64,000 nucleotides of DNA from Fibrobacter sp. (GTDB lineage: Bacteria > Fibrobacterota > Fibrobacteria > Fibrobacterales > Fibrobacteraceae): contig JAKSIJ010000007.1 in NCBI GenBank assembly GCA_024398875.1, forward strand, positions 62,001 through 126,000. The letters run 5' to 3'. The notes beneath the pieces are model-generated. The model was not told the DNA's origin. It saw nothing but the letters and a program-made list of their open reading frames with translations, and did not search any database. The position numbers and the translations under genes were made by a program. Within the stretch, counting starts at the first letter, position 1. Each line of letters starts with the position of its first letter. Shown here piece after piece: positions 1 through 64,000 of the stretch.

Positions 1-1506
1 TTTCGGTGCGATGGCGAAGAACCAGATCCCTGCAATGAGGATGGCGCCAGCTGCAAAACCCGCAACCTCCCGATAGAAGGCAACTCCTGGCGGAGCGAAT
101 TTTCCGAGGGCAAAACTTGCGACGATGCTTGCGATGGCGACGATTGCAAAGAGGCCAACGCCCGACATGCCCGCTTGTTCATTTACAATCCACAGGAGCC
201 AAACTACCGTTCCGAGGAGCAGAACGCCCATGACCTTCTGCAGGTAAACCATCCAGATTCCAGGCTTGGGGAAAACGTTCAAAACTTTTGGGAAAATGCT
301 TACCAACAGGTAAGGCATAGCAAGCCCGATGCCAGCTGCCGTAAAGAAGAGGAACAGCACGGGAATGCTTGCTGTAAATGCGAATCCCATAGCGGTTCCC
401 AGAAGTGGTGCAGAACATGGAGTGCTGAGTAAAACCAATAGTGCGCCTGTGAAGAAGGCACCGGCAAGTCCCTGCTTTCTTCCGGCTTCATCCATTTTCG
501 TGGTGGTGCTGCCTGGGAGCCAGACTTCAAACACGCCGAAGAAACTCATGGCGAAGGCGCTGAGAATCACCACCATGAAGGCGATGAATCCGGCACTCTG
601 GAACTGCATTCCCCAGCCGGCATTTCCACCGCCGACTTTGATGATGGAGATGATGGCGGCTAACACCCAAAAACTCACGAGAATGCCTGCGGTGGTGCTC
701 ATTCCCAAGGCGAGAAGGCGGCTTTTGCGCTCTCCGGCTTCGCTAATCAAGCTGAAAAGTTTTAAGGAAAGGACCGGCAAAACGCAGGGCATCAAGTTGA
801 GAATGATTCCGCCAAGAAATGCGAAAAAGAGGAGCATCAAGGTGCCTGCGCGGTTACCATCCGCGCTGTTTTGGCTCGCAGCAGCCTCGCCGGCGCTGTT
901 TTCCCCAGCGGCTAAAGTCCCTTCATCGTTTTTTTTTAATTCTGCCGAACCACCCAGAGCCGAGGATTTACTGCCCGAAATAGCGCTGGACAATTCTCCC
1001 AACTCAACAGTCACTTGCGCTGGCGCAAGGCAGATGGAGTTGTCGCAGGCCTGATAATGGAAAATTGCTTTTGTAGAAAGTGAATCGTAGTCGGCTGCCA
1101 CACTATTTACGGGAATGGTAATCTGGAATTCGCCCTTGAAGACGAGAATTTCCAGTTCCAAGGCTTCATTGTATTCCTTGATGGCTTTTGGCCAGACAGG
1201 TTTTTCGAAAGTTATTCCTTCTGCGGAAATTTCCAGTGATGAGGGCTTCAGAAATTCATCTGTGACGGAGTCCGCATTCACATGCCAGTGTTCCGGGATA
1301 ACCACATCTACCATAACTGTGGAGCCTTTCTGGAGTGCTCCTTCGCTAAACTGCATTGCCGTTTCTGGGGGCGGCATGCTGTTCATGTTGAATTCTTCGG
1401 CTCCAACAGCCACTGCAATTGTGAACAAGATAAAACAACATTTTGCAAAAAGACTACAGGTGTTTGCAAAATTTCGATTTTCTTGTTTTTCTCTTTTAAA
1501 TATCAT
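1..1506 (-). CDS. dsbD: DsbD-type thiol:disulfide interchange protein (partial, 3' end cut by window)
   Basis: Carries reducing equivalents across the inner membrane to periplasmic thiol proteins. Read on the minus strand from an ATG at 1506, 502 codons are present and the frame is still open at position 1, so the C-terminal part, where a thioredoxin domain is expected, lies outside. A signal-like hydrophobic segment spans residues 23-36. A DsbD-alpha-like periplasmic domain follows, with a cysteine pair at about 154 and 159 in YQACDNSICL. From about residue 225 there are multiple membrane segments carrying the two conserved cysteines, in PCVLP (about 241) and STPCSAPLLG (about 364). The start is 44 bp from the divergent sigma factor gene. 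No clear ribosome site precedes the ATG. The family assignment is firm; the in vivo partners are unknown. Confidence 0.9.
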   Translation of the reverse strand, partial: MIFKREKQENRNFANTCSLFAKCCFILFTIAVAVGAEEFNMNSMPPPETAMQFSEGALQKGSTVMVDVVIPEHWHVNADSVTDEFLKPSSLEISAEGITFEKPVWPKAIKEYNEALELEILVFKGEFQITIPVNSVAADYDSLSTKAIFHYQACDNSICLAPAQVTVELGELSSAISGSKSSALGGSAELKKNDEGTLAAGENSAGEAAASQNSADGNRAGTLMLLFFAFLGGIILNLMPCVLPVLSLKLFSLISEAGERKSRLLALGMSTTAGILVSFWVLAAIISIIKVGGGNAGWGMQFQSAGFIAFMVVILSAFAMSFFGVFEVWLPGSTTTKMDEAGRKQGLAGAFFTGALLVLLSTPCSAPLLGTAMGFAFTASIPVLFLFFTAAGIGLAMPYLLVSIFPKVLNVFPKPGIWMVYLQKVMGVLLLGTVVWLLWIVNEQAGMSGVGLFAIVAIASIVASFALGKFAPPGVAFYREVAGFAAGAILIAGIWFFAIAPK

Positions 1507-1550
1507 AATTTTGGCACACTAATTTTTGAAAGAAGGCAAAGGTTACGTTA

Positions 1551-2120
1551 ATGGACAGTCTAGAGGAAAGGGATTCTCAAACTCCGGATTGGTTGGAAAC
1601 AACATGGAACAAGTACGCTCCTAAAATTTACAAATTGTGTTGTAAAAAATGTAAAAATGTGGAGGATGCCAAAGAACTTTTTCAGACCGTGGCTCTTAAA
1701 TTCTGTCAAAACGCCAATAAAATTGAATTTCATGAAAATATGGGGCCTTGGTTGATGTGCGTATTGACGAATGCTCGCTATGATCAACTACGGTCCAAGC
1801 AACGCTTTATGCAACCGTTGTCTTTGACGGACGCTACAGTGGAGTATTCTGCTTTGCCTCCCGAAATAACGGCGTTTTTTACTCCAGGAGCAGAAATTCG
1901 CTTGCAGGTGGAACGTGTCTTGAAAACACTTACGGAATTAGAACAAAGTCTGCTGAATCTCTCATTTATGGGCGGCCTGTCACTTGCAGAATTGAGTGCG
2001 CTATTCGGCCTCTCTGCAACTTCCATTTCCAAACGCAGGGGGCGTGCTCTTGCCAAGTTCCGAGAGAACCTGCAAAAAGATCAAGTGATTTACGATTTCT
2101 TCTCCCATAACGCCATCTAA
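1551..2120 (+). CDS. ECF-like RNA polymerase sigma-70 family factor
   Basis: A 189-residue alternative sigma factor that would direct RNA polymerase to a specific promoter set. Residues about 15-85 match sigma region 2 (DAKELFQTVALKFCQN, then a core-binding helix with NARYDQLRSKQRF). Residues about 125-180 match region 4, with a helix-turn-helix in LSLAELSALFGLSATSISKR. Regions 1 and 3 are absent, as in ECF factors. The ATG has AAAGG 8 bases upstream. A beta-propeller gene begins 18 bp after the stop and probably shares the transcript. No recognisable anti-sigma gene is adjacent, which is unusual for ECF factors. The targets cannot be told from the sequence. Confidence 0.85.
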   Translation: MDSLEERDSQTPDWLETTWNKYAPKIYKLCCKKCKNVEDAKELFQTVALKFCQNANKIEFHENMGPWLMCVLTNARYDQLRSKQRFMQPLSLTDATVEYSALPPEITAFFTPGAEIRLQVERVLKTLTELEQSLLNLSFMGGLSLAELSALFGLSATSISKRRGRALAKFRENLQKDQVIYDFFSHNAI

Positions 2121-2138
2121 ATTTGGTAATTTTGAAAG

Positions 2139-4355
2139 GTGCAGATTATTCGGTGGATTATAATTGCCGCGCTCTCCCTTTCTACGGTGTTTGCAGCGGA
2201 CGAATGGATGAATTTTGCGGAGCCTGCTCCCATTTATTCCGTCATTCCTTATCAGTCCGGTGTTCTTATGGGAACTGCGGGCGGGTTGCGCTATTGGTCT
2301 CCGGAAAGAGACGTGATGTTTACATCCAAGGATGGGTTGGAAACGTCGTCAATCTATGGCGTGGCTAGTTCCCCCGCTGGCGTTTTTGCAGTTTCTGAAT
2401 ATGGAATGATTGCCCGTATGAACGATGGCGGTAATTCTTGGAGGGTGGTGAATCGCTCCTTCCTCAAAAATAATGTGCGGCTTATTCCGGACCAGGTTCT
2501 CATTGTTGAGAACATCATGGTTCTGGCTTTTGAAGATAGACTTTCCTTCTATAACATCGTGCAGGAAAAATCCTTACTAACGGTAAACCGCATTGGTTCA
2601 AATTCCCTTTCCATTCAGCCTATTAAAGAAATTGCAGTTCATGGTGATGAACTTTTTGTTTCCACGGGCACAAGCCTCTATTCTCGGCAAATGCAGTGGA
2701 AGAATTTGGATTCCGATATCCGATTGGTGGATCCGGATTCATGGAAGCTTGTTTCCAAAGGGAAAGAGCACCTGGGGCTTACTTGGAAGAATGATTCTCT
2801 GAAAACACATAAAACTTATGGAACCTGGCTTTGGAACAATGGTAAGGAATCTTCGGTGGCTTTGGATTCCTCTGCAATTCTGATTGATGGGAAACCCGTC
2901 AAAGACGCTGCATTGTACAATGAGGGCAAGAGCCGTATTCGTTGGCTCATTCCTAGCGGAAAGGATTACTATTTAGTAGGACCCTCTGCCTTTTTCGTTT
3001 ACAGCAGCGGAAAACTGAAGGATGTGTTTCCTTATTCCGCATACTTGCTGGGCGGCACATACGAGTTGGCGGCGACAGTAGATGGTGGCGTTGTGGCGGC
3101 AACGGCAGATGGTCGCATTGCTTATAGCAATGGTTACTCTTGGCAGCTTCCGCAATATGTTTTTGATGGCATTGGCAATGCAGCAGAAGCCTACAATTAC
3201 AGAATGAAGGTCTTGTCTGCGGCAAATGACGGCTACCTCCTGTACCATATTTGGGGCCACAGGATAGCCTTGTATAAGGCAAATGGCTATGCTCCAGTAA
3301 AGTTCTTTTCTCCATTGGATGACAATAGTTGTCTGGACGAAATTTTGGAGAATTATACCGTCGCAGTCGGCGCAACTGTAGCGCCAGACAGTTCGGGATT
3401 CCTTGTCGCCACATCTTCACCTGGTAAATATGGCTTGGTGTATATTTCCAAAAACGGAAGCATTACTTGCGCAAAGAATGTGGGAAGCGTTTCTCATGCT
3501 GGTCCCTTGAAGGCTAGAATAGATAAGAATAATTCGGAATGGGTGGTGTATGTTTCAACTCGTGAAAATTTTGCATCATCTGATTTGGGTGGTTTAGATG
3601 AAATTCGCTTTTTGCCGCCTTCGAAAACAGGGGGCCGTATTGCCACTGTGAAACTTACTCACTTTGATGGCCCTGGCGGTAAGACGCCCGTGGATATTGC
3701 TGTTGATGAAAAAAATGAAGTGGCTTGGATGGTTACCAGCAGCATGATTGGCTATCTTGATTTCCAATTGGATACTATTAAATCTCCACAATCTACCAAG
3801 GGCCTTCTTGGCGCGGAATATTCTTCCGTCGATGTGGACGTCCACGGCAATATTTGGTTGGGAACAACGCAACAAGGCGCTTATCGTCTCTCTAGGGTGA
3901 ACAAGTCTTTCGATACCCTCTCCACTATGCATTTCAATGCGCGAAATGGAATGCTGGATGACAATGTGCTGGATTTGGTCATCAATCCCAAACAGGGAAT
4001 GATTTGGTTTGCTCATGAGAATGGTGTTTCCTGGTATCGCAGGAATGATTTGCGAGAGGCGGAATCCTTTATGACGGATGACGCTGATGTTGGGGTGAAA
4101 GCCTACCCTGTGCCTTTTAGACCTAAGCAATATCCTCGGTTCACGATTGACAATATTTCTGAAGGAGCCTTGGTTAGCATTTATAATCGTGGAGGTTCTC
4201 TGATTAAGTCGTTCCGCAATGATGAGGTTCTTGGTGGTCGTGCAGAATGGGATGGCACCGGGAAAAATGGAAAACTTGTAGCTCCGGGTGTTTATTACTG
4301 GACTGTAGTGGACGGGTCTAAAAAGGAAAAGGGCAAGTTTCTGATAATCCATTAG
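2139..4355 (+). CDS. Secreted beta-propeller protein with FlgD-like / T9SS-type C-terminal domain
   Basis: A 738-residue exported protein of unknown function. The start is a GTG at 2139 followed directly by a signal peptide (hydrophobic residues 3-19, ending VFAAD). The body contains repeated propeller-like strands resembling two-component-regulator propeller repeats, for example GNIWLGTTQQGAYRLSR and GMIWFAHENGVSWYRR near residues 570-630. The last 90 residues look like a FlgD Ig-like domain (AEWDGTGKNGKLVAPGVYYW), the type used as a sorting domain by type IX secretion. It lies between the sigma factor gene and a lipoprotein gene (8 bp gap), forming a likely three-gene operon. The propeller call rests on motif resemblance only; the precise role is unknown. 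Confidence 0.7.
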   Translation: MQIIRWIIIAALSLSTVFAADEWMNFAEPAPIYSVIPYQSGVLMGTAGGLRYWSPERDVMFTSKDGLETSSIYGVASSPAGVFAVSEYGMIARMNDGGNSWRVVNRSFLKNNVRLIPDQVLIVENIMVLAFEDRLSFYNIVQEKSLLTVNRIGSNSLSIQPIKEIAVHGDELFVSTGTSLYSRQMQWKNLDSDIRLVDPDSWKLVSKGKEHLGLTWKNDSLKTHKTYGTWLWNNGKESSVALDSSAILIDGKPVKDAALYNEGKSRIRWLIPSGKDYYLVGPSAFFVYSSGKLKDVFPYSAYLLGGTYELAATVDGGVVAATADGRIAYSNGYSWQLPQYVFDGIGNAAEAYNYRMKVLSAANDGYLLYHIWGHRIALYKANGYAPVKFFSPLDDNSCLDEILENYTVAVGATVAPDSSGFLVATSSPGKYGLVYISKNGSITCAKNVGSVSHAGPLKARIDKNNSEWVVYVSTRENFASSDLGGLDEIRFLPPSKTGGRIATVKLTHFDGPGGKTPVDIAVDEKNEVAWMVTSSMIGYLDFQLDTIKSPQSTKGLLGAEYSSVDVDVHGNIWLGTTQQGAYRLSRVNKSFDTLSTMHFNARNGMLDDNVLDLVINPKQGMIWFAHENGVSWYRRNDLREAESFMTDDADVGVKAYPVPFRPKQYPRFTIDNISEGALVSIYNRGGSLIKSFRNDEVLGGRAEWDGTGKNGKLVAPGVYYWTVVDGSKKEKGKFLIIH

Positions 4356-4363
4356 GAGAGAGA

Positions 4364-4822
4364 ATGAGGTATTTTTTCTTAGTTGTAGCTTTGTGTGGGT
4401 GCGGTTTGTTGCTCAGTTGCGCCGGCCAGCGCCAGGGTGTAGTTTGTGATGAAATTGAGTATCGATTGAATAATATGGCCTACTCTCCGGACCAGCGTTA
4501 TTATATGGAAGAGGAACTAAAAGCCTGTCGGGAAGATGAAGCAAAGAAGAAAACTGCTTCGGCTGAAAAACGCCAGAGCATTTATGACCGTTTCAAGGCT
4601 AGCGATACCACGAAAGTTCATACTGCCGCAGATACTTCTGCTGCCGGAACAGAACCTGCGGATATTTCTGTTTCTGAAGCCCTGAAGGATTCTTCAGGGA
4701 CTCCCACAACCAGCATTTACGACCGCTATGGCGGAACAGAAACGGCTGATTCTTTAGTGCAAAAGCCGGCAGAGGAAACTGCGTCTGACACATCGGCAAG
4801 TGATGTTTCTAACTTCCAGTAA
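4364..4822 (+). CDS. Small lipoprotein with duplicated SIYDR motif
   Basis: A 152-residue predicted lipoprotein. The N-terminus has a short signal and the lipobox LLSC at residues 16-19. The mature part is hydrophilic, rich in Ser, Thr, Asp and Glu, and contains two copies of a short motif, SIYDRF and SIYDRY, about 46 residues apart, each followed by a Thr/Ser/Ala-rich stretch. GGAGAGAG precedes the ATG by 4 bases. It starts 8 bp after the propeller gene and is probably made with it. I do not recognise a family. The low complexity suggests a periplasmic or surface spacer, which is inference. Confidence 0.6.
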   Translation: MRYFFLVVALCGCGLLLSCAGQRQGVVCDEIEYRLNNMAYSPDQRYYMEEELKACREDEAKKKTASAEKRQSIYDRFKASDTTKVHTAADTSAAGTEPADISVSEALKDSSGTPTTSIYDRYGGTETADSLVQKPAEETASDTSASDVSNFQ

Positions 4823-4846
4823 AACATTTTTGGGCTTGTAAACGCA

Positions 4847-6274
4847 ATGGCAAAAGTAACGACACTGGCAGGCGAACCTTTCGAACCGGAACTTCCGGGG
4901 CGCCTGCTCCGCATTGCAGAAGAAATTCGTAATGCTGGTGGCCGCGCCTTTTTGGTGGGCGGCTGGGTTCGCGATGCCCTCCTGGGGAGGAACTGCCGCG
5001 ATTACGATGTGGAAGTCTACGACATCGGTCAAGAGGAACTTCTCCCCATCCTGAAAAAGTATGGCAAGACCAACCTGGTGGGGAAGGCCTTTGGCGTAAT
5101 TCATTTGGCCATGAAGGGGGAATCGCTGGATTTTTCCTTCCCTCGTACGGAAAGCAAAGTGGGTTATGGTCATCGCGGGTTCATCGTAGAGACCAATGCA
5201 AAACTCAGTTTTAAAGAAGCCGCCTATCGTCGGGATTTTACCATCAATGCCATGGGCATGGAGCTGCCGGACTTGACGCTTTGTGACCCGTACAATGGCA
5301 TTGAGGATTTGAAGGCGGGCGTCCTTCGTCACGTGGGTGCGGCTTTCGTCGAGGATTCCCTCCGCATTTTGCGCGGGGTGCAGTTCGCCAGTCGCTTCCA
5401 GCTGACACTGGCTCCCGAAACGATAGAATTGTGCCGCACGCTTTCCCTTTCAGACTTGAGCATCGAGCGGCTTTTTGAGGAATTCAAGAAGTGGCTTCTA
5501 AAACCTGGTAAACCCTCTCTCGGGCTGCGCGCCTTCCTAGAAATCGGGCTGGATCAGTATTTTCCAGAAATAAAACCGCTGGATGGGTCTTGGGAAATTC
5601 TAGGGCGAATTCTTGATAATGTAGCAGAACAACGTGCTGACCATTGCCTTGGCGGAATTTGCTCGGAATTTACGGAAGATCAAATTTCTGAAATCGCTTT
5701 TGCTGCACTCCTTTGCGGGAACGTCTTTGTGGACATGTTCCCTGCCGCAGGTGAAGATGCCGCTAGTATGAAGCCAGCGTTTGTCAATATTCCAGAAGTT
5801 ACAAAGGCTGCCCAGAAATTCCTGGGGCGTATCACTAGTGAAGTTCATTTGATGCGTAACGTACCAAAGCTACTTTCTGGTCTTGCAAATTTGGATTATG
5901 ATAGCGTTCCAATGGATTCTGATATGCGTTGGGATGCTGTGGACCAGGGTGGCCTCAAGTCTCTTTGTGTTTTACTGCGAGCCATTCCTGCCGAATTACT
6001 TGCATCAACCCGCTCTGCAATTCTTGGTACTGCTCCAAATAAGCCTACGACGGATTTTGCGGAAAAATACATCCAGTCAGCCGCACGGTTAGATCTGTTG
6101 GAAAAAGCGCCAGAGCCTTTTCTTACCGGGAAAATGCTTATCGATCTTGGGGTAAAACCAGGGAAGCAGATGGGTGAACTCATTAAGGAAAGTTTCGAAC
6201 TTCAGCTGGACGAAGTTCTCGAAACTGTAGATGATGCTATCGAGTGGGTCCGCGAAAAAATAAACCGGCAGTGA
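4847..6274 (+). CDS. cca: CCA tRNA nucleotidyltransferase / poly(A) polymerase family
   Basis: Adds or repairs the 3' CCA end of tRNAs in the cytoplasm. The 475-residue protein shows the class II nucleotidyltransferase signature GGWVRDALLGRNCRDYDVEV (about residues 30-50). In it, GG binds the nucleotide and the DxD carries the metals. RRDFTINAMG (about 128-138) and EDSLRILRGVQFASRF (about 170-186) correspond to the family's RRD and RNA-binding regions. The C-terminal half is helical and less conserved. It matters that the tRNA-Leu gene in this window does not encode CCA. It is convergent with a GT2 gene. An inverted repeat at 6263-6284 overlaps the stop codon but lacks a T tract. Confidence 0.9.
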   Translation: MAKVTTLAGEPFEPELPGRLLRIAEEIRNAGGRAFLVGGWVRDALLGRNCRDYDVEVYDIGQEELLPILKKYGKTNLVGKAFGVIHLAMKGESLDFSFPRTESKVGYGHRGFIVETNAKLSFKEAAYRRDFTINAMGMELPDLTLCDPYNGIEDLKAGVLRHVGAAFVEDSLRILRGVQFASRFQLTLAPETIELCRTLSLSDLSIERLFEEFKKWLLKPGKPSLGLRAFLEIGLDQYFPEIKPLDGSWEILGRILDNVAEQRADHCLGGICSEFTEDQISEIAFAALLCGNVFVDMFPAAGEDAASMKPAFVNIPEVTKAAQKFLGRITSEVHLMRNVPKLLSGLANLDYDSVPMDSDMRWDAVDQGGLKSLCVLLRAIPAELLASTRSAILGTAPNKPTTDFAEKYIQSAARLDLLEKAPEPFLTGKMLIDLGVKPGKQMGELIKESFELQLDEVLETVDDAIEWVREKINRQ

Positions 6275-6317
6275 GTCTCCGGTTAGGCAATAAGCGGCCG
6301 AATTGAAAGTCTGGATT

Positions 6318-7421
6318 TTACTTCCACCGGAACATTCCGGTAATGCCCGCAGGCACTGCAAACACAATCATCGGTATTTGGATGAGTTCCGTTGGCAGGA
6401 ATGCAAACATCTGCCGCTTGGCATGGAGCTTCGCCGCTGCGATACTCAGGAAGACAAAGTCCACCGCAAACTTCGCGAGAATGGGGTAGGCGCACCACTG
6501 CCACGGGCAATCTAGGAAGGCCACGCACCACGGGCTCACAAACATCCAGATGTAGAAGGTGTAAATCAGCGTGAGCAGCAAGATGTACGCCTTGTTCTCG
6601 TAGCTGGTGCCGTTACTGCTCCAGCGGCTCCTCTGATTGAACAGCTGTTTCCAGGTGTGGACGGGTGCGGTCTCAATCACGGCATCTGGGTCCAGATTGT
6701 AGCACACCTTAGTTCCCGGCACCTTCATCATCTTATGGATGAGCATGTCGTCGTCGCCGCTGCTGAGGTTAATCAAATCTCCGAAACCGCCTACCTGGAA
6801 GAACAACTCCTTTTTGTAGGCGAGGCAGGCGGCGCTTGCCACCATGGGGTGCCCGAGACTAAAGCCCGCAGCTTCCATGGCGGTGTAGCCTAAGGTCTCC
6901 AATTTCTGGTACAAGTGGGGCATGGTTCGGGTGCCGTAATTCTGTTTGGGCCCCTGGACAATGCTGATGCCATCCACAAAGCGGCCCGCCATGGCGGTAA
7001 TCCAGCTCTTGCGCGGAGTGCAGTCCGCATCCATAGTCAACAGCACATCATATTTTGCAATCTTGAAGGCGCTTTCCAAAGCACGCTTCTTGGGGCTTGC
7101 AATGACGGGCAAGTCCTGAGACAGGTTCAGTACCCGAAACCGCGGATGATTTGCCGCAAATTTCTCCAAAATTTCCTGGGTGGAATCCGTGGAGCGGTCA
7201 TTGACGCAGATGACTTCCCACTCGCCTGCGTAATCCTGAACCGCCAAGGCTTCCAAAGTGCGCTCGGCGAATTCCTCTTCATTGCGCATGGGCACCACCA
7301 CCGTCACGCTAGGGGTCGCTTTCTCCCCTTTGTAGCGGTGGGTCTTCAAAAGCCCGATAATGAAGAACAAGAACAAGAGCACATAAAGTGCCGCAAGCCC
7401 TGCAATGATGAATCCACTCAT
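6318..7421 (-). CDS. Membrane-anchored family 2 glycosyltransferase
   Basis: A 367-residue GT2 enzyme that would transfer a sugar from a nucleotide-sugar donor at the inner membrane. An N-terminal membrane helix (residues 5-25) is followed by the GT-A domain. This begins TVVVPMRNEEEFAERTLEAL at about 40-60, has the nucleotide-binding DxD-type motif TMDADCTP near 130, and contains an acceptor-side QRSRW motif near 285. Two or three hydrophobic segments close the C-terminus. This layout resembles processive or lipid-linked glycosyltransferases. The gene is divergent from lpxA with a 31-bp gap, so an envelope-glycan role is plausible. The substrate cannot be assigned. Confidence 0.85.
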   Translation of the reverse strand: MSGFIIAGLAALYVLLFLFFIIGLLKTHRYKGEKATPSVTVVVPMRNEEEFAERTLEALAVQDYAGEWEVICVNDRSTDSTQEILEKFAANHPRFRVLNLSQDLPVIASPKKRALESAFKIAKYDVLLTMDADCTPRKSWITAMAGRFVDGISIVQGPKQNYGTRTMPHLYQKLETLGYTAMEAAGFSLGHPMVASAACLAYKKELFFQVGGFGDLINLSSGDDDMLIHKMMKVPGTKVCYNLDPDAVIETAPVHTWKQLFNQRSRWSSNGTSYENKAYILLLTLIYTFYIWMFVSPWCVAFLDCPWQWCAYPILAKFAVDFVFLSIAAAKLHAKRQMFAFLPTELIQIPMIVFAVPAGITGMFRWK

Positions 7422-7452
7422 GCCTGAAAATTTAGTAATTTGCCACTATCCT

Positions 7453-8220
7453 ATGATTCACCCTTCCGCTTTTGTCAGCCCCTCTGCGAAAATACACCCT
7501 ACGGCCATTATCGGGCCCTGGTGTGTTATTGATGCAGACGCAGAAATCGGTGAAGGGGTGGTATTGGAATCTCGTATCCATGTCTACGGCGGGACCTTCA
7601 TTGCAAAAAATACCCGCATTTTCGATGGTGCCATCCTCGGTGCCCCTCCTCAGGACCTGAAGTACGCCGGCGAGCCGACGGAACTCCATATTGGCGAAAA
7701 CTGCACCATTCGGGAATACTGCACTCTCAACCGCGGCACGGTTCAAGGTGGTGGCGTCACTCGCCTCGCTAGTAACGTCCTCATTATGGCCTATTCTCAT
7801 GTGGGCCATGACTGCCAAATCGGCGAAGGCGCCGTCATCGCGAACGGTTGCCAGTTGGGCGGCCACGTCCGCATCGGGGAGTTTGCCACCATCGGTGGCA
7901 CAACCGCCATACAGCAGAGGAATCAGGTGGGCGCCTACGCCTTCGTGGGCGGTACTTTAAAGGTGGATAAAGATGTCCCGCCAGCAAGCAAGGCCTTCGG
8001 GAATCCGCTCCAGTGGGGTGGCCTCAACCTTCACGCCTTGCGGCTCCATCCCGAAGAATTCCCACAGGAGCGGATAGACGCTCTTTCCCGCGCTTACCGC
8101 GCCCTCTATCGCGGCACAGCTCCCATCACGGCAGCCGCCGAGGAATTGAAAAAAGGCCCGGAACCATTGTTCCAAGCCTTTTTCGATGAACATTGGGGCG
8201 GCAGCCTTATCCGTCCTTAG
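7453..8220 (+). CDS. lpxA: Acyl-ACP--UDP-N-acetylglucosamine O-acyltransferase
   Basis: First enzyme of lipid A synthesis: it puts an acyl chain on UDP-GlcNAc. The 255-residue length from ATG 7453 fits the family (E. coli 262). The start MIHPSAFV aligns with the usual LpxA N-terminus, so the longer frame from 7405 is not used here. Left-handed beta-helix hexapeptide repeats run through residues 1-185 (IHPTAIIGPWCVI, IGENCTIREYCTLNRGT). The catalytic-histidine region is AYSHVGHDCQIGE near residue 118. The C-terminal helical part has the family residues FGNPLQWGGLN. lpxC, lpxD and fabZ are not next to it. Confidence 0.92.
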   Translation: MIHPSAFVSPSAKIHPTAIIGPWCVIDADAEIGEGVVLESRIHVYGGTFIAKNTRIFDGAILGAPPQDLKYAGEPTELHIGENCTIREYCTLNRGTVQGGGVTRLASNVLIMAYSHVGHDCQIGEGAVIANGCQLGGHVRIGEFATIGGTTAIQQRNQVGAYAFVGGTLKVDKDVPPASKAFGNPLQWGGLNLHALRLHPEEFPQERIDALSRAYRALYRGTAPITAAAEELKKGPEPLFQAFFDEHWGGSLIRP

Positions 8221-8251
8221 AGCGTCGAGCCCTTAAATAGATTTTTATCGA

Positions 8252-8267
8252 CGTGATGTAAATCACG
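8252..8267. promoter_or_regulatory. CRP/FNR-like palindromic operator
   Basis: cgtgat-gtaa-atcacg is a perfect 6+6 inverted repeat that fits the GTGA-N6-TCAC pattern of CRP-family regulators. It lies 150 bp before the GH5 start at 8418. No other strong operator is seen in the 197-bp gap. Which regulator binds is unknown. Confidence 0.45.
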
Positions 8268-8298
8268 AATTCCGCCGATTTTAAGGGGCGAAAAAGCT

Positions 8299-8316
8299 TT
8301 TGTTTCTAAAAACAAA
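8299..8316. promoter_or_regulatory. Inverted repeat upstream of GH5 gene
   Basis: TTTGTTT-ctaa-AAACAAA is a perfect 7+7 inverted repeat between the CRP-like site and the GH5 start. A related but shorter repeat occurs upstream of the secreted protein gene at 21432. A shared operator is possible but unproven. Confidence 0.3.
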
Positions 8317-8417
8317 CCTTTGTTTTCAAAAAGAACCGCATAAGTTCCCTATTTCCCCGTGTAATCCCATCATTTTAGATTATTTTTATGGGAGTCCCTT
8401 TCGAAGAGAGGTCTTTT

Positions 8418-10601
8418 ATGGCTATTGCTAAAAAAATTGCCGGTCTGTTGGCATTGACATCCGCATTTGCTTTTGCAGGTCCTGTGAGTCATTTTGGTAA
8501 ACTGGTGACTTGCGGTCATGCTTATTTGTGTGGTGAAAAGACGAATGCCGCAGTACAGGTGAAAGGTCCTAGTTTGTATTGGTCTACGGGTTTGGGTACC
8601 GCTTTCTATAATGAGACTGCAATTAATTGGTTTGTGAACAACATGAACATTGGCGTTGTCCGCGCTGCCATGGCTATCAAATATTGGGATGGAGGAAGTG
8701 ACCCCATCTCTATGTCCGATGGCAACCCTGGTCCCACAACGGATTTTGGTTATTTGTCTACGGGGTCTACGAACAAGGATAAGCAAAAAGAGATGATCGA
8801 AACGGTCATTCAGGCTGCCATAGATAACGACATCTATGTGATTGTGGACTGGCATTCTCATAGGGCCGACCAGGAAACTTCCGAGGCAGTAGCATTCTTC
8901 TCTGCAATGGCTACTAAGTACAAGGACGTCCCTAATATCATTTGGGAGGTGTATAACGAGCCTCTACAGTGGACTGCTGCAAGCACTATCAATAGCTATG
9001 CCTCGCAGGTTGCCGCCGCTATCCGTAATGCAGGGAATAACAATCTGATTGTGGTGGGTAGTCAGAAATGGACTTCTTATCCCCTTCAGCAGTCTCAGCA
9101 GGGTTTGCATAACACCTATCAAAATATTGCCTATAGTTTCCATTTTTATGCTGCTGAACATTCCTTAGGAAATGGTAATGACGCCGGTTCCGCTGCTAGT
9201 AGTAATGTTCCCATGTTTGTAACGGAGTGGGGTACTACAGCGGCGAGTGGCGATGGAACGCCAAGCGAGTCGGGAACTAGAACCTGGACGCAATGGATGG
9301 ACCAGAACAAACTTAGTAGCTGCAATTGGTTTGGGGGAGCCGATTCCCAAGGCTCGGCCATGTTCAAGGACGGGACTATTCCTTCTACGATGAGCACTTC
9401 CAATTTGACATCGTCGGGAAATCTGTTTAAAAATTATATGGCCCAACAGCCTTGGACGGATTATGTTCCTGCCTCGCAGCCTATGGGTAAGAGCATTGAA
9501 GGGGTCATTCCGGATGGGTCTTCTAAAACGTTTTCATCTGAGCTGAATCTTCGGGGAACTATTTCTGCTGCTTCCTCTGACTATGGCACAGTGACATTTA
9601 CGGATAATTCCATCACGGTTTCCTTGGGATCAGCCACTCCAGAATCCTTCCCTGTAAGCTATACCGTTTCTTATGGGGGAATGACCATCAAGGAAAGAAT
9701 TTTGGTGAAGGTGACGAACCGCAAGCCTGCATTGAAGGATACTACAATTTCTGTGAGCTATAAGGCGCCTTCAAAATTCACTTTGTTAAAACTTGGAGCG
9801 GTGGACCCTGAAACGGGCAGGACAAATTCTCTCATCTTGAAGGGAGCTTCTGCTGATGTGGGCTCTGCCAGCATTTCTGGCGATACCGTGGTTTATGAAC
9901 CTGCTGGCGAGGGAGTTGCTACGGTAAAGTATCAGGTATCCAATGCCAATGGCACCACGGAGGGCACGTTGATTTTGAATTGCGAAAATCAGGCTCCCAC
10001 CATCTACTCGGGATCCTTCACCAGCATACAAAACACGGAATCTGCGGTAATAGACATGCACTTAGTTCGTGGCAAGGATGCTGATGGGGATTCTATTTGG
10101 TTTAAGGCTTATACGAAAGGGCTATTCCCGGGAACCATCAATGTGGTTGCCCCAGATACATTAGTCTATATTCCTGAACCAGGTAAGATTGGAACGGTTA
10201 CTATGCTTGCCGTGCTGACGGATGGGAAGCTTGATTCTAAGATTGGTCCTATTGAAATCACTATTGGTGGGTATGGAGTCAGCTTTGATGGAACTATTCC
10301 TATTCCCACACAAATTGAGGATTATGATCCTTCAGAAGCCGTTTACGTGTTTAAAGACCCTGTCCGTGCCAATCTGAATGTGGTAGGTACAGACGTGCTT
10401 TTCTCTCTACCTCAGTCTGCAGAAGTTTCCCTGGCGGTCTTTGACATCAAGGGCCACTGTGTTGCAACTCTTGCTAAGGAGAAGTTCTCTGCAGGTAGCC
10501 ATCGCGTGGGGCTCAAAGGTGAGTCTTTCCCCAAGGGAATGTATATTGCCCGTATGCAGTATGGTAGCCAGGTGAAATCAGTTCGGTTTGTCAATAAGTA
10601 A
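8418..10601 (+). CDS. Secreted GH5 endoglucanase with Ig-like repeats and T9SS-type C-terminal domain
   Basis: A cellulase of glycoside hydrolase family 5, cutting internal beta-1,4-glucan bonds outside the cell. I take ATG 8418 as start because AGAGAGG lies 6 bases upstream and a clean signal peptide follows (cleavage after ALTSAFAFA); an in-frame ATG at 8388 lacks this. The (beta/alpha)8 domain covers residues about 20-340. The acid/base Glu is at about 181 in YNEPL and the nucleophile Glu at about 270 in TEWGTT. Residues about 360-620 form several beta-rich, cadherin- or Ig-like repeats. The last 70 residues (AVFDIKGHCVATL to the end) resemble a Por/T9SS sorting domain. Layout and motifs are closest to subfamily 2. 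Confidence 0.9.
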   Translation: MAIAKKIAGLLALTSAFAFAGPVSHFGKLVTCGHAYLCGEKTNAAVQVKGPSLYWSTGLGTAFYNETAINWFVNNMNIGVVRAAMAIKYWDGGSDPISMSDGNPGPTTDFGYLSTGSTNKDKQKEMIETVIQAAIDNDIYVIVDWHSHRADQETSEAVAFFSAMATKYKDVPNIIWEVYNEPLQWTAASTINSYASQVAAAIRNAGNNNLIVVGSQKWTSYPLQQSQQGLHNTYQNIAYSFHFYAAEHSLGNGNDAGSAASSNVPMFVTEWGTTAASGDGTPSESGTRTWTQWMDQNKLSSCNWFGGADSQGSAMFKDGTIPSTMSTSNLTSSGNLFKNYMAQQPWTDYVPASQPMGKSIEGVIPDGSSKTFSSELNLRGTISAASSDYGTVTFTDNSITVSLGSATPESFPVSYTVSYGGMTIKERILVKVTNRKPALKDTTISVSYKAPSKFTLLKLGAVDPETGRTNSLILKGASADVGSASISGDTVVYEPAGEGVATVKYQVSNANGTTEGTLILNCENQAPTIYSGSFTSIQNTESAVIDMHLVRGKDADGDSIWFKAYTKGLFPGTINVVAPDTLVYIPEPGKIGTVTMLAVLTDGKLDSKIGPIEITIGGYGVSFDGTIPIPTQIEDYDPSEAVYVFKDPVRANLNVVGTDVLFSLPQSAEVSLAVFDIKGHCVATLAKEKFSAGSHRVGLKGESFPKGMYIARMQYGSQVKSVRFVNK

Positions 10602-10638
10602 GGACAGAACGTAAGAAGTCATTAAAAAAAACATAAAG

Positions 10639-10667
10639 AAAAGGCTCGGAAATTTTCCGAGCCTTTT
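10639..10667. terminator. Bidirectional terminator between convergent GH5 genes
   Basis: A 14-bp perfect stem (aaaaggctcggaaa and its complement around one base) with T runs on both sides. It lies between the stops at 10601 and 10688 and can serve both strands. Confidence 0.85.
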
Positions 10668-10687
10668 ATGTTAAATTAGATTGCGTA

Positions 10688-11980
10688 TTATTCTTCAGAA
10701 GAGCTGGACGTTGCTTCTGAAGAAGAGGTGTCTATAGAAGAAGAACTTTCTGTAGAGGAAGAGCTAGAAATGCTTGCCGAAGAAGGAGGGAACTGCCCTT
10801 CAACCAAAGAAGGATCTATTCCTAAAGCCTCAAGAGTCGAAACTTCCCAGGTGTTGCTCTTCTTGTTATAGAACTCGAATCCGCCCACGGATGTGAATGC
10901 CCAATATTGCCAACTCATGTCGTGGGAATCCATGGTTTCAACGACAAACTCAATCCATTTTGCTTTGGAGTCCAGATTGTTGCAGGTGGAAACGCCAAAT
11001 TCGCCAATGGTGATAGGGATACCTTCTGGATTTGTGGCAGGGAACCTTGCGTCGGCATAAGCGCGCATATTATCAAAGTCGGTAGAGATTTTGCTCTTTT
11101 CCGCTCGTGATCCAAGCCATTTCACGGGATTATTGACGTCGCATTTAGTGTTGTGACCTTGATGCGTCAGCAGCTGCGGTTCATAGTAATGAACGTCGAT
11201 AATGACGTTTCCGTCGTTTTCCGGCAGAACCAGTTTCTTGATGCCTGCATAGCCACCCCATGGATAAGTGTTATAGACGAGGGTTCTGCCAGGATTGTGC
11301 TTGCGGATGATGGGGTAGGTCCTTTGAATCATAGTGTTATAGAGATCGGAGCTGACCCCGTTGACAGGCTCGTTGAACAATTCAAACAGCAAGAAATCGT
11401 TGTCATAATCCTTGAATTCTCGGCTAATTTGCGCCCAGATGGAATCCACGCGAGTTAGATTATATTCAGCATTGGCCTCGTTAGGCATGCCGTTGACCAT
11501 GTCGTTCAAGAATGATGCGTGATGGTGCATGTTCATCATCACCCGCATGTTATTGTCCTTAAAGTATCCCAGAACTTCCTTGATTCTGGCGATATATTCC
11601 GGCTTGATGGTGTAGGGAGCCTCTTTGGAAGCGGCTTCATCCCAACGAACCGGGAGTCTGGCTGTCTTGAAGCCTAACTTAGCCATTAGGGCGACTTGCT
11701 CTGGTTTGACGGGCCCAGCGCCCCAGCAGGTTTCGCAGGTGGCGTCAAAAGTATTGCCGAAGTTGATGCCATTCCCTAACTTCTTGTTCATGGCGGCGCC
11801 TTTGGAATAGTCTACAGGGGTAACTTCCTTGGCGGAGGATGAACTTTCAATAGGTTCTTCAGCGGCGGAGGATTTGCGGTCGGGGCCAACGATATTTCCG
11901 TCGGAGTCGCTGGAAGAGCAACCGCATAGGCCAAAAATCACCATGCAGGGAAGGATTTGACTAAGGAATTTTTGCTTCAT
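10688..11980 (-). CDS. GH5 cellulase lipoprotein with serine-rich tail
   Basis: A 430-residue GH5 glycanase predicted to be anchored as a lipoprotein (lipobox LCGC, Cys at about 21). A Ser/Glu/Ala linker (about 23-55) leads to the catalytic domain, which opens with GNGINFGNTFDA. The acid/base Glu is at about 204 in FNEPVN and the nucleophile Glu at about 327 in TIGEFGV. MNMHHHASF carries the conserved histidines. The protein ends in about 30 residues that are almost all Ser with Glu/Thr/Ala, a low-complexity tail common in Fibrobacter secreted proteins. The family is firm. Beta-glucan rather than xylan or mannan as substrate is inferred from the neighbours. Transcribed away from the operon at 12133. 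Confidence 0.88.
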   Translation of the reverse strand: MKQKFLSQILPCMVIFGLCGCSSSDSDGNIVGPDRKSSAAEEPIESSSSAKEVTPVDYSKGAAMNKKLGNGINFGNTFDATCETCWGAGPVKPEQVALMAKLGFKTARLPVRWDEAASKEAPYTIKPEYIARIKEVLGYFKDNNMRVMMNMHHHASFLNDMVNGMPNEANAEYNLTRVDSIWAQISREFKDYDNDFLLFELFNEPVNGVSSDLYNTMIQRTYPIIRKHNPGRTLVYNTYPWGGYAGIKKLVLPENDGNVIIDVHYYEPQLLTHQGHNTKCDVNNPVKWLGSRAEKSKISTDFDNMRAYADARFPATNPEGIPITIGEFGVSTCNNLDSKAKWIEFVVETMDSHDMSWQYWAFTSVGGFEFYNKKSNTWEVSTLEALGIDPSLVEGQFPPSSASISSSSSTESSSSIDTSSSEATSSSSEE

Positions 11981-12132
11981 GTACCGAAATCTACCAAATT
12001 TTCGCTGTTTTTCATAGAGAAACAGCCTCCTTTTTGTATACAGATGTATAAGAATTGGCCAATTCCTATGCCCTGCATTTTGAAAAAAGAGGTATATTTA
12101 ACCCTGACCATTGGTTTAAGTATGGAGTTTCT

Positions 12133-12858
12133 ATGAGAATTCCCGGTTTAGTAGGTATAGCAGTGCTGTCTCTTATGACGGCATCCTTTGCCTCGTTTAG
12201 CGATTATCGTGATAGAGATGCTTCCCACTTCATTGTCAAGGAAGTGAAACCTTTCCATAGCGATGCAGACGTTGTGTCTGTGGTGATGCGCGAAGGCATT
12301 CCCCGTGGCGGCGGATACACCTACCAGTACCCCCGCGAAAACCCTGAACCGTTTATGACGGACGTGGCTGGTTCCAAGGAAGGCGACCTGGCTATGCAGA
12401 TCGAGCTCATTGCCGACGACTATTCAGGTGTGGCTATTTGTGTTGCCGGCTCTGTGGACTTGACTCCCTACTTGGAAGAAGGCGTCTTGGAGTTTTGGAT
12501 CAAGGGCGAAAAGGGTGAAGAAAATGCCCTTTTCGTGCTAGTGGACGATGGCGTGAAGAGCAACGGTGAATCTCTTCAGGTCAAACTCCGTTCCAAGAGT
12601 TTTGGTGAAATTACGAAGGAATGGAAGCACTTCAGCATTCCTCTGAAGAACTTCGGTATGACCGGTTTGTACTGGGATGCCAAGAACACTAGAGATGTAA
12701 TGCTTCCCTTCGCCTGGAGTAACTTCAAGGGATTCCGTCTTGAAGTGCGTAAGGGTGAGAACGAATCCTTCAAGGTTTGGATGGACGATATCGTCATCAA
12801 GAAGCATGGCGAAGCTTATCAAGGTCCTAGTGGCTATCCCTTCCGTAATGAGCTGTGA
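12133..12858 (+). CDS. Secreted beta-sandwich, CBM-like protein
   Basis: A 241-residue exported protein heading the six-gene surface operon. ATG 12133 has GGAG 5 bases upstream and begins a signal peptide (MRIPGLVGIAVLSLMTASFA). The longer frame from 12055 has neither. The mature part alternates beta strands (LEFWIKGEKGEENALFVLV, WKHFSIPLKNFGM, FRLEVRKGENESFKVWMDDI). This pattern is seen in galactose-binding-like carbohydrate modules such as CBM11 and the ExoP C-terminal domain. No catalytic motif is seen. It overlaps or abuts the next gene at the stop codon. A polysaccharide-binding or scaffold role is inference from fold resemblance and context. Confidence 0.6.
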   Translation: MRIPGLVGIAVLSLMTASFASFSDYRDRDASHFIVKEVKPFHSDADVVSVVMREGIPRGGGYTYQYPRENPEPFMTDVAGSKEGDLAMQIELIADDYSGVAICVAGSVDLTPYLEEGVLEFWIKGEKGEENALFVLVDDGVKSNGESLQVKLRSKSFGEITKEWKHFSIPLKNFGMTGLYWDAKNTRDVMLPFAWSNFKGFRLEVRKGENESFKVWMDDIVIKKHGEAYQGPSGYPFRNEL

Positions 12859-12869
12859 TGAGGTGTTTC

Positions 12870-15137
12870 ATGCGTAGAAAAAATATTGTATTCTCTGCCT
12901 TATCCATTGGCCTTTTGGCTTCCGCAACCTATGCTGCTCCTATGACAGCTGCGAAGCTGGATTCCCTGAACGAACGTCTGGATTCCCTGGAGGCTTATGC
13001 CGGTTCTACCACAGTCGGTAAGGACGACAATCCGGTGGCTGTATCTGGTGATATTGCTGTTCGTTTCAAGAATTTCGACTACTACGAGGAATCTTCTTTG
13101 CAGATAGATGACCGGGTTCGTACGAGAGTGGAAGCTGCCCTCACATTGGGAGTGGTGGTCTCCCCGGCATCGTTCTTGACGGTGTTTACCAACCTTTACC
13201 TGCCCTTTGATTTCTCTGGTTACTTTGCAAATTCCAATGCAACAGACCCAAATGATGGCCCGTTCAATAACAATGAGCGCGTCCTCTATCTTCACTCTTC
13301 CGACTACTATGGGCTGCGTATTTCCGAAAATATGTTGGCCGGCGTGGATATGCGTACAGGAAGCTTTGGAGCCACCCTTCTTGCTGGTGGTGTGATTTGG
13401 AAGAGCGGTAGCCCCCTTACTTTGTGGGAACGTGAAACTATGCCCCGTTTCATCTCCCAGTATGAACTCTTTGAAGATGAAAAGGTGGTGAGTACTTACT
13501 ATAAGGAAAAGGGTTTTAAGCCCGTGAAGGAAGGTGGCCGTGCATTCTGGACGAACCGTTCTTTCGGCGGCTTGTTCCTGGATATTCATACGTTGCCCTG
13601 GAACTTGAAGGCTCAGGCAATGCTGTCCCAGCCGATGGACATGGATGTTGGTGCTCGTGATGGTCTTCGTATGCTGGGTTCTCAGGTGGGTGAACTAGAA
13701 ATGACGGGTACATACGACTTCCGTGGCCAGGTGGTTCATGGTCGTTTGGCCAAGGAAAAAATCAAGTTCCTTGACGCCGACATGACCTTGGGTGCCAACT
13801 ATATGGGTGTTATTTACGAGAAGGATCAAATCTATGAACCGGATTATCAGGTTCACCCAGTGGTGACGGATGGTGAAGGGAATCCTGCCATTTCCGATTA
13901 TCATGTGGCTTCTGTTGATTTGAAGGGTAACTTGACTCCTAAGTTCTATTTGATGACTGATGTGGCTTTGAGCTGGGATGACTCCACGATTTTTAAAGAT
14001 GCTTCCGAAAATTTGAAGGAAGCAGGCTCTAAGCAGAAATACGAAAAGGAATACAATCGTACGGAAACTTCCAAACCTGCTGTGGGTGTGTATGTGAAGG
14101 CTCAAGACAAGCACCTCATTCCCATCACTTTGGAAGCGGTTTACTTGCAGAAGGATTTCTTCTCTCCTTATGGAATGACGGATCCGTCCCGCTTCCGTTC
14201 TTGGCGTCAGGATGAATGGTATGCCGGTGCGGGTACATTCCGCTATGGTCCTAACATGGTGGGCGGTAACTTGAAGTTTGAACCGGACTTTAATCGTGGC
14301 CGCGCTCACTTCCAGTATGGCATCCATCGCCAGCTTGAAGAAGGGGATGACATTGTCAACTACAAGTACAACTTGAATGGTCGCGCCATGTGGGAATCCT
14401 CCAATTCCTGGACTCGCCATAAGTCTATGTTCAATTCCGATTCTGGTAACGCTCGTTCTGCCGCTCGTCAGCTTTCTCGCGTGGCAGGCGGTCCTGGTCA
14501 ATCTCGTTTGGAAAACCAAGAAGGTGGTGTTCGTGGTGGTACATGGGAACTCTGGGATTCCTTTGTTCCATTTGAATCCGTTGAAGATGCGAAGGCGGGC
14601 AACATTCCACAACATACCAAGTGGAACTCTACTTTGGCTTTTGATTTGGGTTATGATATTGGCCATTGGTTCCATACGGACCGCAATATCATGCTTCAGT
14701 TGTATACCGCTCTTTCTGGTGTCTCTACGTCTTTCTCCCCGTTGGGTTACAGCGAAGACCAGAAGGATATGCTTCTTGTGAACTGGTATGTTCAGTCTGA
14801 ACCGGCTATTGCCATTACTCCAACAATTCACGGCGTATTGATAGCTGGTTTTGAAACCTTCAGAGCAGAAGACGCTTATATAATGCGTTCGATGTCCACG
14901 GCATTGACTAGTAATTCTGGTGCTTATCAGGCTCCCTATTCAAAGGGAGGTACTTATTATGAAAAGGCTCCGCTAAATGTCCTGCAGACTTCTCTTGGCT
15001 TTGGCTTGGATTGGGACTTTGCGGATAGAGCTGGGCTGCACTTCCGCTACAAGTGGATGACTAGCAGTGATGAGACTGTTCCTGAAAATGACTGGAAGGG
15101 TCATTACATTCAAGCTGAAACTAAGGTATGGTTCTAA
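12870..15137 (+). CDS. Large outer-membrane beta-barrel protein, paralogue 1
   Basis: A 755-residue predicted outer-membrane protein of no recognised family. ATG 12870 has TGAGG 6 bases upstream, giving the signal peptide MRRKNIVFSALSIGLLASA; in-frame starts at 12855/12858 are less likely. A short Leu-heptad segment follows (KLDSLNERLDSLEAYAGS). The rest is a long series of amphipathic strands with many aromatic girdle residues. The chain ends in Phe (AETKVWF), the usual signal for BAM insertion. Motifs such as SPLTLWERETMPRF near residue 190 are shared in loosened form with the two following genes. I infer a transport or adhesion barrel for cellulose products. Confidence 0.65.
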   Translation: MRRKNIVFSALSIGLLASATYAAPMTAAKLDSLNERLDSLEAYAGSTTVGKDDNPVAVSGDIAVRFKNFDYYEESSLQIDDRVRTRVEAALTLGVVVSPASFLTVFTNLYLPFDFSGYFANSNATDPNDGPFNNNERVLYLHSSDYYGLRISENMLAGVDMRTGSFGATLLAGGVIWKSGSPLTLWERETMPRFISQYELFEDEKVVSTYYKEKGFKPVKEGGRAFWTNRSFGGLFLDIHTLPWNLKAQAMLSQPMDMDVGARDGLRMLGSQVGELEMTGTYDFRGQVVHGRLAKEKIKFLDADMTLGANYMGVIYEKDQIYEPDYQVHPVVTDGEGNPAISDYHVASVDLKGNLTPKFYLMTDVALSWDDSTIFKDASENLKEAGSKQKYEKEYNRTETSKPAVGVYVKAQDKHLIPITLEAVYLQKDFFSPYGMTDPSRFRSWRQDEWYAGAGTFRYGPNMVGGNLKFEPDFNRGRAHFQYGIHRQLEEGDDIVNYKYNLNGRAMWESSNSWTRHKSMFNSDSGNARSAARQLSRVAGGPGQSRLENQEGGVRGGTWELWDSFVPFESVEDAKAGNIPQHTKWNSTLAFDLGYDIGHWFHTDRNIMLQLYTALSGVSTSFSPLGYSEDQKDMLLVNWYVQSEPAIAITPTIHGVLIAGFETFRAEDAYIMRSMSTALTSNSGAYQAPYSKGGTYYEKAPLNVLQTSLGFGLDWDFADRAGLHFRYKWMTSSDETVPENDWKGHYIQAETKVWF

Positions 15138-15148
15138 GGAGGCTTGAC

Positions 15149-17341
15149 ATGCAAAAGAAGAATGATATGAAGATGGAAAAAGGTTTGAGCATGTTGCGTA
15201 TTACAGCCGCCTGCTTGCTGTCTAGTGTTGCGATTGCTGCTGCTACGGAGAATGCTACAAACGCAGCGAAGATTGATAGCACATTAGAATCTATAGAATC
15301 CAAGAAAGGTGTAGACATTGGTGGAACAGTTCGTGCTGTTTACTCCAACTCTCACGTTTCCTCCGATCAGGATGTGAACGCCTATAACGTGATGCCCGAC
15401 CGTGAAGTGGCAGAATTTGTCCAACTAGATTTGGACTTTGCCTTCCGCCCATGGGATAGCATTCGTTTCAATGCCAAGATGAGGGCTTTTGCGGGAATGC
15501 AGGATTACTTCGCTGCTTCTGCAACTTCTGTGACTTTCCCTTGGTTGAATGTGGAAGGGAACGTTGGTTCCTCCTTCTATTGGACTTTGGGCGATTTCCG
15601 CAGTCAGATTTCTCCGCTGACGGTTTTTGCGCCAGGTGTGGAACTGATGTATGAACCGCTGATTTTTGCTCGCAATAAAGAAATGGCAATGAATGATGCT
15701 CTTCTTTCTGGCAATCAGCGCAATTTGCAGGGAGCTAACCTCCAGTTCCGTCATGACTTTGGCGGCATGCCGGGAGAACTTCGTGCTGAAGCTTTTGCAG
15801 CCCGCGTCCGTCGTGGCGAAATGCTGGACTATTCCGGTTACGAAGGAAATATCCTTCCTAATGAAGGTATCGCAGGTGCTACACAGGCGGGTAGTTACGA
15901 CAAGTACGCCTTGAGTGGCAACTTGGAATGGTTCCCCATGAATCGTAATTTGATGTTGGGAGCCACCTATTTGTGGGTTGTGGATGATGAGAATTCCATT
16001 AACCGCAATTACTTCTACGATCCTAAGGGGCAGAACTTCTCTTATTTGCCGACCAATTATCTGGATTCTCTGGCCCAAGATACCAAAGTTATGTCTGGCC
16101 GCCTTGGTGGAGACATGGCCGGGGCTCTTGGTAGCAAGAACCTTATTTTGGATGTGACGACTGAAGTCGCTGCTTCTATCGATAAGGTTTACGAATATCA
16201 GGAAGCGGGTACTTTGGAAGATGGAACGGTGATTTTCGAGCCGGTCAGTGATGATGAAAAGGGAATGGCAATCAATGCCGCTCTTACTGCTGGTTATAAG
16301 GCAGATTTCTGGAGTGCAAAACTTGCGGCAAATTACATTCACAATGATGAAAAGTGGTTCAATAATATGGCCCAGTCTCCATCTTTTGTGGCCCGTCGCA
16401 TTCTCAATTCCGATAAGGATGGTAACCTGACCAAGTATGGTACATACGCTCCGTTGTACTCTTCCTTTGATGCGATGTATTACTTCCAGCCTAGACACTC
16501 TCCAATGTCTAATTCTCTAAGCAACGCTTCCCCGCTGAATACAAAGGCTGGTAAGATTCAGAATAAGAGCTACAACATCGCTCCTTATAGCAAAACGTCT
16601 TACACTAGTGCTACATTCACGCGTAGTGAATTGGCTTTGATTGAGCTTCTTTCCGACCCCGCTCTTCAGATGAGCCTGCCAAATGGTTTTGCTACTGCAA
16701 ACCGTACGGGTGTTCATGCAAATCTTGTCGCCGGTCTTGGCAAGGATAACGCCTTCGAGGTTCAGGGATTGTTCATTATGCAGGAGCAGGTGAAGGCCAT
16801 TCTTTTGGATGAAAAGGCAAAGTTCATGGAAATGGGTGGAGGCGCAAAGGTTGATGTGCTTAAGCTCTTTGGATTTGACAAGACTTTGGAATTGAGTGGC
16901 AGCTATAAGTATTCTACGAAGGAGTTGGGTGATGCAGAGATGAATTCTGATTTCACCAATGGCGGCTTCTACTGGCGTTACTTTAAGCGCTTCGGAATTG
17001 CTGCTGGGTTCCAGATGGTTCGCACCAATTTGAATTCTGCCATGGCAAAGGTGGAACAGGCTAGTGCTATGGGTTTGAATGTAGATGTGGCTCCTGTGAT
17101 GGAAGGAACCCAGATGCAATGGATGGTCGGTTTGGACTATACCGTCGCTCCTCACGCTTGGTTGTCCATGAACTATGGGCAGACTCGTGTGAAGAACAAG
17201 TATAATGTTTCTGGTTTGGAATTGGGCAATACCAACATTCCGGACTACATGGCTGCGCTGCCGGATAACGCAGGAGCATCCAAGCTTACTCATGAATTTA
17301 CACAGAATATCATTGATGCCCGCATCAATATTGAATTTTAA
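15149..17341 (+). CDS. Large outer-membrane beta-barrel protein, paralogue 2
   Basis: A 730-residue predicted outer-membrane barrel. AAGGAGG ends 6 bases before ATG 15149. The signal peptide (LRITAACLLSSVAIAAA) is followed by a short helical stretch (NAAKIDSTLESIESKKG) and then by strands to the terminal Phe (DARINIEF). Two motifs link it to the next gene: SPLTVFAPGVELMYEP at about 154 and LPNGFATANRTG at about 510. The third gene has TPLTMYQPQADYIMEP and LPYGYATPNRKG at similar positions. The same N-terminal and C-terminal layout occurs in paralogue 1. No TonB plug or box is visible, so this is not a TonB-dependent receptor. The function is not known from sequence. Confidence 0.65.
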   Translation: MQKKNDMKMEKGLSMLRITAACLLSSVAIAAATENATNAAKIDSTLESIESKKGVDIGGTVRAVYSNSHVSSDQDVNAYNVMPDREVAEFVQLDLDFAFRPWDSIRFNAKMRAFAGMQDYFAASATSVTFPWLNVEGNVGSSFYWTLGDFRSQISPLTVFAPGVELMYEPLIFARNKEMAMNDALLSGNQRNLQGANLQFRHDFGGMPGELRAEAFAARVRRGEMLDYSGYEGNILPNEGIAGATQAGSYDKYALSGNLEWFPMNRNLMLGATYLWVVDDENSINRNYFYDPKGQNFSYLPTNYLDSLAQDTKVMSGRLGGDMAGALGSKNLILDVTTEVAASIDKVYEYQEAGTLEDGTVIFEPVSDDEKGMAINAALTAGYKADFWSAKLAANYIHNDEKWFNNMAQSPSFVARRILNSDKDGNLTKYGTYAPLYSSFDAMYYFQPRHSPMSNSLSNASPLNTKAGKIQNKSYNIAPYSKTSYTSATFTRSELALIELLSDPALQMSLPNGFATANRTGVHANLVAGLGKDNAFEVQGLFIMQEQVKAILLDEKAKFMEMGGGAKVDVLKLFGFDKTLELSGSYKYSTKELGDAEMNSDFTNGGFYWRYFKRFGIAAGFQMVRTNLNSAMAKVEQASAMGLNVDVAPVMEGTQMQWMVGLDYTVAPHAWLSMNYGQTRVKNKYNVSGLELGNTNIPDYMAALPDNAGASKLTHEFTQNIIDARINIEF

Positions 17342-17355
17342 GAGGGGCTGAGATT

Positions 17356-19509
17356 ATGAACTTGAAAATGAACATTTGTAAGTATTCATTGCTGGTGTCT
17401 TTTGCAGCAGCCTCGGCATTCGCGGCGGAACCGACTACCGATTCTGCCTCCGTAGAACAGAAGCAGCAGAGCTTCTTGGAAAAATTGGAAGACATCCAGA
17501 AGAACGTTCTCGGATTCTCCGTTAACGGATCTGCAAAGGCTGGCTATATGCGCTCCTCTGTGGATTCTGACATGCTTTGGGATGACGCTCAGACGGCAGA
17601 AGCCCAGGCTTATACACGAGCAAACCTGCTTTTCTCCATCCGTCCCAGTAAGGAAACGGTGGCGAAGTTCGGTATTCGCGCTCATAAGGATTGGAACAAT
17701 GCCCATCGTGAAGGAAACAACGTTCCTCTTATTGACTGGTGGTCTTATGATGGATTGATTTTGAACCGTCATGTGGACTTCAATTTGGGAACTATGCGGG
17801 TGGGCTATACTCCCCTTACTATGTATCAGCCTCAGGCAGATTACATTATGGAACCGGAAGTGTTCAAGGAACGTCGTGAAGAGGTGATGGCGGAACGCTC
17901 CTTAGATGGCTCCAATCGCCGCCTGATGCAGGGTTTGAACTTTACCTTCCATTCCTACGAACTGGGATTTTTGAGTGACCTTTATGTTCAGGGAACTCTG
18001 GCTCGTTTGAGAATTAACGGAAAGAAGGCTGACCAGCTGTTCTTCGACTTCGATGATTCTGACCGTTATTTGTTTGGTGGACGTCTTGGAGTTGAAACCC
18101 ATGGATTCACTGTGGGTGTAAATGACGCTTTCGCCTTTGACCGCGTCCGCAGTACCCGTGCCACCCTGTTGCAGGGTAATTATCCTGCAGATTATGAGTG
18201 GAACAATGTGGTGAGCGGTAACGTGGGCTACGATTCCAAGAAGGTGGGCAAGAGTAAGTTTAACTTTGGCGCCAATGCCGAAGTGGCTCTCTCATACTGG
18301 AAGTCTTCTGTGGATGAACTTGGTAGTGATACGCTGAAAAATCTTGCCTTCTATACGGACTCTGTTTATATGCCCGATGGTTCTAAAGATCTCCGTGCCT
18401 ATATGTTCTACAAGGATTCTATAGATTTGAGTCCCGTTGAACGGAATTTGGGATATCTGAAGAACAAGATGGGAATTCATGGTGATGCATACGCAGAATA
18501 CGAGGCCTCTAAGTGGAGCGTGAAGGGTTCTGCAAATGGCATTATGAATGATAAAGGGTTTCAGGCAGAGCTTGCTATGAGTCCTGTGACCATGGGTCTT
18601 ACCTCTGTTTTGAATAGCAATGCCATCTTTGATCCTAATGATCCCACCTCTGCTTTATTGCAGGGAGCTCGTTCAGGTGCTTTGGAAAACCTCTACTTCT
18701 CTTTCTACGAAGCGGTTCCTCAAGCTGCCTATAATATGATGATTAATAATACGACTGGAGCTGCTCAAGTTGTTGGAACGGAAAAGATTTATGTCCAAAG
18801 TGACACTTTCGAACTTTTCAACAATTACAAGTATGGTCAGTACTATCGCAATGGCTATAGCTATAAGACCATGAAGCGCGCAGAGCTTTTGGCTATGGCT
18901 CAGGCATTGGATCCAGCCACGAGCATTGCTCTTCCGTACGGGTACGCTACGCCTAACCGCAAGGGTGGCGACTTGAATTTGGAATTCACTTGGAATGATG
19001 CTATTACGGTTCGTGCTGTAGGTGGCTTCTATAAGGCCGATAAACTTGATGCTGATAGCCTCTACTTTGCAAGCGGTTCCTCTTACCTGCGTGTAGGTGG
19101 TGGCGCCTTGGTTAAGTTCGGCGAACTTTTCTCCTGGAATCGTACTGTGAATCTTTCTGGTTCATACGAACAGACCAAGGAAGAAGATTACTTGGAGCGA
19201 ACCTCCTCTAGCATCACTGCCGGCTTGAATGTAGATGTGTTCGGCCCTGTGGCATTGCTTGGCGGCTTCCACTTGTTGAAGAATGACTTTGGGGTTGCCT
19301 ATGCAGGATTCCTCAATGGTACTACAGAGACTTTGGCTCTGGGTGGTCCTCGTGTCAAGTTGGCTCAAGGCGCTTATCTCACCCTCCAGTATGGTTGGAT
19401 GAAGAACTCTGTGGATATGACAGTTCTTGATGAGGCTGGCGCTGCCGCTTCTAAGTCTGTAGATATTACCAAGAATATTATCATGGCCGATGTGAAGGTC
19501 AATTTCTAA
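17356..19509 (+). CDS. Large outer-membrane beta-barrel protein, paralogue 3
   Basis: A 717-residue predicted outer-membrane barrel with signal peptide (YSLLVSFAAASAFAAE), a helical segment (KQQSFLEKLEDIQKNVLG) and strands ending in Phe (MADVKVNF). Conserved points shared with paralogue 2 are TPLTMYQPQADYIMEP (about 151), a following FKERREEVMAERSLDGSNRR against FARNKEMAMNDALLSGNQRN, and LPYGYATPNRKG (about 525). GAGGGGCTGAG precedes the ATG. The 14-bp gap from paralogue 2 and 10-bp gap to the lipoprotein place it in the operon. Tandem duplication followed by divergence is the simplest origin. Confidence 0.65.
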   Translation: MNLKMNICKYSLLVSFAAASAFAAEPTTDSASVEQKQQSFLEKLEDIQKNVLGFSVNGSAKAGYMRSSVDSDMLWDDAQTAEAQAYTRANLLFSIRPSKETVAKFGIRAHKDWNNAHREGNNVPLIDWWSYDGLILNRHVDFNLGTMRVGYTPLTMYQPQADYIMEPEVFKERREEVMAERSLDGSNRRLMQGLNFTFHSYELGFLSDLYVQGTLARLRINGKKADQLFFDFDDSDRYLFGGRLGVETHGFTVGVNDAFAFDRVRSTRATLLQGNYPADYEWNNVVSGNVGYDSKKVGKSKFNFGANAEVALSYWKSSVDELGSDTLKNLAFYTDSVYMPDGSKDLRAYMFYKDSIDLSPVERNLGYLKNKMGIHGDAYAEYEASKWSVKGSANGIMNDKGFQAELAMSPVTMGLTSVLNSNAIFDPNDPTSALLQGARSGALENLYFSFYEAVPQAAYNMMINNTTGAAQVVGTEKIYVQSDTFELFNNYKYGQYYRNGYSYKTMKRAELLAMAQALDPATSIALPYGYATPNRKGGDLNLEFTWNDAITVRAVGGFYKADKLDADSLYFASGSSYLRVGGGALVKFGELFSWNRTVNLSGSYEQTKEEDYLERTSSSITAGLNVDVFGPVALLGGFHLLKNDFGVAYAGFLNGTTETLALGGPRVKLAQGAYLTLQYGWMKNSVDMTVLDEAGAAASKSVDITKNIIMADVKVNF

Positions 19510-19519
19510 GAGGTTGAAT

Positions 19520-20248
19520 ATGCATAAGAACGTTGTAAAAGCTTTTATCGCATCAAGCCTTCTGCTAGGTTTAACGGCATGTTCCGACATGGCTGTCGAT
19601 GAAAATGAAGCAATCGGAATGCCTAGCGATTTTTCCGTTAGCGAATATGTGAAAATCAATCCGGATGTAAAGTACCAGCAAATCAGAAAAGATTTGATGG
19701 ACAATTTCTTCTATAACAAGGCTCGTCAGGATTCTTCTAAATCTGCTTGGTTACTGGAAGATGGCTCCGTCGTTATTTCTGAGACTATGCCTGCAGGCGG
19801 TTCCTTTGCAAATGATGTTCGTAAGGCGGCCAAGGACGCTATTGAAGCGGACAACGAGGCTTTCCTTGCAGATACGGCCTTGGCTCACGAAGTCTTTTCC
19901 AAGTACATTGGTTTTGACGATAGCTTGTGGGTGGAAGAACTGGATCCTGATGTGAAAACTGCTATTTGTGAATTCAACAAGCAGCAGACGGGTGCTCCAG
20001 ATGTGAAGGAAGACAAGGCGTTTTTGAAAAACTTTTCGTTTAATGAAGACCTGATGGCCAACCACTATCTGATGTTGGGCACCCTCGAGGGTAGAGCCTA
20101 TCGTTATTGTACCAAGTCCGATAAGATGTCCACAACCTTCGCAGAGGTTGTTCCGGACACCCTTGGTTCGGCTCCATTCATGTTGGATTACAGTGCCAAT
20201 CGGTTCTGCTATGATTCCACTTCTGCACAGAAATACATAATTCAGTGA
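19520..20248 (+). CDS. Operon lipoprotein of unknown function
   Basis: A 242-residue predicted lipoprotein. ATG 19520 follows AAGAGG by 6 bases and gives MHKNVVKAFIASSLLLGLTA with the lipobox LTAC (Cys 21). The mature protein is mostly helical and acidic and contains DEDKAFLKNFSFNEDLMANH-like segments but no motif I can name. Two cysteines, in AICEF and YRYCTKSDK, might pair. Lying directly after three barrels, it may be a surface or periplasmic partner of them, much as SusD-type lipoproteins accompany SusC. That is an analogy of gene order and not of sequence. Confidence 0.6.
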   Translation: MHKNVVKAFIASSLLLGLTACSDMAVDENEAIGMPSDFSVSEYVKINPDVKYQQIRKDLMDNFFYNKARQDSSKSAWLLEDGSVVISETMPAGGSFANDVRKAAKDAIEADNEAFLADTALAHEVFSKYIGFDDSLWVEELDPDVKTAICEFNKQQTGAPDVKEDKAFLKNFSFNEDLMANHYLMLGTLEGRAYRYCTKSDKMSTTFAEVVPDTLGSAPFMLDYSANRFCYDSTSAQKYIIQ

Positions 20249-20255
20249 GGCATGT

Positions 20256-21311
20256 ATGCGTTTTAAGTATTTATCTATCGCGCTTCTCGCTTGCTCTACT
20301 TTAGCCTGCGCCGCGGGTGCTCGTGTTGCAGGTTATTTCCCATACTGGCTGCAGTATTCTCAGTTCACGCCGGAAGATGTCCGCTATGATTTCTTAACGG
20401 AAGTCCGCTACGCTTCCATGATTCCTTCCGAGTCTGGTGAACTGACCTTTGCTGACGAAAGCGACGCTCCCAATATGGAAAAGTTGGCTCAACTTGCAGA
20501 AGAGAATAAGGTGAACTTCATCATCTCTGTGGGTGGCGCGGGTAATGAAGATGCTATGCGTGCTTTGACGGATGACGCTCTTATGAGTGCCTTTGTCAAC
20601 TCTGCAAAGCAGGCTTTGGAAAAGTATAAGGGCGAAGGCATTGAAATCGATTGGATCCCGGAAGAGGATTCCGATTTTGAGGTGTTCAAGAAGGTTGTTT
20701 CTGCCCTTGCTGATGCCGGCGTAGCTGTTTCTGCGAATTTAAGTGCAGATGCGTCAAAGGCTTCTTCTTATAGCGATGTGTTTGCAAAGTTTTCTTCTGC
20801 CTCTGTGTATTTTACAGACCAGTCTTCTGCTGAATCCTCTGAAAAGGTGGAGGTCAATGCCAACCTAAAAGACGCTCAGAATGTTTTGGAAGCCTACATT
20901 TCTGCTGGCCTTTCTGCGGAGAAGATTGTTCCCATAGTACCCATGTATGGAAAGACCTTCTATAATGCAAAGGGCTTGGGGAGTTCCTTTGAAGGCGCTG
21001 GTTCGGGTAATGAAGGAGCCATCTCTTACAAGGAACTGATGAAGTCTTTTGATGGTCCGGATTATCAGGTGACCTTTGATGAGGCTTCCTGGAGTGAAGT
21101 GGCTGTCAGTGCAACGGAAACAATCACCTTTACAGGAATTCCTTCTTTGAAGAACTTCGCAACATACGTGAAGGAAAAGGGAATGGGGGGTATCGCCCTC
21201 TATGACCTATCTGGGGATCACAACGAACCTATTGTCTCCTTGATGGTGACTGTGGGTCAGGTGCTTCGCCCAGAAGTCAATTACCAGCCCAAAAAGAAGA
21301 AAAGTAAATAA
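20256..21311 (+). CDS. GH18-fold protein lacking the catalytic glutamate
   Basis: A 351-residue exported protein with the glycoside hydrolase family 18 fold. Signal peptide MRFKYLSIALLACSTLACAA. VAGYFPYWLQYSQF opens strand 1 and FIISVGGAGNED matches the SxGG motif. IVPMYGKTF and GMGGIALYDLSGDH match later strands. The catalytic motif DxxDxDxE is changed to EGIEIDWI at residues 127-134: only the third Asp (132) is kept and the proton-donor Glu is Ile 134. Chitinase activity is therefore unlikely. Family precedent for such changes is binding proteins of the chi-lectin type. It is the last gene of the operon and ends in a Lys-rich tail (PKKKKSK). Confidence 0.8.
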   Translation: MRFKYLSIALLACSTLACAAGARVAGYFPYWLQYSQFTPEDVRYDFLTEVRYASMIPSESGELTFADESDAPNMEKLAQLAEENKVNFIISVGGAGNEDAMRALTDDALMSAFVNSAKQALEKYKGEGIEIDWIPEEDSDFEVFKKVVSALADAGVAVSANLSADASKASSYSDVFAKFSSASVYFTDQSSAESSEKVEVNANLKDAQNVLEAYISAGLSAEKIVPIVPMYGKTFYNAKGLGSSFEGAGSGNEGAISYKELMKSFDGPDYQVTFDEASWSEVAVSATETITFTGIPSLKNFATYVKEKGMGGIALYDLSGDHNEPIVSLMVTVGQVLRPEVNYQPKKKKSK

Positions 21312-21347
21312 AAATTTACGTCACAATTCCTTGGAAGGCGGTAATGT

Positions 21348-21364
21348 AAACAAAAATATTGTTT
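21348..21364. promoter_or_regulatory. Inverted repeat upstream of secreted protein gene
   Basis: AAACAA-aaata-TTGTTT, a 6+6 inverted repeat in the 120-bp gap before 21432. It resembles the 7+7 repeat at 8299-8316 before the first GH5. GAGAGAG lies a few bases before the next ATG. Confidence 0.25.
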
Positions 21365-21431
21365 TTAGGGACCCTTTTCCCTCTAGAAAAAATTATATTA
21401 AACACAACATAACTTAACAAGAGAGAGAACT

Positions 21432-22442
21432 ATGATTCAAAAAATTGCAATGTTCGGCTTGGCCGCTGCTGCTACCTCTGTATTCGCTGCTGGTAGCCTT
21501 TGGTCTATTTCCGAAGGTAAGAACTATTCCTATCAGGTCCAGACTCCTGAAGTCTTGGCTTGCACAGGTGGCGCTCCTAGCAAGATGGCTGACTATGGTG
21601 CAGCCTGCTTCCAGTCCACTGGTGGTTGGTGGTTTGCATACGATGCAACCAAGGATCTTGCTGGCACGACCGCTTCCATTACCCCTGCTGACAAGAACGC
21701 TGATGGTACTTGGAAGTTGATTACGACTTCTGAGGAAGATGGCTCCATTCTTCCTGGTGGTAACTTGGATGCTTCCAAGGGTCTTTGGGCCACCATGAAG
21801 ACCACTGGTGTTTCTGGTGAAGTTCCGGGCGTTGTAGGTATCGGCTTCAACTGGACAAAGGCTGAAACTGCTATCAGCATTACTTCCAATGGTGGTTACT
21901 GCGTAGCTTATTCTTGGGATAGCGCTGATGAACTCCAGATGGAACTCGGTTGGGATTCCAAGACCAATGGCGATGACACTTGGTTCTTCGTTCTTCCTTC
22001 GGGTTCAAAGACCCTCGACATTACTTGGGCTCAGTTTGGGCAGGAAAATTGGGACACCAACCACTCCACCACCGTTTCCACCGCTACCGATGGCGCAGTG
22101 AGCCTCAAGTTCCGCGTGAAGAATGGTACTACAAGTGAAATGGGCGGTACCTTTGCTCTGTCTGAACTCGGCAAGCCGGGTGAATGCGGTGCAGCTCCTT
22201 CTGCCATTTCTGATGTGAAGGCTGTCTCTGCTAAGGTCATGCTCAATGGCCGTACCCTCTCTGTCGCTGGCCTCACCGCTTCTGCTACTGTTGAAGTTGT
22301 GAACCTCCGCGGTCAGGTGGTTGCTAGCCAGATGATGAGCGGCTCTGCTGCCATGAACCTCTCTTCTCTCGACGCCGGCATGTATATGGTCCGCGTTCAG
22401 GGCAAGTCTGTGAACTACACTCAGAAGGTCATTCTGAAGTAA
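21432..22442 (+). CDS. Secreted beta-rich protein with T9SS-type C-terminal domain
   Basis: A 336-residue exported protein with signal peptide (AMFGLAAAATSVFAAG). Residues about 20-255 are rich in Trp, Gly and Thr with a carbohydrate-binding look (STGGWWFAYDATKDLAG, SNGGYCVAYSWDSADELQME). The final 70 residues (VMLNGRTLSVAGLTASATVE, then LRGQVV and AGMYMVRV) are a clear relative of the end of the GH5 at 24042. This indicates the same export and surface-attachment route, probably type IX secretion. No catalytic motif is seen. A strong ribosome site (GAGAGAG) and very regular codon use suggest high expression. I infer a cellulose-binding surface protein; the family is unrecognised. Confidence 0.6.
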   Translation: MIQKIAMFGLAAAATSVFAAGSLWSISEGKNYSYQVQTPEVLACTGGAPSKMADYGAACFQSTGGWWFAYDATKDLAGTTASITPADKNADGTWKLITTSEEDGSILPGGNLDASKGLWATMKTTGVSGEVPGVVGIGFNWTKAETAISITSNGGYCVAYSWDSADELQMELGWDSKTNGDDTWFFVLPSGSKTLDITWAQFGQENWDTNHSTTVSTATDGAVSLKFRVKNGTTSEMGGTFALSELGKPGECGAAPSAISDVKAVSAKVMLNGRTLSVAGLTASATVEVVNLRGQVVASQMMSGSAAMNLSSLDAGMYMVRVQGKSVNYTQKVILK

Positions 22443-22463
22443 TTCACTTCTGCTAGTTTAGCG

Positions 22464-22493
22464 AAAAAGGAAGGACCCGGTCCTTCCTTTTTT
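22464..22493 (+). terminator. Rho-independent terminator
   Basis: Stem aaaggaaggacc / ggtccttccttt around a single base, followed by a T run ending in TTTTTT. It closes the gene ending at 22442. Confidence 0.9.
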
Positions 22494-22599
22494 GTGTGAT
22501 AGTATTCACGAATTTTAATTGAAATAAAAAAAATACTTTTAAAAATTTCTTTTTCTTGCTAGAAAATGTATTTTAGAGCGGTATATTATGAGGAATAGT

Positions 22600-23898
22600 A
22601 TGAAATTCTTAAAATTCTTTGCATTTATGTTGGCCTTGGCCTTTGCTGCTTGTAGCAGTGATTCTGGGACTATTTCTAACGGCGATCCAGGCAATCCGGA
22701 TAATCCGGATAATCCTAATAATCCGGACAATCCGGATAATCCTAATCCTCCCAGTGGTGGTGGAACCATCTATTTCCCGGCTAACAAGAATCCGGACGCT
22801 GCATCGGCCTTTTATAATGGCTGGATGGCAAACTTCTATGTAACTTTTGGTGAAGAAGTTTCTCCGGCTGATGAAATTTATTATTCTGATGATTTGCTTC
22901 CTCTGTTGCGGCAGTCTGCTCGAATCAAATTTGACCAACCCACAGAAACGGTTTCTGAAGGTATTGGCTATGGAATGCTTGTGGCCGTGTTCCAGGGTGA
23001 CCAGGCTCGTTTTAATGCATTGATGAACTACTATTTGGCATTCCGCTATGGTCCCGCTGCAGGGGATTATTACATGAAGTGGAAGGTGACGGGATTCAAG
23101 ACTGGTAAGGGTTCTTCTGCCTCCGATGCGGATTTAGACATTGCGGCTTCATTGCTGATTGCTCATGAAAAGTGGGGTTCCACAGAGGCTGCAAATTATT
23201 TGCAGCACGGAATTAATGAGGCCTCCTCTATCATGGCCAAGGAAGTTAATCCAGAAAGCCATTTGATTGTGCCGGCTAATGATGGCCCCAAGCTTTCTAC
23301 AGGCGCTGTCTATAATATCAGCTATTTTTCTCTGGTTGCTATCAAGCTTTTCTCTATGTATGACACGCAGCGTGCTGACCAGTGGAACCAGGTTTTGGAG
23401 AGCACTATCGCTTACATGAAGAAGGTGCAAGATGCGGGTAATGGCTTGTGGCCTGATTGGTGTGATATAAACGGAACGCCTACAGATCCAGAAAATGGTT
23501 CTTCAACAGGCTTAAGGAACGACAGCTGGGGTCTTGAGGGAATTCGCATTCCCTGGCGCTTGGTTTGGTACTATTCCTGGTTTGGTGATGATCGGGTGAA
23601 GGAAATGATTCAGAAGGCTGCGGCATTTGCTGTTAATGTGACGGGAGGCGATATCAAGATGATGATTAGCCGTTACAACTATCAGGGGGAAGTCAACAAG
23701 AGTGGAATTGGCATCGGCTCCGCTGGGCACATGGGTGCTTTCTGCTCTTTGACTATGATAGACCCTCAATATGCGGATTTCCTGAATACATGTAACCAGG
23801 TTGTTTTGGATACTCCACTTGGATCTGGAACGATTTATTTTACGCCTAGCATCCAATTGCTCTATTTGCAGTTATTGAACGGGATTATGGCTCGTTAA
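22600..23898 (+). CDS. GH8 endoglucanase lipoprotein
   Basis: A family 8 glycoside hydrolase (inverting, alpha/alpha6 barrel), likely acting on beta-1,4-glucan. ATG 22600 gives MKFLKFFAFMLALAFAAC with lipobox FAAC; an ATG 12 bases earlier is an alternative (TGAGG lies between them). A linker of repeated Pro-Asp-Asn units spans about 30-53. The catalytic domain has the acid Glu at about 120 in SEGIGYGML and the family's Asp cluster SDADLDIA at about 175-182. RNDSWGLEGIRIPWRLVWYY matches the later substrate-binding region. The length of about 380 residues for the domain is usual. It stands alone between two terminators. Confidence 0.88.
   Translation: MKFLKFFAFMLALAFAACSSDSGTISNGDPGNPDNPDNPNNPDNPDNPNPPSGGGTIYFPANKNPDAASAFYNGWMANFYVTFGEEVSPADEIYYSDDLLPLLRQSARIKFDQPTETVSEGIGYGMLVAVFQGDQARFNALMNYYLAFRYGPAAGDYYMKWKVTGFKTGKGSSASDADLDIAASLLIAHEKWGSTEAANYLQHGINEASSIMAKEVNPESHLIVPANDGPKLSTGAVYNISYFSLVAIKLFSMYDTQRADQWNQVLESTIAYMKKVQDAGNGLWPDWCDINGTPTDPENGSSTGLRNDSWGLEGIRIPWRLVWYYSWFGDDRVKEMIQKAAAFAVNVTGGDIKMMISRYNYQGEVNKSGIGIGSAGHMGAFCSLTMIDPQYADFLNTCNQVVLDTPLGSGTIYFTPSIQLLYLQLLNGIMAR
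22693..22746 (+). repeat. Six tandem 9-bp units encoding an Asn-Pro-Asp linker
   Basis: Six consecutive units of the type aatccggat or aatcctaat, each encoding Asn-Pro-Asp or Asn-Pro-Asn. They separate the lipid anchor from the GH8 domain. The unit length of 9 keeps the frame when copy number changes. Confidence 0.85.
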
Positions 23899-23900
23899 TA

Positions 23901-23915
23901 TTGATATAAATCACA
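23901..23915. promoter_or_regulatory. CRP/FNR-like palindrome
   Basis: ttgatataaatcaca combines an FNR-like half (TTGAT) with a CRP-like half (ATCACA) around ATAA. It lies 141 bp upstream of the GH5 start at 24042, but a terminator (23926-23952) separates the two. Confidence 0.25.
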
Positions 23916-23925
23916 TTTAATTTTT

Positions 23926-23952
23926 AAAAGGCGCTAAATGCGCCTTTTTTTT
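23926..23952 (+). terminator. Rho-independent terminator
   Basis: Stem aaaaggcgc / gcgcctttt with loop taaat and a run of T. It follows the GH8 gene. Confidence 0.9.
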
Positions 23953-24041
23953 ATAAAAAAACTTTACATGCGAAAAAAAGAAAGCAAAACAATCTATTTT
24001 AAGGGGTGTTTGGGCTAAGTCTTTAAGAGATAGAAGGTTGT

Positions 24042-25874
24042 ATGCGTAAAATATTTTTTCTAGTGCTGTTTTTTGTGGTTGCTGCCATGGCTACGCCCGT
24101 TTCTGAAAATGGCGCCCTTTCCTTCAATAGCGAAGGCCGTATTGTCAATGAAAAAGGGCAGGTGGTGCAACTTCGTGGCATGAGCCTTTTTTGGGATCAA
24201 TGGGCCAGTGGGTGGTTCAACGAGAATGTGATTAAGGGTTTGGCGTCTACGGACGGGAGTACGGGTTGGAGCGCTTCCGTGATTCGCGCACCTCTTTCGC
24301 AATTAAATGTGACTCAGGCGAAAAATATGATTGATTGGGCTGCAGCAGCAGGCATCTATATCATTATTGATTATCATTCTCATTGTGCGCACAAGAACAC
24401 GAACAATAGTGCCAATTTTTTCAGAGAGGTTTCTGCATATGTGAAGCAGAAAAGCTACAAGCACGTGATTTACGAGTTGTATAACGAGCCCTTGTATGAA
24501 AATTGTTGGGGAGAAACCGATACGCAGTCTGGAGGCACGAAAACATCATGGTCCATTATTAAGACGTACGCTTTGTCTGTAATTCCTGGAATTCGTGCCA
24601 ATGATCCAAATGGTCTGATTCTAGTGGGTACCCCTCAATATTCTCAGGATGTTTTTTCGGCGCAAAAAGATCCTATTACGGGATATAATAATATTGGCTA
24701 TGTTTTGCATTTTTATGCTTCCGAGTCGGGCCACTCGGGACTGAAAACAGAACTTCTCCGTGCTAGATGCCAGAATTTCCCTGTATTTATTACGGAGTGG
24801 GGAACTTCCCCGGCAATCGGGAATGGAAGTATTAATTGGACCTGGGTAAACGAATGGATGGCTTGGATTGAGAAGTTGGGTTACAGTTGGGCCAATTGGT
24901 CTTTATATGACAAAAATGAAACTGCATCCGCTATTTCTTCAGGAGGTTCTTCTGGGTATTGGCAGGATTATCAATTGACGCAATCGGGCCAGTATGTTCG
25001 CAAGATGATTCGCGGCTTCAGTTCTGGTGGCACGCTCGCCACCATGGGTCTTTCTGAACCATCCATGCAGAGTTGTTCTATTTTCGAAGGCGGGGAGGTC
25101 TTTGAATTTGAACGCACGGGTTGGGGAGAGTTTGGCCCTGCCATTAATGCGGAGAACTATGCAGATTCTTCAAATATTCAATCTGTGGAGGATAAGAGTA
25201 TCCATGCAAGTCAGGATATCTATATCAAAACTACGGGGGATAATGCCTGGGCTAAATACGAGATGAGAAATGTTCCCGCAGATGGTTATTACCGCATGGT
25301 TTTTGTTTATCAAGCCCCAAATAAAGAGTTGAAAATTCCGTATACAGTTGAAGGGGTGGATGGTACCAGTTACATTACTCTTCCTCAGACGACGGACAAT
25401 ACCATGTTTAGTACCAGCAGAGCGCCTATTCAATTGAAGTCAGGCACGGATTATATCACTTTTGATTTGGGTGGAGTGACCTCCAATGATTTGAAGTTTG
25501 ATGCTTTCTGGGCGAAGACTATGGATTCTACAGATAGTGTCAATTTCGGACTTCTGGAAGTTGATGAGAACGGGAATCGCATTGTGAAGGATCCGGAATC
25601 AAGTAGTTCTGGAATGCCTGAGTCTAGCGCTACTGAGGCAATTGCGCCGGTTCGCTCTTCCCTTGTGCAATTACAGTTGCAGGGACGCACGCTCTCGCTT
25701 GCTGGCGTTGAGGGCGATATTGCTTTGAACATTATGGATTTGCAGGGTCGTGTGATGCTCACAAAGCGAGTGCGTAGCGGCCAGGTGGATTTGTCTAATC
25801 TGCGTTCTGGCTCCTATGTATTGCGGGCAACCGCACGCGGTGCTGTAGTGAACCAGCGGATTAATCTGAAATAA
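24042..25874 (+). CDS. Secreted GH5 endoglucanase with CBM-like and T9SS-type domains
   Basis: A 610-residue cellulase. Signal peptide MRKIFFLVLFFVVAAMATP. The GH5 domain (about 20-330) begins QVVQLRGMSLFWDQW. It has DYHSHCAHKN for the conserved histidine, the acid/base Glu at about 149 in YNEPLY and the nucleophile Glu at about 252 in TEWGTS, a subfamily 2 layout. Residues about 350-490 form a beta-sandwich resembling CBM6/CBM35 (AWAKYEMRNVPADGYYRMVF, then LKSGTDYITFDLGG). A short Ser/Pro/Glu linker precedes the sorting-like C-terminus (LQLQGRTLSLAGVEG to INLK), which is closely similar to that of the protein at 21432. Single-gene unit between terminators. Confidence 0.9.
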   Translation: MRKIFFLVLFFVVAAMATPVSENGALSFNSEGRIVNEKGQVVQLRGMSLFWDQWASGWFNENVIKGLASTDGSTGWSASVIRAPLSQLNVTQAKNMIDWAAAAGIYIIIDYHSHCAHKNTNNSANFFREVSAYVKQKSYKHVIYELYNEPLYENCWGETDTQSGGTKTSWSIIKTYALSVIPGIRANDPNGLILVGTPQYSQDVFSAQKDPITGYNNIGYVLHFYASESGHSGLKTELLRARCQNFPVFITEWGTSPAIGNGSINWTWVNEWMAWIEKLGYSWANWSLYDKNETASAISSGGSSGYWQDYQLTQSGQYVRKMIRGFSSGGTLATMGLSEPSMQSCSIFEGGEVFEFERTGWGEFGPAINAENYADSSNIQSVEDKSIHASQDIYIKTTGDNAWAKYEMRNVPADGYYRMVFVYQAPNKELKIPYTVEGVDGTSYITLPQTTDNTMFSTSRAPIQLKSGTDYITFDLGGVTSNDLKFDAFWAKTMDSTDSVNFGLLEVDENGNRIVKDPESSSSGMPESSATEAIAPVRSSLVQLQLQGRTLSLAGVEGDIALNIMDLQGRVMLTKRVRSGQVDLSNLRSGSYVLRATARGAVVNQRINLK

Positions 25875-25891
25875 CGATTGCGATAGATGTG

Positions 25892-25934
25892 AAAAACGGC
25901 GGGTCTTCAATTTGATGAGACCGGCCGTTTTTTA
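25892..25934 (+). terminator. Terminator after GH5, overlapping convergent gene end
   Basis: Imperfect stem aaaacggc-gggtct / agacc-ggccgtttt with a T run. Its 3' side reaches the stop codon of the convergent DUF167 gene, so it may act on both strands. Confidence 0.75.
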
Positions 25935-26156
25935 TTTGCCTTGAATTTCTACAACTTTCTTGTTGTTGGTGCTGCCTAGCACAATCTGCACGTCCCGCTT
26001 GTGGACTTTGAAATAAGTGGCCAACGCTTCGCAAATGGCTTCGTTAGCAGCACCTTCTACAGGTGGCGCTTTCACCTCCACCTTATAGCTGCCATCGGGC
26101 TGTGGCGTTACGGATTCCCGCTTACTGCGGGCGTGTACCTTGATGTTGATGCGCAT
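25932..26156 (-). CDS. DUF167 / YggU family protein
   Basis: A 74-residue protein of the small DUF167 (UPF0235) family of unknown function. The family's conserved core is visible: VEVKAPPVEGAANEAICEAL in the middle and VLGSTNNKKVVEI near the end. The length is a little short of the usual 90-100. It is probably co-transcribed with the DivIVA-like gene upstream (gap 16 bp), an association also common elsewhere. There is no signal peptide; cytoplasmic. Confidence 0.85.
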   Translation of the reverse strand: MRINIKVHARSKRESVTPQPDGSYKVEVKAPPVEGAANEAICEALATYFKVHKRDVQIVLGSTNNKKVVEIQGK

Positions 26157-26172
26157 GAGTGTTGCGCGGTGC

Positions 26173-26703
26173 TTAGGCTAGAACTTTGCCTGCAGCTGGG
26201 GCCATGGGGTCTGCTGGGCGAGGTTCCGCTTTCATGGCATCCAACTCCCGCTGGTCGTTTTCCATGGCGGCGAGGAGTTCCTCCTGCCCGCGGATGAGGG
26301 CGCGGCAGCGGATGAAGTAGTTGTTGCGCAGTTGTTTCAGTTGCTCAATCTCTACGCGGAGTTCTTCGGCTTCACGCTTGGTGTTTTCTACTTCACGAAC
26401 GGCGCGGGCCTTGGCCTCGGCGATGATGATTTCCGCTTCCTTTTCGGCAGAGGCCTTCACATCGTCACAAGTTTTCTGCATGGTGACCACGGCATCCTGG
26501 ATGGTCTTCTCGATTTGGCGGTAGTAGTTCACGCGTTCTTCGGCAATCTTCAACCGTTCCGTCAGATCGGTGCGGTTGCGGGACATCTGTTCAAAAGCGG
26601 TTGCGGCAGTTTCCAGAAATGCCTTTACCTCTTCGGCGTCAATGCCGCCAAAGGTCTTTTTGTGGAATGTCTGATTGCGAATGTCGAGAGGTGTAAGTTC
26701 CAT
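26173..26703 (-). CDS. DivIVA-domain coiled-coil protein
   Basis: A 176-residue protein with an N-terminal DivIVA domain (MELTPLDIRNQTFHKKTFGG, then IDAEEVKAFLETAATAFEQM) and a long coiled coil through residues 50-150. In this family the N-terminal domain senses membrane curvature or binds poles and division sites, and the coil oligomerises. The start at 26703 is chosen because the domain begins there; an in-frame ATG 42 bases upstream adds residues unlike the family. A proline-rich end follows. Role in cell shape or division is inferred from the domain. Confidence 0.8.
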   Translation of the reverse strand: MELTPLDIRNQTFHKKTFGGIDAEEVKAFLETAATAFEQMSRNRTDLTERLKIAEERVNYYRQIEKTIQDAVVTMQKTCDDVKASAEKEAEIIIAEAKARAVREVENTKREAEELRVEIEQLKQLRNNYFIRCRALIRGQEELLAAMENDQRELDAMKAEPRPADPMAPAAGKVLA

Positions 26704-26782
26704 ATTTAACCATCCGTGGAAAACTTTCATGGAATAATATAGCAAAGAAAATATATCTTTCTTGGAGAAGGAAGGCTATTGC

Positions 26783-27868
26783 ATGATTATTGAACGGTGG
26801 AAGGCATTTTGGAAAAAACAGGATACCCTGGAGAAGTCCATTTTCTGGATGATTCTTGCGGCGGTGTTTTTATCGGCCCTGGTATCCACTATTTTTACCA
26901 TTGCGGAACAGCAGGGGGTGTACGCCTCCATTGCAAGTGCAGGTGGTTGCGTGGTGAGTTTGCTTCTGGGCATAGTGGCGCGGAAGACCTCCATGATTAA
27001 CCAGTGCTACCTGGCTTTGTGCTACTTGCTATGCTGTTTTCTGTTTCCCTTGCTGTTTTTCTTTTGCGGCGGCTTCAAGAGCGGCATGCCTTTGTACTGT
27101 TTTGCCGTGCTGACGCTTTGTGCTTTTGCCCATAGTAGCCGTGCCAAGTGGATGACCTTCTCCATCTGCCTAGTGGCGGTGGTGCTCACATTTGTCATTT
27201 CATGGCTACATCCAGAATATGTGCTCCAGATTTCTGACGAGGCGATGGTGCTGGATGCTTCCGTCTCCTTCGTGATTGTGGCTATCGGTATTTTTGCCGT
27301 GGTTTCCTACGCCTTGAATGCCTACGATGAGGAACGGAAGAAGCGGGAGAAGTTGGTGACTCAGTTGGACTTTCTTTCTAAGCGGGATTCCATGACGGGG
27401 CTTTACAACCGCCCCTACCTCATTCGCTATTTGGAGAATATGGTGTGGATGCGGAGGGAGCAGTTCTTTGTGATGATGTTCGATGTGGATGATATACGGC
27501 AGGTGAACAATTCCTTTGGCCATGCTTTTGGAGACAAAGTGCTCATGAGCATTGCGGGTCTTTTAAAGCGGACAGAGGACGAGGAGGCTGGAGAATGCGC
27601 TGCTCGCTATGGTGGAGAGGAGTTTATCTACGTGATTCATGCGGCTTCGGAAATCGAGGCCTACGCCAAGGCAGACCGATTCAGGGAGAGAGTCAGCAAT
27701 TTGAGCTGGGAGGAGTTTCCGCAGGTCCGGGTGACCATTAGCGGGGGAATCGTCCCTTGCCATGGGGAGGATGTGTACGACCACAAGCAGATTTTGAGTC
27801 AGGTGGACGACCTCCTTTACCGGGCAAAGACTCGGGGGAAGAACCAGATTCGGAACATATCGGGGTGA
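26783..27868 (+). CDS. Membrane diguanylate cyclase (GGDEF)
   Basis: Predicted to make cyclic di-GMP from GTP. ATG 26783 has GAAGGAAGG 7 bases upstream; an in-frame TTG at 26762 is less likely. Six hydrophobic segments lie between about residues 22 and 180, followed by a short helix and the GGDEF domain (about 200-360). This begins LDFLSKRDSMTGLYNRPYL, has the metal-binding Asp in MMFDVDDIRQVNNSFGHAFG and the active-site motif as GGEEF, an active variant. No RxxD inhibitory site is seen five residues before the motif. The input ligand of the membrane part is unknown. A c-di-GMP role in adhesion would suit this organism but is speculation. Confidence 0.88.
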   Translation: MIIERWKAFWKKQDTLEKSIFWMILAAVFLSALVSTIFTIAEQQGVYASIASAGGCVVSLLLGIVARKTSMINQCYLALCYLLCCFLFPLLFFFCGGFKSGMPLYCFAVLTLCAFAHSSRAKWMTFSICLVAVVLTFVISWLHPEYVLQISDEAMVLDASVSFVIVAIGIFAVVSYALNAYDEERKKREKLVTQLDFLSKRDSMTGLYNRPYLIRYLENMVWMRREQFFVMMFDVDDIRQVNNSFGHAFGDKVLMSIAGLLKRTEDEEAGECAARYGGEEFIYVIHAASEIEAYAKADRFRERVSNLSWEEFPQVRVTISGGIVPCHGEDVYDHKQILSQVDDLLYRAKTRGKNQIRNISG

Positions 27869-27982
27869 TTTCTTGGGGTTTGACGGATTTTCACACATGT
27901 TTATAAATTGTTGATAAATTGGAGTCTGTTGGGGATAATCCTTGTTATTGGCGAAAATTGGCCAATGGATGGCGCTAACCCC

Positions 27983-28010
27983 TTGATTTATATTGACTTT
28001 TTGCTATTTT
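27983..28010 (+). promoter_or_regulatory. Possible sigma-70-type promoter for rpmH
   Basis: TTGATT, a 16-bp spacer and TATTTT end 37 bp before the rpmH start. This fits the -35/-10 pattern moderately. The rest of the 179-bp gap is AT-rich and shows no clear DnaA-box cluster. Confidence 0.35.
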
Positions 28011-28047
28011 TGGGACTCAAAATTTTGCAAATATTGAAGGTTTTATT

Positions 28048-28203
28048 ATGAAAAGAACATTCCAGCCTCACAACCGTAAGCGTGCCAACAAGCAGGGTTT
28101 TATGGCCCGTATGGAAGATCGTTGGGGTCGTGCTGTTTTGAGCCGTCGCCGCGCCAAGGGTCGCAAGCGTTTGACCGTTAGCGATTCCATCTATAAGAAG
28201 TAA
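28048..28203 (+). CDS. rpmH: 50S ribosomal protein L34
   Basis: A 51-residue basic ribosomal protein with the invariant start [20 protein letters not shown] and the Arg-rich [12 protein letters not shown] core. The C-terminal extension after the core (SDSIYKK) makes it slightly longer than the 44-46 residues of most L34. GAAGG precedes the ATG by 7 bases. It heads the conserved rpmH-rnpA-yidD-yidC cluster. Confidence 0.97.
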
Positions 28204-28210
28204 GTCGGGG

Positions 28211-28573
28211 TTGGCAATCGCCACTCTGCGTTCTTATCGGCTGCCGACGCAGCCCGCTTATCGACAAGTCACCATCCAAGGCAAATATGTCCGTGCATCT
28301 TCATTAGCGATGCGGTGGATTGAAAGCCCGGATGGTTTTTGTCGTTTTTGCTTTGTCGCTCGTAAAAAGAATGGTAATGCGGTTTACCGCAATAAGTGTC
28401 GTAGGGTTCTACGGCCTTTGTTTTTTTCTCAGGTTCCCGAAATCAAGAAGCCTGTGTGGGCCATGGTTTTCGTGAACGACGATTCCAAGGAAATGACTCC
28501 GGAGCGCCTGCGGGAATCCGCCCTGAAGTTGTTCCGCAAGATGGAATGGCGCTCGGATGTGGGCGAGGCTTAA
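28211..28573 (+). CDS. rnpA: Ribonuclease P protein component
   Basis: Protein subunit of RNase P, which cuts the 5' leader from pre-tRNAs with the catalytic RNA. The 120-residue frame has the family's RNR-type motif as [14 protein letters not shown] (about 55-68) and the central-cleft Phe/Tyr strand upstream ([20 protein letters not shown]). The only reasonable start is a TTG at 28211, 7 bases after the rpmH stop; no ATG occurs in frame upstream before a stop. The start is therefore less certain than the gene. Its end overlaps the start of yidD by 17 bp. Confidence 0.9.
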
Positions 28574-28805
28574 GAAGACTCTGGAATGGGTGCTGTTGGC
28601 CCCCATTCATTTGTACCGGATTGTGCATCCCTATTTTTTTAGAGGGGTGTGCCGCTTCCAGCCGACCTGTTCTGAGTATGCAATTGAAGCTATTCGGGTC
28701 CACGGGCCCTTCAAAGGTTTCTATCTTGCAGTTTTTAGAGTTTTAAGATGCAACCCCTTCTGTAAGGGCGGCTACGACCCTGTACCGCCGCGAAAGGAGA
28801 AATGA
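28557..28805 (+). CDS. yidD: Membrane protein insertion efficiency factor
   Basis: An 82-residue YidD protein that helps YidC-dependent insertion at the inner membrane. Family marks: an N-terminal amphipathic helix ([20 protein letters not shown]), [15 protein letters not shown] with the two cysteines, and [14 protein letters not shown] near the end. It overlaps rnpA by 17 bp and yidC by 4 bp, which suggests translational coupling. Confidence 0.95.
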
Positions 28806-30667
28806 TGAACAAGAATACGATTATTGGTGCTATACTCATTGCTGCTATCATGATTTGGTGGATGAGTATGTCTTCTGCCAACAGCAAGGCTTTGGCGGAA
28901 GCCAAGGCCAAGGAGAAGGCTGCTGCTGAAGCCGTGGTGAAGGATGCTTCCAAGACGCCGGAACTCGTGCTGCCTGCGGCGGAGGGTGCGGCTGCGCCGG
29001 AAGCGGCTCCTGTGCTGGGTGAGGCTAGCGCGATTGCAGATTCTGCTGCGGTTGGTGCTGCTGTTGCTGCGGATAGTGCTTCTGTCGCTTCGGATAGTGC
29101 CGCTTCTATGAATGCCCCTGTGATTGAACCGCGGACCATTACCGTGGAAACAGAAAAGTTCATCATGACTTTGAGTAACAAGGGTGCGAAGATTCAGAGC
29201 GTGGTGGTGAAGGCCTTGGCCGATAGTGCAGGAAACTTCCCGGAACTCATTCAGGATACGACTCTTGGCGCTTTGGATTTGAAGCTCGGCAAGGCGGACC
29301 TTTCTCAGGTGTTGTTTGATGCAGGCGATGCTCCGGCAAAGATTGTTGTGGATGCAGATACCACTGTGCAGTTCGTGTTCAAGGATGCCAATGGCAATCA
29401 GGTGGTGCGTAGTTATGGTTTTACCAAGGCTGGCGCTGCAGTCCGTCAGGAAAACAAGTTCATCGGTTTCCAGCCGGAGAATTACGAACTTGCCTGGAAT
29501 GGCGGTATGAAGGAGACGGAGGAGATTCCTCAGGGCAAGAGCTTTGGTGGCGCAAGCTACTTCTTCAGTGAGGTGATTTTCAATAACACCAACACGGTGG
29601 AACGTGAAATGGTGCGTGAGGATGAGGAGTTCAACGAAGGGAAGTTGATATGGGCTGGCATTCGCCGCAAGTATGTGGCCATGACGGTGCAGTTCGATTC
29701 TCCGGTGGGTGCTTCTCTGAAGGCTTCTCCCATGAAGGTTTTGGAAAATGAGAAGGACCCGGGGACATATAAGGTTTCTATCCGCGATAACCTGAAGGGC
29801 GATTCCTTCGGTTACAACTTCATGGTGCTTCCGCTCCAGTGGGAAGAACTGGAAGCCTTGGACAAGGATTACGAGAAGGTCATCGTCAGTGGCTGGACCT
29901 GGTGCGGCGCAGACGTATGGTTTGTGTGGATTTGCAAGTGGCTCCTGAAGCTCTTGAAGTTCTTCTATGAGATTATCCCGAACTACGGCGTGGCCATCAT
30001 TCTCGTGACGTTCATTGTCCGCGGCGTTACCACGCCGTTCACTGTGAAGCAGCTGAAGTCCACTCGCGGTATGGCGAAGCTTAAGCCGCAGTTGGATGAA
30101 ATCAATGTGAAGTATCGCAGCGATCCGCAGAAGAAGCAGGCCGCCATCATGGAGCTTTACAGCAAAAATGGTGTGAATCCTTTGGCCAGTTGCACGGGCG
30201 GTTGCCTCCCCATGCTCATCCAGATGCCGATTTTCATGGGCCTCTTCTTTGTGCTGGGTCGTGCTATTGAACTGCGCGGTATGCCCGCATTCCTCTGGAT
30301 TAGCGACCTTAGCCGTAGCGATGTGATTTTCAACGGCTTCAGCATTCCGTTCATCATGCCGGATGGCTTGGCGGTGCTCCCCTGGATTATGGTGATTACC
30401 ACCTACTTCCAGACCAAGGTGACTATGGGCACCAGCGCTGGCATGGACCCCGCCCAGCAGAAGATGATGACTTGGATGATGCCTGCCATGATGTTCCTCT
30501 TCAGCGCAGTGATGCCTTCTGGCCTTGTGCTCTACTGGATTATCAGCAACTTCTGGAGCATTGCCCAGTACAAGATTATCAATCGCGGTCTTGTTCCTGC
30601 CAAGGCGGAATCCGCCAAGCTGAAAGGCAAGGATGTGAAGGACGCGGAAATCGTCAAGAAGAAATAG
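28802..30667 (+). CDS. yidC: Membrane protein insertase YidC
   Basis: Inserts and folds inner-membrane proteins. The 621-residue length and layout are of the Gram-negative type. There is an N-terminal membrane anchor ([15 protein letters not shown]), an Ala/Ser/Glu-rich stretch (about 25-110), a large periplasmic beta domain (about 115-345) and five C-terminal membrane segments (about 355-600). The conserved Arg is in [38 protein letters not shown] and the last segment near [11 protein letters not shown] follow. AAGGAG precedes the ATG; a second ATG lies one codon later. A Lys-rich cytoplasmic tail ends the protein. Confidence 0.95.
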
Positions 30668-30675
30668 AAACGCTT

Positions 30676-30811
30676 AGATCGCCACGCCCCATAGGGGGCT
30701 CGCGATGACGTCTAATTGGAAAATTTGCTTTTAACGTCATTGCGAACAAAGCCCTCCAGCCACTTAAACCTTAGTTTTTTAGTGGCTATGGTCCCTTGAG
30801 GAGAAGCAATC
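30676..30811. repeat. Pair of dispersed intergenic repeats in opposite orientation
   Basis: Left unit 30676-30710 ends gcgatgacg; right unit begins cgtcattgcga at 30735 and ends agaagcaatc at 30811. The two are in inverted orientation and match the widespread 'cgtcattgcgag ... gaagcaatc' type of bacterial intergenic repeat. The right unit holds its own hairpin, AGCCACT (30758-30764) with AGTGGCT (30781-30787). Nothing else is seen in this 207-bp gap. Confidence 0.65.
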
Positions 30812-30839
30812 AAAGAAATTTTGTCGTGATTATGTTATG

Positions 30840-30871
30840 AAAAAACTCGCCGGGAATCCCGACGAGTTTTT
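30840..30871 (-). terminator. Terminator downstream of tRNA-Leu
   Basis: Read on the minus strand, a stem aaaactcgtcggg / cccggcgagtttt (one mismatch) ends in a T run. It begins 4 bases after the tRNA 3' end. Confidence 0.85.
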
Positions 30872-30874
30872 CAG

Positions 30875-30958
30875 TGCGGATGAAAGGACTTGAACCTTCA
30901 TGCCCTCGCAGGCACTAGAACCTGAATCTAGCGTGTCTACCAGTTCCACCACATCCGC
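30875..30958 (-). tRNA. tRNA-Leu (anticodon CAG)
   Basis: An 84-nt class II tRNA. Acceptor stem GCGGATG / CATCCGC, D-arm with GGTGGAACTGGTAGACACG, and anticodon stem CTAGA / TCTAG around the loop TTCAGGT, giving anticodon CAG (reads CUG). The variable arm is long, and the T loop is GGTTCAAGTCC. The discriminator base is A. The following bases are CTGA, so CCA is not encoded and must be added by the cca product. It sits 36 bp downstream of the esterase gene on the same strand. Confidence 0.95.
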
Positions 30959-30969
30959 GTGGTGCACCA

Positions 30970-30998
30970 AATTTTGAAAAAAAACGGGCTTTTGTCAA
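30970..30998 (-). promoter_or_regulatory. Possible tRNA-Leu promoter overlapping the upstream stop codon
   Basis: On the minus strand TTGACA (30998-30993), a 17-bp spacer and AAAATT (30975-30970) lie just before the tRNA. The -35 is perfect and overlaps the stop codon of the esterase gene; the -10 is weak (3 of 6). Confidence 0.3.
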
Positions 30999-31744
30999 GG
31001 GTGGAGCACCCAATCCAGCCGATTTTCCTTCCAGTAGCTCCAGTCGTGTTCCCCTTGCGGGTCGTATTTCAATTCACAGTCTACCTGGACCGCTTTGCAG
31101 AAGGATTCCACCCAGGGGATGGTTTCTGCAGGAGAATAGAGTCTGTCGGCGCCACCCTGGAGAAAGCGGTATTTGCCGGTGTGCAGTTTAGGCTCTTTTG
31201 CGATTGCTGCTGCAGGCCCCAGGAGGGAGCCGTTTGCGCTGATGAAGAGCCTGCTTTTGATGGAGCGCTTCCCGTACAGGGAGTAGGCGAAGATGCCCAT
31301 ACCGCCATCGGAAACGCCCACCAGGGAGACTTCCTTGATGGTGACGCCGATTCGCTTTTCCAGAGAATCTAAAGCGGCATCTGCGATGGGAGCGGTAGTG
31401 GCGGTCCACCAGTGGTTTGCTTTGCAGGCGGAGGTGCTGATGACGATCGCTTCGGGATGGAGTTTCGCGAAGTCGGCGCCTGCGATGAGGCCTTTGGCGC
31501 AGTTGCCGCTGGTCATGCCACCGTGAAACCAGAGGTAAACCGTGTTTGCTTGGGCTTTCGCGGGTTTTGACTGCGCCGCGGACTTTGATACTGCCGCGGG
31601 GACCCACATCCCTACAGGGCTTTCAAAGCCATTGATGGCGATGCTGAGGGAATCCTTCTCGCCGGTTGCGCAGGCGACTCCGGCGAATAAAGCTATGGCT
31701 GCCAATGTTAGGGCGATGGAATTATGCCTGAGTGTGAGCTTCAT
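30995..31744 (-). CDS. Exported alpha/beta-hydrolase (esterase-like)
   Basis: About 249 residues with a signal peptide (LTLAAIALFAGVACATG). Hydrolase marks in order: oxyanion region LWFHGGMTSGNC, nucleophile Ser in GVSDGGMG, Asp in GGADRLYSP and His in GEHDWSYW. This is a full catalytic triad of the PHB-depolymerase/feruloyl-esterase-like type. Four cysteines could form two disulfides. The start is taken at ATG 31744; an ATG 12 bases earlier is in frame. The start overlaps the end of the upstream membrane-protein gene. The substrate is unknown. A plant-ester substrate fits the lifestyle but is inference. Confidence 0.75.
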   Translation of the reverse strand: MKLTLRHNSIALTLAAIALFAGVACATGEKDSLSIAINGFESPVGMWVPAAVSKSAAQSKPAKAQANTVYLWFHGGMTSGNCAKGLIAGADFAKLHPEAIVISTSACKANHWWTATTAPIADAALDSLEKRIGVTIKEVSLVGVSDGGMGIFAYSLYGKRSIKSRLFISANGSLLGPAAAIAKEPKLHTGKYRFLQGGADRLYSPAETIPWVESFCKAVQVDCELKYDPQGEHDWSYWKENRLDWVLHP

Positions 31745-32318
31745 CGGCGGATGCATTTTCTGCGGGTGCAGTGGCGGCGGATTGCGCAGCCAGTTGCTTT
31801 CGCGCGCGGCGTGAGGAACGGACCCCGAGAATCATGAAGATTAACCATGCGAGGAAGCTGGAGGTAATAATTCCGAGGCCGATGATGCTGTTGTATACAT
31901 GATATTCCGCTAGAGTGTCCCAGTCCAGTTCGCCAAAAGTGGAGGCCATGGATTTGACGACGTAGGTATTCTTGTTGATACGAACGGCACTGATTTCCAG
32001 AGGAACATCAGCCGCATTGATTGCCGCAAAGCTGAACCAGTCCGACATGTCCTCGTTCATTTCCTGGGAGGAGTATAGGAGGAATGTGGCATCATCGCCG
32101 TTGATTTTGAAAATGGTTTTATCCATGAAGGGAATGTTACTTCCGCCAAAAATGCTGGGCATGGCGGCATAGCTGATTTTCCCGTAGAACAGATGCTCGT
32201 CCTTGAAGAAACTGCGAAGCACAGGCTGCATGTAGGCAACGCACCAGATAATCACCAAGAGGCAGATCAAGGCCAGGTTGAAGAAGATGGAGCGTTTTGT
32301 GTAGAAGTAAGAGAGCAT
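31722..32318 (-). CDS. Membrane protein of unknown function (2 TM)
   Basis: A 198-residue protein with membrane helices at about 10-30 and 145-168. Between them is a periplasmic domain of about 110 residues (FFKDEHLFYGKISYAAMPS and later strands). A basic then Ala/Glu-rich tail (RSSRRARKQLAAQ) should face the cytoplasm. I recognise no family. It starts 7 bp after the stop of the other two-helix membrane protein (32326), so the two were probably made together and may form a complex. Confidence 0.55.
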   Translation of the reverse strand: MLSYFYTKRSIFFNLALICLLVIIWCVAYMQPVLRSFFKDEHLFYGKISYAAMPSIFGGSNIPFMDKTIFKINGDDATFLLYSSQEMNEDMSDWFSFAAINAADVPLEISAVRINKNTYVVKSMASTFGELDWDTLAEYHVYNSIIGLGIITSSFLAWLIFMILGVRSSRRARKQLAAQSAATAPAENASADEAHTQA

Positions 32319-32325
32319 ACAAAAA

Positions 32326-33114
32326 TTACTGTTTGGACCGGTAGATGAAGAAGAAGGTGGAAAGGAGCAGCACCAGAGTCAGGAAGTAGAAGACCATGGG
32401 GATCTTTGCTTTCAATGCCATTTCGCGCATCCGCTCCATCTGGAAGAATTGTACCAACTCCGCAGCGCCGAGGAGAGTGGCGTCGTTGTTGAACCGGGCC
32501 CAGGCCATGGCCAAATCGTTATTGACATTCAGAAGGGAATCCAGAGCGTGTTTGGTGGAATCCGGCAGGGAAAGGGAATCCGAAATGACGCAGGGCCTTC
32601 CAGCGCGGGCGGCTGTCAGCAGGGGCTGGAGCGCCTCATATTGTGTAGAATTGAGATGCAGCAAGTTGTTTGCAAATTCGTTGATGGACTCGTTCCAGCG
32701 TGCTCTGGCTGAGGCATAGCGCCTGGTGCTTGAAACTTTTGCAATGACTTCTCGCTCAAAACGGGCGGTAAGGGATGTTGGTGGTGTTTTGATCTGAAAA
32801 CTGTTCAGCTCGTCCATTTGCCGGGAGAAAGAAACCGCCATTTCTCGGAGTGTCATGGTCTGTGCCTGAATCCGGATGGTGTCGCTACTGTAGCCACTGC
32901 GGATTTGTTCCATGGACCGCATCAAGTTCACTTCCAGCAACTGGTAGTCGGACAGCGTTTGGATGTATTCGGAATACACCACAATCTGAGGTTTTTGGGA
33001 AAGAGAGAAGAGGATGGTGAGCCCGATGGTGATGAGTACAATCAACCACACCCAGGGCGTTTTCAGCTTGGTATGAAATGTATCCTTAAGCGGTCTGTTC
33101 CTCAATTCTTCCAC
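32326..33114 (-). CDS. Membrane protein of unknown function with periplasmic helical domain
   Basis: About 262 residues from a GTG at 33114. An ATG at 33183 is also in frame but would overlap the divergent gene and lacks a ribosome site, so the start is uncertain. A membrane helix (VWLIVLITIGLTILFSL) near the N-terminus and another at the C-terminus (IPMVFYFLTLVLLLSTFFFI) bracket a long, mainly helical periplasmic part. The topology resembles sensor or chemoreceptor-like four-helix domains, but no signalling domain follows. Unknown function. Confidence 0.5.
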   Translation of the reverse strand: MEELRNRPLKDTFHTKLKTPWVWLIVLITIGLTILFSLSQKPQIVVYSEYIQTLSDYQLLEVNLMRSMEQIRSGYSSDTIRIQAQTMTLREMAVSFSRQMDELNSFQIKTPPTSLTARFEREVIAKVSSTRRYASARARWNESINEFANNLLHLNSTQYEALQPLLTAARAGRPCVISDSLSLPDSTKHALDSLLNVNNDLAMAWARFNNDATLLGAAELVQFFQMERMREMALKAKIPMVFYFLTLVLLLSTFFFIYRSKQ

Positions 33115-33142
33115 GAAATGAAAATACCTTTTTTCTACTTTG

Positions 33143-34483
33143 ATGATGATGAGATTCCTCGGAAAAGTTCTTCTTTTTTGCATATGTGCGCTGCTGTGGG
33201 CCTGTAGCTACCAGCATGCCGAAGAGCAGGTGTTGGATTATCATGCCAACGGAGTGAAAAAGACGTCGGTCTGGGTATTCCCGGATGGGGAAATCCTAAA
33301 GCGCAATGAGTGGTATAACAACGGCATCAAGGAATTTGAAATCCCTTACAAGAACAATGAACCCCATGGCGATTTCAAACGCTGGACCGCCTACGGCGAC
33401 GTGGTGCTGACGGGTTCCTACAAAAAGGGAAAGCGTCACGGCGAGTGGACCAGCTATTATGTGGAAAACCTGAATAGTCGCAAAAAGGAGGCGGTGCGAT
33501 ACTATGAGGATGACCATCCTGTTGGAGACTGGATGGGTTGGCACTATAACGGCACCAAATCTTTCGAGGAACACTACAGCGACAAGGGTGAGCGCGTTGG
33601 TCTTTGGAAAAAATGGAATGAGAATGGAACGCTGGTTCAGGAAGATGCTTGCCATTTGGGAACGGAGAAAGGATATTTCAAACGTTATGGTAATGACTGC
33701 AAAATTCTGGAATATAACGATTGCGTTTTTGGAATCAAGGAAGGAACCTACAGACTCTATTACGAATCCTTTGGTGCTCCAGACACTTCGGCCGAAAGCT
33801 GCAATACGGCGAAACTCAGGGAAGAGGGTGTTATCGAACACGACGACGCAATGCTTCCGTCAGTTCTCTATCGGGCCGATGGTTCCGTCTTCAAGAAGGT
33901 GGAGTATACGCTTTGCGAGGGCTGCGAAACGCATCAACGTTCTCGGGAACAGTGGTTTGATGAGCAGGGCAACTTGCTGCGTGAATCGATTTATGAACAC
34001 TTTAGCCAGAAAGGTTCGGATGGGGTGGCTTATGGGCTTTGTGATGGCGATGCCCGCTTATTTTGTGCGGAAACGTCTTTCGTGGAATCCACCAGTCCTA
34101 ATGGCAGTCTGGATGGCAGTGCTCTGAGCCAAAAGGGTGATTTTGAACAAAGTATCGGCAGGTACAAAGCGTCCATTCGCTACATCAAGTCCGACCACAA
34201 ACTGCTTTATGAGGAATATTGGGAAGTGGATAAGAAGGAAAGTCGCAGTTTTTATCCGGATAGCCTTGGCGGAAAAATTGCTAGCGAAGGTTTTTGGAAG
34301 AATGGGAAACGGGATGGCATCTGGCGGAACTGGTACTCTAGCGGAATTTTGCGCGATAGCCTTTCCTATGTAGGTGGCGAGCGGGTAGGGGAACAGTTCA
34401 GCTACGATAGCACGGGCAAACTCACCATCCACAAGACGGAAGCAGGCAAGAACCGCCCCGTGATTATGCATTTGATACAGTGA
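33143..34483 (+). CDS. MORN-repeat lipoprotein
   Basis: A lipoprotein of about 446 residues (lipobox LLWAC, Cys near residue 21) built from MORN/YwqK-type repeats. Visible repeats include GDFKRWTAYGDVVLTGSYKK, GEWTSYYVE, VGDWMGWHYNGTKSFEEHY, GLWKKWNENGTLV and near the end DGIWRNWYSSGILRD. These short beta-hairpin repeats usually mediate protein or lipid contacts. Three adjacent ATGs (33143, 33146, 33149) are possible starts. It is divergent from the membrane-protein operon and 31 bp before pheS. The function is not known. Confidence 0.7.
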   Translation: MMMRFLGKVLLFCICALLWACSYQHAEEQVLDYHANGVKKTSVWVFPDGEILKRNEWYNNGIKEFEIPYKNNEPHGDFKRWTAYGDVVLTGSYKKGKRHGEWTSYYVENLNSRKKEAVRYYEDDHPVGDWMGWHYNGTKSFEEHYSDKGERVGLWKKWNENGTLVQEDACHLGTEKGYFKRYGNDCKILEYNDCVFGIKEGTYRLYYESFGAPDTSAESCNTAKLREEGVIEHDDAMLPSVLYRADGSVFKKVEYTLCEGCETHQRSREQWFDEQGNLLRESIYEHFSQKGSDGVAYGLCDGDARLFCAETSFVESTSPNGSLDGSALSQKGDFEQSIGRYKASIRYIKSDHKLLYEEYWEVDKKESRSFYPDSLGGKIASEGFWKNGKRDGIWRNWYSSGILRDSLSYVGGERVGEQFSYDSTGKLTIHKTEAGKNRPVIMHLIQ

Positions 34484-34514
34484 TGTTACATTATTTTCTA
34501 AATTAAACGGCACT

Positions 34515-35537
34515 ATGAGTGAAGCTATCAATAATGTTAAACAGACCTTTGACGCAGAGCTTGCGCAAACGGATCTTGAAAATCAGGAAGCTGTCAATAA
34601 CCTTCGCGTGAAGTACCTAGGCAAGAAGGGTATGGTCACGGATTTGATGAAGCAGATGGGGACACTGTCTGCAGAAGAACGCCCTGCTTATGGAAAGCTA
34701 GTGAATGAACTGAAGGTGGCCGTATCTGAAGCTATTGATAAGGCTATTGAAACTGCAAACCAGGCGGCACTTCAGAAGAAGATTGCAAGCGGCAATGTGG
34801 ACATTTCCCTCCCGGGTGCGGGCATTCCTGCTGGGAGCACTCACCCGCTCTATGATGTTCGTGAAGAGATTATCGACTTCTTTGCCCAGATGGGTTTTGA
34901 TGTGGATATGGGCCGTGATATCGAGACGGACTGGTACAATTTTGAGGCTTTGAATACTCCTCCGGATCACCCTAGCCGTGATATGCAGGATACTTTCTAT
35001 GTGGATGACAAGGTGATGCTCCGTACGCACACCAGCGGTACTCAGATTCACTACATGGAAACCCACAAACCTCCTTTCCGCATGATTGCACCGGGGCACG
35101 TGTTCCGCGTGGACAATGATGCAACACACGCTCCCATGTTCCAGCAGTGCGAAGGCCTGGTGGTGGATGAAAACATCAGTTTTGCGGATTTGAAGGGTGT
35201 ACTTCAAGTGTTCATGAACAAGTTGTTTGGCGAAGGTGTAAAGACGCGCTTCCGCCCCAGCTTCTTCCCCTTCACGGAACCGTCTGCCGAGATGGATGTG
35301 AGCTGCGTGTTCTGTGGTGGCAAGGGCTGCCGTCGCTGTAAGGGTACGGGCTGGATGGAAATCGGTGGTTGCGGTTCTGTGGACCCGAATGTGTTTAAGA
35401 ACTGCGGCATTGATCCGGAAAAGTACACGGGATTCGCCTTTGGCTTTGGCCTCGACCGCATCGCGATGCTTCGTCATGAGATTCCGGAAATCGGCCTCCT
35501 TACAGGTAACGATCAACGCTTCTTAAGCCAGTTCTAA
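34515..35537 (+). CDS. pheS: Phenylalanine--tRNA ligase alpha subunit
   Basis: Charges tRNA-Phe as half of the (alpha-beta)2 enzyme. The 340-residue length is standard. There is an N-terminal coiled coil (about 1-85), then the class II core. Motif 2 is FRVDNDATHAPMFQQCEG and the end motif is GFAFGFGLDRIAMLRHEIP. CVFCGGKGCRRCKGTGWMEI is a cysteine-rich insertion that many bacterial PheS proteins share. pheT does not follow; a terminator comes 18 bp after the stop. Confidence 0.96.
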   Translation: MSEAINNVKQTFDAELAQTDLENQEAVNNLRVKYLGKKGMVTDLMKQMGTLSAEERPAYGKLVNELKVAVSEAIDKAIETANQAALQKKIASGNVDISLPGAGIPAGSTHPLYDVREEIIDFFAQMGFDVDMGRDIETDWYNFEALNTPPDHPSRDMQDTFYVDDKVMLRTHTSGTQIHYMETHKPPFRMIAPGHVFRVDNDATHAPMFQQCEGLVVDENISFADLKGVLQVFMNKLFGEGVKTRFRPSFFPFTEPSAEMDVSCVFCGGKGCRRCKGTGWMEIGGCGSVDPNVFKNCGIDPEKYTGFAFGFGLDRIAMLRHEIPEIGLLTGNDQRFLSQF

Positions 35538-35555
35538 GATAGTCGAAAGCATTTC

Positions 35556-35589
35556 AAAAAATCCCGAGAGTTAAACTCTCGGGATTTTT
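35556..35589 (+). terminator. Strong terminator after pheS
   Basis: Perfect stem aaaaatcccgagagtt / aactctcgggattttt around one or two bases with a T run. Symmetric, so it could also stop minus-strand transcription from the polysaccharide operon. Confidence 0.9.
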
Positions 35590-35643
35590 GCTTGAAGAAA
35601 ATTAAATCAGTTATTGTATGAGAATGCAGTTATACTCTGAAAT

Positions 35644-35678
35644 AATTCTGCATTCTTAATTTTGCATTCTGCATTATT
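35644..35678 (+). repeat. Degenerate heptamer tandem repeat
   Basis: Five 7-bp units: aattctg, cattctt, aattttg, cattctg, cattatt. It ends 1 base before the stop codon of manC and belongs to the heptamer family seen at 50011, 52710, 53422, 54528 and inside coaBC. Confidence 0.7.
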
Positions 35679-35679
35679 G

Positions 35680-37059
35680 CTAGCTTCTCTTGTAGTCGTC
35701 CTGCATGCGGATGATGTCGTCTTCACCAGTGTATTCGCCGACCTGAACTTCCACAATCACTAGAGGGAGCTTGCCTTCATTCTGCAAGCGATGGACTGTG
35801 CCTGCGGGAATGTAGGTGGATTCGTTCGGGCGCACATAGAAGATACGGTCGCCAACGGTACATGTGGCGGTTCCATTCACAACGACCCAATGCTCGGAAC
35901 GATGAAGATGCTTTTGCAGAGAGAGTCGTTCGCCAGGGCGAACCACAATCCGCTTCATCTTGTAGTTGTCCGTAGATTCCAAAACAGAGTACGTTCCCCA
36001 AGGGCGGTTCACTGTTTGCGGAACAGTGGGAAGATCGGAGCCGCGAACCTTGAGCTCGTCCACAATCTTCTTCACCTTCTGACTGCTCTGAAGTGGTGCC
36101 ACAAGGAGTGCATCGGGCGTATCCACGATAAGCATCTGGTCTAAATCAATAGTGCAAATCTGACGCTGGTTACCGAGAACCAAGGAATTCTTGGTGCCAA
36201 GGCCGAGATGTTTTCCGTTCTTGTTGTTCCCGTCTACATCGTGTTCGTATTCACCATAGAGGGAATCGAATGCCCCCAAATCGCTCCAACCGATATCGCT
36301 GGGCACGACCTTCACCTTGCTTGATTTCTCCATCACTGCATAGTCGATGGAATTGGAGGGAATTTCCATCATGTCGTCATGAGCGATGCGAATGAGAGAA
36401 TTCTGGTCTTCTTTTTTTGCTCCAGCATAGGCGCGTTTTGCGGCGGCCAGAATATCAGGGGAGAACTTTCCTAGTTCGTTCAGGAAGGTGGAAACCTTGA
36501 AGCAGAAGATGCCACTGTTCCAGAAGAAACGTCCGGATTCCACATATTTTTTCGCAGTTTCCAAATCGGGCTTTTCCACAAAGCGTTTGACGTTTTCACC
36601 ATCGGCCTCGATGTAGCCATAGCCAGTTTCGGGGCCTGTAGGAGTGATTCCGAAGGTGACGAGGGCGCCTGCCTTTGCGAATTCCTCTGCCTTCTTGAGG
36701 CAAGCTTCATAAGCGCTCGCTTTGCGGATGACATGATCGGAAGGAGAAACCAACACAATGTCGTCGTTGCTCAAACTAAGGCATGCGAGAGCAATAGCGG
36801 GAGCCGTGTTGCGGCCAACAGGTTCCAATAGGAAGCGTGTGTTGTGGGCGCCAACTTCTTCCAGTTGATCCTTGGCAAGGAAGTATTGTTCGGCATTGCT
36901 GACAATATATTGCGCATCGCAAATGCGGGCATTTGTCCGCACAGTGCGTTGGAAGAGAGAAGAACCTTCAAACAAACGAGCGAATTGCTTTGGCATTAAA
37001 GAGCGACTAATGGGCCAAAGCCTTGTTCCACTGCCGCCACAGAGAATCAAGTTAATCAT
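35680..37059 (-). CDS. manC: Mannose-1-phosphate guanylyltransferase / mannose-6-phosphate isomerase
   Basis: A 459-residue bifunctional enzyme providing GDP-mannose. The nucleotidyltransferase domain opens with LILCGGSGTRLWPISRS and has VSPSDHVI and FVEKPD (about 105 and 150). The C-terminal cupin-type isomerase domain (about 345-459) holds RPWGTYSVLES, LQKHLHRSEHWVVVNG and TYIPAGTVHRL with the metal-binding His residues. It is the last gene of the minus-strand operon from 41304 and follows wza by 6 bp. No GDP-mannose-using enzyme is in the window. Confidence 0.94.
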   Translation of the reverse strand: MINLILCGGSGTRLWPISRSLMPKQFARLFEGSSLFQRTVRTNARICDAQYIVSNAEQYFLAKDQLEEVGAHNTRFLLEPVGRNTAPAIALACLSLSNDDIVLVSPSDHVIRKASAYEACLKKAEEFAKAGALVTFGITPTGPETGYGYIEADGENVKRFVEKPDLETAKKYVESGRFFWNSGIFCFKVSTFLNELGKFSPDILAAAKRAYAGAKKEDQNSLIRIAHDDMMEIPSNSIDYAVMEKSSKVKVVPSDIGWSDLGAFDSLYGEYEHDVDGNNKNGKHLGLGTKNSLVLGNQRQICTIDLDQMLIVDTPDALLVAPLQSSQKVKKIVDELKVRGSDLPTVPQTVNRPWGTYSVLESTDNYKMKRIVVRPGERLSLQKHLHRSEHWVVVNGTATCTVGDRIFYVRPNESTYIPAGTVHRLQNEGKLPLVIVEVQVGEYTGEDDIIRMQDDYKRS

Positions 37060-37065
37060 AAATTT

Positions 37066-38193
37066 TTACTCCATCTCATTGCTGATTAACTGTATATTAC
37101 GCACTGTTTGGACACCATAGTATAGAGTTTGCACAGTAGGCAGAATCTGGCTGATAAGGCGGTTCCACGTGGCAAGCCCAGATGCGTCAACATAAACAAT
37201 GTCGTGTTCTTCCAAAACAAAGTGATCGGCAATGACAAGGGACATGACGTTTTTAGCATCCAAATGATAGACGTCAATTCGATCTTTTTTCGAGTTTCGA
37301 ATGACATAGACGGAACTGGATGAAGCAGTTACTTTATTCATTCCACCGGCGGAAACCAGAGCTTCCGTGAGGCTTACTTCTCGCTTTTTCAGAGAAATGG
37401 ACGTGGTCTTGCCCAGTTCTCCTATTAGGAATGCGTGGTTTTCTTTTTGAGTAATGGATGTGCTAGGAACATAAATTTGATCATCGGGTTTTAGGAGAAT
37501 TCTATCTAAAGGAATGTTTTGATCGAACAATTTTTTATAGTCAATGACATAAATTTTACCATCACGCCGTAGTTCCATATTTTCAGTGTCGGCACTGCTG
37601 GTAAAACCGCCAACTCCTGCTATGGCAAGAGGAATGGTTTTGGGAAGTTCAGAGAAATAGGAATAACCGGGGTGATGAACTGCACCTGTGATGGTTACTT
37701 TGGAACTATGATGAGATGAAATTTGAACGTCTACTTGGGGATCGTTGAGAATCTTATCCGAGAGACGTTTGGTAATTTCATCACGAAGTTCCTGGGCTGT
37801 CAAACCAGCTGCCTGAATTTCCCCTGCATAAGGGAAGAACAACTTTCCGTCAGGCCTTATTTGCTGCCCAGATTCTTGGTATTCGCCTAAAGGAGATGTG
37901 AGTTCCGGATGCTCCCACACGATGACCTTAACCTTATCCAAGGGCCCAATACGATATTCCAATGGAGGTATGGAATCGACAACCAACTCTTCTAAATTGC
38001 CCAATGTGACTGTGGTGTCAGTGGTTGTTTCGACATATTCAAAATCGCCATCGTTAATGGAATGCAAAAAAACGGTAGCTCCGTTGTATTCTGCAGAATC
38101 AGATGGAAGGCTCATTTTCATGGTAGGCGACGCAAAACATCCCGTCAATATCAGGGAGGCTGCACTACATAAAGTCAGAAAATATTTTTTCAT
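37066..38193 (-). CDS. wza: Wza-type polysaccharide export lipoprotein
   Basis: A 375-residue outer-membrane exporter of the OPX family (lipobox LTGC, Cys 19). The polysaccharide export domain begins EYRIGPLDKVKVIVWEHPEL at about 80 and runs through RPDGKLFFPYAGEIQAAG. Two SLBB-type beta-grasp repeats follow (VTITGAVHHPGYSYFSELPK and HAFLIGELGKTTSISLKKRE). The C-terminal helix expected to cross the outer membrane is in the last 35 residues. A Wzc tyrosine kinase is not in the operon, though a Wzb-like phosphatase is. Confidence 0.9.
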   Translation of the reverse strand: MKKYFLTLCSAASLILTGCFASPTMKMSLPSDSAEYNGATVFLHSINDGDFEYVETTTDTTVTLGNLEELVVDSIPPLEYRIGPLDKVKVIVWEHPELTSPLGEYQESGQQIRPDGKLFFPYAGEIQAAGLTAQELRDEITKRLSDKILNDPQVDVQISSHHSSKVTITGAVHHPGYSYFSELPKTIPLAIAGVGGFTSSADTENMELRRDGKIYVIDYKKLFDQNIPLDRILLKPDDQIYVPSTSITQKENHAFLIGELGKTTSISLKKREVSLTEALVSAGGMNKVTASSSSVYVIRNSKKDRIDVYHLDAKNVMSLVIADHFVLEEHDIVYVDASGLATWNRLISQILPTVQTLYYGVQTVRNIQLISNEME

Positions 38194-38212
38194 AAACGAC
38201 CTTGAAACGAGG

Positions 38213-38659
38213 CTATGCTTTACCCTCGCTCTCCTTTATTTTTTTGACCCATCCAGGAGTTAATTTAGAGATATAATTCCATGCAAGTACAAAAGCGTTT
38301 TCAGGGCGACGGTAGGGGTCAGGAACATCTACCTGCATATCTTCTCCGTAACGGAAGACCTTTCCTTCGGTCCAAGGATATTTGCGAATGATTTCCTGTT
38401 TTTGCCCATTCTCCATAACGAGCACCAAATCGGCCCATTTGAGAATATCCATGTTGATCTGTCGAGCGTGATGGGCGCTCATGTCCACGCCATGTTCTAG
38501 AGCAATCTTTTGAGAAAGCTCATGGGCAGGGTGGTCCACAAGTGCTCCAAGGCCAGCACTCATTACATTAAAGTCTGGTCCCAATTCTTTTTTTAGGAGA
38601 TATTCTCCCGTAGGGCTGCGGCAAACATTGCCAGTACACACGACAAGGATATTCTTCAT
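38213..38659 (-). CDS. wzb: Low-molecular-weight protein tyrosine phosphatase
   Basis: A 148-residue cytoplasmic phosphatase. The active-site loop CTGNVCRS (Cys 9, Arg 15, CX5R) is near the N-terminus and the general-acid Asp is in VPDPYRRPENAF near 117. In capsule loci such enzymes remove phosphate from the Wzc kinase and so set chain length or export. Position just before wza supports that role. The wzc gene must lie elsewhere or be replaced. Confidence 0.9.
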   Translation of the reverse strand: MKNILVVCTGNVCRSPTGEYLLKKELGPDFNVMSAGLGALVDHPAHELSQKIALEHGVDMSAHHARQINMDILKWADLVLVMENGQKQEIIRKYPWTEGKVFRYGEDMQVDVPDPYRRPENAFVLAWNYISKLTPGWVKKIKESEGKA

Positions 38660-38679
38660 GAATCTTAATTTAGAAATGA

Positions 38680-39243
38680 TTAGAGCTCAAATGCGAAATT
38701 CAAATTCTTCAAAAGTGGGTTTTTCGTGTCTTTTTCGCTGAGTAGGGGCTTGAATCCATTTTCGACGGGCCATTTGATGCCGATTTCAGGATCGTCCCAG
38801 GCGAGTCCACCTTCGTCAGTAGGGTCGTAGAGACGGGTGCACTTGTAGACAAATGTAGCGCGTTCGCTAAGGACGGCAAACCCGTGGGCAAATCCCTCTG
38901 GAATATAAAACTGTTTTTTGTTCTCTTCGCTGAGAACGACACCTTCCCATTTTCCAAATGTTGGGCTTCCCTTTCGAAGGTCTACGGCCACGTCAAAAAC
39001 CTCGCCTTCAATAACGCGGACCAGCTTACCCTGGGGATTCTTCTTCTGAAAGTGAAGACCGCGGAGTACGCCCTTCTTGCTGCGCGATTCGTTATCTTGG
39101 ACGAAAGTCATATTGAGACCGGCGGCGGCAAATTCAGCTTGGTTGTATGTTTCCATGAAATAGCCGCGGTGATCACCAAATACTGTAGGCTCGATAACTA
39201 CAATGCCTTCAATGGATGTTTTGATGAAATTGAACTTTCCCAT
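38680..39243 (-). CDS. rfbC: dTDP-4-dehydrorhamnose 3,5-epimerase
   Basis: A 187-residue cupin-fold RmlC. It contains FMETYNQAEFAAAGLNMTFV, RGLHFQKKNPQGKLVRV with the catalytic-base His, and YIPEGFAHGFAVLSE. It epimerises dTDP-4-keto-6-deoxyglucose toward the rhamnose series. It starts 2 bases after the rfbB stop. Confidence 0.95.
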   Translation of the reverse strand: MGKFNFIKTSIEGIVVIEPTVFGDHRGYFMETYNQAEFAAAGLNMTFVQDNESRSKKGVLRGLHFQKKNPQGKLVRVIEGEVFDVAVDLRKGSPTFGKWEGVVLSEENKKQFYIPEGFAHGFAVLSERATFVYKCTRLYDPTDEGGLAWDDPEIGIKWPVENGFKPLLSEKDTKNPLLKNLNFAFEL

Positions 39244-39245
39244 GG

Positions 39246-40385
39246 TTAGCGGTCCTTATACATGTTTTCGTAATACTTCTCGTATTCGCCACTGGTAATA
39301 TTGTCCAGCCATTCCTGGTTTTCCAGATACCATTTCACGGTTTTTTCAATGCCTTCCTCGAACTGCAAGGACGGTTCCCAGCCAAGTTCCTTTTGGAGCT
39401 TGGAGCTGTCGATGGCGTAACGGGCGTCATGGCCTAGACGGTCGGTAACATAGGTGATGAGGTTGAGGTCCTCGCCATCAGCGCGACCGAGTAAGCGGTC
39501 GACGGTCTTGATGACGACTTTGATGATGTCAATATTCTTCCATTCGTTGAAACCGCCGATGTTGTAGGTTTCGGCAATTTTTCCGTTATGGAAAATGATG
39601 TCAATAGCGCGTGCGTGGTCCTCCACAAAGAGCCAGTCGCGAACATTCTCGCCCTTGCCGTAAACTGGCAGCGGCTTCTTGTGACGGATATTGTTGATGA
39701 ATAGAGGTATTAATTTTTCTGGAAATTGGTAGGGCCCGTAATTGTTGCTGCAGTTCGTCACGATGGTTGGCATGCCGTAGGTATCGTGGAATGCGCGAAC
39801 GAAGTGATCGGAACCTGCTTTTGAAGCAGAATACGGAGAATGAGGTGTATATTTCGTGGTTTCGTAGAAGAAGTCTTCGCCATAGGCCAAGTGGTGTTCG
39901 CTAGAGCTGGCCGTTGTCGTGAACGGAGGCTCGATACCTTCAGGATGAGACATTTTGAGAGCCCCATAGACTTCGTCGGTAGAAATATGGTAGAAGCGTT
40001 TGCCCTCGTACTTTTCTGGGAGGCTTTCCCAGTAGAGTTTTGCGGCTTGAAGAAGAGTCAATGTTCCCATCACGTTGGTGCGCGCGAAGGTGAAGGGATC
40101 CTTGATGCTGCGGTCTACATGGCTTTCTGCGGCAAGATGGATGATTCCATCGATTTTTTCATCCTGCATCAGTTTGTAGAAGGCATCGAAGTCGCAGATG
40201 TCCATTTTTACGAACTTGTAGTTGGGCTTTCCTTCGATGTCTTTGAGGTTGGCAAGATTTCCGGCGTATGTGAGCTTATCCAGATTGATAATCTTGTATT
40301 CAGGATACTTGTTTACAAAAAGGCGCACTACATGGCTTCCGATAAAGCCTGCACCACCTGTAATGACGATGTTTTTTTTAGGCAT
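39246..40385 (-). CDS. rfbB: dTDP-glucose 4,6-dehydratase
   Basis: A 379-residue extended SDR enzyme. NAD-binding GGAGFIGSHVVRLF is at about 10-23, the catalytic Thr-Asp-Glu is in HISTDEVYGAL and the Tyr-Lys pair is in YSASKAGSDHFVRAF. DWLFVEDHARAID and YNIGGFNEWKNIDI follow. It makes dTDP-4-keto-6-deoxyglucose from dTDP-glucose. An insertion of about 20 residues between the two active-site regions (TTTASSSEHHLAYGEDFF) makes it longer than the usual 350. Confidence 0.95.
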   Translation of the reverse strand: MPKKNIVITGGAGFIGSHVVRLFVNKYPEYKIINLDKLTYAGNLANLKDIEGKPNYKFVKMDICDFDAFYKLMQDEKIDGIIHLAAESHVDRSIKDPFTFARTNVMGTLTLLQAAKLYWESLPEKYEGKRFYHISTDEVYGALKMSHPEGIEPPFTTTASSSEHHLAYGEDFFYETTKYTPHSPYSASKAGSDHFVRAFHDTYGMPTIVTNCSNNYGPYQFPEKLIPLFINNIRHKKPLPVYGKGENVRDWLFVEDHARAIDIIFHNGKIAETYNIGGFNEWKNIDIIKVVIKTVDRLLGRADGEDLNLITYVTDRLGHDARYAIDSSKLQKELGWEPSLQFEEGIEKTVKWYLENQEWLDNITSGEYEKYYENMYKDR

Positions 40386-40413
40386 AAAATTTTGACCCTC
40401 TAAATTCTAGTTC

Positions 40414-41304
40414 CTACGTATGCCTGATTTTTCCTTCGGCAACTTTGCGCAAATGCTGTCCGTAGGGAGATTTTCCGTATTTGGCGGCGGATTCCAAAAG
40501 TTTTTCTTTGTCAATCCAACCGTTGACATATGCGATTTCCTCCACGGCAGAAATTTTGATGCCCTGACGGCTTTCCACCATCCGCACAAAATCTCCTGCT
40601 TCGATGAGACTGTCCATGGTGCCTGTATCCAGCCACGCAAATCCACGACCCAGAAGTTTTACGTCCAATTCACCGCTATCGAGATAAGTCTTGTTCAGGT
40701 CCGTGATTTCCAGTTCCCCGCGGGCACTGGGCTTTTGGGCTTTTGCAAACTTGCTCACGCGGTTGTCATAGAAGTAAAGTCCTGTAATGGCGTAGTTGCT
40801 CTTGGGTTCCTTGGGCTTTTCTTCCACAGAAATGACCTTGTCATTTTCGTCAAATTCAACAACGCCGAATCGTTCTGGATCATCTACGTAATAACCGAAG
40901 ACGCTGGCCCGCCCTTTTTCCGCTGCGTTTTTCACGGCACCTTTGAGAATGTCGCTGAATCCGTTTCCGTAGAAGATGTTGTCACCAAGAACCATGGCGC
41001 AACAGTCGTCACCGATAAATTCTTCGCCGAGAATGAATGCCTGGGCAAGTCCATCAGGGCTGGGCTGCACCTTATAGCTCAAATGGATTCCCATGGCGCT
41101 TCCATCGCCAAGAAGTTTTTCAAAGTTGGGCAAATCCGTTGGAGTGGAAATAATGAGGATATCTCGAATACCGGCCAACATCAAAGTGGAAAGCGGATAG
41201 TAAATCATGGGCTTGTCATAAACAGGCAAAAGCTGCTTTGACGTGACCATGGTCAGGGGGTATAAGCGTGTGCCGGAACCACCGGCGAGAACGATTCCTT
41301 TCAT
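40414..41304 (-). CDS. rfbA: Glucose-1-phosphate thymidylyltransferase
   Basis: A 296-residue RmlA that forms dTDP-glucose. [18 protein letters not shown] is the nucleotide-binding start. Also seen are [32 protein letters not shown] and [19 protein letters not shown]. It is the first gene of the polysaccharide operon, 34 bp from the divergent helicase gene. rmlD is not found in the window, so rhamnose synthesis here is incomplete unless rmlD lies elsewhere. Confidence 0.95.
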
Positions 41305-41338
41305 GCCTCTAATTTACTAAAAAGAGCTATCTTTGCCT

Positions 41339-43948
41339 ATGATGACGGAGCTGATTAAAAGGACACTTAAGGATTTTCTGCCCAAAAATGGTGAAAATGG
41401 GGTGAAAATCAGTGCTGAGGACATTCTGGAACAGTTTATGGCCTGGGCGGATGCTCGGGGGACAACGCTGTATCCGGCTCAGGAAGAAGCCATCTTAGAA
41501 CTCCTGGACGGGAAAAATGTCATTTTGAATACTCCTACGGGCTCTGGAAAATCCATGGTGGCGTTGGCGCTTCATTTTGATAGTTTGGCTCATGGTCGTC
41601 GTTCCGTTTATACTTGCCCTATCAAAGCTTTGGTTAATGAAAAGTGGATGGCTCTTTGCAAGGAATTTGGAGCAGAAAATGTAGGGCTTTCTACCGGAGA
41701 TGCCACTGTAAATCGGGATGCTCCAATTCTTTGTTGTACGGCGGAAATTTTATCCAACATGGCGCTTTGTGAGGGTGAAAAACTTTCCATTACGGATGTG
41801 GTGATGGATGAGTTCCATTACTACTCTGATAGAGAACGTGGTGTGGCCTGGCAGGTGCCGCTGTTGACGCTTCCGCAAAGCCGTTTTTTGCTGATGAGCG
41901 CTACAGTGGGTGCGACGGAATTCTTTGAAAAGGAAATGACGAAGCATACGGGGCGCGAATCTGTGACGGTGCGCTCCACGCAACGTCCGGTGCCCTTGGA
42001 TTTCACCTACTCTGAAACGGAACTTTCCAATACGGTGCAGAAGTTGGTGAATGAAAATAAAGCTCCTGTCTACGTGGTGCATTTTACGCAGGCGGCTGCG
42101 GCCATGAATGCCCAGAATTTTATGAGTCTTGACCTTTGCACCAAAGAGGAAAAAGTCAAGATTAATGAAGCCATCAAGGAAGTTCGTTTTTCAAGTCCCT
42201 ATGGCCCGGATGTAAAACGCTGGCTCAAACAGGGAATCGGGCTCCATCATGCGGGACTTTTGCCCAAGTATCGCATTCTCTGCGAAAAACTTGCGCAGCA
42301 AGGCCTGTTGAAAGTCATTTGCGGAACAGATACCTTAGGCGTTGGTGTAAACGTCCCGATCCGCACGGTTCTCTTCACACAGCTTTGCAAATACAGTGGC
42401 GATAAAACCGCCATTTTGACGGCACGAGATTTTCACCAGATTGCTGGACGTGCCGGGCGCAAGGGCTTTGACGACATCGGCTATGTAGTGGCGCAGGCTC
42501 CAGAGCATGTGATTGAAAACCTGAAACTGGAGGCGAAGAGTCGCCAGACGGGGAAGAAATTCCAGAAGCGGAAACCGCCGGAACACGGCTATGTTCCTTT
42601 TGACAGGGGAACATTTGAACGCTTGATTGCGTCCCAGCCGGAGCCGCTGACTTCTAGTTTCCAGGTAAGTCATGGAATGCTTTTGAACATTCTCAGTCGT
42701 GAAACTGATGGATGTCGTGCCATGCGGAATCTGCTGAAGGATTGTCACGAGAGTGCGGCTAGCAAAAAGCAGCTGATGCATCGCTCGTTCCAGCTTTTCC
42801 GCAGTCTAGTCGAAAAGCATATCATTGAGTTCGTGAAGCCTGTAGCGCCTGGATATGCCAAGGTTCGCGTGAACATGAATCTGCAGGATGATTTTTCCAT
42901 GAATCAGCCGCTGTCGCTGTACCTTTTGGATACGCTCCCGAAGCTAGACAAGGATAGTCCGGAGTATGCGCTGGATGTAATTACGCTATGCGAATCCATT
43001 CTGGAAAATCCGGAAGCAATTCTCCGAGTGCAGCAGAACAAGGCCCGCAACGCCCGCATGGATGAACTGAAGTCCCAGGGAATGGAATTCAACCAGCGGG
43101 TGGAAGAAGTGGAGAAGGTGGAATACCCGAAACCCCTCCGGGATTTCATTTATGACACCTTCAATGTTTTTGCGGAAAATCACCCGTGGGTCGATACCAA
43201 CATTGAGCCCAAATCCATAGCCCGCGAAATGTTTGAAAATTTCAGCACCTTCAGTAGCTATGTGAAGCAATACAATCTGCAGCGCATGGAAGCCATCCTT
43301 TTGCGGCATTTGAATGGCGTCTATAAGGTTTTGAGCCAGACGGTTCCCGATGGGTTCAAGAATGAGGAACTATGGGACATGGAGGATTATCTGGGCGAGA
43401 TGATTCGCCGTACGGATTCCAGCCTGCTGGAAGAGTGGGAGAAGATGGCTCATCCGGAGGATTACCAAAAGCGTTTGGAAGCAGGAATTGCCGAGGAAGA
43501 GGCGGAGAAGGCTTTTGGGGCAGACAAGGCTGCTGCAGACATTACCTACGACAAAAAGCGGTTCCTCAACATGGTGCGTCAGCGAATCTTCCAAATTATG
43601 GGTGGGCTGGCGAAACAGGATTTCTCGGGCGTGTTGGACATCCTTGTCGAAGACCTTGCCGAGGGCGAACTTTTGGCTGATGCCGCCGGCGTTCCTTGGA
43701 CAGAAAAGCGCCTGCTGGAAATCATGGCGGCTTATACCGCAGAACATCACAAATTCCGTTTGGATGTGGAGGGCCGTGCTCTGGCGCATACCCTTGTGAC
43801 TTATGAGGGCAATGTGATGCACATCCAGCAAATGCTTCAGGATGAAGAGGATTTCAACGACTGGAGCATTGATTTCGAAGTTTCGCTTGACGATTCTCGG
43901 GTGGCAGGAATGCCTCTCCTCAAAATGACAAGAATCGGGGAAGCTTAA
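41339..43948 (+). CDS. Ski2-like DEAD/DEAH-box helicase
   Basis: An 869-residue superfamily II helicase. Walker A is [15 protein letters not shown] (about 65-80), the DEAH-like box is [10 protein letters not shown], motif III is LLMSATV. Motif VI lies in [20 protein letters not shown], which is typical of the Ski2/Mtr4/HelY group and not of RecQ or UvrB. The C-terminal 400 residues are helical; the layout resembles bacterial proteins annotated with DUF3516. Such enzymes unwind RNA or DNA 3' to 5'. Start at ATG 41339 or 41342. A SIR2-like gene follows after 27 bp. Confidence 0.85.
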
Positions 43949-43975
43949 AGAACAGGAATTATATACATTTTAGAT

Positions 43976-44947
43976 ATGCAGAACTATCGTCGTATCTATG
44001 TTTTGGGCTCGGGCTTCAGCAAGTCTTTTTTGCCCAGCCTTCCGACTCTTCGAGATTTGAACTCCTATATTCCGGGAAAAATTCCTCCGCAGTTCCCCCA
44101 TTTGCAGGAATACTGTCGGCATTTTCTCGCCATTTGCAATGGTCAGGACGAGTACCTGAATATTGAGACTCTAGCGACGGCGATTCTTTCCACCCAGATT
44201 TTCCCAGGAGAGAAGGAACGGCTCTATCACGAAAATTTGCGATTTGAGTTGCTCCGGTTTATTGCTTCTGTGATTCGCAGGGAAGATCCACTGGAACCAT
44301 CTGCAGCAGAAGTACTTGGCCGCTTCATCAAGGCTTGCGCTAACGATTGCGGGGACGCTCGGCGAGAAACACTTCTTCTCTCCTTCAATTATGATACCTT
44401 GATAGAACGGGCTATTGCCATGAATCCAGAACTTTCTTCCAAGATTTCGGTGGATTACGGCGTCCATATTGAGCCTGCGGACCGCTCCGCTAAAAAAACA
44501 AATTGCGAACAAACTATCGACTTGATAAAACTTCATGGATCTTTGAATTGGTTCCCTTTGAAGGGTGTGAGCGACGAGCTGGATTTGAAGAATGTGTGCC
44601 AAGTGGAAACTACAGACAGGAGTTTCCCCATTTATGAGGAAGATACGCCCATTTTTATTCCTATGGCTCATGCCAAGGAATCCTTTTTGCGGGGGAGTCT
44701 GTTTAACCTGCTTTGGGCCAAGGCGGATTATTACCTGAAAAATGCAGAGGAAATCCATTTTTTGGGTTATGGATTCCCCAAGACGGACATCAACAATCTG
44801 GAATTTTTGCTGAAACATCGCGACCGGATTGCCAATGTGGTCGTTTTTGAGAATGAAGAACATCCGGATTTGAAACGACTTCGCCGGTTGCTGGGCAAAT
44901 GCGTCATTAGCCGCGATGCCAAGGACTATTTGAGCCGGGTTTTCTGA
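43976..44947 (+). CDS. SIR2-like NAD-binding domain protein
   Basis: A 323-residue stand-alone SIR2-like protein. YVLGSGFSKSFL at the N-terminus is the dinucleotide-binding loop. SFNYDTLIERAI (about 140) keeps the Asn and Asp of the sirtuin catalytic region. KLHGSLNW (about 183) gives the His, and FLGYGFPKTDINNL (about 270) the late NAD-contact loop. No zinc ribbon is present, unlike protein deacetylase sirtuins; the family includes NAD hydrolases of anti-phage systems. It lies 27 bp after the helicase and probably shares its transcript. NADase activity is inferred. Confidence 0.75.
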   Translation: MQNYRRIYVLGSGFSKSFLPSLPTLRDLNSYIPGKIPPQFPHLQEYCRHFLAICNGQDEYLNIETLATAILSTQIFPGEKERLYHENLRFELLRFIASVIRREDPLEPSAAEVLGRFIKACANDCGDARRETLLLSFNYDTLIERAIAMNPELSSKISVDYGVHIEPADRSAKKTNCEQTIDLIKLHGSLNWFPLKGVSDELDLKNVCQVETTDRSFPIYEEDTPIFIPMAHAKESFLRGSLFNLLWAKADYYLKNAEEIHFLGYGFPKTDINNLEFLLKHRDRIANVVVFENEEHPDLKRLRRLLGKCVISRDAKDYLSRVF

Positions 44948-44970
44948 TTTTTTTTGATTTTTCAAAATCT

Positions 44971-45000
44971 GAAAAGGGTGAGTGACACTTTCCCTTTGTT
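44971..45000 (+). other. Weak hairpin after the SIR2-like gene
   Basis: aaaggg and cccttt bracket a GTG-agtga-CAC core, with a short T-rich stretch following. It could be a poor terminator. The rest of the 115-bp gap is AT-rich without a recognisable promoter. Confidence 0.25.
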
Positions 45001-45062
45001 TAGGTGTTTTAAGGGCAAAGGCAAAAAAAGGAAAAAACTAAATTTGTACTCAATTTTTGCTA

Positions 45063-47531
45063 ATGGTGGATTTGAAGAGAAGCTTTCGACTTTTTGGGAT
45101 TTTGCTGATGGCCACATCTATTGTGATGGCTAGCGAGTCCCTTATGTACGAAGGTGTGATTCAAGACCCGGAATTTGCAAATGCTGAAAGCCTTCGAGTA
45201 GAAGTTTTGGAAACGGGGGAAGTGGTGCAGGTAATGCCAGGCAAACCCTTTAAAGTGACTTTGCCGACAGACACTTTGTGGAATCTTTGTGTCACAACTT
45301 CGGATACGGTTGGTGCCGATGGCGAAAAATGCTATGAGCTGGAATATCATGGCAAGGATAGCGTTTTTCAGATGCCTATTGGTGGAGATTCTCTAGCGAC
45401 AAAATTAGCGGATGATGAGGAAAAGTTGGCGGCAATGATGGCTGAGTCGGGCAGTAAACCCTCTGCTGATTCGGGTGAATCTAGTCGAGAGCCTGCGGAT
45501 TCTACGCAGGATGAAGATGTGGATGCTCTTTTGGCGGCGGGACCTGTGGCCAATGTGACGGAATTGAAAAAAGTGGTGGTGCAGTTGCGTCGTCGCCCTA
45601 AGCGGCAGGCGGGCCAGTCTGTGGTGAGCACCAAGAGCATCAAGAGAATGCCGGGCCTTGCAGAAGCAGACGTGATTCGCAGCATTCAGGCTTTGCCGGG
45701 AGTTGTTGCCAGTTCTGACTTCAGCACGAAAATCTATGTGCGTGGTGGTGCCGCAGACCAGAACCTCTTTCTGTACGATAATGCGGTGGTGTACTCGCCA
45801 ACTCATTTCTTCGGACTTTTCAGTACTTTTCTTGTGGAAACCATAGACGACGTGCAGTTCTACAAAAGTGGATTTCCGGCGCAGTATGGAAACCGCCTGA
45901 GTTCTGTATTGAAAATGGATGGACGTGCCGGTGGAAGCGATACGACAGAGGAATGGTTTTCCCGTTCCAGCATAAAAATCAGCACTTTTGCGGCGCAACT
46001 CCACACGGAAGGGCATAAAGGCAATGCCCGTTGGGTATTAGCTGGCCGAACGACTTACATTGGATATATTTTGGATTTATGCAATGCCATTGGCCTTTTG
46101 GATTTGGACCTGGATTATGAATTTACAGATTTGCAGGGGACATTCCTCTACGATTTTGATGAGGATACACGCTTAAAATTCAGTTTTTATGTAGGTGGCG
46201 ATGACCTTTCGTTTGACCCCCTGTATGTAAATTGGGGAAATGTTGCGGTTCCCATCAATTTCTACCACCGCTTTGGAAATTGGGATTACAACGCCACCGC
46301 CGCATTCAGCCGTTTCTACCAGCAGATGGAATTGGCTGATTTGATTTCGATAGGAATGGACCTTTATACTTTTGCGGGGAAGCAGTGGGTCAATTATCGC
46401 GGGATAGACAATCATACGCTCACTTTCGGATATGAACTGGAGTATGATTACGATAAATTCTGGGAGTACATTTCGGAGACAAAGGTGGAGGATATTCCAG
46501 AGCCCTTCCATCATGTAGTCTACGTTCAAGATGGCTGGCGTTTTGCTCCCAATTATTTGTTGCAATATGGTCTCCGTTTTAATTATCAGACTTTGGCGGA
46601 ACACTTCGGCGTGGAGCCCCGTGCGTCTCTCACCATCAATCTGGATGAGACGAAGGATTTGGAATTCTATGGCGGGTATTATTTGCAGTATATGAATTCC
46701 ATCATGTTCGGTGATGGGGAATCCCTCAATGAGTTTTATTATCCGGCGGTGACAACGACCAAAGGGAACCACTTGAAACCTGCGTCTTCATGGCTCGCGG
46801 CTGCGGAATATCGCCAGCGCGGGATTTTTGAGGATTATGATGGAAGTGTAGGCGTTTACTACAAGACGCAAAGCGGCCTCAATACCTTCAATATGCAGCA
46901 GGACAGTAGTGAGGAAACAACATCGGACGATTTCGTTTTGGCGGATTACTTCGGAACGGCCGATGGCTACTCCTTTGGCTATGAACTCTCTCTCCGGAAG
47001 GATCGTGGCGCTTGGTTTGGCGGTATCAACTGGAGTCAGGGCATTAGCGTTGTCCGCAGTAATGATGGCACGAATGCCTATTACCCTTCTTGGCACCAAC
47101 CTTATGCCCTAAAGTTGGATTTGGGAATCAACTGGAAGGGTGACGAAGATGCCTTATGGAAGCACGAAGTGCAGGGGCGTTATTTCCGTTCCTCTGTGAT
47201 GGTGAAGTATTCTGCTGGAATGCCCATTACGGATTACGTGGGATATTTTTATGCAGACCAGTTGGGCGCAAAACAGTACGAAGATGATATTGTGGTGGTC
47301 CCGGGGAGTCGTAATGCCAGCCGCCAAACCAATTATTTTAGAGTGGATGTGAAAGCCATCGATATCGGTCGCGAAAACAAGTGGAATTTCAGTTGGACCA
47401 TCATCAATTTGACGAATCACGACAACATGTTTTATGGCTTCTATGACACCCGCAAGAATCCACCGGAATATACCCGAATATCTCAGTTTCCTTTTTTACC
47501 CATTATGCTGAATTATGAATACTATTTCTAA
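45063..47531 (+). CDS. TonB-dependent outer-membrane receptor
   Basis: An 822-residue receptor that would import a ligand using energy from the TonB module downstream. Signal peptide (LFGILLMATSIVMASES). An N-terminal domain of about 100 residues leads into a low-complexity linker. The plug domain follows at about 180-290, with SIKRMPGLAEADVIRSIQAL, KIYVRGGAADQNLFLYD and YKSGFPAQYGNRLSSVLKM. The barrel runs to the aromatic end EYYF. Start at ATG 45063; no clear ribosome site. The gene overlaps the following lipoprotein by 17 bp. The ligand is unknown. Confidence 0.88.
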   Translation: MVDLKRSFRLFGILLMATSIVMASESLMYEGVIQDPEFANAESLRVEVLETGEVVQVMPGKPFKVTLPTDTLWNLCVTTSDTVGADGEKCYELEYHGKDSVFQMPIGGDSLATKLADDEEKLAAMMAESGSKPSADSGESSREPADSTQDEDVDALLAAGPVANVTELKKVVVQLRRRPKRQAGQSVVSTKSIKRMPGLAEADVIRSIQALPGVVASSDFSTKIYVRGGAADQNLFLYDNAVVYSPTHFFGLFSTFLVETIDDVQFYKSGFPAQYGNRLSSVLKMDGRAGGSDTTEEWFSRSSIKISTFAAQLHTEGHKGNARWVLAGRTTYIGYILDLCNAIGLLDLDLDYEFTDLQGTFLYDFDEDTRLKFSFYVGGDDLSFDPLYVNWGNVAVPINFYHRFGNWDYNATAAFSRFYQQMELADLISIGMDLYTFAGKQWVNYRGIDNHTLTFGYELEYDYDKFWEYISETKVEDIPEPFHHVVYVQDGWRFAPNYLLQYGLRFNYQTLAEHFGVEPRASLTINLDETKDLEFYGGYYLQYMNSIMFGDGESLNEFYYPAVTTTKGNHLKPASSWLAAAEYRQRGIFEDYDGSVGVYYKTQSGLNTFNMQQDSSEETTSDDFVLADYFGTADGYSFGYELSLRKDRGAWFGGINWSQGISVVRSNDGTNAYYPSWHQPYALKLDLGINWKGDEDALWKHEVQGRYFRSSVMVKYSAGMPITDYVGYFYADQLGAKQYEDDIVVVPGSRNASRQTNYFRVDVKAIDIGRENKWNFSWTIINLTNHDNMFYGFYDTRKNPPEYTRISQFPFLPIMLNYEYYF

Positions 47532-49113
47532 AAAAGTAATGGGTTGGTTTGTGGTGGCCTTGTGTACGCTCGCTTTTTCGGGCTGTGATTTTCATGGACC
47601 ATGGGAATTCTATCCTGAAGAAACGGAAATCTATGGTGGTATCTACACTTATGGCTACATTATTGAAGGTAGTTCGCCTCGTGTTTGCTTTGAAAAAATC
47701 TATCAGTTGGAGGAAGCAGCGGCAGAGAACTTTGCCTTCTATGATAGCGCTTATGTAACGGTGGAAGGAAAGTTCAATGATGGCGCTTCTACGCTTCGTT
47801 TATTGCCAGGCAGCACAGACCCCAACTGCTTCGGAGTTCTCCGTGTTGCGTCTATTGCGGGAATGCAATCCATGCCAGATACAAGACAAGGCGTCGCTGG
47901 GGAAACCTACACCATGCATGCCTATTTCAAGTGGGATAGCGCAGGAACAACGGTGGAATCCAGATTCAAGGCAAAGGCGACGATTCCCGTGAATTTTGGA
48001 ACCAAGGGAATCAGCATCCCGTTGCAAAATGGCAAATATAAATGGCGGGATTACAAGGCAAAACCAATAGGTGAAGGCTCTGAAGTTGTAGATGTGGATT
48101 TTTTGGAATATCCCATGGATATGAGTGTTTTCAAGATTGCTCTGGATTACAATGAATCCGTAGGTGGTGTCATTGCGGTGATGCTATACGATAATGAGAA
48201 AGGCGGCGAAAGTATGAATACTACCGTCAACCACATGTTGGGCGGAATGTTGAGTTCGGATTCTACAGGATATACGGGCATATCCATGCATGATCCCTTG
48301 GAACACATGGTTTATGAGGGTTATGAAACTAACGAAGTCATTGCCGGAATCCGCAATCTGGATTCAGTGATGATGACGAATATGTCTTTCCCCATTGGTG
48401 ATGTGCGGTTGAGAATTTATGCTACCGATAAGGCCTATGCCGATTATAGGAATAAGGTCATGGCAGCTTTGGAAGATCCGCGGGTGGTGCCGGAATCCAA
48501 CATTGAAGGCGGAATGGGTGTGTTTAGCGGAATGACGGGTGTGGAGGTGCGGCTGAAAGTTCATGCGGATGATTTTGTGACTTTTGAACATATCTCGCAA
48601 AAGGAGTGCATTATCGATGGTACGGGACAGGATCAAAAACCATGGGGCAGTAAGGCTTGTCGCTTGAATCGCGAAAAGTTGTGTATGCCATCTTATTATT
48701 ATGTGATATCGGATGAAGCCTGCTATTCCACCGAAATTGTCGCGGGCTTGAGAGAAGAGGGATATGTATGGTATACATATTTGCCTACGAAATATGATGC
48801 GAAAGCAGCCTCGACGGCATTTGCAGAAGGTTTGATGCTCTATTGCATTGAGAGTGATTTTGAAAATAATGACGAAGCAGATTGCAACTCTTTGTACAAG
48901 CAATGCCAGGAAAGTTTGGAACGGACATCTTGCAAGGAAACGGAATGGGAGTGGTGCGCCGATAGGGATTGGAACTTGGAAGAATATCCGCAGTGTGGAA
49001 CTGCTTTGGTAAGCCGCTATTATTTGGAAGAACAGAAATCCAGCATTTTGAAGAAAGTGGTGGAAAACTGGTGTAAAGCGAATCCGAAAGACAAGCAATG
49101 CAGTAGAGAATAG
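47515..49113 (+). CDS. Lipoprotein partner of the TonB receptor (DUF4249-like layout)
   Basis: A 532-residue lipoprotein (lipobox FSGC, Cys 24). The beta-rich mature part begins with an Ig-like domain (FYDSAYVTVEGKFNDGAST). This layout and its place after a TonB-dependent receptor recall the DUF4249 lipoproteins of Bacteroidota; I cannot confirm family membership by eye. The C-terminal 120 residues carry many cysteines (for example CIESDFENN, EADCNSLYKQCQ, CKETEWEWCADRD), which suggests a disulfide-stabilised domain. The 17-bp overlap with the receptor gene indicates coupled translation. Confidence 0.6.
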   Translation: MNTISKKVMGWFVVALCTLAFSGCDFHGPWEFYPEETEIYGGIYTYGYIIEGSSPRVCFEKIYQLEEAAAENFAFYDSAYVTVEGKFNDGASTLRLLPGSTDPNCFGVLRVASIAGMQSMPDTRQGVAGETYTMHAYFKWDSAGTTVESRFKAKATIPVNFGTKGISIPLQNGKYKWRDYKAKPIGEGSEVVDVDFLEYPMDMSVFKIALDYNESVGGVIAVMLYDNEKGGESMNTTVNHMLGGMLSSDSTGYTGISMHDPLEHMVYEGYETNEVIAGIRNLDSVMMTNMSFPIGDVRLRIYATDKAYADYRNKVMAALEDPRVVPESNIEGGMGVFSGMTGVEVRLKVHADDFVTFEHISQKECIIDGTGQDQKPWGSKACRLNREKLCMPSYYYVISDEACYSTEIVAGLREEGYVWYTYLPTKYDAKAASTAFAEGLMLYCIESDFENNDEADCNSLYKQCQESLERTSCKETEWEWCADRDWNLEEYPQCGTALVSRYYLEEQKSSILKKVVENWCKANPKDKQCSRE

Positions 49114-49129
49114 TATTTTGAAATAGGAA

Positions 49130-50005
49130 ATGAAGATGAGAATAATGCGTGAAAAAATCAATAAAAAGTATGGCCTGATTTGTGTCTTTGTAGTGGCGAT
49201 GCTTTTTTCATCGCTGGCTTTTGCCGATGTGGATTCCGACATTCGGGATTTGCAGCTGGAGAAGGAGAAACTGACTAGTGAAATCCAGAAGCTGACGAAG
49301 CAGATTGCGGAAACGGATTCCATGATTCAGGCGGATAGCGCCAGGTACAAAATGCTGGAGGAGCGTTATCAGAAAGATGTGGAGAATCGTCGCGCCGAGG
49401 TGGATTCCCTGAATGCGAAAATTCGGGATGTGGCGAAAGATTTGCAGGCGGAGCGTAGCAAACAGGCTCGCGCCAAAAACCGTACGGATAATGTGAAGGC
49501 AAAACGGAAGGCGGTGCGAGAAGTACTGCTATCTCTGAGCAAGCAGCTGGAATCTCAGATTGAACAGACGCTTCCGTGGGAAAAGGAATCCCGCCTGGAC
49601 CGCGCGAAATCTCTGTCGCGAGATATTGAAAGCGGAAACGCTAGCGAAGAGGAAAGTTTTTCCCGCTTGAAATCCTTGATTGGCGAAGAAACGCGCTTTG
49701 GCGATGAAGTGGCCATCATCAACGCACCCCTCACGCGGAAAAATGGCGAGATGATTAACGCAAATATCCTGCGTATTGGAAATCAATGGATGGTTTATTC
49801 CGACGAGAACAGCACTGTTTTTGGCGTGCTGGAGCGGAAAGTTTCTGGAGAAAATGGTGAAGTGAGTTTTGAATGGAATGAGGAATTGAGTCTTGCGGAA
49901 CGTGAGGCTGTGCGGACGGCGATTGATGTAAAGCAGGCGAAGAAGCCACCACAAATTGTGACATTGCCAGTAAACCTTTCCATTGTTCGCGGGGAGGGTA
50001 AATGA
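49130..50005 (+). CDS. DUF3450-type periplasmic coiled-coil protein
   Basis: A 291-residue exported protein (signal LICVFVVAMLFSSLAFA). Residues about 30-130 form a long coiled coil (DLQLEKEKLTSEIQKLTKQI and onward), and a smaller alpha/beta end follows (RIGNQWMVYSDENSTVFGVL). This is the DUF3450 arrangement, a family found beside TonB2-type exb genes. It overlaps the next gene by 4 bp. A periplasmic role coupling TtpC-like ExbB to the envelope is inferred from known TonB2 clusters. Confidence 0.75.
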   Translation: MKMRIMREKINKKYGLICVFVVAMLFSSLAFADVDSDIRDLQLEKEKLTSEIQKLTKQIAETDSMIQADSARYKMLEERYQKDVENRRAEVDSLNAKIRDVAKDLQAERSKQARAKNRTDNVKAKRKAVREVLLSLSKQLESQIEQTLPWEKESRLDRAKSLSRDIESGNASEEESFSRLKSLIGEETRFGDEVAIINAPLTRKNGEMINANILRIGNQWMVYSDENSTVFGVLERKVSGENGEVSFEWNEELSLAEREAVRTAIDVKQAKKPPQIVTLPVNLSIVRGEGK

Positions 50006-51579
50006 TGAATAATTCACAATTCAAAATTCAGAATTCACAATGGGAAAATTGTGGTCATATTTCCGTGCGGATTTTCGTTATTGTTCTGTTGTTTACTTTT
50101 TTGTCTACGACTGCAGTTTTTGCAAAATCCAGCAAGGACGATGAGGCCCGCGTTCGGGATTCCCTGAAAACGCTGGAACTTAAAAATCTGCAGAAAGAAG
50201 TAGATGCTTTGGCCCGCATTCGCTTGTCCAAGGCGGATTCTCTGGAGAAGAAGGAAGCGGAACACTGGCGTCGTCGTTATGCGGAAGCACAGTTGGGCGA
50301 GGAACATCAGAATACAACTCGTGAATTGGATGGTCGCTATTCCAAACTTTCTACAGATTTGGGTCGTGTTACTGAAGAATTGATGGCTAGCAAAAATGTC
50401 ACCACGGAAGCAGAAGATAAGGCGAAGGAAGATGAAATCGCCTACGATGCCTTCCATACGCAGGTAAAACTCTCTGTAGATAAATTGATGGGCGAAGTGG
50501 CTGGCGATTATCCCGTGGGCATGGTAGAGCGGATGGCGAATTTGCAGAAGGCTCAGGCGGAATCCGACAAGAAAAATCCCAATACCTTGATGGTACTTCA
50601 ACTTTATGTGAATGACCTTCTAGCACGTCATGAGAAAACTTATTCCGAAAGTTTGACGGAAGAAAATTCTCAAATTGGAAATCGACCCGATGTTCCTGTA
50701 ACGCGGCTTCGCTTGGGGACGGTTTTCCTCGGAGAAGTGGAGCGAAATGGAACTGGCGTTCAGGCTCTGATTCGTTCTGGAAATTTGCAGGGCAAGATTT
50801 TTGAGTGGAACGGAAATCTCCCTGCGGAAATGAATGCTTCCATCCGTACGGCAATCCAGACGGCTGGGGCGGAACAGAAGGCTTATATCCCTATGGATGT
50901 GCTTCAAAATAAGGCTATCAAAAATGCCATTACGGACACTAGGGAAATGACCCTCAAGGAAGCTTTCCTGGATTGGTTCAAGAAGGGCGGTATTGTGATG
51001 TATCCCTTGGCATTGGCGGCATTTTTTGCACTGTTCCTGTTCTTTGAGCGATTGATTGTCATAACCCGTCGCGGGCATTTGAGTCGCCGTTTTGCGAAAA
51101 AGATGGACCGTCTTGTTAGTGAAGAAAAGTATGAGGAAGCGGCAGACCTTTGCCTCCGTCATGAATCCAGCCTTTCTCTGGTGCTTTTCAGTGTTCTCAA
51201 TAAGGCTCGCGAAACGCGGGAGGCCGCAGAAAAATCCCTTCAGGAATCCCTTCTTCGGGAACAGCCAAAATTGGAGCGCCGCATGGGGCTTATGGCTGCA
51301 ATTGGAACGATTGCACCGCTTCTCGGCCTTCTTGGAACGGTGACAGGTATCATCACACTTTTCACGGTGATTACGGAAGTGGGAACAAATGATGCTCGCG
51401 TTTTGGCAGGCGGTATTTCGGAAGCCTTGATTACCACAGAGGCAGGGCTTATCATCGCCATTCCCATTATGATTCTTCACGGACTTCTCAGTGAAAAAAT
51501 TGAGCGAGTGATTAGTGAACTTTATGTGCAAAGTACGGCATTATTGAATCGAATTTTCCACGAAGACGAAAAAGCTTGA
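50002..51579 (+). CDS. TtpC-like ExbB-family protein with periplasmic coiled coil
   Basis: A 525-residue protein combining an N-terminal periplasmic part with a C-terminal MotA/TolQ/ExbB proton-channel domain. A hydrophobic signal (FVIVLLFTFLSTTAVFA) starts near residue 25. The coiled region covers about 45-210. The channel domain (about 320-520) has GGIVMYPLALAAFFALFLFF, then the core IGTIAPLLGLLGTVTGIITL and TTEAGLIIAIPIMILHG. This layout matches TtpC of Vibrio TonB2 systems. The first 14 residues (MMNNSQFKIQNSQW) are encoded by a heptamer tandem repeat, so the true start may be later. Confidence 0.85.
   Translation: MMNNSQFKIQNSQWENCGHISVRIFVIVLLFTFLSTTAVFAKSSKDDEARVRDSLKTLELKNLQKEVDALARIRLSKADSLEKKEAEHWRRRYAEAQLGEEHQNTTRELDGRYSKLSTDLGRVTEELMASKNVTTEAEDKAKEDEIAYDAFHTQVKLSVDKLMGEVAGDYPVGMVERMANLQKAQAESDKKNPNTLMVLQLYVNDLLARHEKTYSESLTEENSQIGNRPDVPVTRLRLGTVFLGEVERNGTGVQALIRSGNLQGKIFEWNGNLPAEMNASIRTAIQTAGAEQKAYIPMDVLQNKAIKNAITDTREMTLKEAFLDWFKKGGIVMYPLALAAFFALFLFFERLIVITRRGHLSRRFAKKMDRLVSEEKYEEAADLCLRHESSLSLVLFSVLNKARETREAAEKSLQESLLREQPKLERRMGLMAAIGTIAPLLGLLGTVTGIITLFTVITEVGTNDARVLAGGISEALITTEAGLIIAIPIMILHGLLSEKIERVISELYVQSTALLNRIFHEDEKA
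50011..50042 (+). repeat. Degenerate heptamer tandem repeat inside a coding start
   Basis: Units aattcac, aattcaa, aattcag, aattcac and a broken fifth. They encode the NSQFKIQNSQ stretch at the N-terminus of the ExbB-family protein. Same family as 53422-53456. Confidence 0.8.
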
Positions 51580-51599
51580 GAACGTGACTGCCCCGACCT

Positions 51600-52298
51600 A
51601 TGAGTAATAGTTTCTACATCTTCATCGAATCCGTTTGGCACAACTATGAGGCAGGCGGTGTGGTAATGCTCCCCATTTTAATTGCGGGAGTGATTGGATT
51701 CTATTATCTGTATTGCTGTTATGGCCGCATCGGTCGCGATGCCTTCCGCAAAGATGTGGGTGAAATTGTGGATCAATTGCGAAAAGATTTGCAGAGTACT
51801 ACTTCTTTAGGCGCTCAAAAAAGTCCGGTGACAATGGCTTTACGGCATCTTCGCAAGCGGGGCGGAATTCTTTCTCGCGAAATGCGTTATGCGTTGGATG
51901 TGGCCTGCAAAAATCCCGCGGAATATCAGGATTACATGCAGGTGCGGATGATAAAGACTTGCCGCTATATGGAGAAGGGACTTCACATTGTTTCGGTTAT
52001 GTCTGCTGCGGCCCCGCTTCTCGGTTTGCTGGGAACCGTGACGGGAATGGTCTCTACATTTGAGGTGATTACTTTGTATGGAAATCAGAACCCAGTGCTG
52101 ATGGCGGATGGCATTTCGGAAGCGCTGATTTCTACCCAGAGCGGGCTTTTGATTGCGTTCCCTTTGACCCTTTTGAAGGGTAGCCTCTATGAACGCATTG
52201 AACTTTTAAAGAATCAGATGACGCTTGGCGCCACGGTGATTGAAAATTTTATCTCGGCAAAATCAACGCAGGTTTCTGCCGAATTGGAAAAGGCTTGA
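51600..52298 (+). CDS. exbB: ExbB / MotA / TolQ proton channel protein
   Basis: A 232-residue inner-membrane channel component of the TonB energy complex. Three membrane segments: VVMLPILIAGVIGFYYLYCC, AAPLLGLLGTVTGMVSTFEV and STQSGLLIAFPLTLLKG. Both the GLLGTVTGM turn and the later Thr/Ser-rich helix are family hallmarks. It works with the ExbD encoded 2 bases downstream. It follows the TtpC-like gene by 20 bp. Confidence 0.93.
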   Translation: MSNSFYIFIESVWHNYEAGGVVMLPILIAGVIGFYYLYCCYGRIGRDAFRKDVGEIVDQLRKDLQSTTSLGAQKSPVTMALRHLRKRGGILSREMRYALDVACKNPAEYQDYMQVRMIKTCRYMEKGLHIVSVMSAAAPLLGLLGTVTGMVSTFEVITLYGNQNPVLMADGISEALISTQSGLLIAFPLTLLKGSLYERIELLKNQMTLGATVIENFISAKSTQVSAELEKA

Positions 52299-52300
52299 TT

Positions 52301-52705
52301 ATGGAATTCAAACTCCCATCACGACGGCAGAAGGATATGGGCATTGATATGGGCCCATTGATGGATATCGTGTTTATTCTGCTCATCTTTTTTGTGGTGA
52401 CTTCCAGCTTTACGCGGGAAACAGGTGTAGACGTAACGAAGCCACAGGCGCAAACCGCAAGCCAACTGGAGAAGGAAAATATTCTCGTGGCGATTACGCG
52501 GGAGGGAACGATTCATATCAATGAAAGACAAGTGGATTTGGCAAGTTTGCAGGACATTTTGAAGCAATCTCTCGCGAAGGCGCCGGATAGGGAAGCTGTA
52601 GTGATTGCAGACAAGGAGGCGGAAACGGGAGTGTTGGTGCAGGTGATTGATGCCTGCAATTTGGCGGGCGTGAAGAAGGTATCCATCGCAGCGCAGGCGG
52701 AGTAA
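52301..52705 (+). CDS. exbD: ExbD / TolR family protein
   Basis: A 134-residue protein with one N-terminal membrane helix and a periplasmic domain. The helix holds the proton-path Asp in DMGPLMDIVFILLIFFVVTS (about 20). The periplasmic end has VVIADKEAETGVLVQVIDAC. ATG 52301 is used; a TTG 6 bases earlier is in frame. Confidence 0.93.
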   Translation: MEFKLPSRRQKDMGIDMGPLMDIVFILLIFFVVTSSFTRETGVDVTKPQAQTASQLEKENILVAITREGTIHINERQVDLASLQDILKQSLAKAPDREAVVIADKEAETGVLVQVIDACNLAGVKKVSIAAQAE

Positions 52706-52709
52706 AGCT

Positions 52710-52744
52710 AATTATGAATTACGAATTATGAGTTACGAAATTTG
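52710..52744 (+). repeat. Degenerate heptamer tandem repeat
   Basis: Units aattatg, aattacg, aattatg, agttacg, aaatttg between exbD and tonB. It is the same family read on the opposite strand (CATAATT type). Confidence 0.75.
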
Positions 52745-52778
52745 ATTTGATTATTGAAAAATCTGGAAGGTTTAGATA

Positions 52779-53417
52779 TTGATAAAGAAGTTGGTTAAAC
52801 GTTTTTCTGTCTTGATCGTTGCGGTGCTCACCAGCCTTCTTCTGGTGTTTTCCGTCACAGTGGCAAACCTCTTTATTTCTGGCAAGATGTTTCACGAAAA
52901 GAAGTTTGTGAAAACTGAGGTGTCGGTCAAGAAAATCGATCAGGTGGAAAAGAAGGTGGAACAGAAAAAGCCTGCCCGCAAACCCAATCATTCCAAAACG
53001 ACAAACCGCTCTCCAAAGGCGGGGCCACGGATGGCGATGAATTTGGCGGTAGCGGGCATGGGCGATGGGGCTGCTATCAATGAGGATCTGGTGGCCGATT
53101 TCCGCGGTGGAGCGCTCACTGCAGAAAATGGCGATGTGGATAAAAAGCCCAACAGTCGTGCCATGCCCAGTTTTCAGGTTCCGCCGCAGATTCGGGATAG
53201 AGAAATCGATGCCACCTTGCGATTGAGTTTTTGTGTGGATGTTAGCGGTAGGCCTTATGATATTAAGGTGGTGGAAGAAACACCTGCGGGTTCTGGTCTT
53301 GCGGAGGCTGGGAAAGAGGCGCTTGGCCGTATGACTTTTGAACCTGCGGAGAAGGCGGGCAAGGCCGTTCCCTTCTGTGGAATGGAGCAACCTTTTGAGG
53401 TGAAGTTCCATGACTAG
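52779..53417 (+). CDS. tonB: TonB-family energy transducer
   Basis: A 212-residue TonB-like protein. A single N-terminal membrane anchor (FSVLIVAVLTSLLLVFSVTV) is followed by a Lys/Pro-rich periplasmic spacer (about 45-80). A TonB C-terminal domain closes it (LRLSFCVDVSGRPYDIKVVE, then GKEALGRMTFEPAEKAGKAV). The start is TTG 52779, with GGAAGG 8 bases upstream; no ATG is available at the right place. It overlaps the TPR gene by 8 bp. Confidence 0.88.
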   Translation: MIKKLVKRFSVLIVAVLTSLLLVFSVTVANLFISGKMFHEKKFVKTEVSVKKIDQVEKKVEQKKPARKPNHSKTTNRSPKAGPRMAMNLAVAGMGDGAAINEDLVADFRGGALTAENGDVDKKPNSRAMPSFQVPPQIRDREIDATLRLSFCVDVSGRPYDIKVVEETPAGSGLAEAGKEALGRMTFEPAEKAGKAVPFCGMEQPFEVKFHD

Positions 53418-54504
53418 AATCAATTCAGAATTCAGAATTCAAAATTCAAAATTGTGGTGTGGCGAGGGCCGCAGCCTCCATAAAAAGTGGATTGTTTTTG
53501 TGGCGCTTGTTTTTGTGGCAACTTCCTTTGCGGCGCAGTCCAGTGCAGATTTGATGGACCGGGCCAACGCGCTTTATCGGGAGGGTCGTTTCAAGCAGGC
53601 AATCATCCTCTATGAAAAAGCGGAGCAGCGCGGCGCTGACCCTATTGCCTCTTCCTTCAATGTGGCCAACAGTTATTTCCAGACGGGGAAGTACCCTGAG
53701 GCGGCAGCAGCCTATCGGAAGGCGGTGGATTATTCCGAAGGCAAATTTGCTCCGGCGCTTTTCAACTTGGCCTCCGTCTATTTCCGCCTGAAGCAATATC
53801 CGGAGTGTATCGCTACTTACCATAGGGCCCTTAAATTGGAGCCCGAAAATGTGAGCGGTTGGCTCTATCTGGGGGAGGCATACGGCAAGACTGGCGATAA
53901 AGTGGGTGCCTTGCGGGCGATTGAATCCGCCTACCGTCTGGACAAATCCGACGTGAGTCTCGTGTACCAGCTTTCGGAGGCTTCCATTGCGTTAGGTGAC
54001 TATGACCGGGCTACCCAAGTGATTCGGGAAGGCTATTCTGCGCACCCGGAAGAGACTGATTTTCTGGTGTACTTGGGCGATGTCTATCGGCTGGAGAAGA
54101 ATTTTGAGGAAAGTGCTGGTGCCTACCGTGAAGCCCTCAGTGTTAGTCCTGAGGATGTGAACGCCATGTACAAGCTAGCGGATGTCTTGGTGGAGGACGG
54201 GAAGAATTTTGTGGCCATGGACATCCTTTCGAACATCTTGCAGATAAAACCGGATTTTGCAGATGCGGCCATTTTCCTCGGAAATCTGGCGTACGATGCC
54301 AAGTTCTGGGAGCGTAGCGAGGCTGCTTATGAACTGGCGGCCAAGGCGAATAGCCCGGAGGCGGTTTTTGGGTTCAAAAACCTCTCTTATGAGGCGAAAT
54401 TGCAGAAAAGGACCGCAGAAGCCCTCCGTTATCTTGAGAAGGCGAAGGTGTATTACCCCTCCGATATGACCCTGGATGCCGAGATTCTGGACCTTTCCCC
54501 ATAA
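53410..54504 (+). CDS. Exported TPR protein of the TonB2-type cluster
   Basis: A 364-residue protein with a signal segment (WIVFVALVFVATSFAAQ) and about eight tetratricopeptide repeats from residue 48 on. Examples are ANALYREGRFKQAIILYEKA, ANSYFQTGKYPEAAAAYRKA and LYLGEAYGKTGDKVGALRAI. TPR proteins end many ttpC-exbB-exbD-tonB operons and probably assist the complex in the periplasm. The first 15 residues (MTRINSEFRIQNSKL) come from a heptamer repeat, as in the ExbB-family protein upstream, and lengthen the N-terminus before the signal. Confidence 0.85.
   Translation: MTRINSEFRIQNSKLWCGEGRSLHKKWIVFVALVFVATSFAAQSSADLMDRANALYREGRFKQAIILYEKAEQRGADPIASSFNVANSYFQTGKYPEAAAAYRKAVDYSEGKFAPALFNLASVYFRLKQYPECIATYHRALKLEPENVSGWLYLGEAYGKTGDKVGALRAIESAYRLDKSDVSLVYQLSEASIALGDYDRATQVIREGYSAHPEETDFLVYLGDVYRLEKNFEESAGAYREALSVSPEDVNAMYKLADVLVEDGKNFVAMDILSNILQIKPDFADAAIFLGNLAYDAKFWERSEAAYELAAKANSPEAVFGFKNLSYEAKLQKRTAEALRYLEKAKVYYPSDMTLDAEILDLSP
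53422..53456 (+). repeat. Degenerate heptamer tandem repeat inside a coding start
   Basis: Units aattcag, aattcag, aattcaa, aattcaa, aattgtg. They encode the NSEFRIQNSKL stretch of the TPR protein. Confidence 0.8.
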
Positions 54505-54527
54505 AAAGCTGTTTTTCGCCGGAATCC

Positions 54528-54560
54528 AATTCTGCATTCAGCATTCAGCATTCTGCATTT
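54528..54560 (+). repeat. Degenerate heptamer tandem repeat
   Basis: Units aattctg, cattcag, cattcag, cattctg and a partial fifth in the gap between the TPR gene and cmk. Confidence 0.75.
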
Positions 54561-54579
54561 TCTATCTTTGCCCCCACTT

Positions 54580-55248
54580 ATGACTGCATCAAAGCATTTC
54601 ATCATCGCCATCGATGGCGGAAGTGGAACCGGCAAGAGCACCACAGCCAAGATTATTGCCAAACAATTGGGCATAACCTATCTGGACACGGGCGCCATGT
54701 ACCGGGCCGTCACTTTTGCCGCCTTGGAGAAGGGACTTCCGGCTGAGGAAGGGCCTGCAATGGATGCGCTGCTTCAGGAATTGAAGCTCACTTTTGATGC
54801 GGAAAACCACATTTTGATTAACGGGGTGTCTCACGAGCAGGAAATTCGCGGCATGCGGGTTTCGAACAATGTGAGCATATACTGCGCCCTCCCGTCCGTC
54901 CGCGCCGCCATGACGAAGATGCAGCGTGAAATCGGAGCTGTGTCCAGTTGCATTTTGGATGGCCGCGATATCGGTACGGTGGTCTTCCCCAATGCAGAGT
55001 ACAAGTTTTTCATGGTGACGGACGTGGCTGTCCGCGCCGAACGCCGCCTCAAGGAACTCCTTGAAAAAGGCGAGCAGGTTACCTATGAAGAAGTCCTCGC
55101 GAACCTCACGGAACGTGACCGCCTGGACTCCTCCCGCGCCAACGCCCCCCTCAAGAAGGCGGATGACGCTATCGAAATTGACACTACACATATCTCAATC
55201 CAACAACAGGTTCAAAAGATTCTCGACTACGTAGGTGTAGTGGCGTAG
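54580..55248 (+). CDS. cmk: Cytidylate kinase
   Basis: A 222-residue kinase converting CMP/dCMP to the diphosphates. P-loop IDGGSGTGKSTTAKIIAK at about 10-27, LDTGAMYRAVT (CMP-binding), ILDGRDIGTVVFPNAEYKFF and the lid Arg residues in ERDRLDSSRANAPLKKADD. ATG 54580 is used; the TTG at 54568 adds four residues without support. It lies 38 bp before rpsA, a gene pair conserved in many bacteria. Confidence 0.95.
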   Translation: MTASKHFIIAIDGGSGTGKSTTAKIIAKQLGITYLDTGAMYRAVTFAALEKGLPAEEGPAMDALLQELKLTFDAENHILINGVSHEQEIRGMRVSNNVSIYCALPSVRAAMTKMQREIGAVSSCILDGRDIGTVVFPNAEYKFFMVTDVAVRAERRLKELLEKGEQVTYEEVLANLTERDRLDSSRANAPLKKADDAIEIDTTHISIQQQVQKILDYVGVVA

Positions 55249-55286
55249 TCCTGGATTTTTTCTACCGCAACCCAATAAAAAACAAT

Positions 55287-57074
55287 ATGTCTCAAAATCT
55301 CAAATTCGGAACTCAGGACGATCTCGCTGAAATTCTCGCTGCTCAAGGTGAATGCAGCCCGAACTTCCGCAAGCAGAATGCCGATATCTATGCCGGTATG
55401 GATTGCCTCGAACAGGGCAAGCTCGTCAATGGTAAGATTGCTTCCGTGAACGATCAGGAAGTTCTCATCGACGTGAACTACAAGTCCGAAGGCGTGATTG
55501 ATCGCGCCGAATTCAAGGACACCGACTCTCTCGAAATCGGTTCCGAAATCGAAGTGTTTGTTGAAAAGCTGGAAGATGAAGACGGTCGTCTCATCCTCAG
55601 CAAGCAGAAGGCCGACTTTGTCCGCGTGTGGGATCGCATCCACGCTGCATTCGAAAACAACGAAGTTGTCCGTGGCAAGCTCACGAAGCGCATCAAGGGC
55701 GGCGTGGTTGTCGACCTCTTCGGTATCGATGCCTTCCTCCCCGGCTCTCAGATCGACCTCCGTCAGATTCCCGATATCAATGCTCTCATTGACCAGGAAT
55801 TCGACCTCAAGGTTATCAAGGTCAACAAGGCCCGCCGTAACATCGTGGTTAGCCGCCGCGTGGTTCTCGAAGAAGAACGCAACAAGCAGCGTGGCGACGT
55901 TCTCGAAACTCTCGAGAAGAACCAGGTCCGCAAGGGTATCGTCAAGAACATTACCGACTTCGGTGCATTCATCGATCTCGGCGGCGTAGACGGCCTCCTC
56001 CACATCACCGACATGAGCTACAAGCGCATCAACCACCCCACCGAAATGGTCCAGCTCGGCCAGGAAGTGGAAGTCATGGTGCTCGACTTCAACGACAAGA
56101 AGGAACGTATCTCTCTCGGCATGAAGCAGCTTAAGCCGCATCCCTGGAAGGATATCGCTGAACGTTATCCGGAAGGCGCAATCGTTAAGGGTAAGGTTGT
56201 TTCCATCACTGATTACGGTGCATTCATCGAACTGGATTCCGGCGTTGAAGGCCTCATCCACGTTTCCGAAATGTCCTGGACTCAGCACGTTAAGCATCCG
56301 TCCAAGATCCTCACCGTTGGTCAGGAAGTTGAAGCTGTCGTTCTCAAGGTCGAAGAAGAAGCTGAACGCATCTCTCTCGGCATGAAGCAGCTCGAATCTG
56401 ATCCGTGGGATTCCATCGAAACCGAACTTCCCCCGGGCGCACGCGTTGTTGGTGAAATCCGCAACATTGCTTCCTTCGGCGCATTCGTCGAAATCAAGGA
56501 AGGTGTTGATGGCCTCATCCACGTTTCCGACATGTCCTGGACCAAGAAGATCACCCATCCGAACGAAATGGTCAAGAAGGGTGACAAGGTGGAATGCGTT
56601 GTGCTGGCCGTCGATAAGGAAAAGCGCCGCATTTCTCTCTCCATGAAGCACCTCACCGAAGATCCGTGGGATTCCATCGATACCACGTTCCCGGTTGATG
56701 CCGAAGTGAAGGGCAAGATTGTTCGTATGCTGGACCGCGGCGTTGTCGTCGAAATGGCCGAAGGCATCGAAGGCTTCATTCCTGTTTCCAAGCTCACCGC
56801 CGAATACATCAAGGTTCCTGCCGATGCATTCAAGGTTGGCGACGAAGTTCCGGCTGTTGTGACCGAAATCGATCAGAACAACCGCAAGATCTTCCTCTCC
56901 GTGGTGGACTACTTCAAGAACCGCGAATCCGCTGAGCTGAAGGCTTGGATGGATTCTCACAAGCCGGGCGAAAATGGCACCACCATTGGTGAAGCCACCG
57001 CTCCTGCTAAGAAGAAGGCCACTAAGAAGAAGGCTGAAAAGCCCGCTGAAGAAGCTCCTGCTGAAGAAGCTTAA
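55287..57074 (+). CDS. rpsA: 30S ribosomal protein S1
   Basis: A 595-residue S1 protein with six OB-fold S1 repeats starting at about residues 45, 130, 215, 300, 388 and 473. Repeats 3 to 5 show the clear pattern (VKNITDFGAFIDLGGVDGLL, VVSITDYGAFIELDSGVEGL, IRNIASFGAFVEIKEGVDGL). It brings mRNA to the small subunit. The C-terminus is a Lys/Ala/Glu-rich tail. Codon choice is strongly biased (CTC, CGC, GGC, GTT) compared with neighbours, as expected for very high expression. There is no ribosome site of the usual kind before the ATG. Confidence 0.96.
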   Translation: MSQNLKFGTQDDLAEILAAQGECSPNFRKQNADIYAGMDCLEQGKLVNGKIASVNDQEVLIDVNYKSEGVIDRAEFKDTDSLEIGSEIEVFVEKLEDEDGRLILSKQKADFVRVWDRIHAAFENNEVVRGKLTKRIKGGVVVDLFGIDAFLPGSQIDLRQIPDINALIDQEFDLKVIKVNKARRNIVVSRRVVLEEERNKQRGDVLETLEKNQVRKGIVKNITDFGAFIDLGGVDGLLHITDMSYKRINHPTEMVQLGQEVEVMVLDFNDKKERISLGMKQLKPHPWKDIAERYPEGAIVKGKVVSITDYGAFIELDSGVEGLIHVSEMSWTQHVKHPSKILTVGQEVEAVVLKVEEEAERISLGMKQLESDPWDSIETELPPGARVVGEIRNIASFGAFVEIKEGVDGLIHVSDMSWTKKITHPNEMVKKGDKVECVVLAVDKEKRRISLSMKHLTEDPWDSIDTTFPVDAEVKGKIVRMLDRGVVVEMAEGIEGFIPVSKLTAEYIKVPADAFKVGDEVPAVVTEIDQNNRKIFLSVVDYFKNRESAELKAWMDSHKPGENGTTIGEATAPAKKKATKKKAEKPAEEAPAEEA

Positions 57075-57093
57075 TCAGTAACAGAAACTGTAA

Positions 57094-57131
57094 AGGAACC
57101 TCGCGCGTAAAACCGCGGGGTTTCTTTTTTT
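57094..57131 (+). terminator. Terminator after rpsA
   Basis: Stem aacctcgcg / cgcggggtt (one wobble pair) and a T run. Confidence 0.8.
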
Positions 57132-57154
57132 ATGTATAATTTTTTAGAGTGAGA

Positions 57155-57168
57155 CGGAAAATTTTCCG
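57155..57168. other. Perfect 14-bp palindrome before zinc-ribbon gene
   Basis: cggaaaattttccg, 21 bp before the ATG at 57190. It could be an operator or part of a leader hairpin; no partner gene suggests which. Confidence 0.3.
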
Positions 57169-57189
57169 CTCTATTTGTTTGAGGTCAAC

Positions 57190-57657
57190 ATGGGTTACGT
57201 TCAGTCTCAGTGTCCAGAATGCAAATCGAAGTTCAACGATTCCAGCAATACATGGAATTATGGAAGCCCTATAAGAGTTTGTCCTAAATGCAGGGCGGAA
57301 TTTCTGGACAAGCGCTTTCGCGAAGTGGCTATAACTGGTTTTGACCCTCACAGTTCCAACCCTAAATATTATTTGAAGTGTTGCCTCATCCTTATCGCTC
57401 TTGCTGCTGCAGGTGGAGCATGGTTTTATTGGAAGTTGGTGTTCCGGAATGTTATTTCCATTTCGGGCGGTGCCATTGCGGCTATCAGCGTTATCGGCAT
57501 GTTTTGGTGCTTTGCCCAATTTGTCCGCATCAAGACGGGGGCCCAGCAGAAGGCCAACCAGAAGTATATGGCCGAGTCCGAAGAGCGTTTGAAAGATAAG
57601 ACATACGTGAAGAAACTTTTGGCGGCGGGTTATAAGGTTCCCGAAAAGTATCTGTAG
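57190..57657 (+). CDS. Zinc-ribbon membrane protein of unknown function
   Basis: A 155-residue protein. ATG 57190 has GAGG 5 bases upstream; a TTG 15 bases earlier is in frame. The N-terminal zinc ribbon has the pairs CPECKSKF and CPKCRAEF (about residues 8-35). Two membrane helices follow (YYLKCCLILIALAAAGGAWF and ISGGAIAAISVIGMFWCFAQ) and a charged helical end (KYMAESEERLKDKTYVKKLL). The ribbon resembles those of MJ0042-type bacterial proteins. The function is unknown. It stands between rpsA and coaBC. Confidence 0.65.
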   Translation: MGYVQSQCPECKSKFNDSSNTWNYGSPIRVCPKCRAEFLDKRFREVAITGFDPHSSNPKYYLKCCLILIALAAAGGAWFYWKLVFRNVISISGGAIAAISVIGMFWCFAQFVRIKTGAQQKANQKYMAESEERLKDKTYVKKLLAAGYKVPEKYL

Positions 57658-57695
57658 AAAATCGAGCGTAGCCAAATTTCTATCTTGATGGACGT

Positions 57696-59009
57696 ATGAA
57701 TCTTTCGGGCAAGCACATCCTTCTTGGCGTTTCCGGCGGTATCGCGGCTTACAAGAGCTGCGAACTTTTGCGGCTGTTGCAGAAGAAGGGTGCCGAGGTG
57801 CGCGTGTGCATGACGGAGGCGGCCACGAAGTTTGTGGCGCCTCTTACGTTTGCGAGCCTTTCAAAGTGCCCGGTGTACTTGAAGGACGGTGCTGTAGAGG
57901 CGCGGCCTTTCCAGCATATCGATTTCCCGCGGTGGGCGGACTTGTACCTGGTGGTGCCAGCGACCGCCAACATTATCGGGAAGTTTGTTTACGGTTTGGC
58001 GGATGACCCCGTGAGCCTTTGCTTTATGAGTTGCGCTTGTCCGCGGTTTGTGGCGCCTGCCATGAATGTGGCCATGTTTGAGTCGCCGGCGGTGAAGCGC
58101 AATTTGGAAGCACTCCGCAGTTTTGAGAATACTGTTGTGATGGACAGCCCGGCTGGAGAACTGGCCTGCGGTGAAGTGGGGAAGGGAAGACTTCTGGAGC
58201 CTGCAGAAATTGTGAAGTACCTGGAGAATTATGAATTATTAAGTACGAAGGCAGTGAAGGATAATCGGGCGGGAGCCGCTCCGTTGTCCGATGCCCAGAA
58301 GTATTTGGAAGAAACGGCAGAACAGGAATTCCCCGTATCTCATAATTCATCATTCATACCTAGTAACTGCACCCGTCGCGTGCTGATTACTGCGGGCCGT
58401 ACTGAAGAAGCCATTGACCCTGTGCGCTACATCAGCAATCGCAGCAGCGGAAAGACTGCGGTCGCTTTGGCGGCTACGTTCCTTGCCAATGGTTATGCAG
58501 TGGAAGTTGTTGCGGGCCCCATGGAAGCGGAATTCCCGGGAGGTGTCCAGGTTACGAAAGTGCGCAGTGCCTGCGAAATGCACGATGCTGTTTTAGCGCG
58601 TGCGCCTAAAGCGGATGCGGTGATTCATTGCGCAGCGGTGGCGGATTACCGCCCGGCAAAACCTGCTACGGAAAAAATCAAGGATAGCCGGAGTCAGTTG
58701 ACGTTGGAGCTTGTACCGAACCCGAATATTTTGCGGGATTGCGTTGCGGCTCGAACAGCGAACCAGGTGATTGTGGGCTTTGCTCTGGAGACGGATCATT
58801 TTGAAGAGCATGCTGCAGAGAAACTGGCAAAGTCTGGCGCGGACGCCCTTTTGCTCAATGCGCCTGTGGCCGAAAATAGCGGCTTTGGTTTTGACGAAGT
58901 GAAGTTTGCTCTTGTTCGCCGTGATGCTCCAGTGCCCCAGATGAAGATGGGCTCCAAACTGGATTTGGCGGAGGCGATTTTGAAGTTTGTGGAGGAGTCC
59001 CATGGCTAG
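57696..59009 (+). CDS. coaBC: Phosphopantothenoylcysteine decarboxylase / phosphopantothenate-cysteine ligase
   Basis: A 437-residue bifunctional enzyme of coenzyme A synthesis. The CoaC flavoprotein domain (about 1-175) has LLGVSGGIAAYKSCELLRLL, the FMN-binding VVPATANIIGKFVYGLADD and PAMNVAMFE. The CoaB domain (about 228-435) has RVLITAGRTEEAIDPVRYIS, NRSSGKTAVAL and VIHCAAVADYRPAKP. The two are joined by a linker longer than usual, encoded in part by a repeat-bounded segment (58227-58354). The frame is intact, so I expect the enzyme to work. Confidence 0.92.
   Translation: MNLSGKHILLGVSGGIAAYKSCELLRLLQKKGAEVRVCMTEAATKFVAPLTFASLSKCPVYLKDGAVEARPFQHIDFPRWADLYLVVPATANIIGKFVYGLADDPVSLCFMSCACPRFVAPAMNVAMFESPAVKRNLEALRSFENTVVMDSPAGELACGEVGKGRLLEPAEIVKYLENYELLSTKAVKDNRAGAAPLSDAQKYLEETAEQEFPVSHNSSFIPSNCTRRVLITAGRTEEAIDPVRYISNRSSGKTAVALAATFLANGYAVEVVAGPMEAEFPGGVQVTKVRSACEMHDAVLARAPKADAVIHCAAVADYRPAKPATEKIKDSRSQLTLELVPNPNILRDCVAARTANQVIVGFALETDHFEEHAAEKLAKSGADALLLNAPVAENSGFGFDEVKFALVRRDAPVPQMKMGSKLDLAEAILKFVEESHG
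58227..58354 (+). repeat. In-frame MITE-like segment with inverted heptamer ends in coaBC
   Basis: The left end (58227-58247) and the complement of the right end (58334-58354) match at 17 of 21 bases. Both are heptamer-type (aattatg, aattatt, aagtacg). TACCT occurs just outside both ends (58218-58222 and 58357-58361), a possible target duplication. The insert encodes about 43 linker residues between CoaC and CoaB. Confidence 0.5.
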
Positions 59010-59934
59010 CGAATACGATTTCAGCGAACTGCGGAACTACCTTCGCGGTCAGATGGATTTGGGTGAGGCGGAGATTTTTTTGGATGAGCCGTGGACGCTT
59101 CAGAAGCGGAGCGCGAAGGCGATGCAAAGTCCCGCGTCGCCTGCAGTGAAAAAGCCCGCGGCAGTATCCAAGCCTGCAGTTGCTGCTCAGCTTGCGGTAC
59201 AAAAGTCCGCGGCAGTATCCAGCTCTGCAATTGCTGCCCAGCCCGCGGCGCAGTTCTCTCCGGCAATGCAGTCCCCAGCCCAAGATCCGGCACCGATTTT
59301 CGCAGGCTTTGACGCTCCGGCCCCACGCCTTGCACGCCAAACAGCTCCCGCGGCATACGAGTCCGCAGCTTCTCTGGACGAGTTCTACACGAAACTTTCT
59401 GCAGAAACCCTCTATGCTCAGGTTGGGAGCCTCGCCCGCTATGAAGGACCCGCCAACCCGCGGCTGCTCTTGCTTTTCGCGGCGCCTTCCGCAGACCTTC
59501 CTGCGGGCAGTTTCTCTCCCGCAAATGCCACTAATGCCAACCCATTTTTTGCTTCTCCCGTGGGCCAGATGCTCACGCGCTTGTTTGCGAGCCTCGGCAT
59601 TCCGGCAGAGTCCATCGGCGTCACCTTCTTCTACAAGGGCGCCGTTCCACGGAACATCCCGCCGCTTCTGGAGGCTGCCCTCCGGAAAATGCTCACGAAG
59701 GAACTCTCCTTTATCGCGCCCCAGGTCATGGTGACTTTTGGCGAGCCCGTGTTCCATCAACTCTTCGGCAAAGGCCAGAACTTCAACGCTCTCGCAGGCA
59801 CGGACTTGGATTTTGCGGGCGTAAAGACCTGCTCCCTCGTGGATGCCGTCGCCATGTCTGCCGACAAGCAGCTGAAACTTCTTACCTGGAAAGTCCACAT
59901 TCCCAAGAGCAGCTACTTCACTGTAGCGAAGTAG
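59002..59934 (+). CDS. Uracil-DNA-glycosylase-like domain protein
   Basis: A 310-residue protein. ATG 59002 overlaps the coaBC stop and follows GGAGGAG, so the two are coupled. Residues about 35-115 are an Ala/Pro/Ser/Gln-rich linker of repeated KPAAVSKPA-like units. The C-terminal 180 residues resemble the UDG superfamily in order of motifs. LLLLFAAPSADLPAG stands in the place of the water-activating loop. SPVGQMLTRLFASLGI comes next, and APQVMVTFGEPVFHQLFG corresponds to the helix before the active-site His loop. The four iron-sulfur cysteines of family 4 are missing. Activity is doubtful; the family call is by pattern only. Confidence 0.45.
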   Translation: MASEYDFSELRNYLRGQMDLGEAEIFLDEPWTLQKRSAKAMQSPASPAVKKPAAVSKPAVAAQLAVQKSAAVSSSAIAAQPAAQFSPAMQSPAQDPAPIFAGFDAPAPRLARQTAPAAYESAASLDEFYTKLSAETLYAQVGSLARYEGPANPRLLLLFAAPSADLPAGSFSPANATNANPFFASPVGQMLTRLFASLGIPAESIGVTFFYKGAVPRNIPPLLEAALRKMLTKELSFIAPQVMVTFGEPVFHQLFGKGQNFNALAGTDLDFAGVKTCSLVDAVAMSADKQLKLLTWKVHIPKSSYFTVAK

Positions 59935-59980
59935 TCTTTAGCTACGCCTTTTTTGTATATTCCCTGCATTGATTATTCGT

Positions 59981-60020
59981 AGATCGCCTTGCATTTTTGC
60001 CGGCGGTCTTTTCTTTTTTT
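59981..60020 (+). terminator. Terminator before the toxin-antitoxin genes
   Basis: Stem agatcgcc / ggcggtct (one wobble pair) with a T-rich tail. It isolates the downstream small genes from the coaBC unit. Confidence 0.7.
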
Positions 60021-60032
60021 AACAAGAAGAAT

Positions 60033-60045
60033 ATATACTGTATAT
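60033..60045. promoter_or_regulatory. Palindrome upstream of toxin-antitoxin promoter
   Basis: atatac-t-gtatat, a perfect 13-bp palindrome 8 bp before the -35 element. It is a candidate operator for autoregulation by the RHH protein. Confidence 0.4.
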
Positions 60046-60052
60046 GAGTGTA

Positions 60053-60081
60053 TTGACAATGTGTAATACATTATGTATATT
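60053..60081 (+). promoter_or_regulatory. Strong sigma-70-type promoter of the toxin-antitoxin pair
   Basis: TTGACA, exactly 17 bp, TATATT. A second inverted repeat, aatgt-gtaat-acatt (60058-60072), lies in the spacer, where a bound repressor would block polymerase. Confidence 0.7.
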
Positions 60082-60102
60082 CATTAAAGCGAGAGGGCGT
60101 GT

Positions 60103-60348
60103 ATGAATATTATTAGGCATGCCTTTGAGCAGATGAAGGAACGAGGATTTACAGTAGAGATGTTGGGAAGGCTTGTTTGTGGAAGGACGTATATAAGAAC
60201 GTCTGAAACGGATGATTGCCGGTACTTAATGACGGGTATTGTAAATAAAAAGTGGTGGACAATCGTTTTAGATAAAGACTTATACACAGTGATAACGGTA
60301 AGGAGAGCTCATGAGGACGAAATCAAAGAAGCGCAAAGTTCGTTTTAA
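60103..60348 (+). CDS. DUF4258-like putative toxin
   Basis: An 81-residue basic protein. HAFEQMKERGFTVEMLGRLV near the N-terminus matches the start of DUF4258/BrnT-like small toxins, and it ends in short strands (WWTIVLDKDLYTVITVRRAH). In this group the fold is a small RNase type. GAGAGGGCG precedes the ATG. It overlaps the next gene by 38 bp, which is typical of toxin-antitoxin operons. Toxicity is inferred; the sequence does not prove it. Confidence 0.65.
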   Translation: MNIIRHAFEQMKERGFTVEMLGRLVCGRTYIRTSETDDCRYLMTGIVNKKWWTIVLDKDLYTVITVRRAHEDEIKEAQSSF

Positions 60349-60634
60349 GGTGGTGGACGATTTTTTGCCTAAGGAAGTTCTTGAAGATTATGATGGCGGA
60401 AAAATAAAGGGAACTAGTGAGGGAATTGTATCGAAGCCCCCTGCAGGAGCGTCATTGGATGAGGCTTTAGAATATATAAGAGACTTAATCAAAGAACGGG
60501 AAGCGCAGAAAAGGAAAGTGTATTCTTTCCGTTTGAAAATATCCACAGTGGAGTCCATCAAGAAGAAAGCGTCCGCTTTAGGCCTTCCATACCAGACTTA
60601 TGTGGGTGCAATTTTGGATCAGATGGCTTCCTGA
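60311..60634 (+). CDS. RHH/BrnA-like putative antitoxin
   Basis: A 107-residue protein with a basic start (MRTKSKKRKVRFKVV), a middle region with a DEALEYIRDLIKEREAQKR helix and a C-terminal ribbon-helix-helix-like end. The last part reads SFRLKISTVESIKKKASALG then LPYQTYVGAILDQMAS, which is the form seen in BrnA/CopG-type antitoxins. These bind DNA as dimers and repress their own promoter; the two palindromes around the promoter fit that. The antitoxin being second in the operon is as in brnT-brnA. Confidence 0.7.
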   Translation: MRTKSKKRKVRFKVVDDFLPKEVLEDYDGGKIKGTSEGIVSKPPAGASLDEALEYIRDLIKEREAQKRKVYSFRLKISTVESIKKKASALGLPYQTYVGAILDQMAS

Positions 60635-60702
60635 CCCCCTTTCAATCTCTGGTTCAAAAATTCAATGGGCCAACAAAACTTATATTTCCATTGAGTTAGT
60701 AT

Positions 60703-62121
60703 ATGCCAGAGTTTGAAGAACAGAACAGTTTTGAAGGTCGTCAGGTCCCAAACGACAATAATGCCGAGCGTTATCTGCTGGGTGGCATTTTGCGTGACCC
60801 CGATGTCATGACGACGGTCACCGGGGCGGTTCCCGGCGAAGAATTCTTTTATTTCGAGCGTCATCAATTGATTTGGCGCGCCATCAGCAACCTGTACCGC
60901 ATGGGGACTCCCATCGACATGCTCACCCTTCCTGCTGAAATGGAGAAGGAAGGCACTCTACAGAAGGCTGGCGGTCGGGAATACCTTTTTGACTTGATGG
61001 AATCCGTGGCGTCTTCCGCCAACGTGGAATGGAACCTGGATCACCTCAAGAACAAGTTCGTCCTCCGCAAACTCATCAAGTCTTCCTCGGAGACGATTAA
61101 GAAGGCCATGGATGCCTCCAACACGCCGGACGAGGTGCTTCAGGATGCGGAGCGGGACATTTTCGCCATCGCCGACACCCAGGTCCGCAACTCCCTCAAG
61201 CCCATCGAGAATTTCGTTTCGCCGCTCTTGGAGCGCTTGGAGCACCAGCGTGAAGGCATCACGGGCATCCCCACGGGCCTTACGGAACTGGACCAACTTA
61301 CCAACGGGCTCCAGGATTCCGACCTCATCATCTTGGCCGCGCGCCCCGGTGTTGGAAAAACCTCTTTCGCCCTCACCATTGCCGCCAACGCCGCCATCGA
61401 CTACAACAAGAAGGTTGCCTTCTTCAGTCTCGAAATGGACGGTGTTCAGCTGGCCCAGCGTCTCCTTTGCTCTCGGGCCCAGGTAGACCAGAGCAGGCTC
61501 CGCCAGAACAAGCTGAACAAGGACGAGATGAACAAGATTATCGCTAACGTGGCGCCCATCAACCAGTCTCCCCTGTATGTGGACGACAACGCCGACCTTG
61601 GCATCATGGAACTCATGAGCAAGGCCCGCGACTTGAAGCGGAAGGACAAGCTGGACATGCTCATCATCGACTACCTCCAGTTGATGAAGACCGGAAACGA
61701 GGAAAACCGCGCCGTGGCTATCGGTAACATTTCCCGTGGCCTCAAGATTCTCGCCAAGGAACTTCACATTCCGGTGATTGCTCTCGCACAGCTCAGTCGT
61801 AAGGTAGAAGAAAAGGGCCGCGATAGGCCTCAGCTCAGTGACCTCCGTGAATCCGGCTCCATCGAACAGGATGCCGATATGGTGTGGTTTGTGGAACGCC
61901 CCTTTGTGCGCACCCACAAGGAAGAGGACAAGTATGTTGCCCAGCTCATTGTGGCAAAACACCGCAATGGTTCCGTGAAGGATATCGATCTCGCCTTCGT
62001 TCCCGAGTACACCACTTTCTTTGATGCAGCCCCAGGCGGCAATGGGGAAGGTGGCGATGACCAGCCCTACTCCTACGACGATGGAGACATGGGTGGCGCC
62101 TCCTTTGGAGACTTTGGCTGA
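60703..62121 (+). CDS. dnaB: Replicative DNA helicase
   Basis: A 472-residue DnaB that unwinds the replication fork. N-terminal domain about 15-120 (NNAERYLLGGILRDPDVMTT), linker, then the RecA-type ATPase. Walker A is AARPGVGKTSFALTIAANAA (about 209-228), LSLEMDGVQLAQRLLC-type H1a follows, and Walker B is LDMLIIDYLQLMKTG. The arginine-finger region is SDLRESGSIEQDADMVWFVE. No intein is present. The Gly/Asp-rich end is usual. The stop codon overlaps the mlaE start (TGATG). Confidence 0.96.
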   Translation: MPEFEEQNSFEGRQVPNDNNAERYLLGGILRDPDVMTTVTGAVPGEEFFYFERHQLIWRAISNLYRMGTPIDMLTLPAEMEKEGTLQKAGGREYLFDLMESVASSANVEWNLDHLKNKFVLRKLIKSSSETIKKAMDASNTPDEVLQDAERDIFAIADTQVRNSLKPIENFVSPLLERLEHQREGITGIPTGLTELDQLTNGLQDSDLIILAARPGVGKTSFALTIAANAAIDYNKKVAFFSLEMDGVQLAQRLLCSRAQVDQSRLRQNKLNKDEMNKIIANVAPINQSPLYVDDNADLGIMELMSKARDLKRKDKLDMLIIDYLQLMKTGNEENRAVAIGNISRGLKILAKELHIPVIALAQLSRKVEEKGRDRPQLSDLRESGSIEQDADMVWFVERPFVRTHKEEDKYVAQLIVAKHRNGSVKDIDLAFVPEYTTFFDAAPGGNGEGGDDQPYSYDDGDMGGASFGDFG

Positions 62122-62903
62122 TGTTCGTTCTTCTTAAACCTGTGGCCTTCATCGGTCGGATTATTGTGGATGGCATCGCAAGTCTAGGCGAAGTCATCTG
62201 CATTCTCCTGAACACCATGAAGCAGTTGCCCCATGTGTTTAAGAATCCGGACCTCATTGTGAAGCAGATGATTTCCATTGGCGTGTCGTCGCTTCCATTG
62301 CTTTTTGTGACATCCATTTTCACCGGCATGGTGGCCACGGTCTGCGCCGAGTTCGAATTCCAGAATCTGGTTGCAGATAAATTCGTGGGTACCGCCACCT
62401 GTAAGATGGTACTTATCGAGCTTGGACCGCTCCTCACCGCTATCGTGCTTTCTGGCCGTGTGGGTAGTGCCGTTGCCGCAGAACTTGGCTCCATGAAGGA
62501 GAAAGAGGAACTTGCCGCCTATACGGTGCTTGGTCTGGAACCCTACCGTTATTTGGCGCTCCCCCGTTTTGTGGCCTTCATGACCATGATTCCCTGCCTT
62601 ACCGCAATTTCCAACAGTCTCGCTTTGATAGGGGGTTGGATTGTATGTGTGCTGGGTCTCGACATTACAACGTACACCTATACGACGGGTATGCAGTATC
62701 TTTTTAACTCCATGGATTTGTGGTCCGGAATGATTAAGTCCTTAGTTTTTGGTGCCGGGATTTTTGTGCTGGCCTACTATCACGGAATCAACGCCAAGGC
62801 TGGCGCCCGCGGTGTGGGCCTTGCTACCATGAATGTGGTGGTGTCCAGCTGCCTCATGATTTTGATTATGGACTTTTTCCTGGATGCACTGATGTTCTTC
62901 TAG
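62121..62903 (+). CDS. mlaE: MlaE-family lipid ABC transporter permease
   Basis: A 260-residue inner-membrane permease for phospholipid or related lipid traffic between the membranes. An amphipathic N-terminal helix is followed by five membrane segments. The family core is FTGMVATVCAEFEFQ, then LGPLLTAIVLSGRVGSAVAA with the conserved ELGSMKEKEEL coupling loop. It starts on the dnaB stop and is 12 bp before mlaF. Confidence 0.92.
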   Translation: MFVLLKPVAFIGRIIVDGIASLGEVICILLNTMKQLPHVFKNPDLIVKQMISIGVSSLPLLFVTSIFTGMVATVCAEFEFQNLVADKFVGTATCKMVLIELGPLLTAIVLSGRVGSAVAAELGSMKEKEELAAYTVLGLEPYRYLALPRFVAFMTMIPCLTAISNSLALIGGWIVCVLGLDITTYTYTTGMQYLFNSMDLWSGMIKSLVFGAGIFVLAYYHGINAKAGARGVGLATMNVVVSSCLMILIMDFFLDALMFF

Positions 62904-62915
62904 AGAGGTTGAGTT

Positions 62916-63713
62916 ATGCCAAATGTAAAGATTGACCCCAACGATATCGCCATTCGCCTCAAGGGACTCCGCAAGTCCTTTGGCCCTCAGACCGTTCTGG
63001 AAGATGTGAACCTGGACATCCGTCGTGGCGAAACCATGGTCATCATCGGTAAGTCCGGCGGTGGAAAGTCCGTGATTCTGAAGCACATGATTGGCCTTCT
63101 GCAGCCCGATGGTGGCGAGGTGGCTGTAGATGGCGTGACCATCAGTACGCCCAAGTTCTTTGACACTCATACCATCCGCCGCAAGATGGGCATGCTCTTC
63201 CAGATGGGCGCCCTCTTCGATTCCATGAATACCGGCGAGAACATCGCCTTCGCCCTTCGCGAGCACCATCCGGAGCTCTCGGAAAAGCAGATTCAGGATG
63301 TGGTGACGGAAAAGCTCCAGATGATTAACCTGGTGCCTTCCTTCCGCACGAAGATGCCCTCGGAACTTTCTGGCGGTATGCGCAAGCGTGTGGCTCTGGC
63401 CCGCGCCATCGCCCTCAATCCGGAAATCCTCTTGTACGACGAACCGACGACGGGTCTTGACCCCATCACCAGCGACGTGATTAACGACCTCATCCTCGAC
63501 ATGCAGAGCAAGCTGGGTGTCACGTCTGTGGTGGTGACTCACGACATGGTGAGCGCCTTCAAGGTGGCGGACCGCATCGCCATGCTGTACAATGGTCGCA
63601 TCATCGAGGTGGGTACGGTGGACGAAATCAAGAACACCAGCAACCCCTACGTGCACCAGTTTATCACCGGCCAGCGGAAGATTTCCGTGGAAGAAGCCAC
63701 AAATCCCCAGTAA
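62916..63713 (+). CDS. mlaF: MlaF-family ABC transporter ATP-binding protein
   Basis: A 265-residue ATPase partner of MlaE. Walker A is IGKSGGGKSVILKHM (about 43-57), Q-loop FQMGALFDSMNT, signature LSGGMRKRVALARAIAL, Walker B ILLYDEPTTGLDPIT and H-loop VVVTHDM. GAGAGG lies ahead of the ATG. The MCE substrate-binding gene (mlaD) does not follow directly; 264 bp of repeats come first. Confidence 0.95.
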   Translation: MPNVKIDPNDIAIRLKGLRKSFGPQTVLEDVNLDIRRGETMVIIGKSGGGKSVILKHMIGLLQPDGGEVAVDGVTISTPKFFDTHTIRRKMGMLFQMGALFDSMNTGENIAFALREHHPELSEKQIQDVVTEKLQMINLVPSFRTKMPSELSGGMRKRVALARAIALNPEILLYDEPTTGLDPITSDVINDLILDMQSKLGVTSVVVTHDMVSAFKVADRIAMLYNGRIIEVGTVDEIKNTSNPYVHQFITGQRKISVEEATNPQ

Positions 63714-63977
63714 ACACTTTTTTTGTGCCATCTCGGCGTTTCTTGCTCCGTCCCGATTTTTTATCGTCATTCCCGGCTTGACCGGGAATCCAGCCGTTTT
63801 TTTTGCTCCATTGCGGCATTCCTTGCGCCATCGTGGCGTTTTTTCGTGTCATCTTGAGTGTAACTATACGACACTTGGGGCTTCGCCCCTCTTTAGTGGC
63901 CGTTATCCACTATGTGGAGAAGGATCTAGCAACCTCCATCGCTTTATAAAAAAGTTATTTTATTCTTGAGGATTTTT
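63714..63977. repeat. Intergenic repeat region
   Basis: Holds several repeat types. One is a cgtcattcccgg hairpin with loop cttga (63769-63789). Loose copies of a 'gcCATcnnGGCgtt' type unit lie near 63727, 63810 and 63827. A 'gtcatcttgag ... gaaggatct' unit runs from 63848 to about 63930. No gene is seen in the gap. Confidence 0.6.
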
Positions 63978-64000
63978 ATGAAGAAGCTCTATCTCGGCAT
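63978..64000 (+). CDS. Start of a gene cut by the window end
   Basis: ATG with GAGGA 5 bases upstream and seven codons visible (MKKLYLG). It begins like an exported protein. Nothing more can be said. Confidence 0.5.

Follow-up and report, generated by a model that had tools for sequence, protein, structure and literature searches.

How cellulose fragments enter through the outer membrane is a still-unknown step in Fibrobacter, which are major cellulose degraders of the gut. The window analysed here, meaning the whole stretch of 64,000 nucleotides (positions 62,001 to 126,000 of contig JAKSIJ010000007.1, Fibrobacter sp. assembly GCA_024398875.1), contains a six-gene operon that a sequence-only reading had proposed to encode an undescribed outer-membrane machine holding or importing such fragments. 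The question raised by this locus is what its products do, and whether a role in import can be argued from their sequences, their predicted folds and the genes that accompany them in other genomes.

Organisation of the operon and its surroundings

The six genes, designated P1, A, B, C, P5 and P6, occupy positions 12133-21311 (Table 1) with neighbouring genes overlapping by up to 10 bases or separated by at most 14; an N-terminus judged by eye to be signal-peptide-like was observed in all six products. The earlier description of six same-direction genes with tiny gaps is borne out by these positions and by the spacing in orthologous loci, and that of six exported products agrees with the signal-peptide-like starts and the lipobox of P5. 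From its position, the gap between the divergent GH5 gene and P1 is the probable promoter region of the operon; promoter and terminator scans performed no better than on shuffled sequences.

Table 1. Features of the operon and of its neighbourhood in the window.
Feature	Coordinates	Strand	Basis
P1, exported stand-alone CBM30 protein, 241 aa	12133..12858	+	PF21582
Barrel A, large plugless beta-barrel	12870..15137 (ATG about 12870; ORF opens 12855)	+	AF2 model
Barrel B, beta-barrel of about 22 strands with N-terminal helix	15128..17341	+	AF2 model
Barrel C, homologue of B	17356..19509	+	hhalign
P5, lipoprotein, lipobox LTAC, two further conserved Cys	19520..20248 (ATG about 19520; TTG 19514)	+	
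P6, GH18-fold protein without catalytic Glu, basic C-terminus	20256..21311	+	PF00704
152-base gap between divergent GH5 gene and P1	11981..12132	.	position only
GH5 cellulase, divergent, upstream; neighbour in most orthologous loci	10688..11980	-	PF00150
GH5 cellulase	8388..10601	+	PF00150
Protein with T9SS type A sorting domain, outside operon proper	21432..22442	+	TIGR04183
GH8 glycoside hydrolase	22588..23898	+	PF01270
GH5 cellulase	24042..25874	+	PF00150

The cellulases said to lie on both sides are confirmed as GH5 and GH8 genes, with the correction that the immediate downstream neighbour (21432-22442) encodes a T9SS cargo protein and not a cellulase. The TIGR04183 sorting domain carried by this neighbour was found in none of P1-P6. 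In many relatives of the window's genome the T9SS-sorted protein is kept directly downstream of the operon.

Sequence and predicted fold of barrels A, B and C

Searches of A, B, C and P5 against curated families gave no match at the family cut-off, with some homologues of A-C showing weak generic OMP_b-brl/Porin_4 matches, and neither A nor B found a sequence match when run as profiles against the PDB. The C-terminal residue is Phe in 73 of 74 A orthologues, in 73 of 74 B orthologues and in all 64 C orthologues, the A protein of the window ending in WF; a C-terminal Phe is the usual barrel-assembly signature. AlphaFold (AF2) gave confident barrel models for both proteins modelled (B, pLDDT 86.3 and pTM 0.85; A, pLDDT 78.5 and pTM 0.81). 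A DSSP count on the predicted B model yields about 22 membrane strands, preceded by an N-terminal helix and joined by loops of which the odd-numbered ones are long. The first strand starts at about residue 24 in the B model and 34 in the A model. The TonB plug PF07715 was found in none of the three barrels and the A and B models are plugless, as the sequence-only reading had noted for all three; with the plug absent, A-C were ruled out as TonB-dependent transporters. The possibility raised at the same time, that the barrels belong to a known porin family unrelated to glycans, finds no echo among curated porin families, none of which was matched by A-C at its cut-off.

Comparison of the barrels with each other gave an hhalign probability of 100 for B against C (E 7e-80) and of 96 for A against B. 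Judged from these profiles, A and B are probably homologous and C would be an old duplicate of B. Each of the three proteins has a short N-terminal heptad pattern ahead of its barrel (shuffle fractions 0.006-0.016), a feature that suggests oligomerisation; this segment of A is coiled-coil-like.

PDB fold searches retrieved ushers, OccK, SusC, AlgE and TonB-type barrels alike at Z 13-15 and 4-5 A, the best match being FimD (Z 15.2, 4.5 A, 356 aligned) and SusC 5t3r reaching Z 13.3, while chaperone-usher secretion barrels ranked first for B in Foldseek and VIA-align. This lack of specificity counts against the import reading, and a fold-based assignment of the barrels was dropped since the matches are only generic large barrels. 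With sidedness set from strand parity and both termini assumed periplasmic, columns at least 90% identical amount to 28% in the two longest extracellular loops (model residues 122-159 and 369-487) against 5.5% in the other extracellular loops (p 3e-14), and conservation of these two loops is somewhat above that of the B strands.

P1, P6 and an apparent chitin-type copy of the cassette

P1, noted earlier as CBM-like, matches CBM30 (PF21582) with 60.5 bits against a cut-off of 27, and the first CBM30 module in the Cel51A-like protein shares about 40% identity with it. P6 matches GH18 (PF00704) with 114 bits. Active GH18 enzymes carry the motif DGxDxDxE, which in P6 reads EGIEIDWI, and the catalytic Glu is missing in all 64 aligned Fibrobacteraceae P6 sequences, Gln being the commonest residue at that position; four extra rows of the alignment (locus L130) are active-type GH18 outgroups. 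The altered GH18-fold protein of the sequence-only reading is thereby upheld, and P6 was ruled out as an active chitinase by the loss of the Glu of DxxDxDxE. The P6 orthologues (window 20256-21311) also have a conserved Lys-rich basic C-terminal tail.

The closest relative of P6 beyond its own family is a divergent GH18 protein (E 2e-44) encoded beside a second copy of the barrel cassette in genomes G077 and G083. In these loci (L050 6002-18469 and L051 1264-16104) the order P1-A-B-B' is followed by GH20. Most of the surrounding GH18 genes have an intact catalytic motif, and G077 also possesses a cellulose-type A-B-EGF copy (L162). The second copy is apparently a chitin-type version of the cassette and, lying as it does among GH18 and GH20 genes, it makes the barrel set appear to be re-used per glycan. 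From sequence relationships, we infer that a GlcNAc-polymer locus of this sort may be the ancestor of the Fibrobacteraceae operon, in which P6 may be a chitinase turned binding protein.

Conservation in Fibrobacterota

A scan of the GTDB genome collection with the B alignment, as the sequence-only reading had suggested for the barrels, returned 76 loci, all under Fibrobacterota titles; a search of plasmid records with B gave no match. The window's own genome likewise falls in Fibrobacterota and not in Bacteroidota. The exact order P1-A-B-C-P5-P6 occurs in 60 of the 76 loci, which disfavours a chance arrangement, and the median spacings of the 59 complete orthologous operons are 6-15 bases. A divergent GH5 gene and other cellulase genes mostly adjoin the orthologous loci. 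Over these 59 operons, mean identity to the window proteins is highest for P1 (75%), followed by A (55), B (49), P6 (47), C (40) and the fast-evolving P5 (28).

B was found in 131 and A in 130 of 151 Fibrobacterota genomes, both being near universal in Fibrobacteraceae. A CBM30/Cel51A-like query matched in 131/131 genomes with B and gave no match in 16 of the 20 without it; as this query also matches P1, the agreement within Fibrobacteraceae is partly built in, and it is the joint absences that are informative. These include four genomes of genus g13, near-complete ones among them.

Linkage of A-B to CBM30 proteins, ABC importers and GH94 in sister families

Other Fibrobacterota families provided 28 loci in which the barrel pair and the gene after B are both readable. 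The next gene in all 28 has the same orientation as A and B and encodes a CBM30-bearing protein, which usually measures about 1050 aa and combines CBM30-CBM30-CBM11 with a GH51-like part. CBM30-CBM30-CBM11-GH51 is the layout of Cel51A, FSU_0382 (PMC6851124). The third protein is CBM-only, with 635-654 aa, in L058 (2069-3982), L059 (9465-11429) and L157 (566-2473), and is a CBM30 alone in L146 (7047-7766). In L143 (8213-9544) the Cel51A-like partner is also reduced to its CBMs, without the GH51-like domain. The reduced genes of L146 and L143 could be broken ones. Since the CBMs persist where the catalytic domain is gone, the binding module and not the enzyme is the constant partner of the barrels.

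In 17 of the 28 loci, A-B has an SBP5 gene or several genes for an ABC importer as neighbours; nine of these 17 have the order SBP5-PermB-PermC-ATP1-ATP2-A-B-EGF, and a GH94 phosphorylase gene adjoins in eight of the 28. With two SBP5 matches in the window's genome, such adjacency is far from chance, although the loci are related and not independent. Oligopeptide-type ABC genes of F. succinogenes S85 are related to Cbt cellobiose importers (PMC6851124). The genes of the sister loci would thus make up a route from surface binding across the outer and inner membranes to phosphorolysis. Counting against import, the SBP5, GH94 and Cel51A genes of the window's genome lie away from the operon. This genome has its own Cel51A-like gene (L163 8624-11800, G000:C12), and an SBP5 gene is located about 15 kb off on the same contig.

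The operon in F. succinogenes S85

By domain content, order and the locus numbers given in papers, the operon corresponds to Fisuc_1525-1530 (FSU_2007-2012) of S85, with Fisuc_1525/FSU_2007 as the counterpart of P1 and Fisuc_1530/FSU_2012 (CBP-9) as that of P6. Published work lists both as cellulose-binding or as CBM proteins of the envelope (PMC3079729, PMC4619616, PMC6851124). The envelope contained FSU_2007 (CBM30) and Cel51A whichever substrate was supplied, glucose as well as cellulose, the cellulose binding of FSU_2007 being an annotation (PMC4619616), and FSU_2012 is listed as cellulose-binding (PMC3079729, PMC6851124). Literature searches by locus tag and by guessed UniProt neighbours found no open paper naming FSU_2008-2011, i.e. 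the barrels and the lipoprotein. "Undescribed" consequently fits these middle genes in the literature found, but not the end genes, whose orthologues had been reported.

FSU_2012 is one of the CAZy genes whose expression is high and stable irrespective of carbon source (PMC6204037) and was 1.3-fold lower on cellulose in another study (PMC6851124), a decrease that counts against the import reading. Given this behaviour, induction by cellulose is not the expected signature of the operon.

TonB and SusD in the window's genome

Only two TonB plugs are encoded in the window's genome, and SusD (PF07980) is absent from it and from 143 of the 151 genomes, findings that favour import by plugless barrels. 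One of the two plugs belongs to a receptor within the window (45057-47531, plug 45618-45896), which counts against such import. So does the literature, in which the mechanism of cellodextrin transport is called unknown and a TonB route has been proposed (PMC6851124). With two plugs in the genome and SusD absent, a TonB route may be an alternative or a complement to the barrels. Positions 43976-54504 form an operon-like run of genes for a TonB-dependent receptor, a 532-aa protein, a DUF3450 protein, two MotA/ExbB proteins and a TPR protein. It is similar to FSU_2400-2403, a TonB/ExbB/ExbD cluster of S85 for which upregulation on cellulose has been reported.

Discussion

The operon is best read as the outer-membrane step of cellodextrin import in Fibrobacterota, working in a SusCD-like manner but being no member of the SusCD systems, with a probability that we put at a little under 60%. 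The proposed outer-membrane operon holding or importing cellulose fragments gains good support from comparative genomics, through the location of A-B beside a CBM30 protein and often a cellobiose-type ABC importer and GH94 in sister families; import itself, with the substrate and the direction of transport of barrels A-C, is what we infer. GH5 and GH8 cellulases together with Cel51A would release cellulose chains or cellodextrins, which P1 with its CBM30, the lipoprotein P5 and the dead GH18 P6 could catch and hand over to the barrels. A, B and C would lie together in the outer membrane as large channels without TonB plug, perhaps as an A-B-C heterotrimer joined through the N-terminal coiled-coil-like helices, and the long conserved extracellular loops of B may form a selective entrance. 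The cellodextrins would then reach the SBP5/Opp-type ABC importer and, finally, the GH94 phosphorylases.

The main rival to import is an anchoring or secretion platform, by which A-C would hold or export the CBM30 protein, Cel51A and the pseudo-GH18 with no sugar being moved. Such a platform would suit a CBM30 protein encoded beside the barrels as their invariant partner, the absence from P1-P6 of the T9SS domain seen in their neighbour, so that another way to the surface is needed, the first rank of secretion ushers for B, and the report that Cel51A stays largely cell-associated until cellulose is met (PMC6204037). The usher likeness is however generic (TM about 0.3), no Pfam usher family was matched by sequence, and the linkage of A-B to the SBP5-ABC importer and GH94 points to import instead; a platform is held to be improbable. 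Even more doubtful is the entry of long cellulose chains through the channels, with Cel51A and the CBM30 proteins acting in the periplasm behind them. One study indeed put GH94, Cel51A and the GH9 protein Fisuc_1531 (whose locus tag directly follows those of the S85 operon) in the periplasm, and models of cellulose entering this compartment have been proposed (PMC4668043), but that study also recovered the orthologues of P1 and P6 from the medium, Cel51A is placed at the outer membrane by other work that PMC6204037 cites, and the grooves seen in cellulose speak for hydrolysis outside the cell. These two sources (PMC4668043, PMC6204037) disagree as to which side of the membrane the CBM30 proteins work on, a point that also weighs against the import reading.

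The least probable reading is that the barrels are general-purpose or structural outer-membrane proteins standing in a cellulase cluster by accident. The high and stable expression of the S85 P6 orthologue on any carbon source (PMC6204037) and the near universality of the barrels in Fibrobacteraceae would agree with it, but the barrels and CBM30/Cel51A are jointly missing in 16 genomes, including the near-complete genus g13 ones, the linkage to glycan genes is constant across several families, and the second copy is matched to its substrate.

If the operon does import cellodextrins, its closest functional analogues would be the SusC/SusD loci of Bacteroidota, which have the same proposed job and in which the genes for barrels are likewise grouped with those for proteins that bind glycans, a lipoprotein and glycoside hydrolases; the last two features of a polysaccharide utilisation locus (PUL) are present here as the GH5/GH8 flanks and the P5 lipobox. 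Since neither of the defining features, a TonB plug in the barrels and a SusD partner, was found, the operon is not assigned to SusCD. It differs further in having two to three barrels per operon, of a different family and in a different phylum, with CBM30 as partner and with linkage to an SBP5/ABC importer and GH94. A SusD-independent locus is also known in Cytophaga hutchinsonii, whose atypical cellulose PUL chu_1276-chu_1280 encodes two outer-membrane proteins (CHU_1276 being a predicted barrel), CBM-like glycan-binding proteins and an endoglucanase, and is important for growth on cellulose (PMC12016534). Compared by description, that locus belongs to another phylum, CHU_1276 is predicted to be TonB-dependent-transporter-like and no pseudo-GH18 is reported. 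Within Fibrobacterota, Cel51A (endoglucanase F, FSU_0382) has a CBM30 related to P1 and is represented by a homologue as the third gene in the operon of the sister lineages, whereas the window's genome has the stand-alone CBM30 protein beside the barrels and Cel51A elsewhere. The maltoporin LamB and the chitoporin ChiP, which are among the fold matches of the barrels, are plugless passive oligosaccharide channels. These known sugar porins have 16-18 strands; in comparison B is larger, with about 22 predicted strands and long conserved extracellular loops, and has no curated sequence-family match.

A broader proposal can be put forward only tentatively and is itself rather unlikely, namely that the operon represents a new plugless glycan importer of the outer membrane. 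It would be made of two to three large barrels of different kinds, with the long conserved extracellular loops as gate and with CBM-only proteins or pseudo-enzymes as the binders that supply it. Other partners would adapt it to further glycans, one genome having both a cellulose and a chitin version, and it would replace SusCD phylum-wide.

Taken together, these results make the S85 genes between Fisuc_1525 and Fisuc_1530 named candidates with an evolutionary argument behind them, so that the question of entry is now testable. If the import reading is true, the operon would represent a second mode of polysaccharide utilisation locus, plugless and independent of SusCD.
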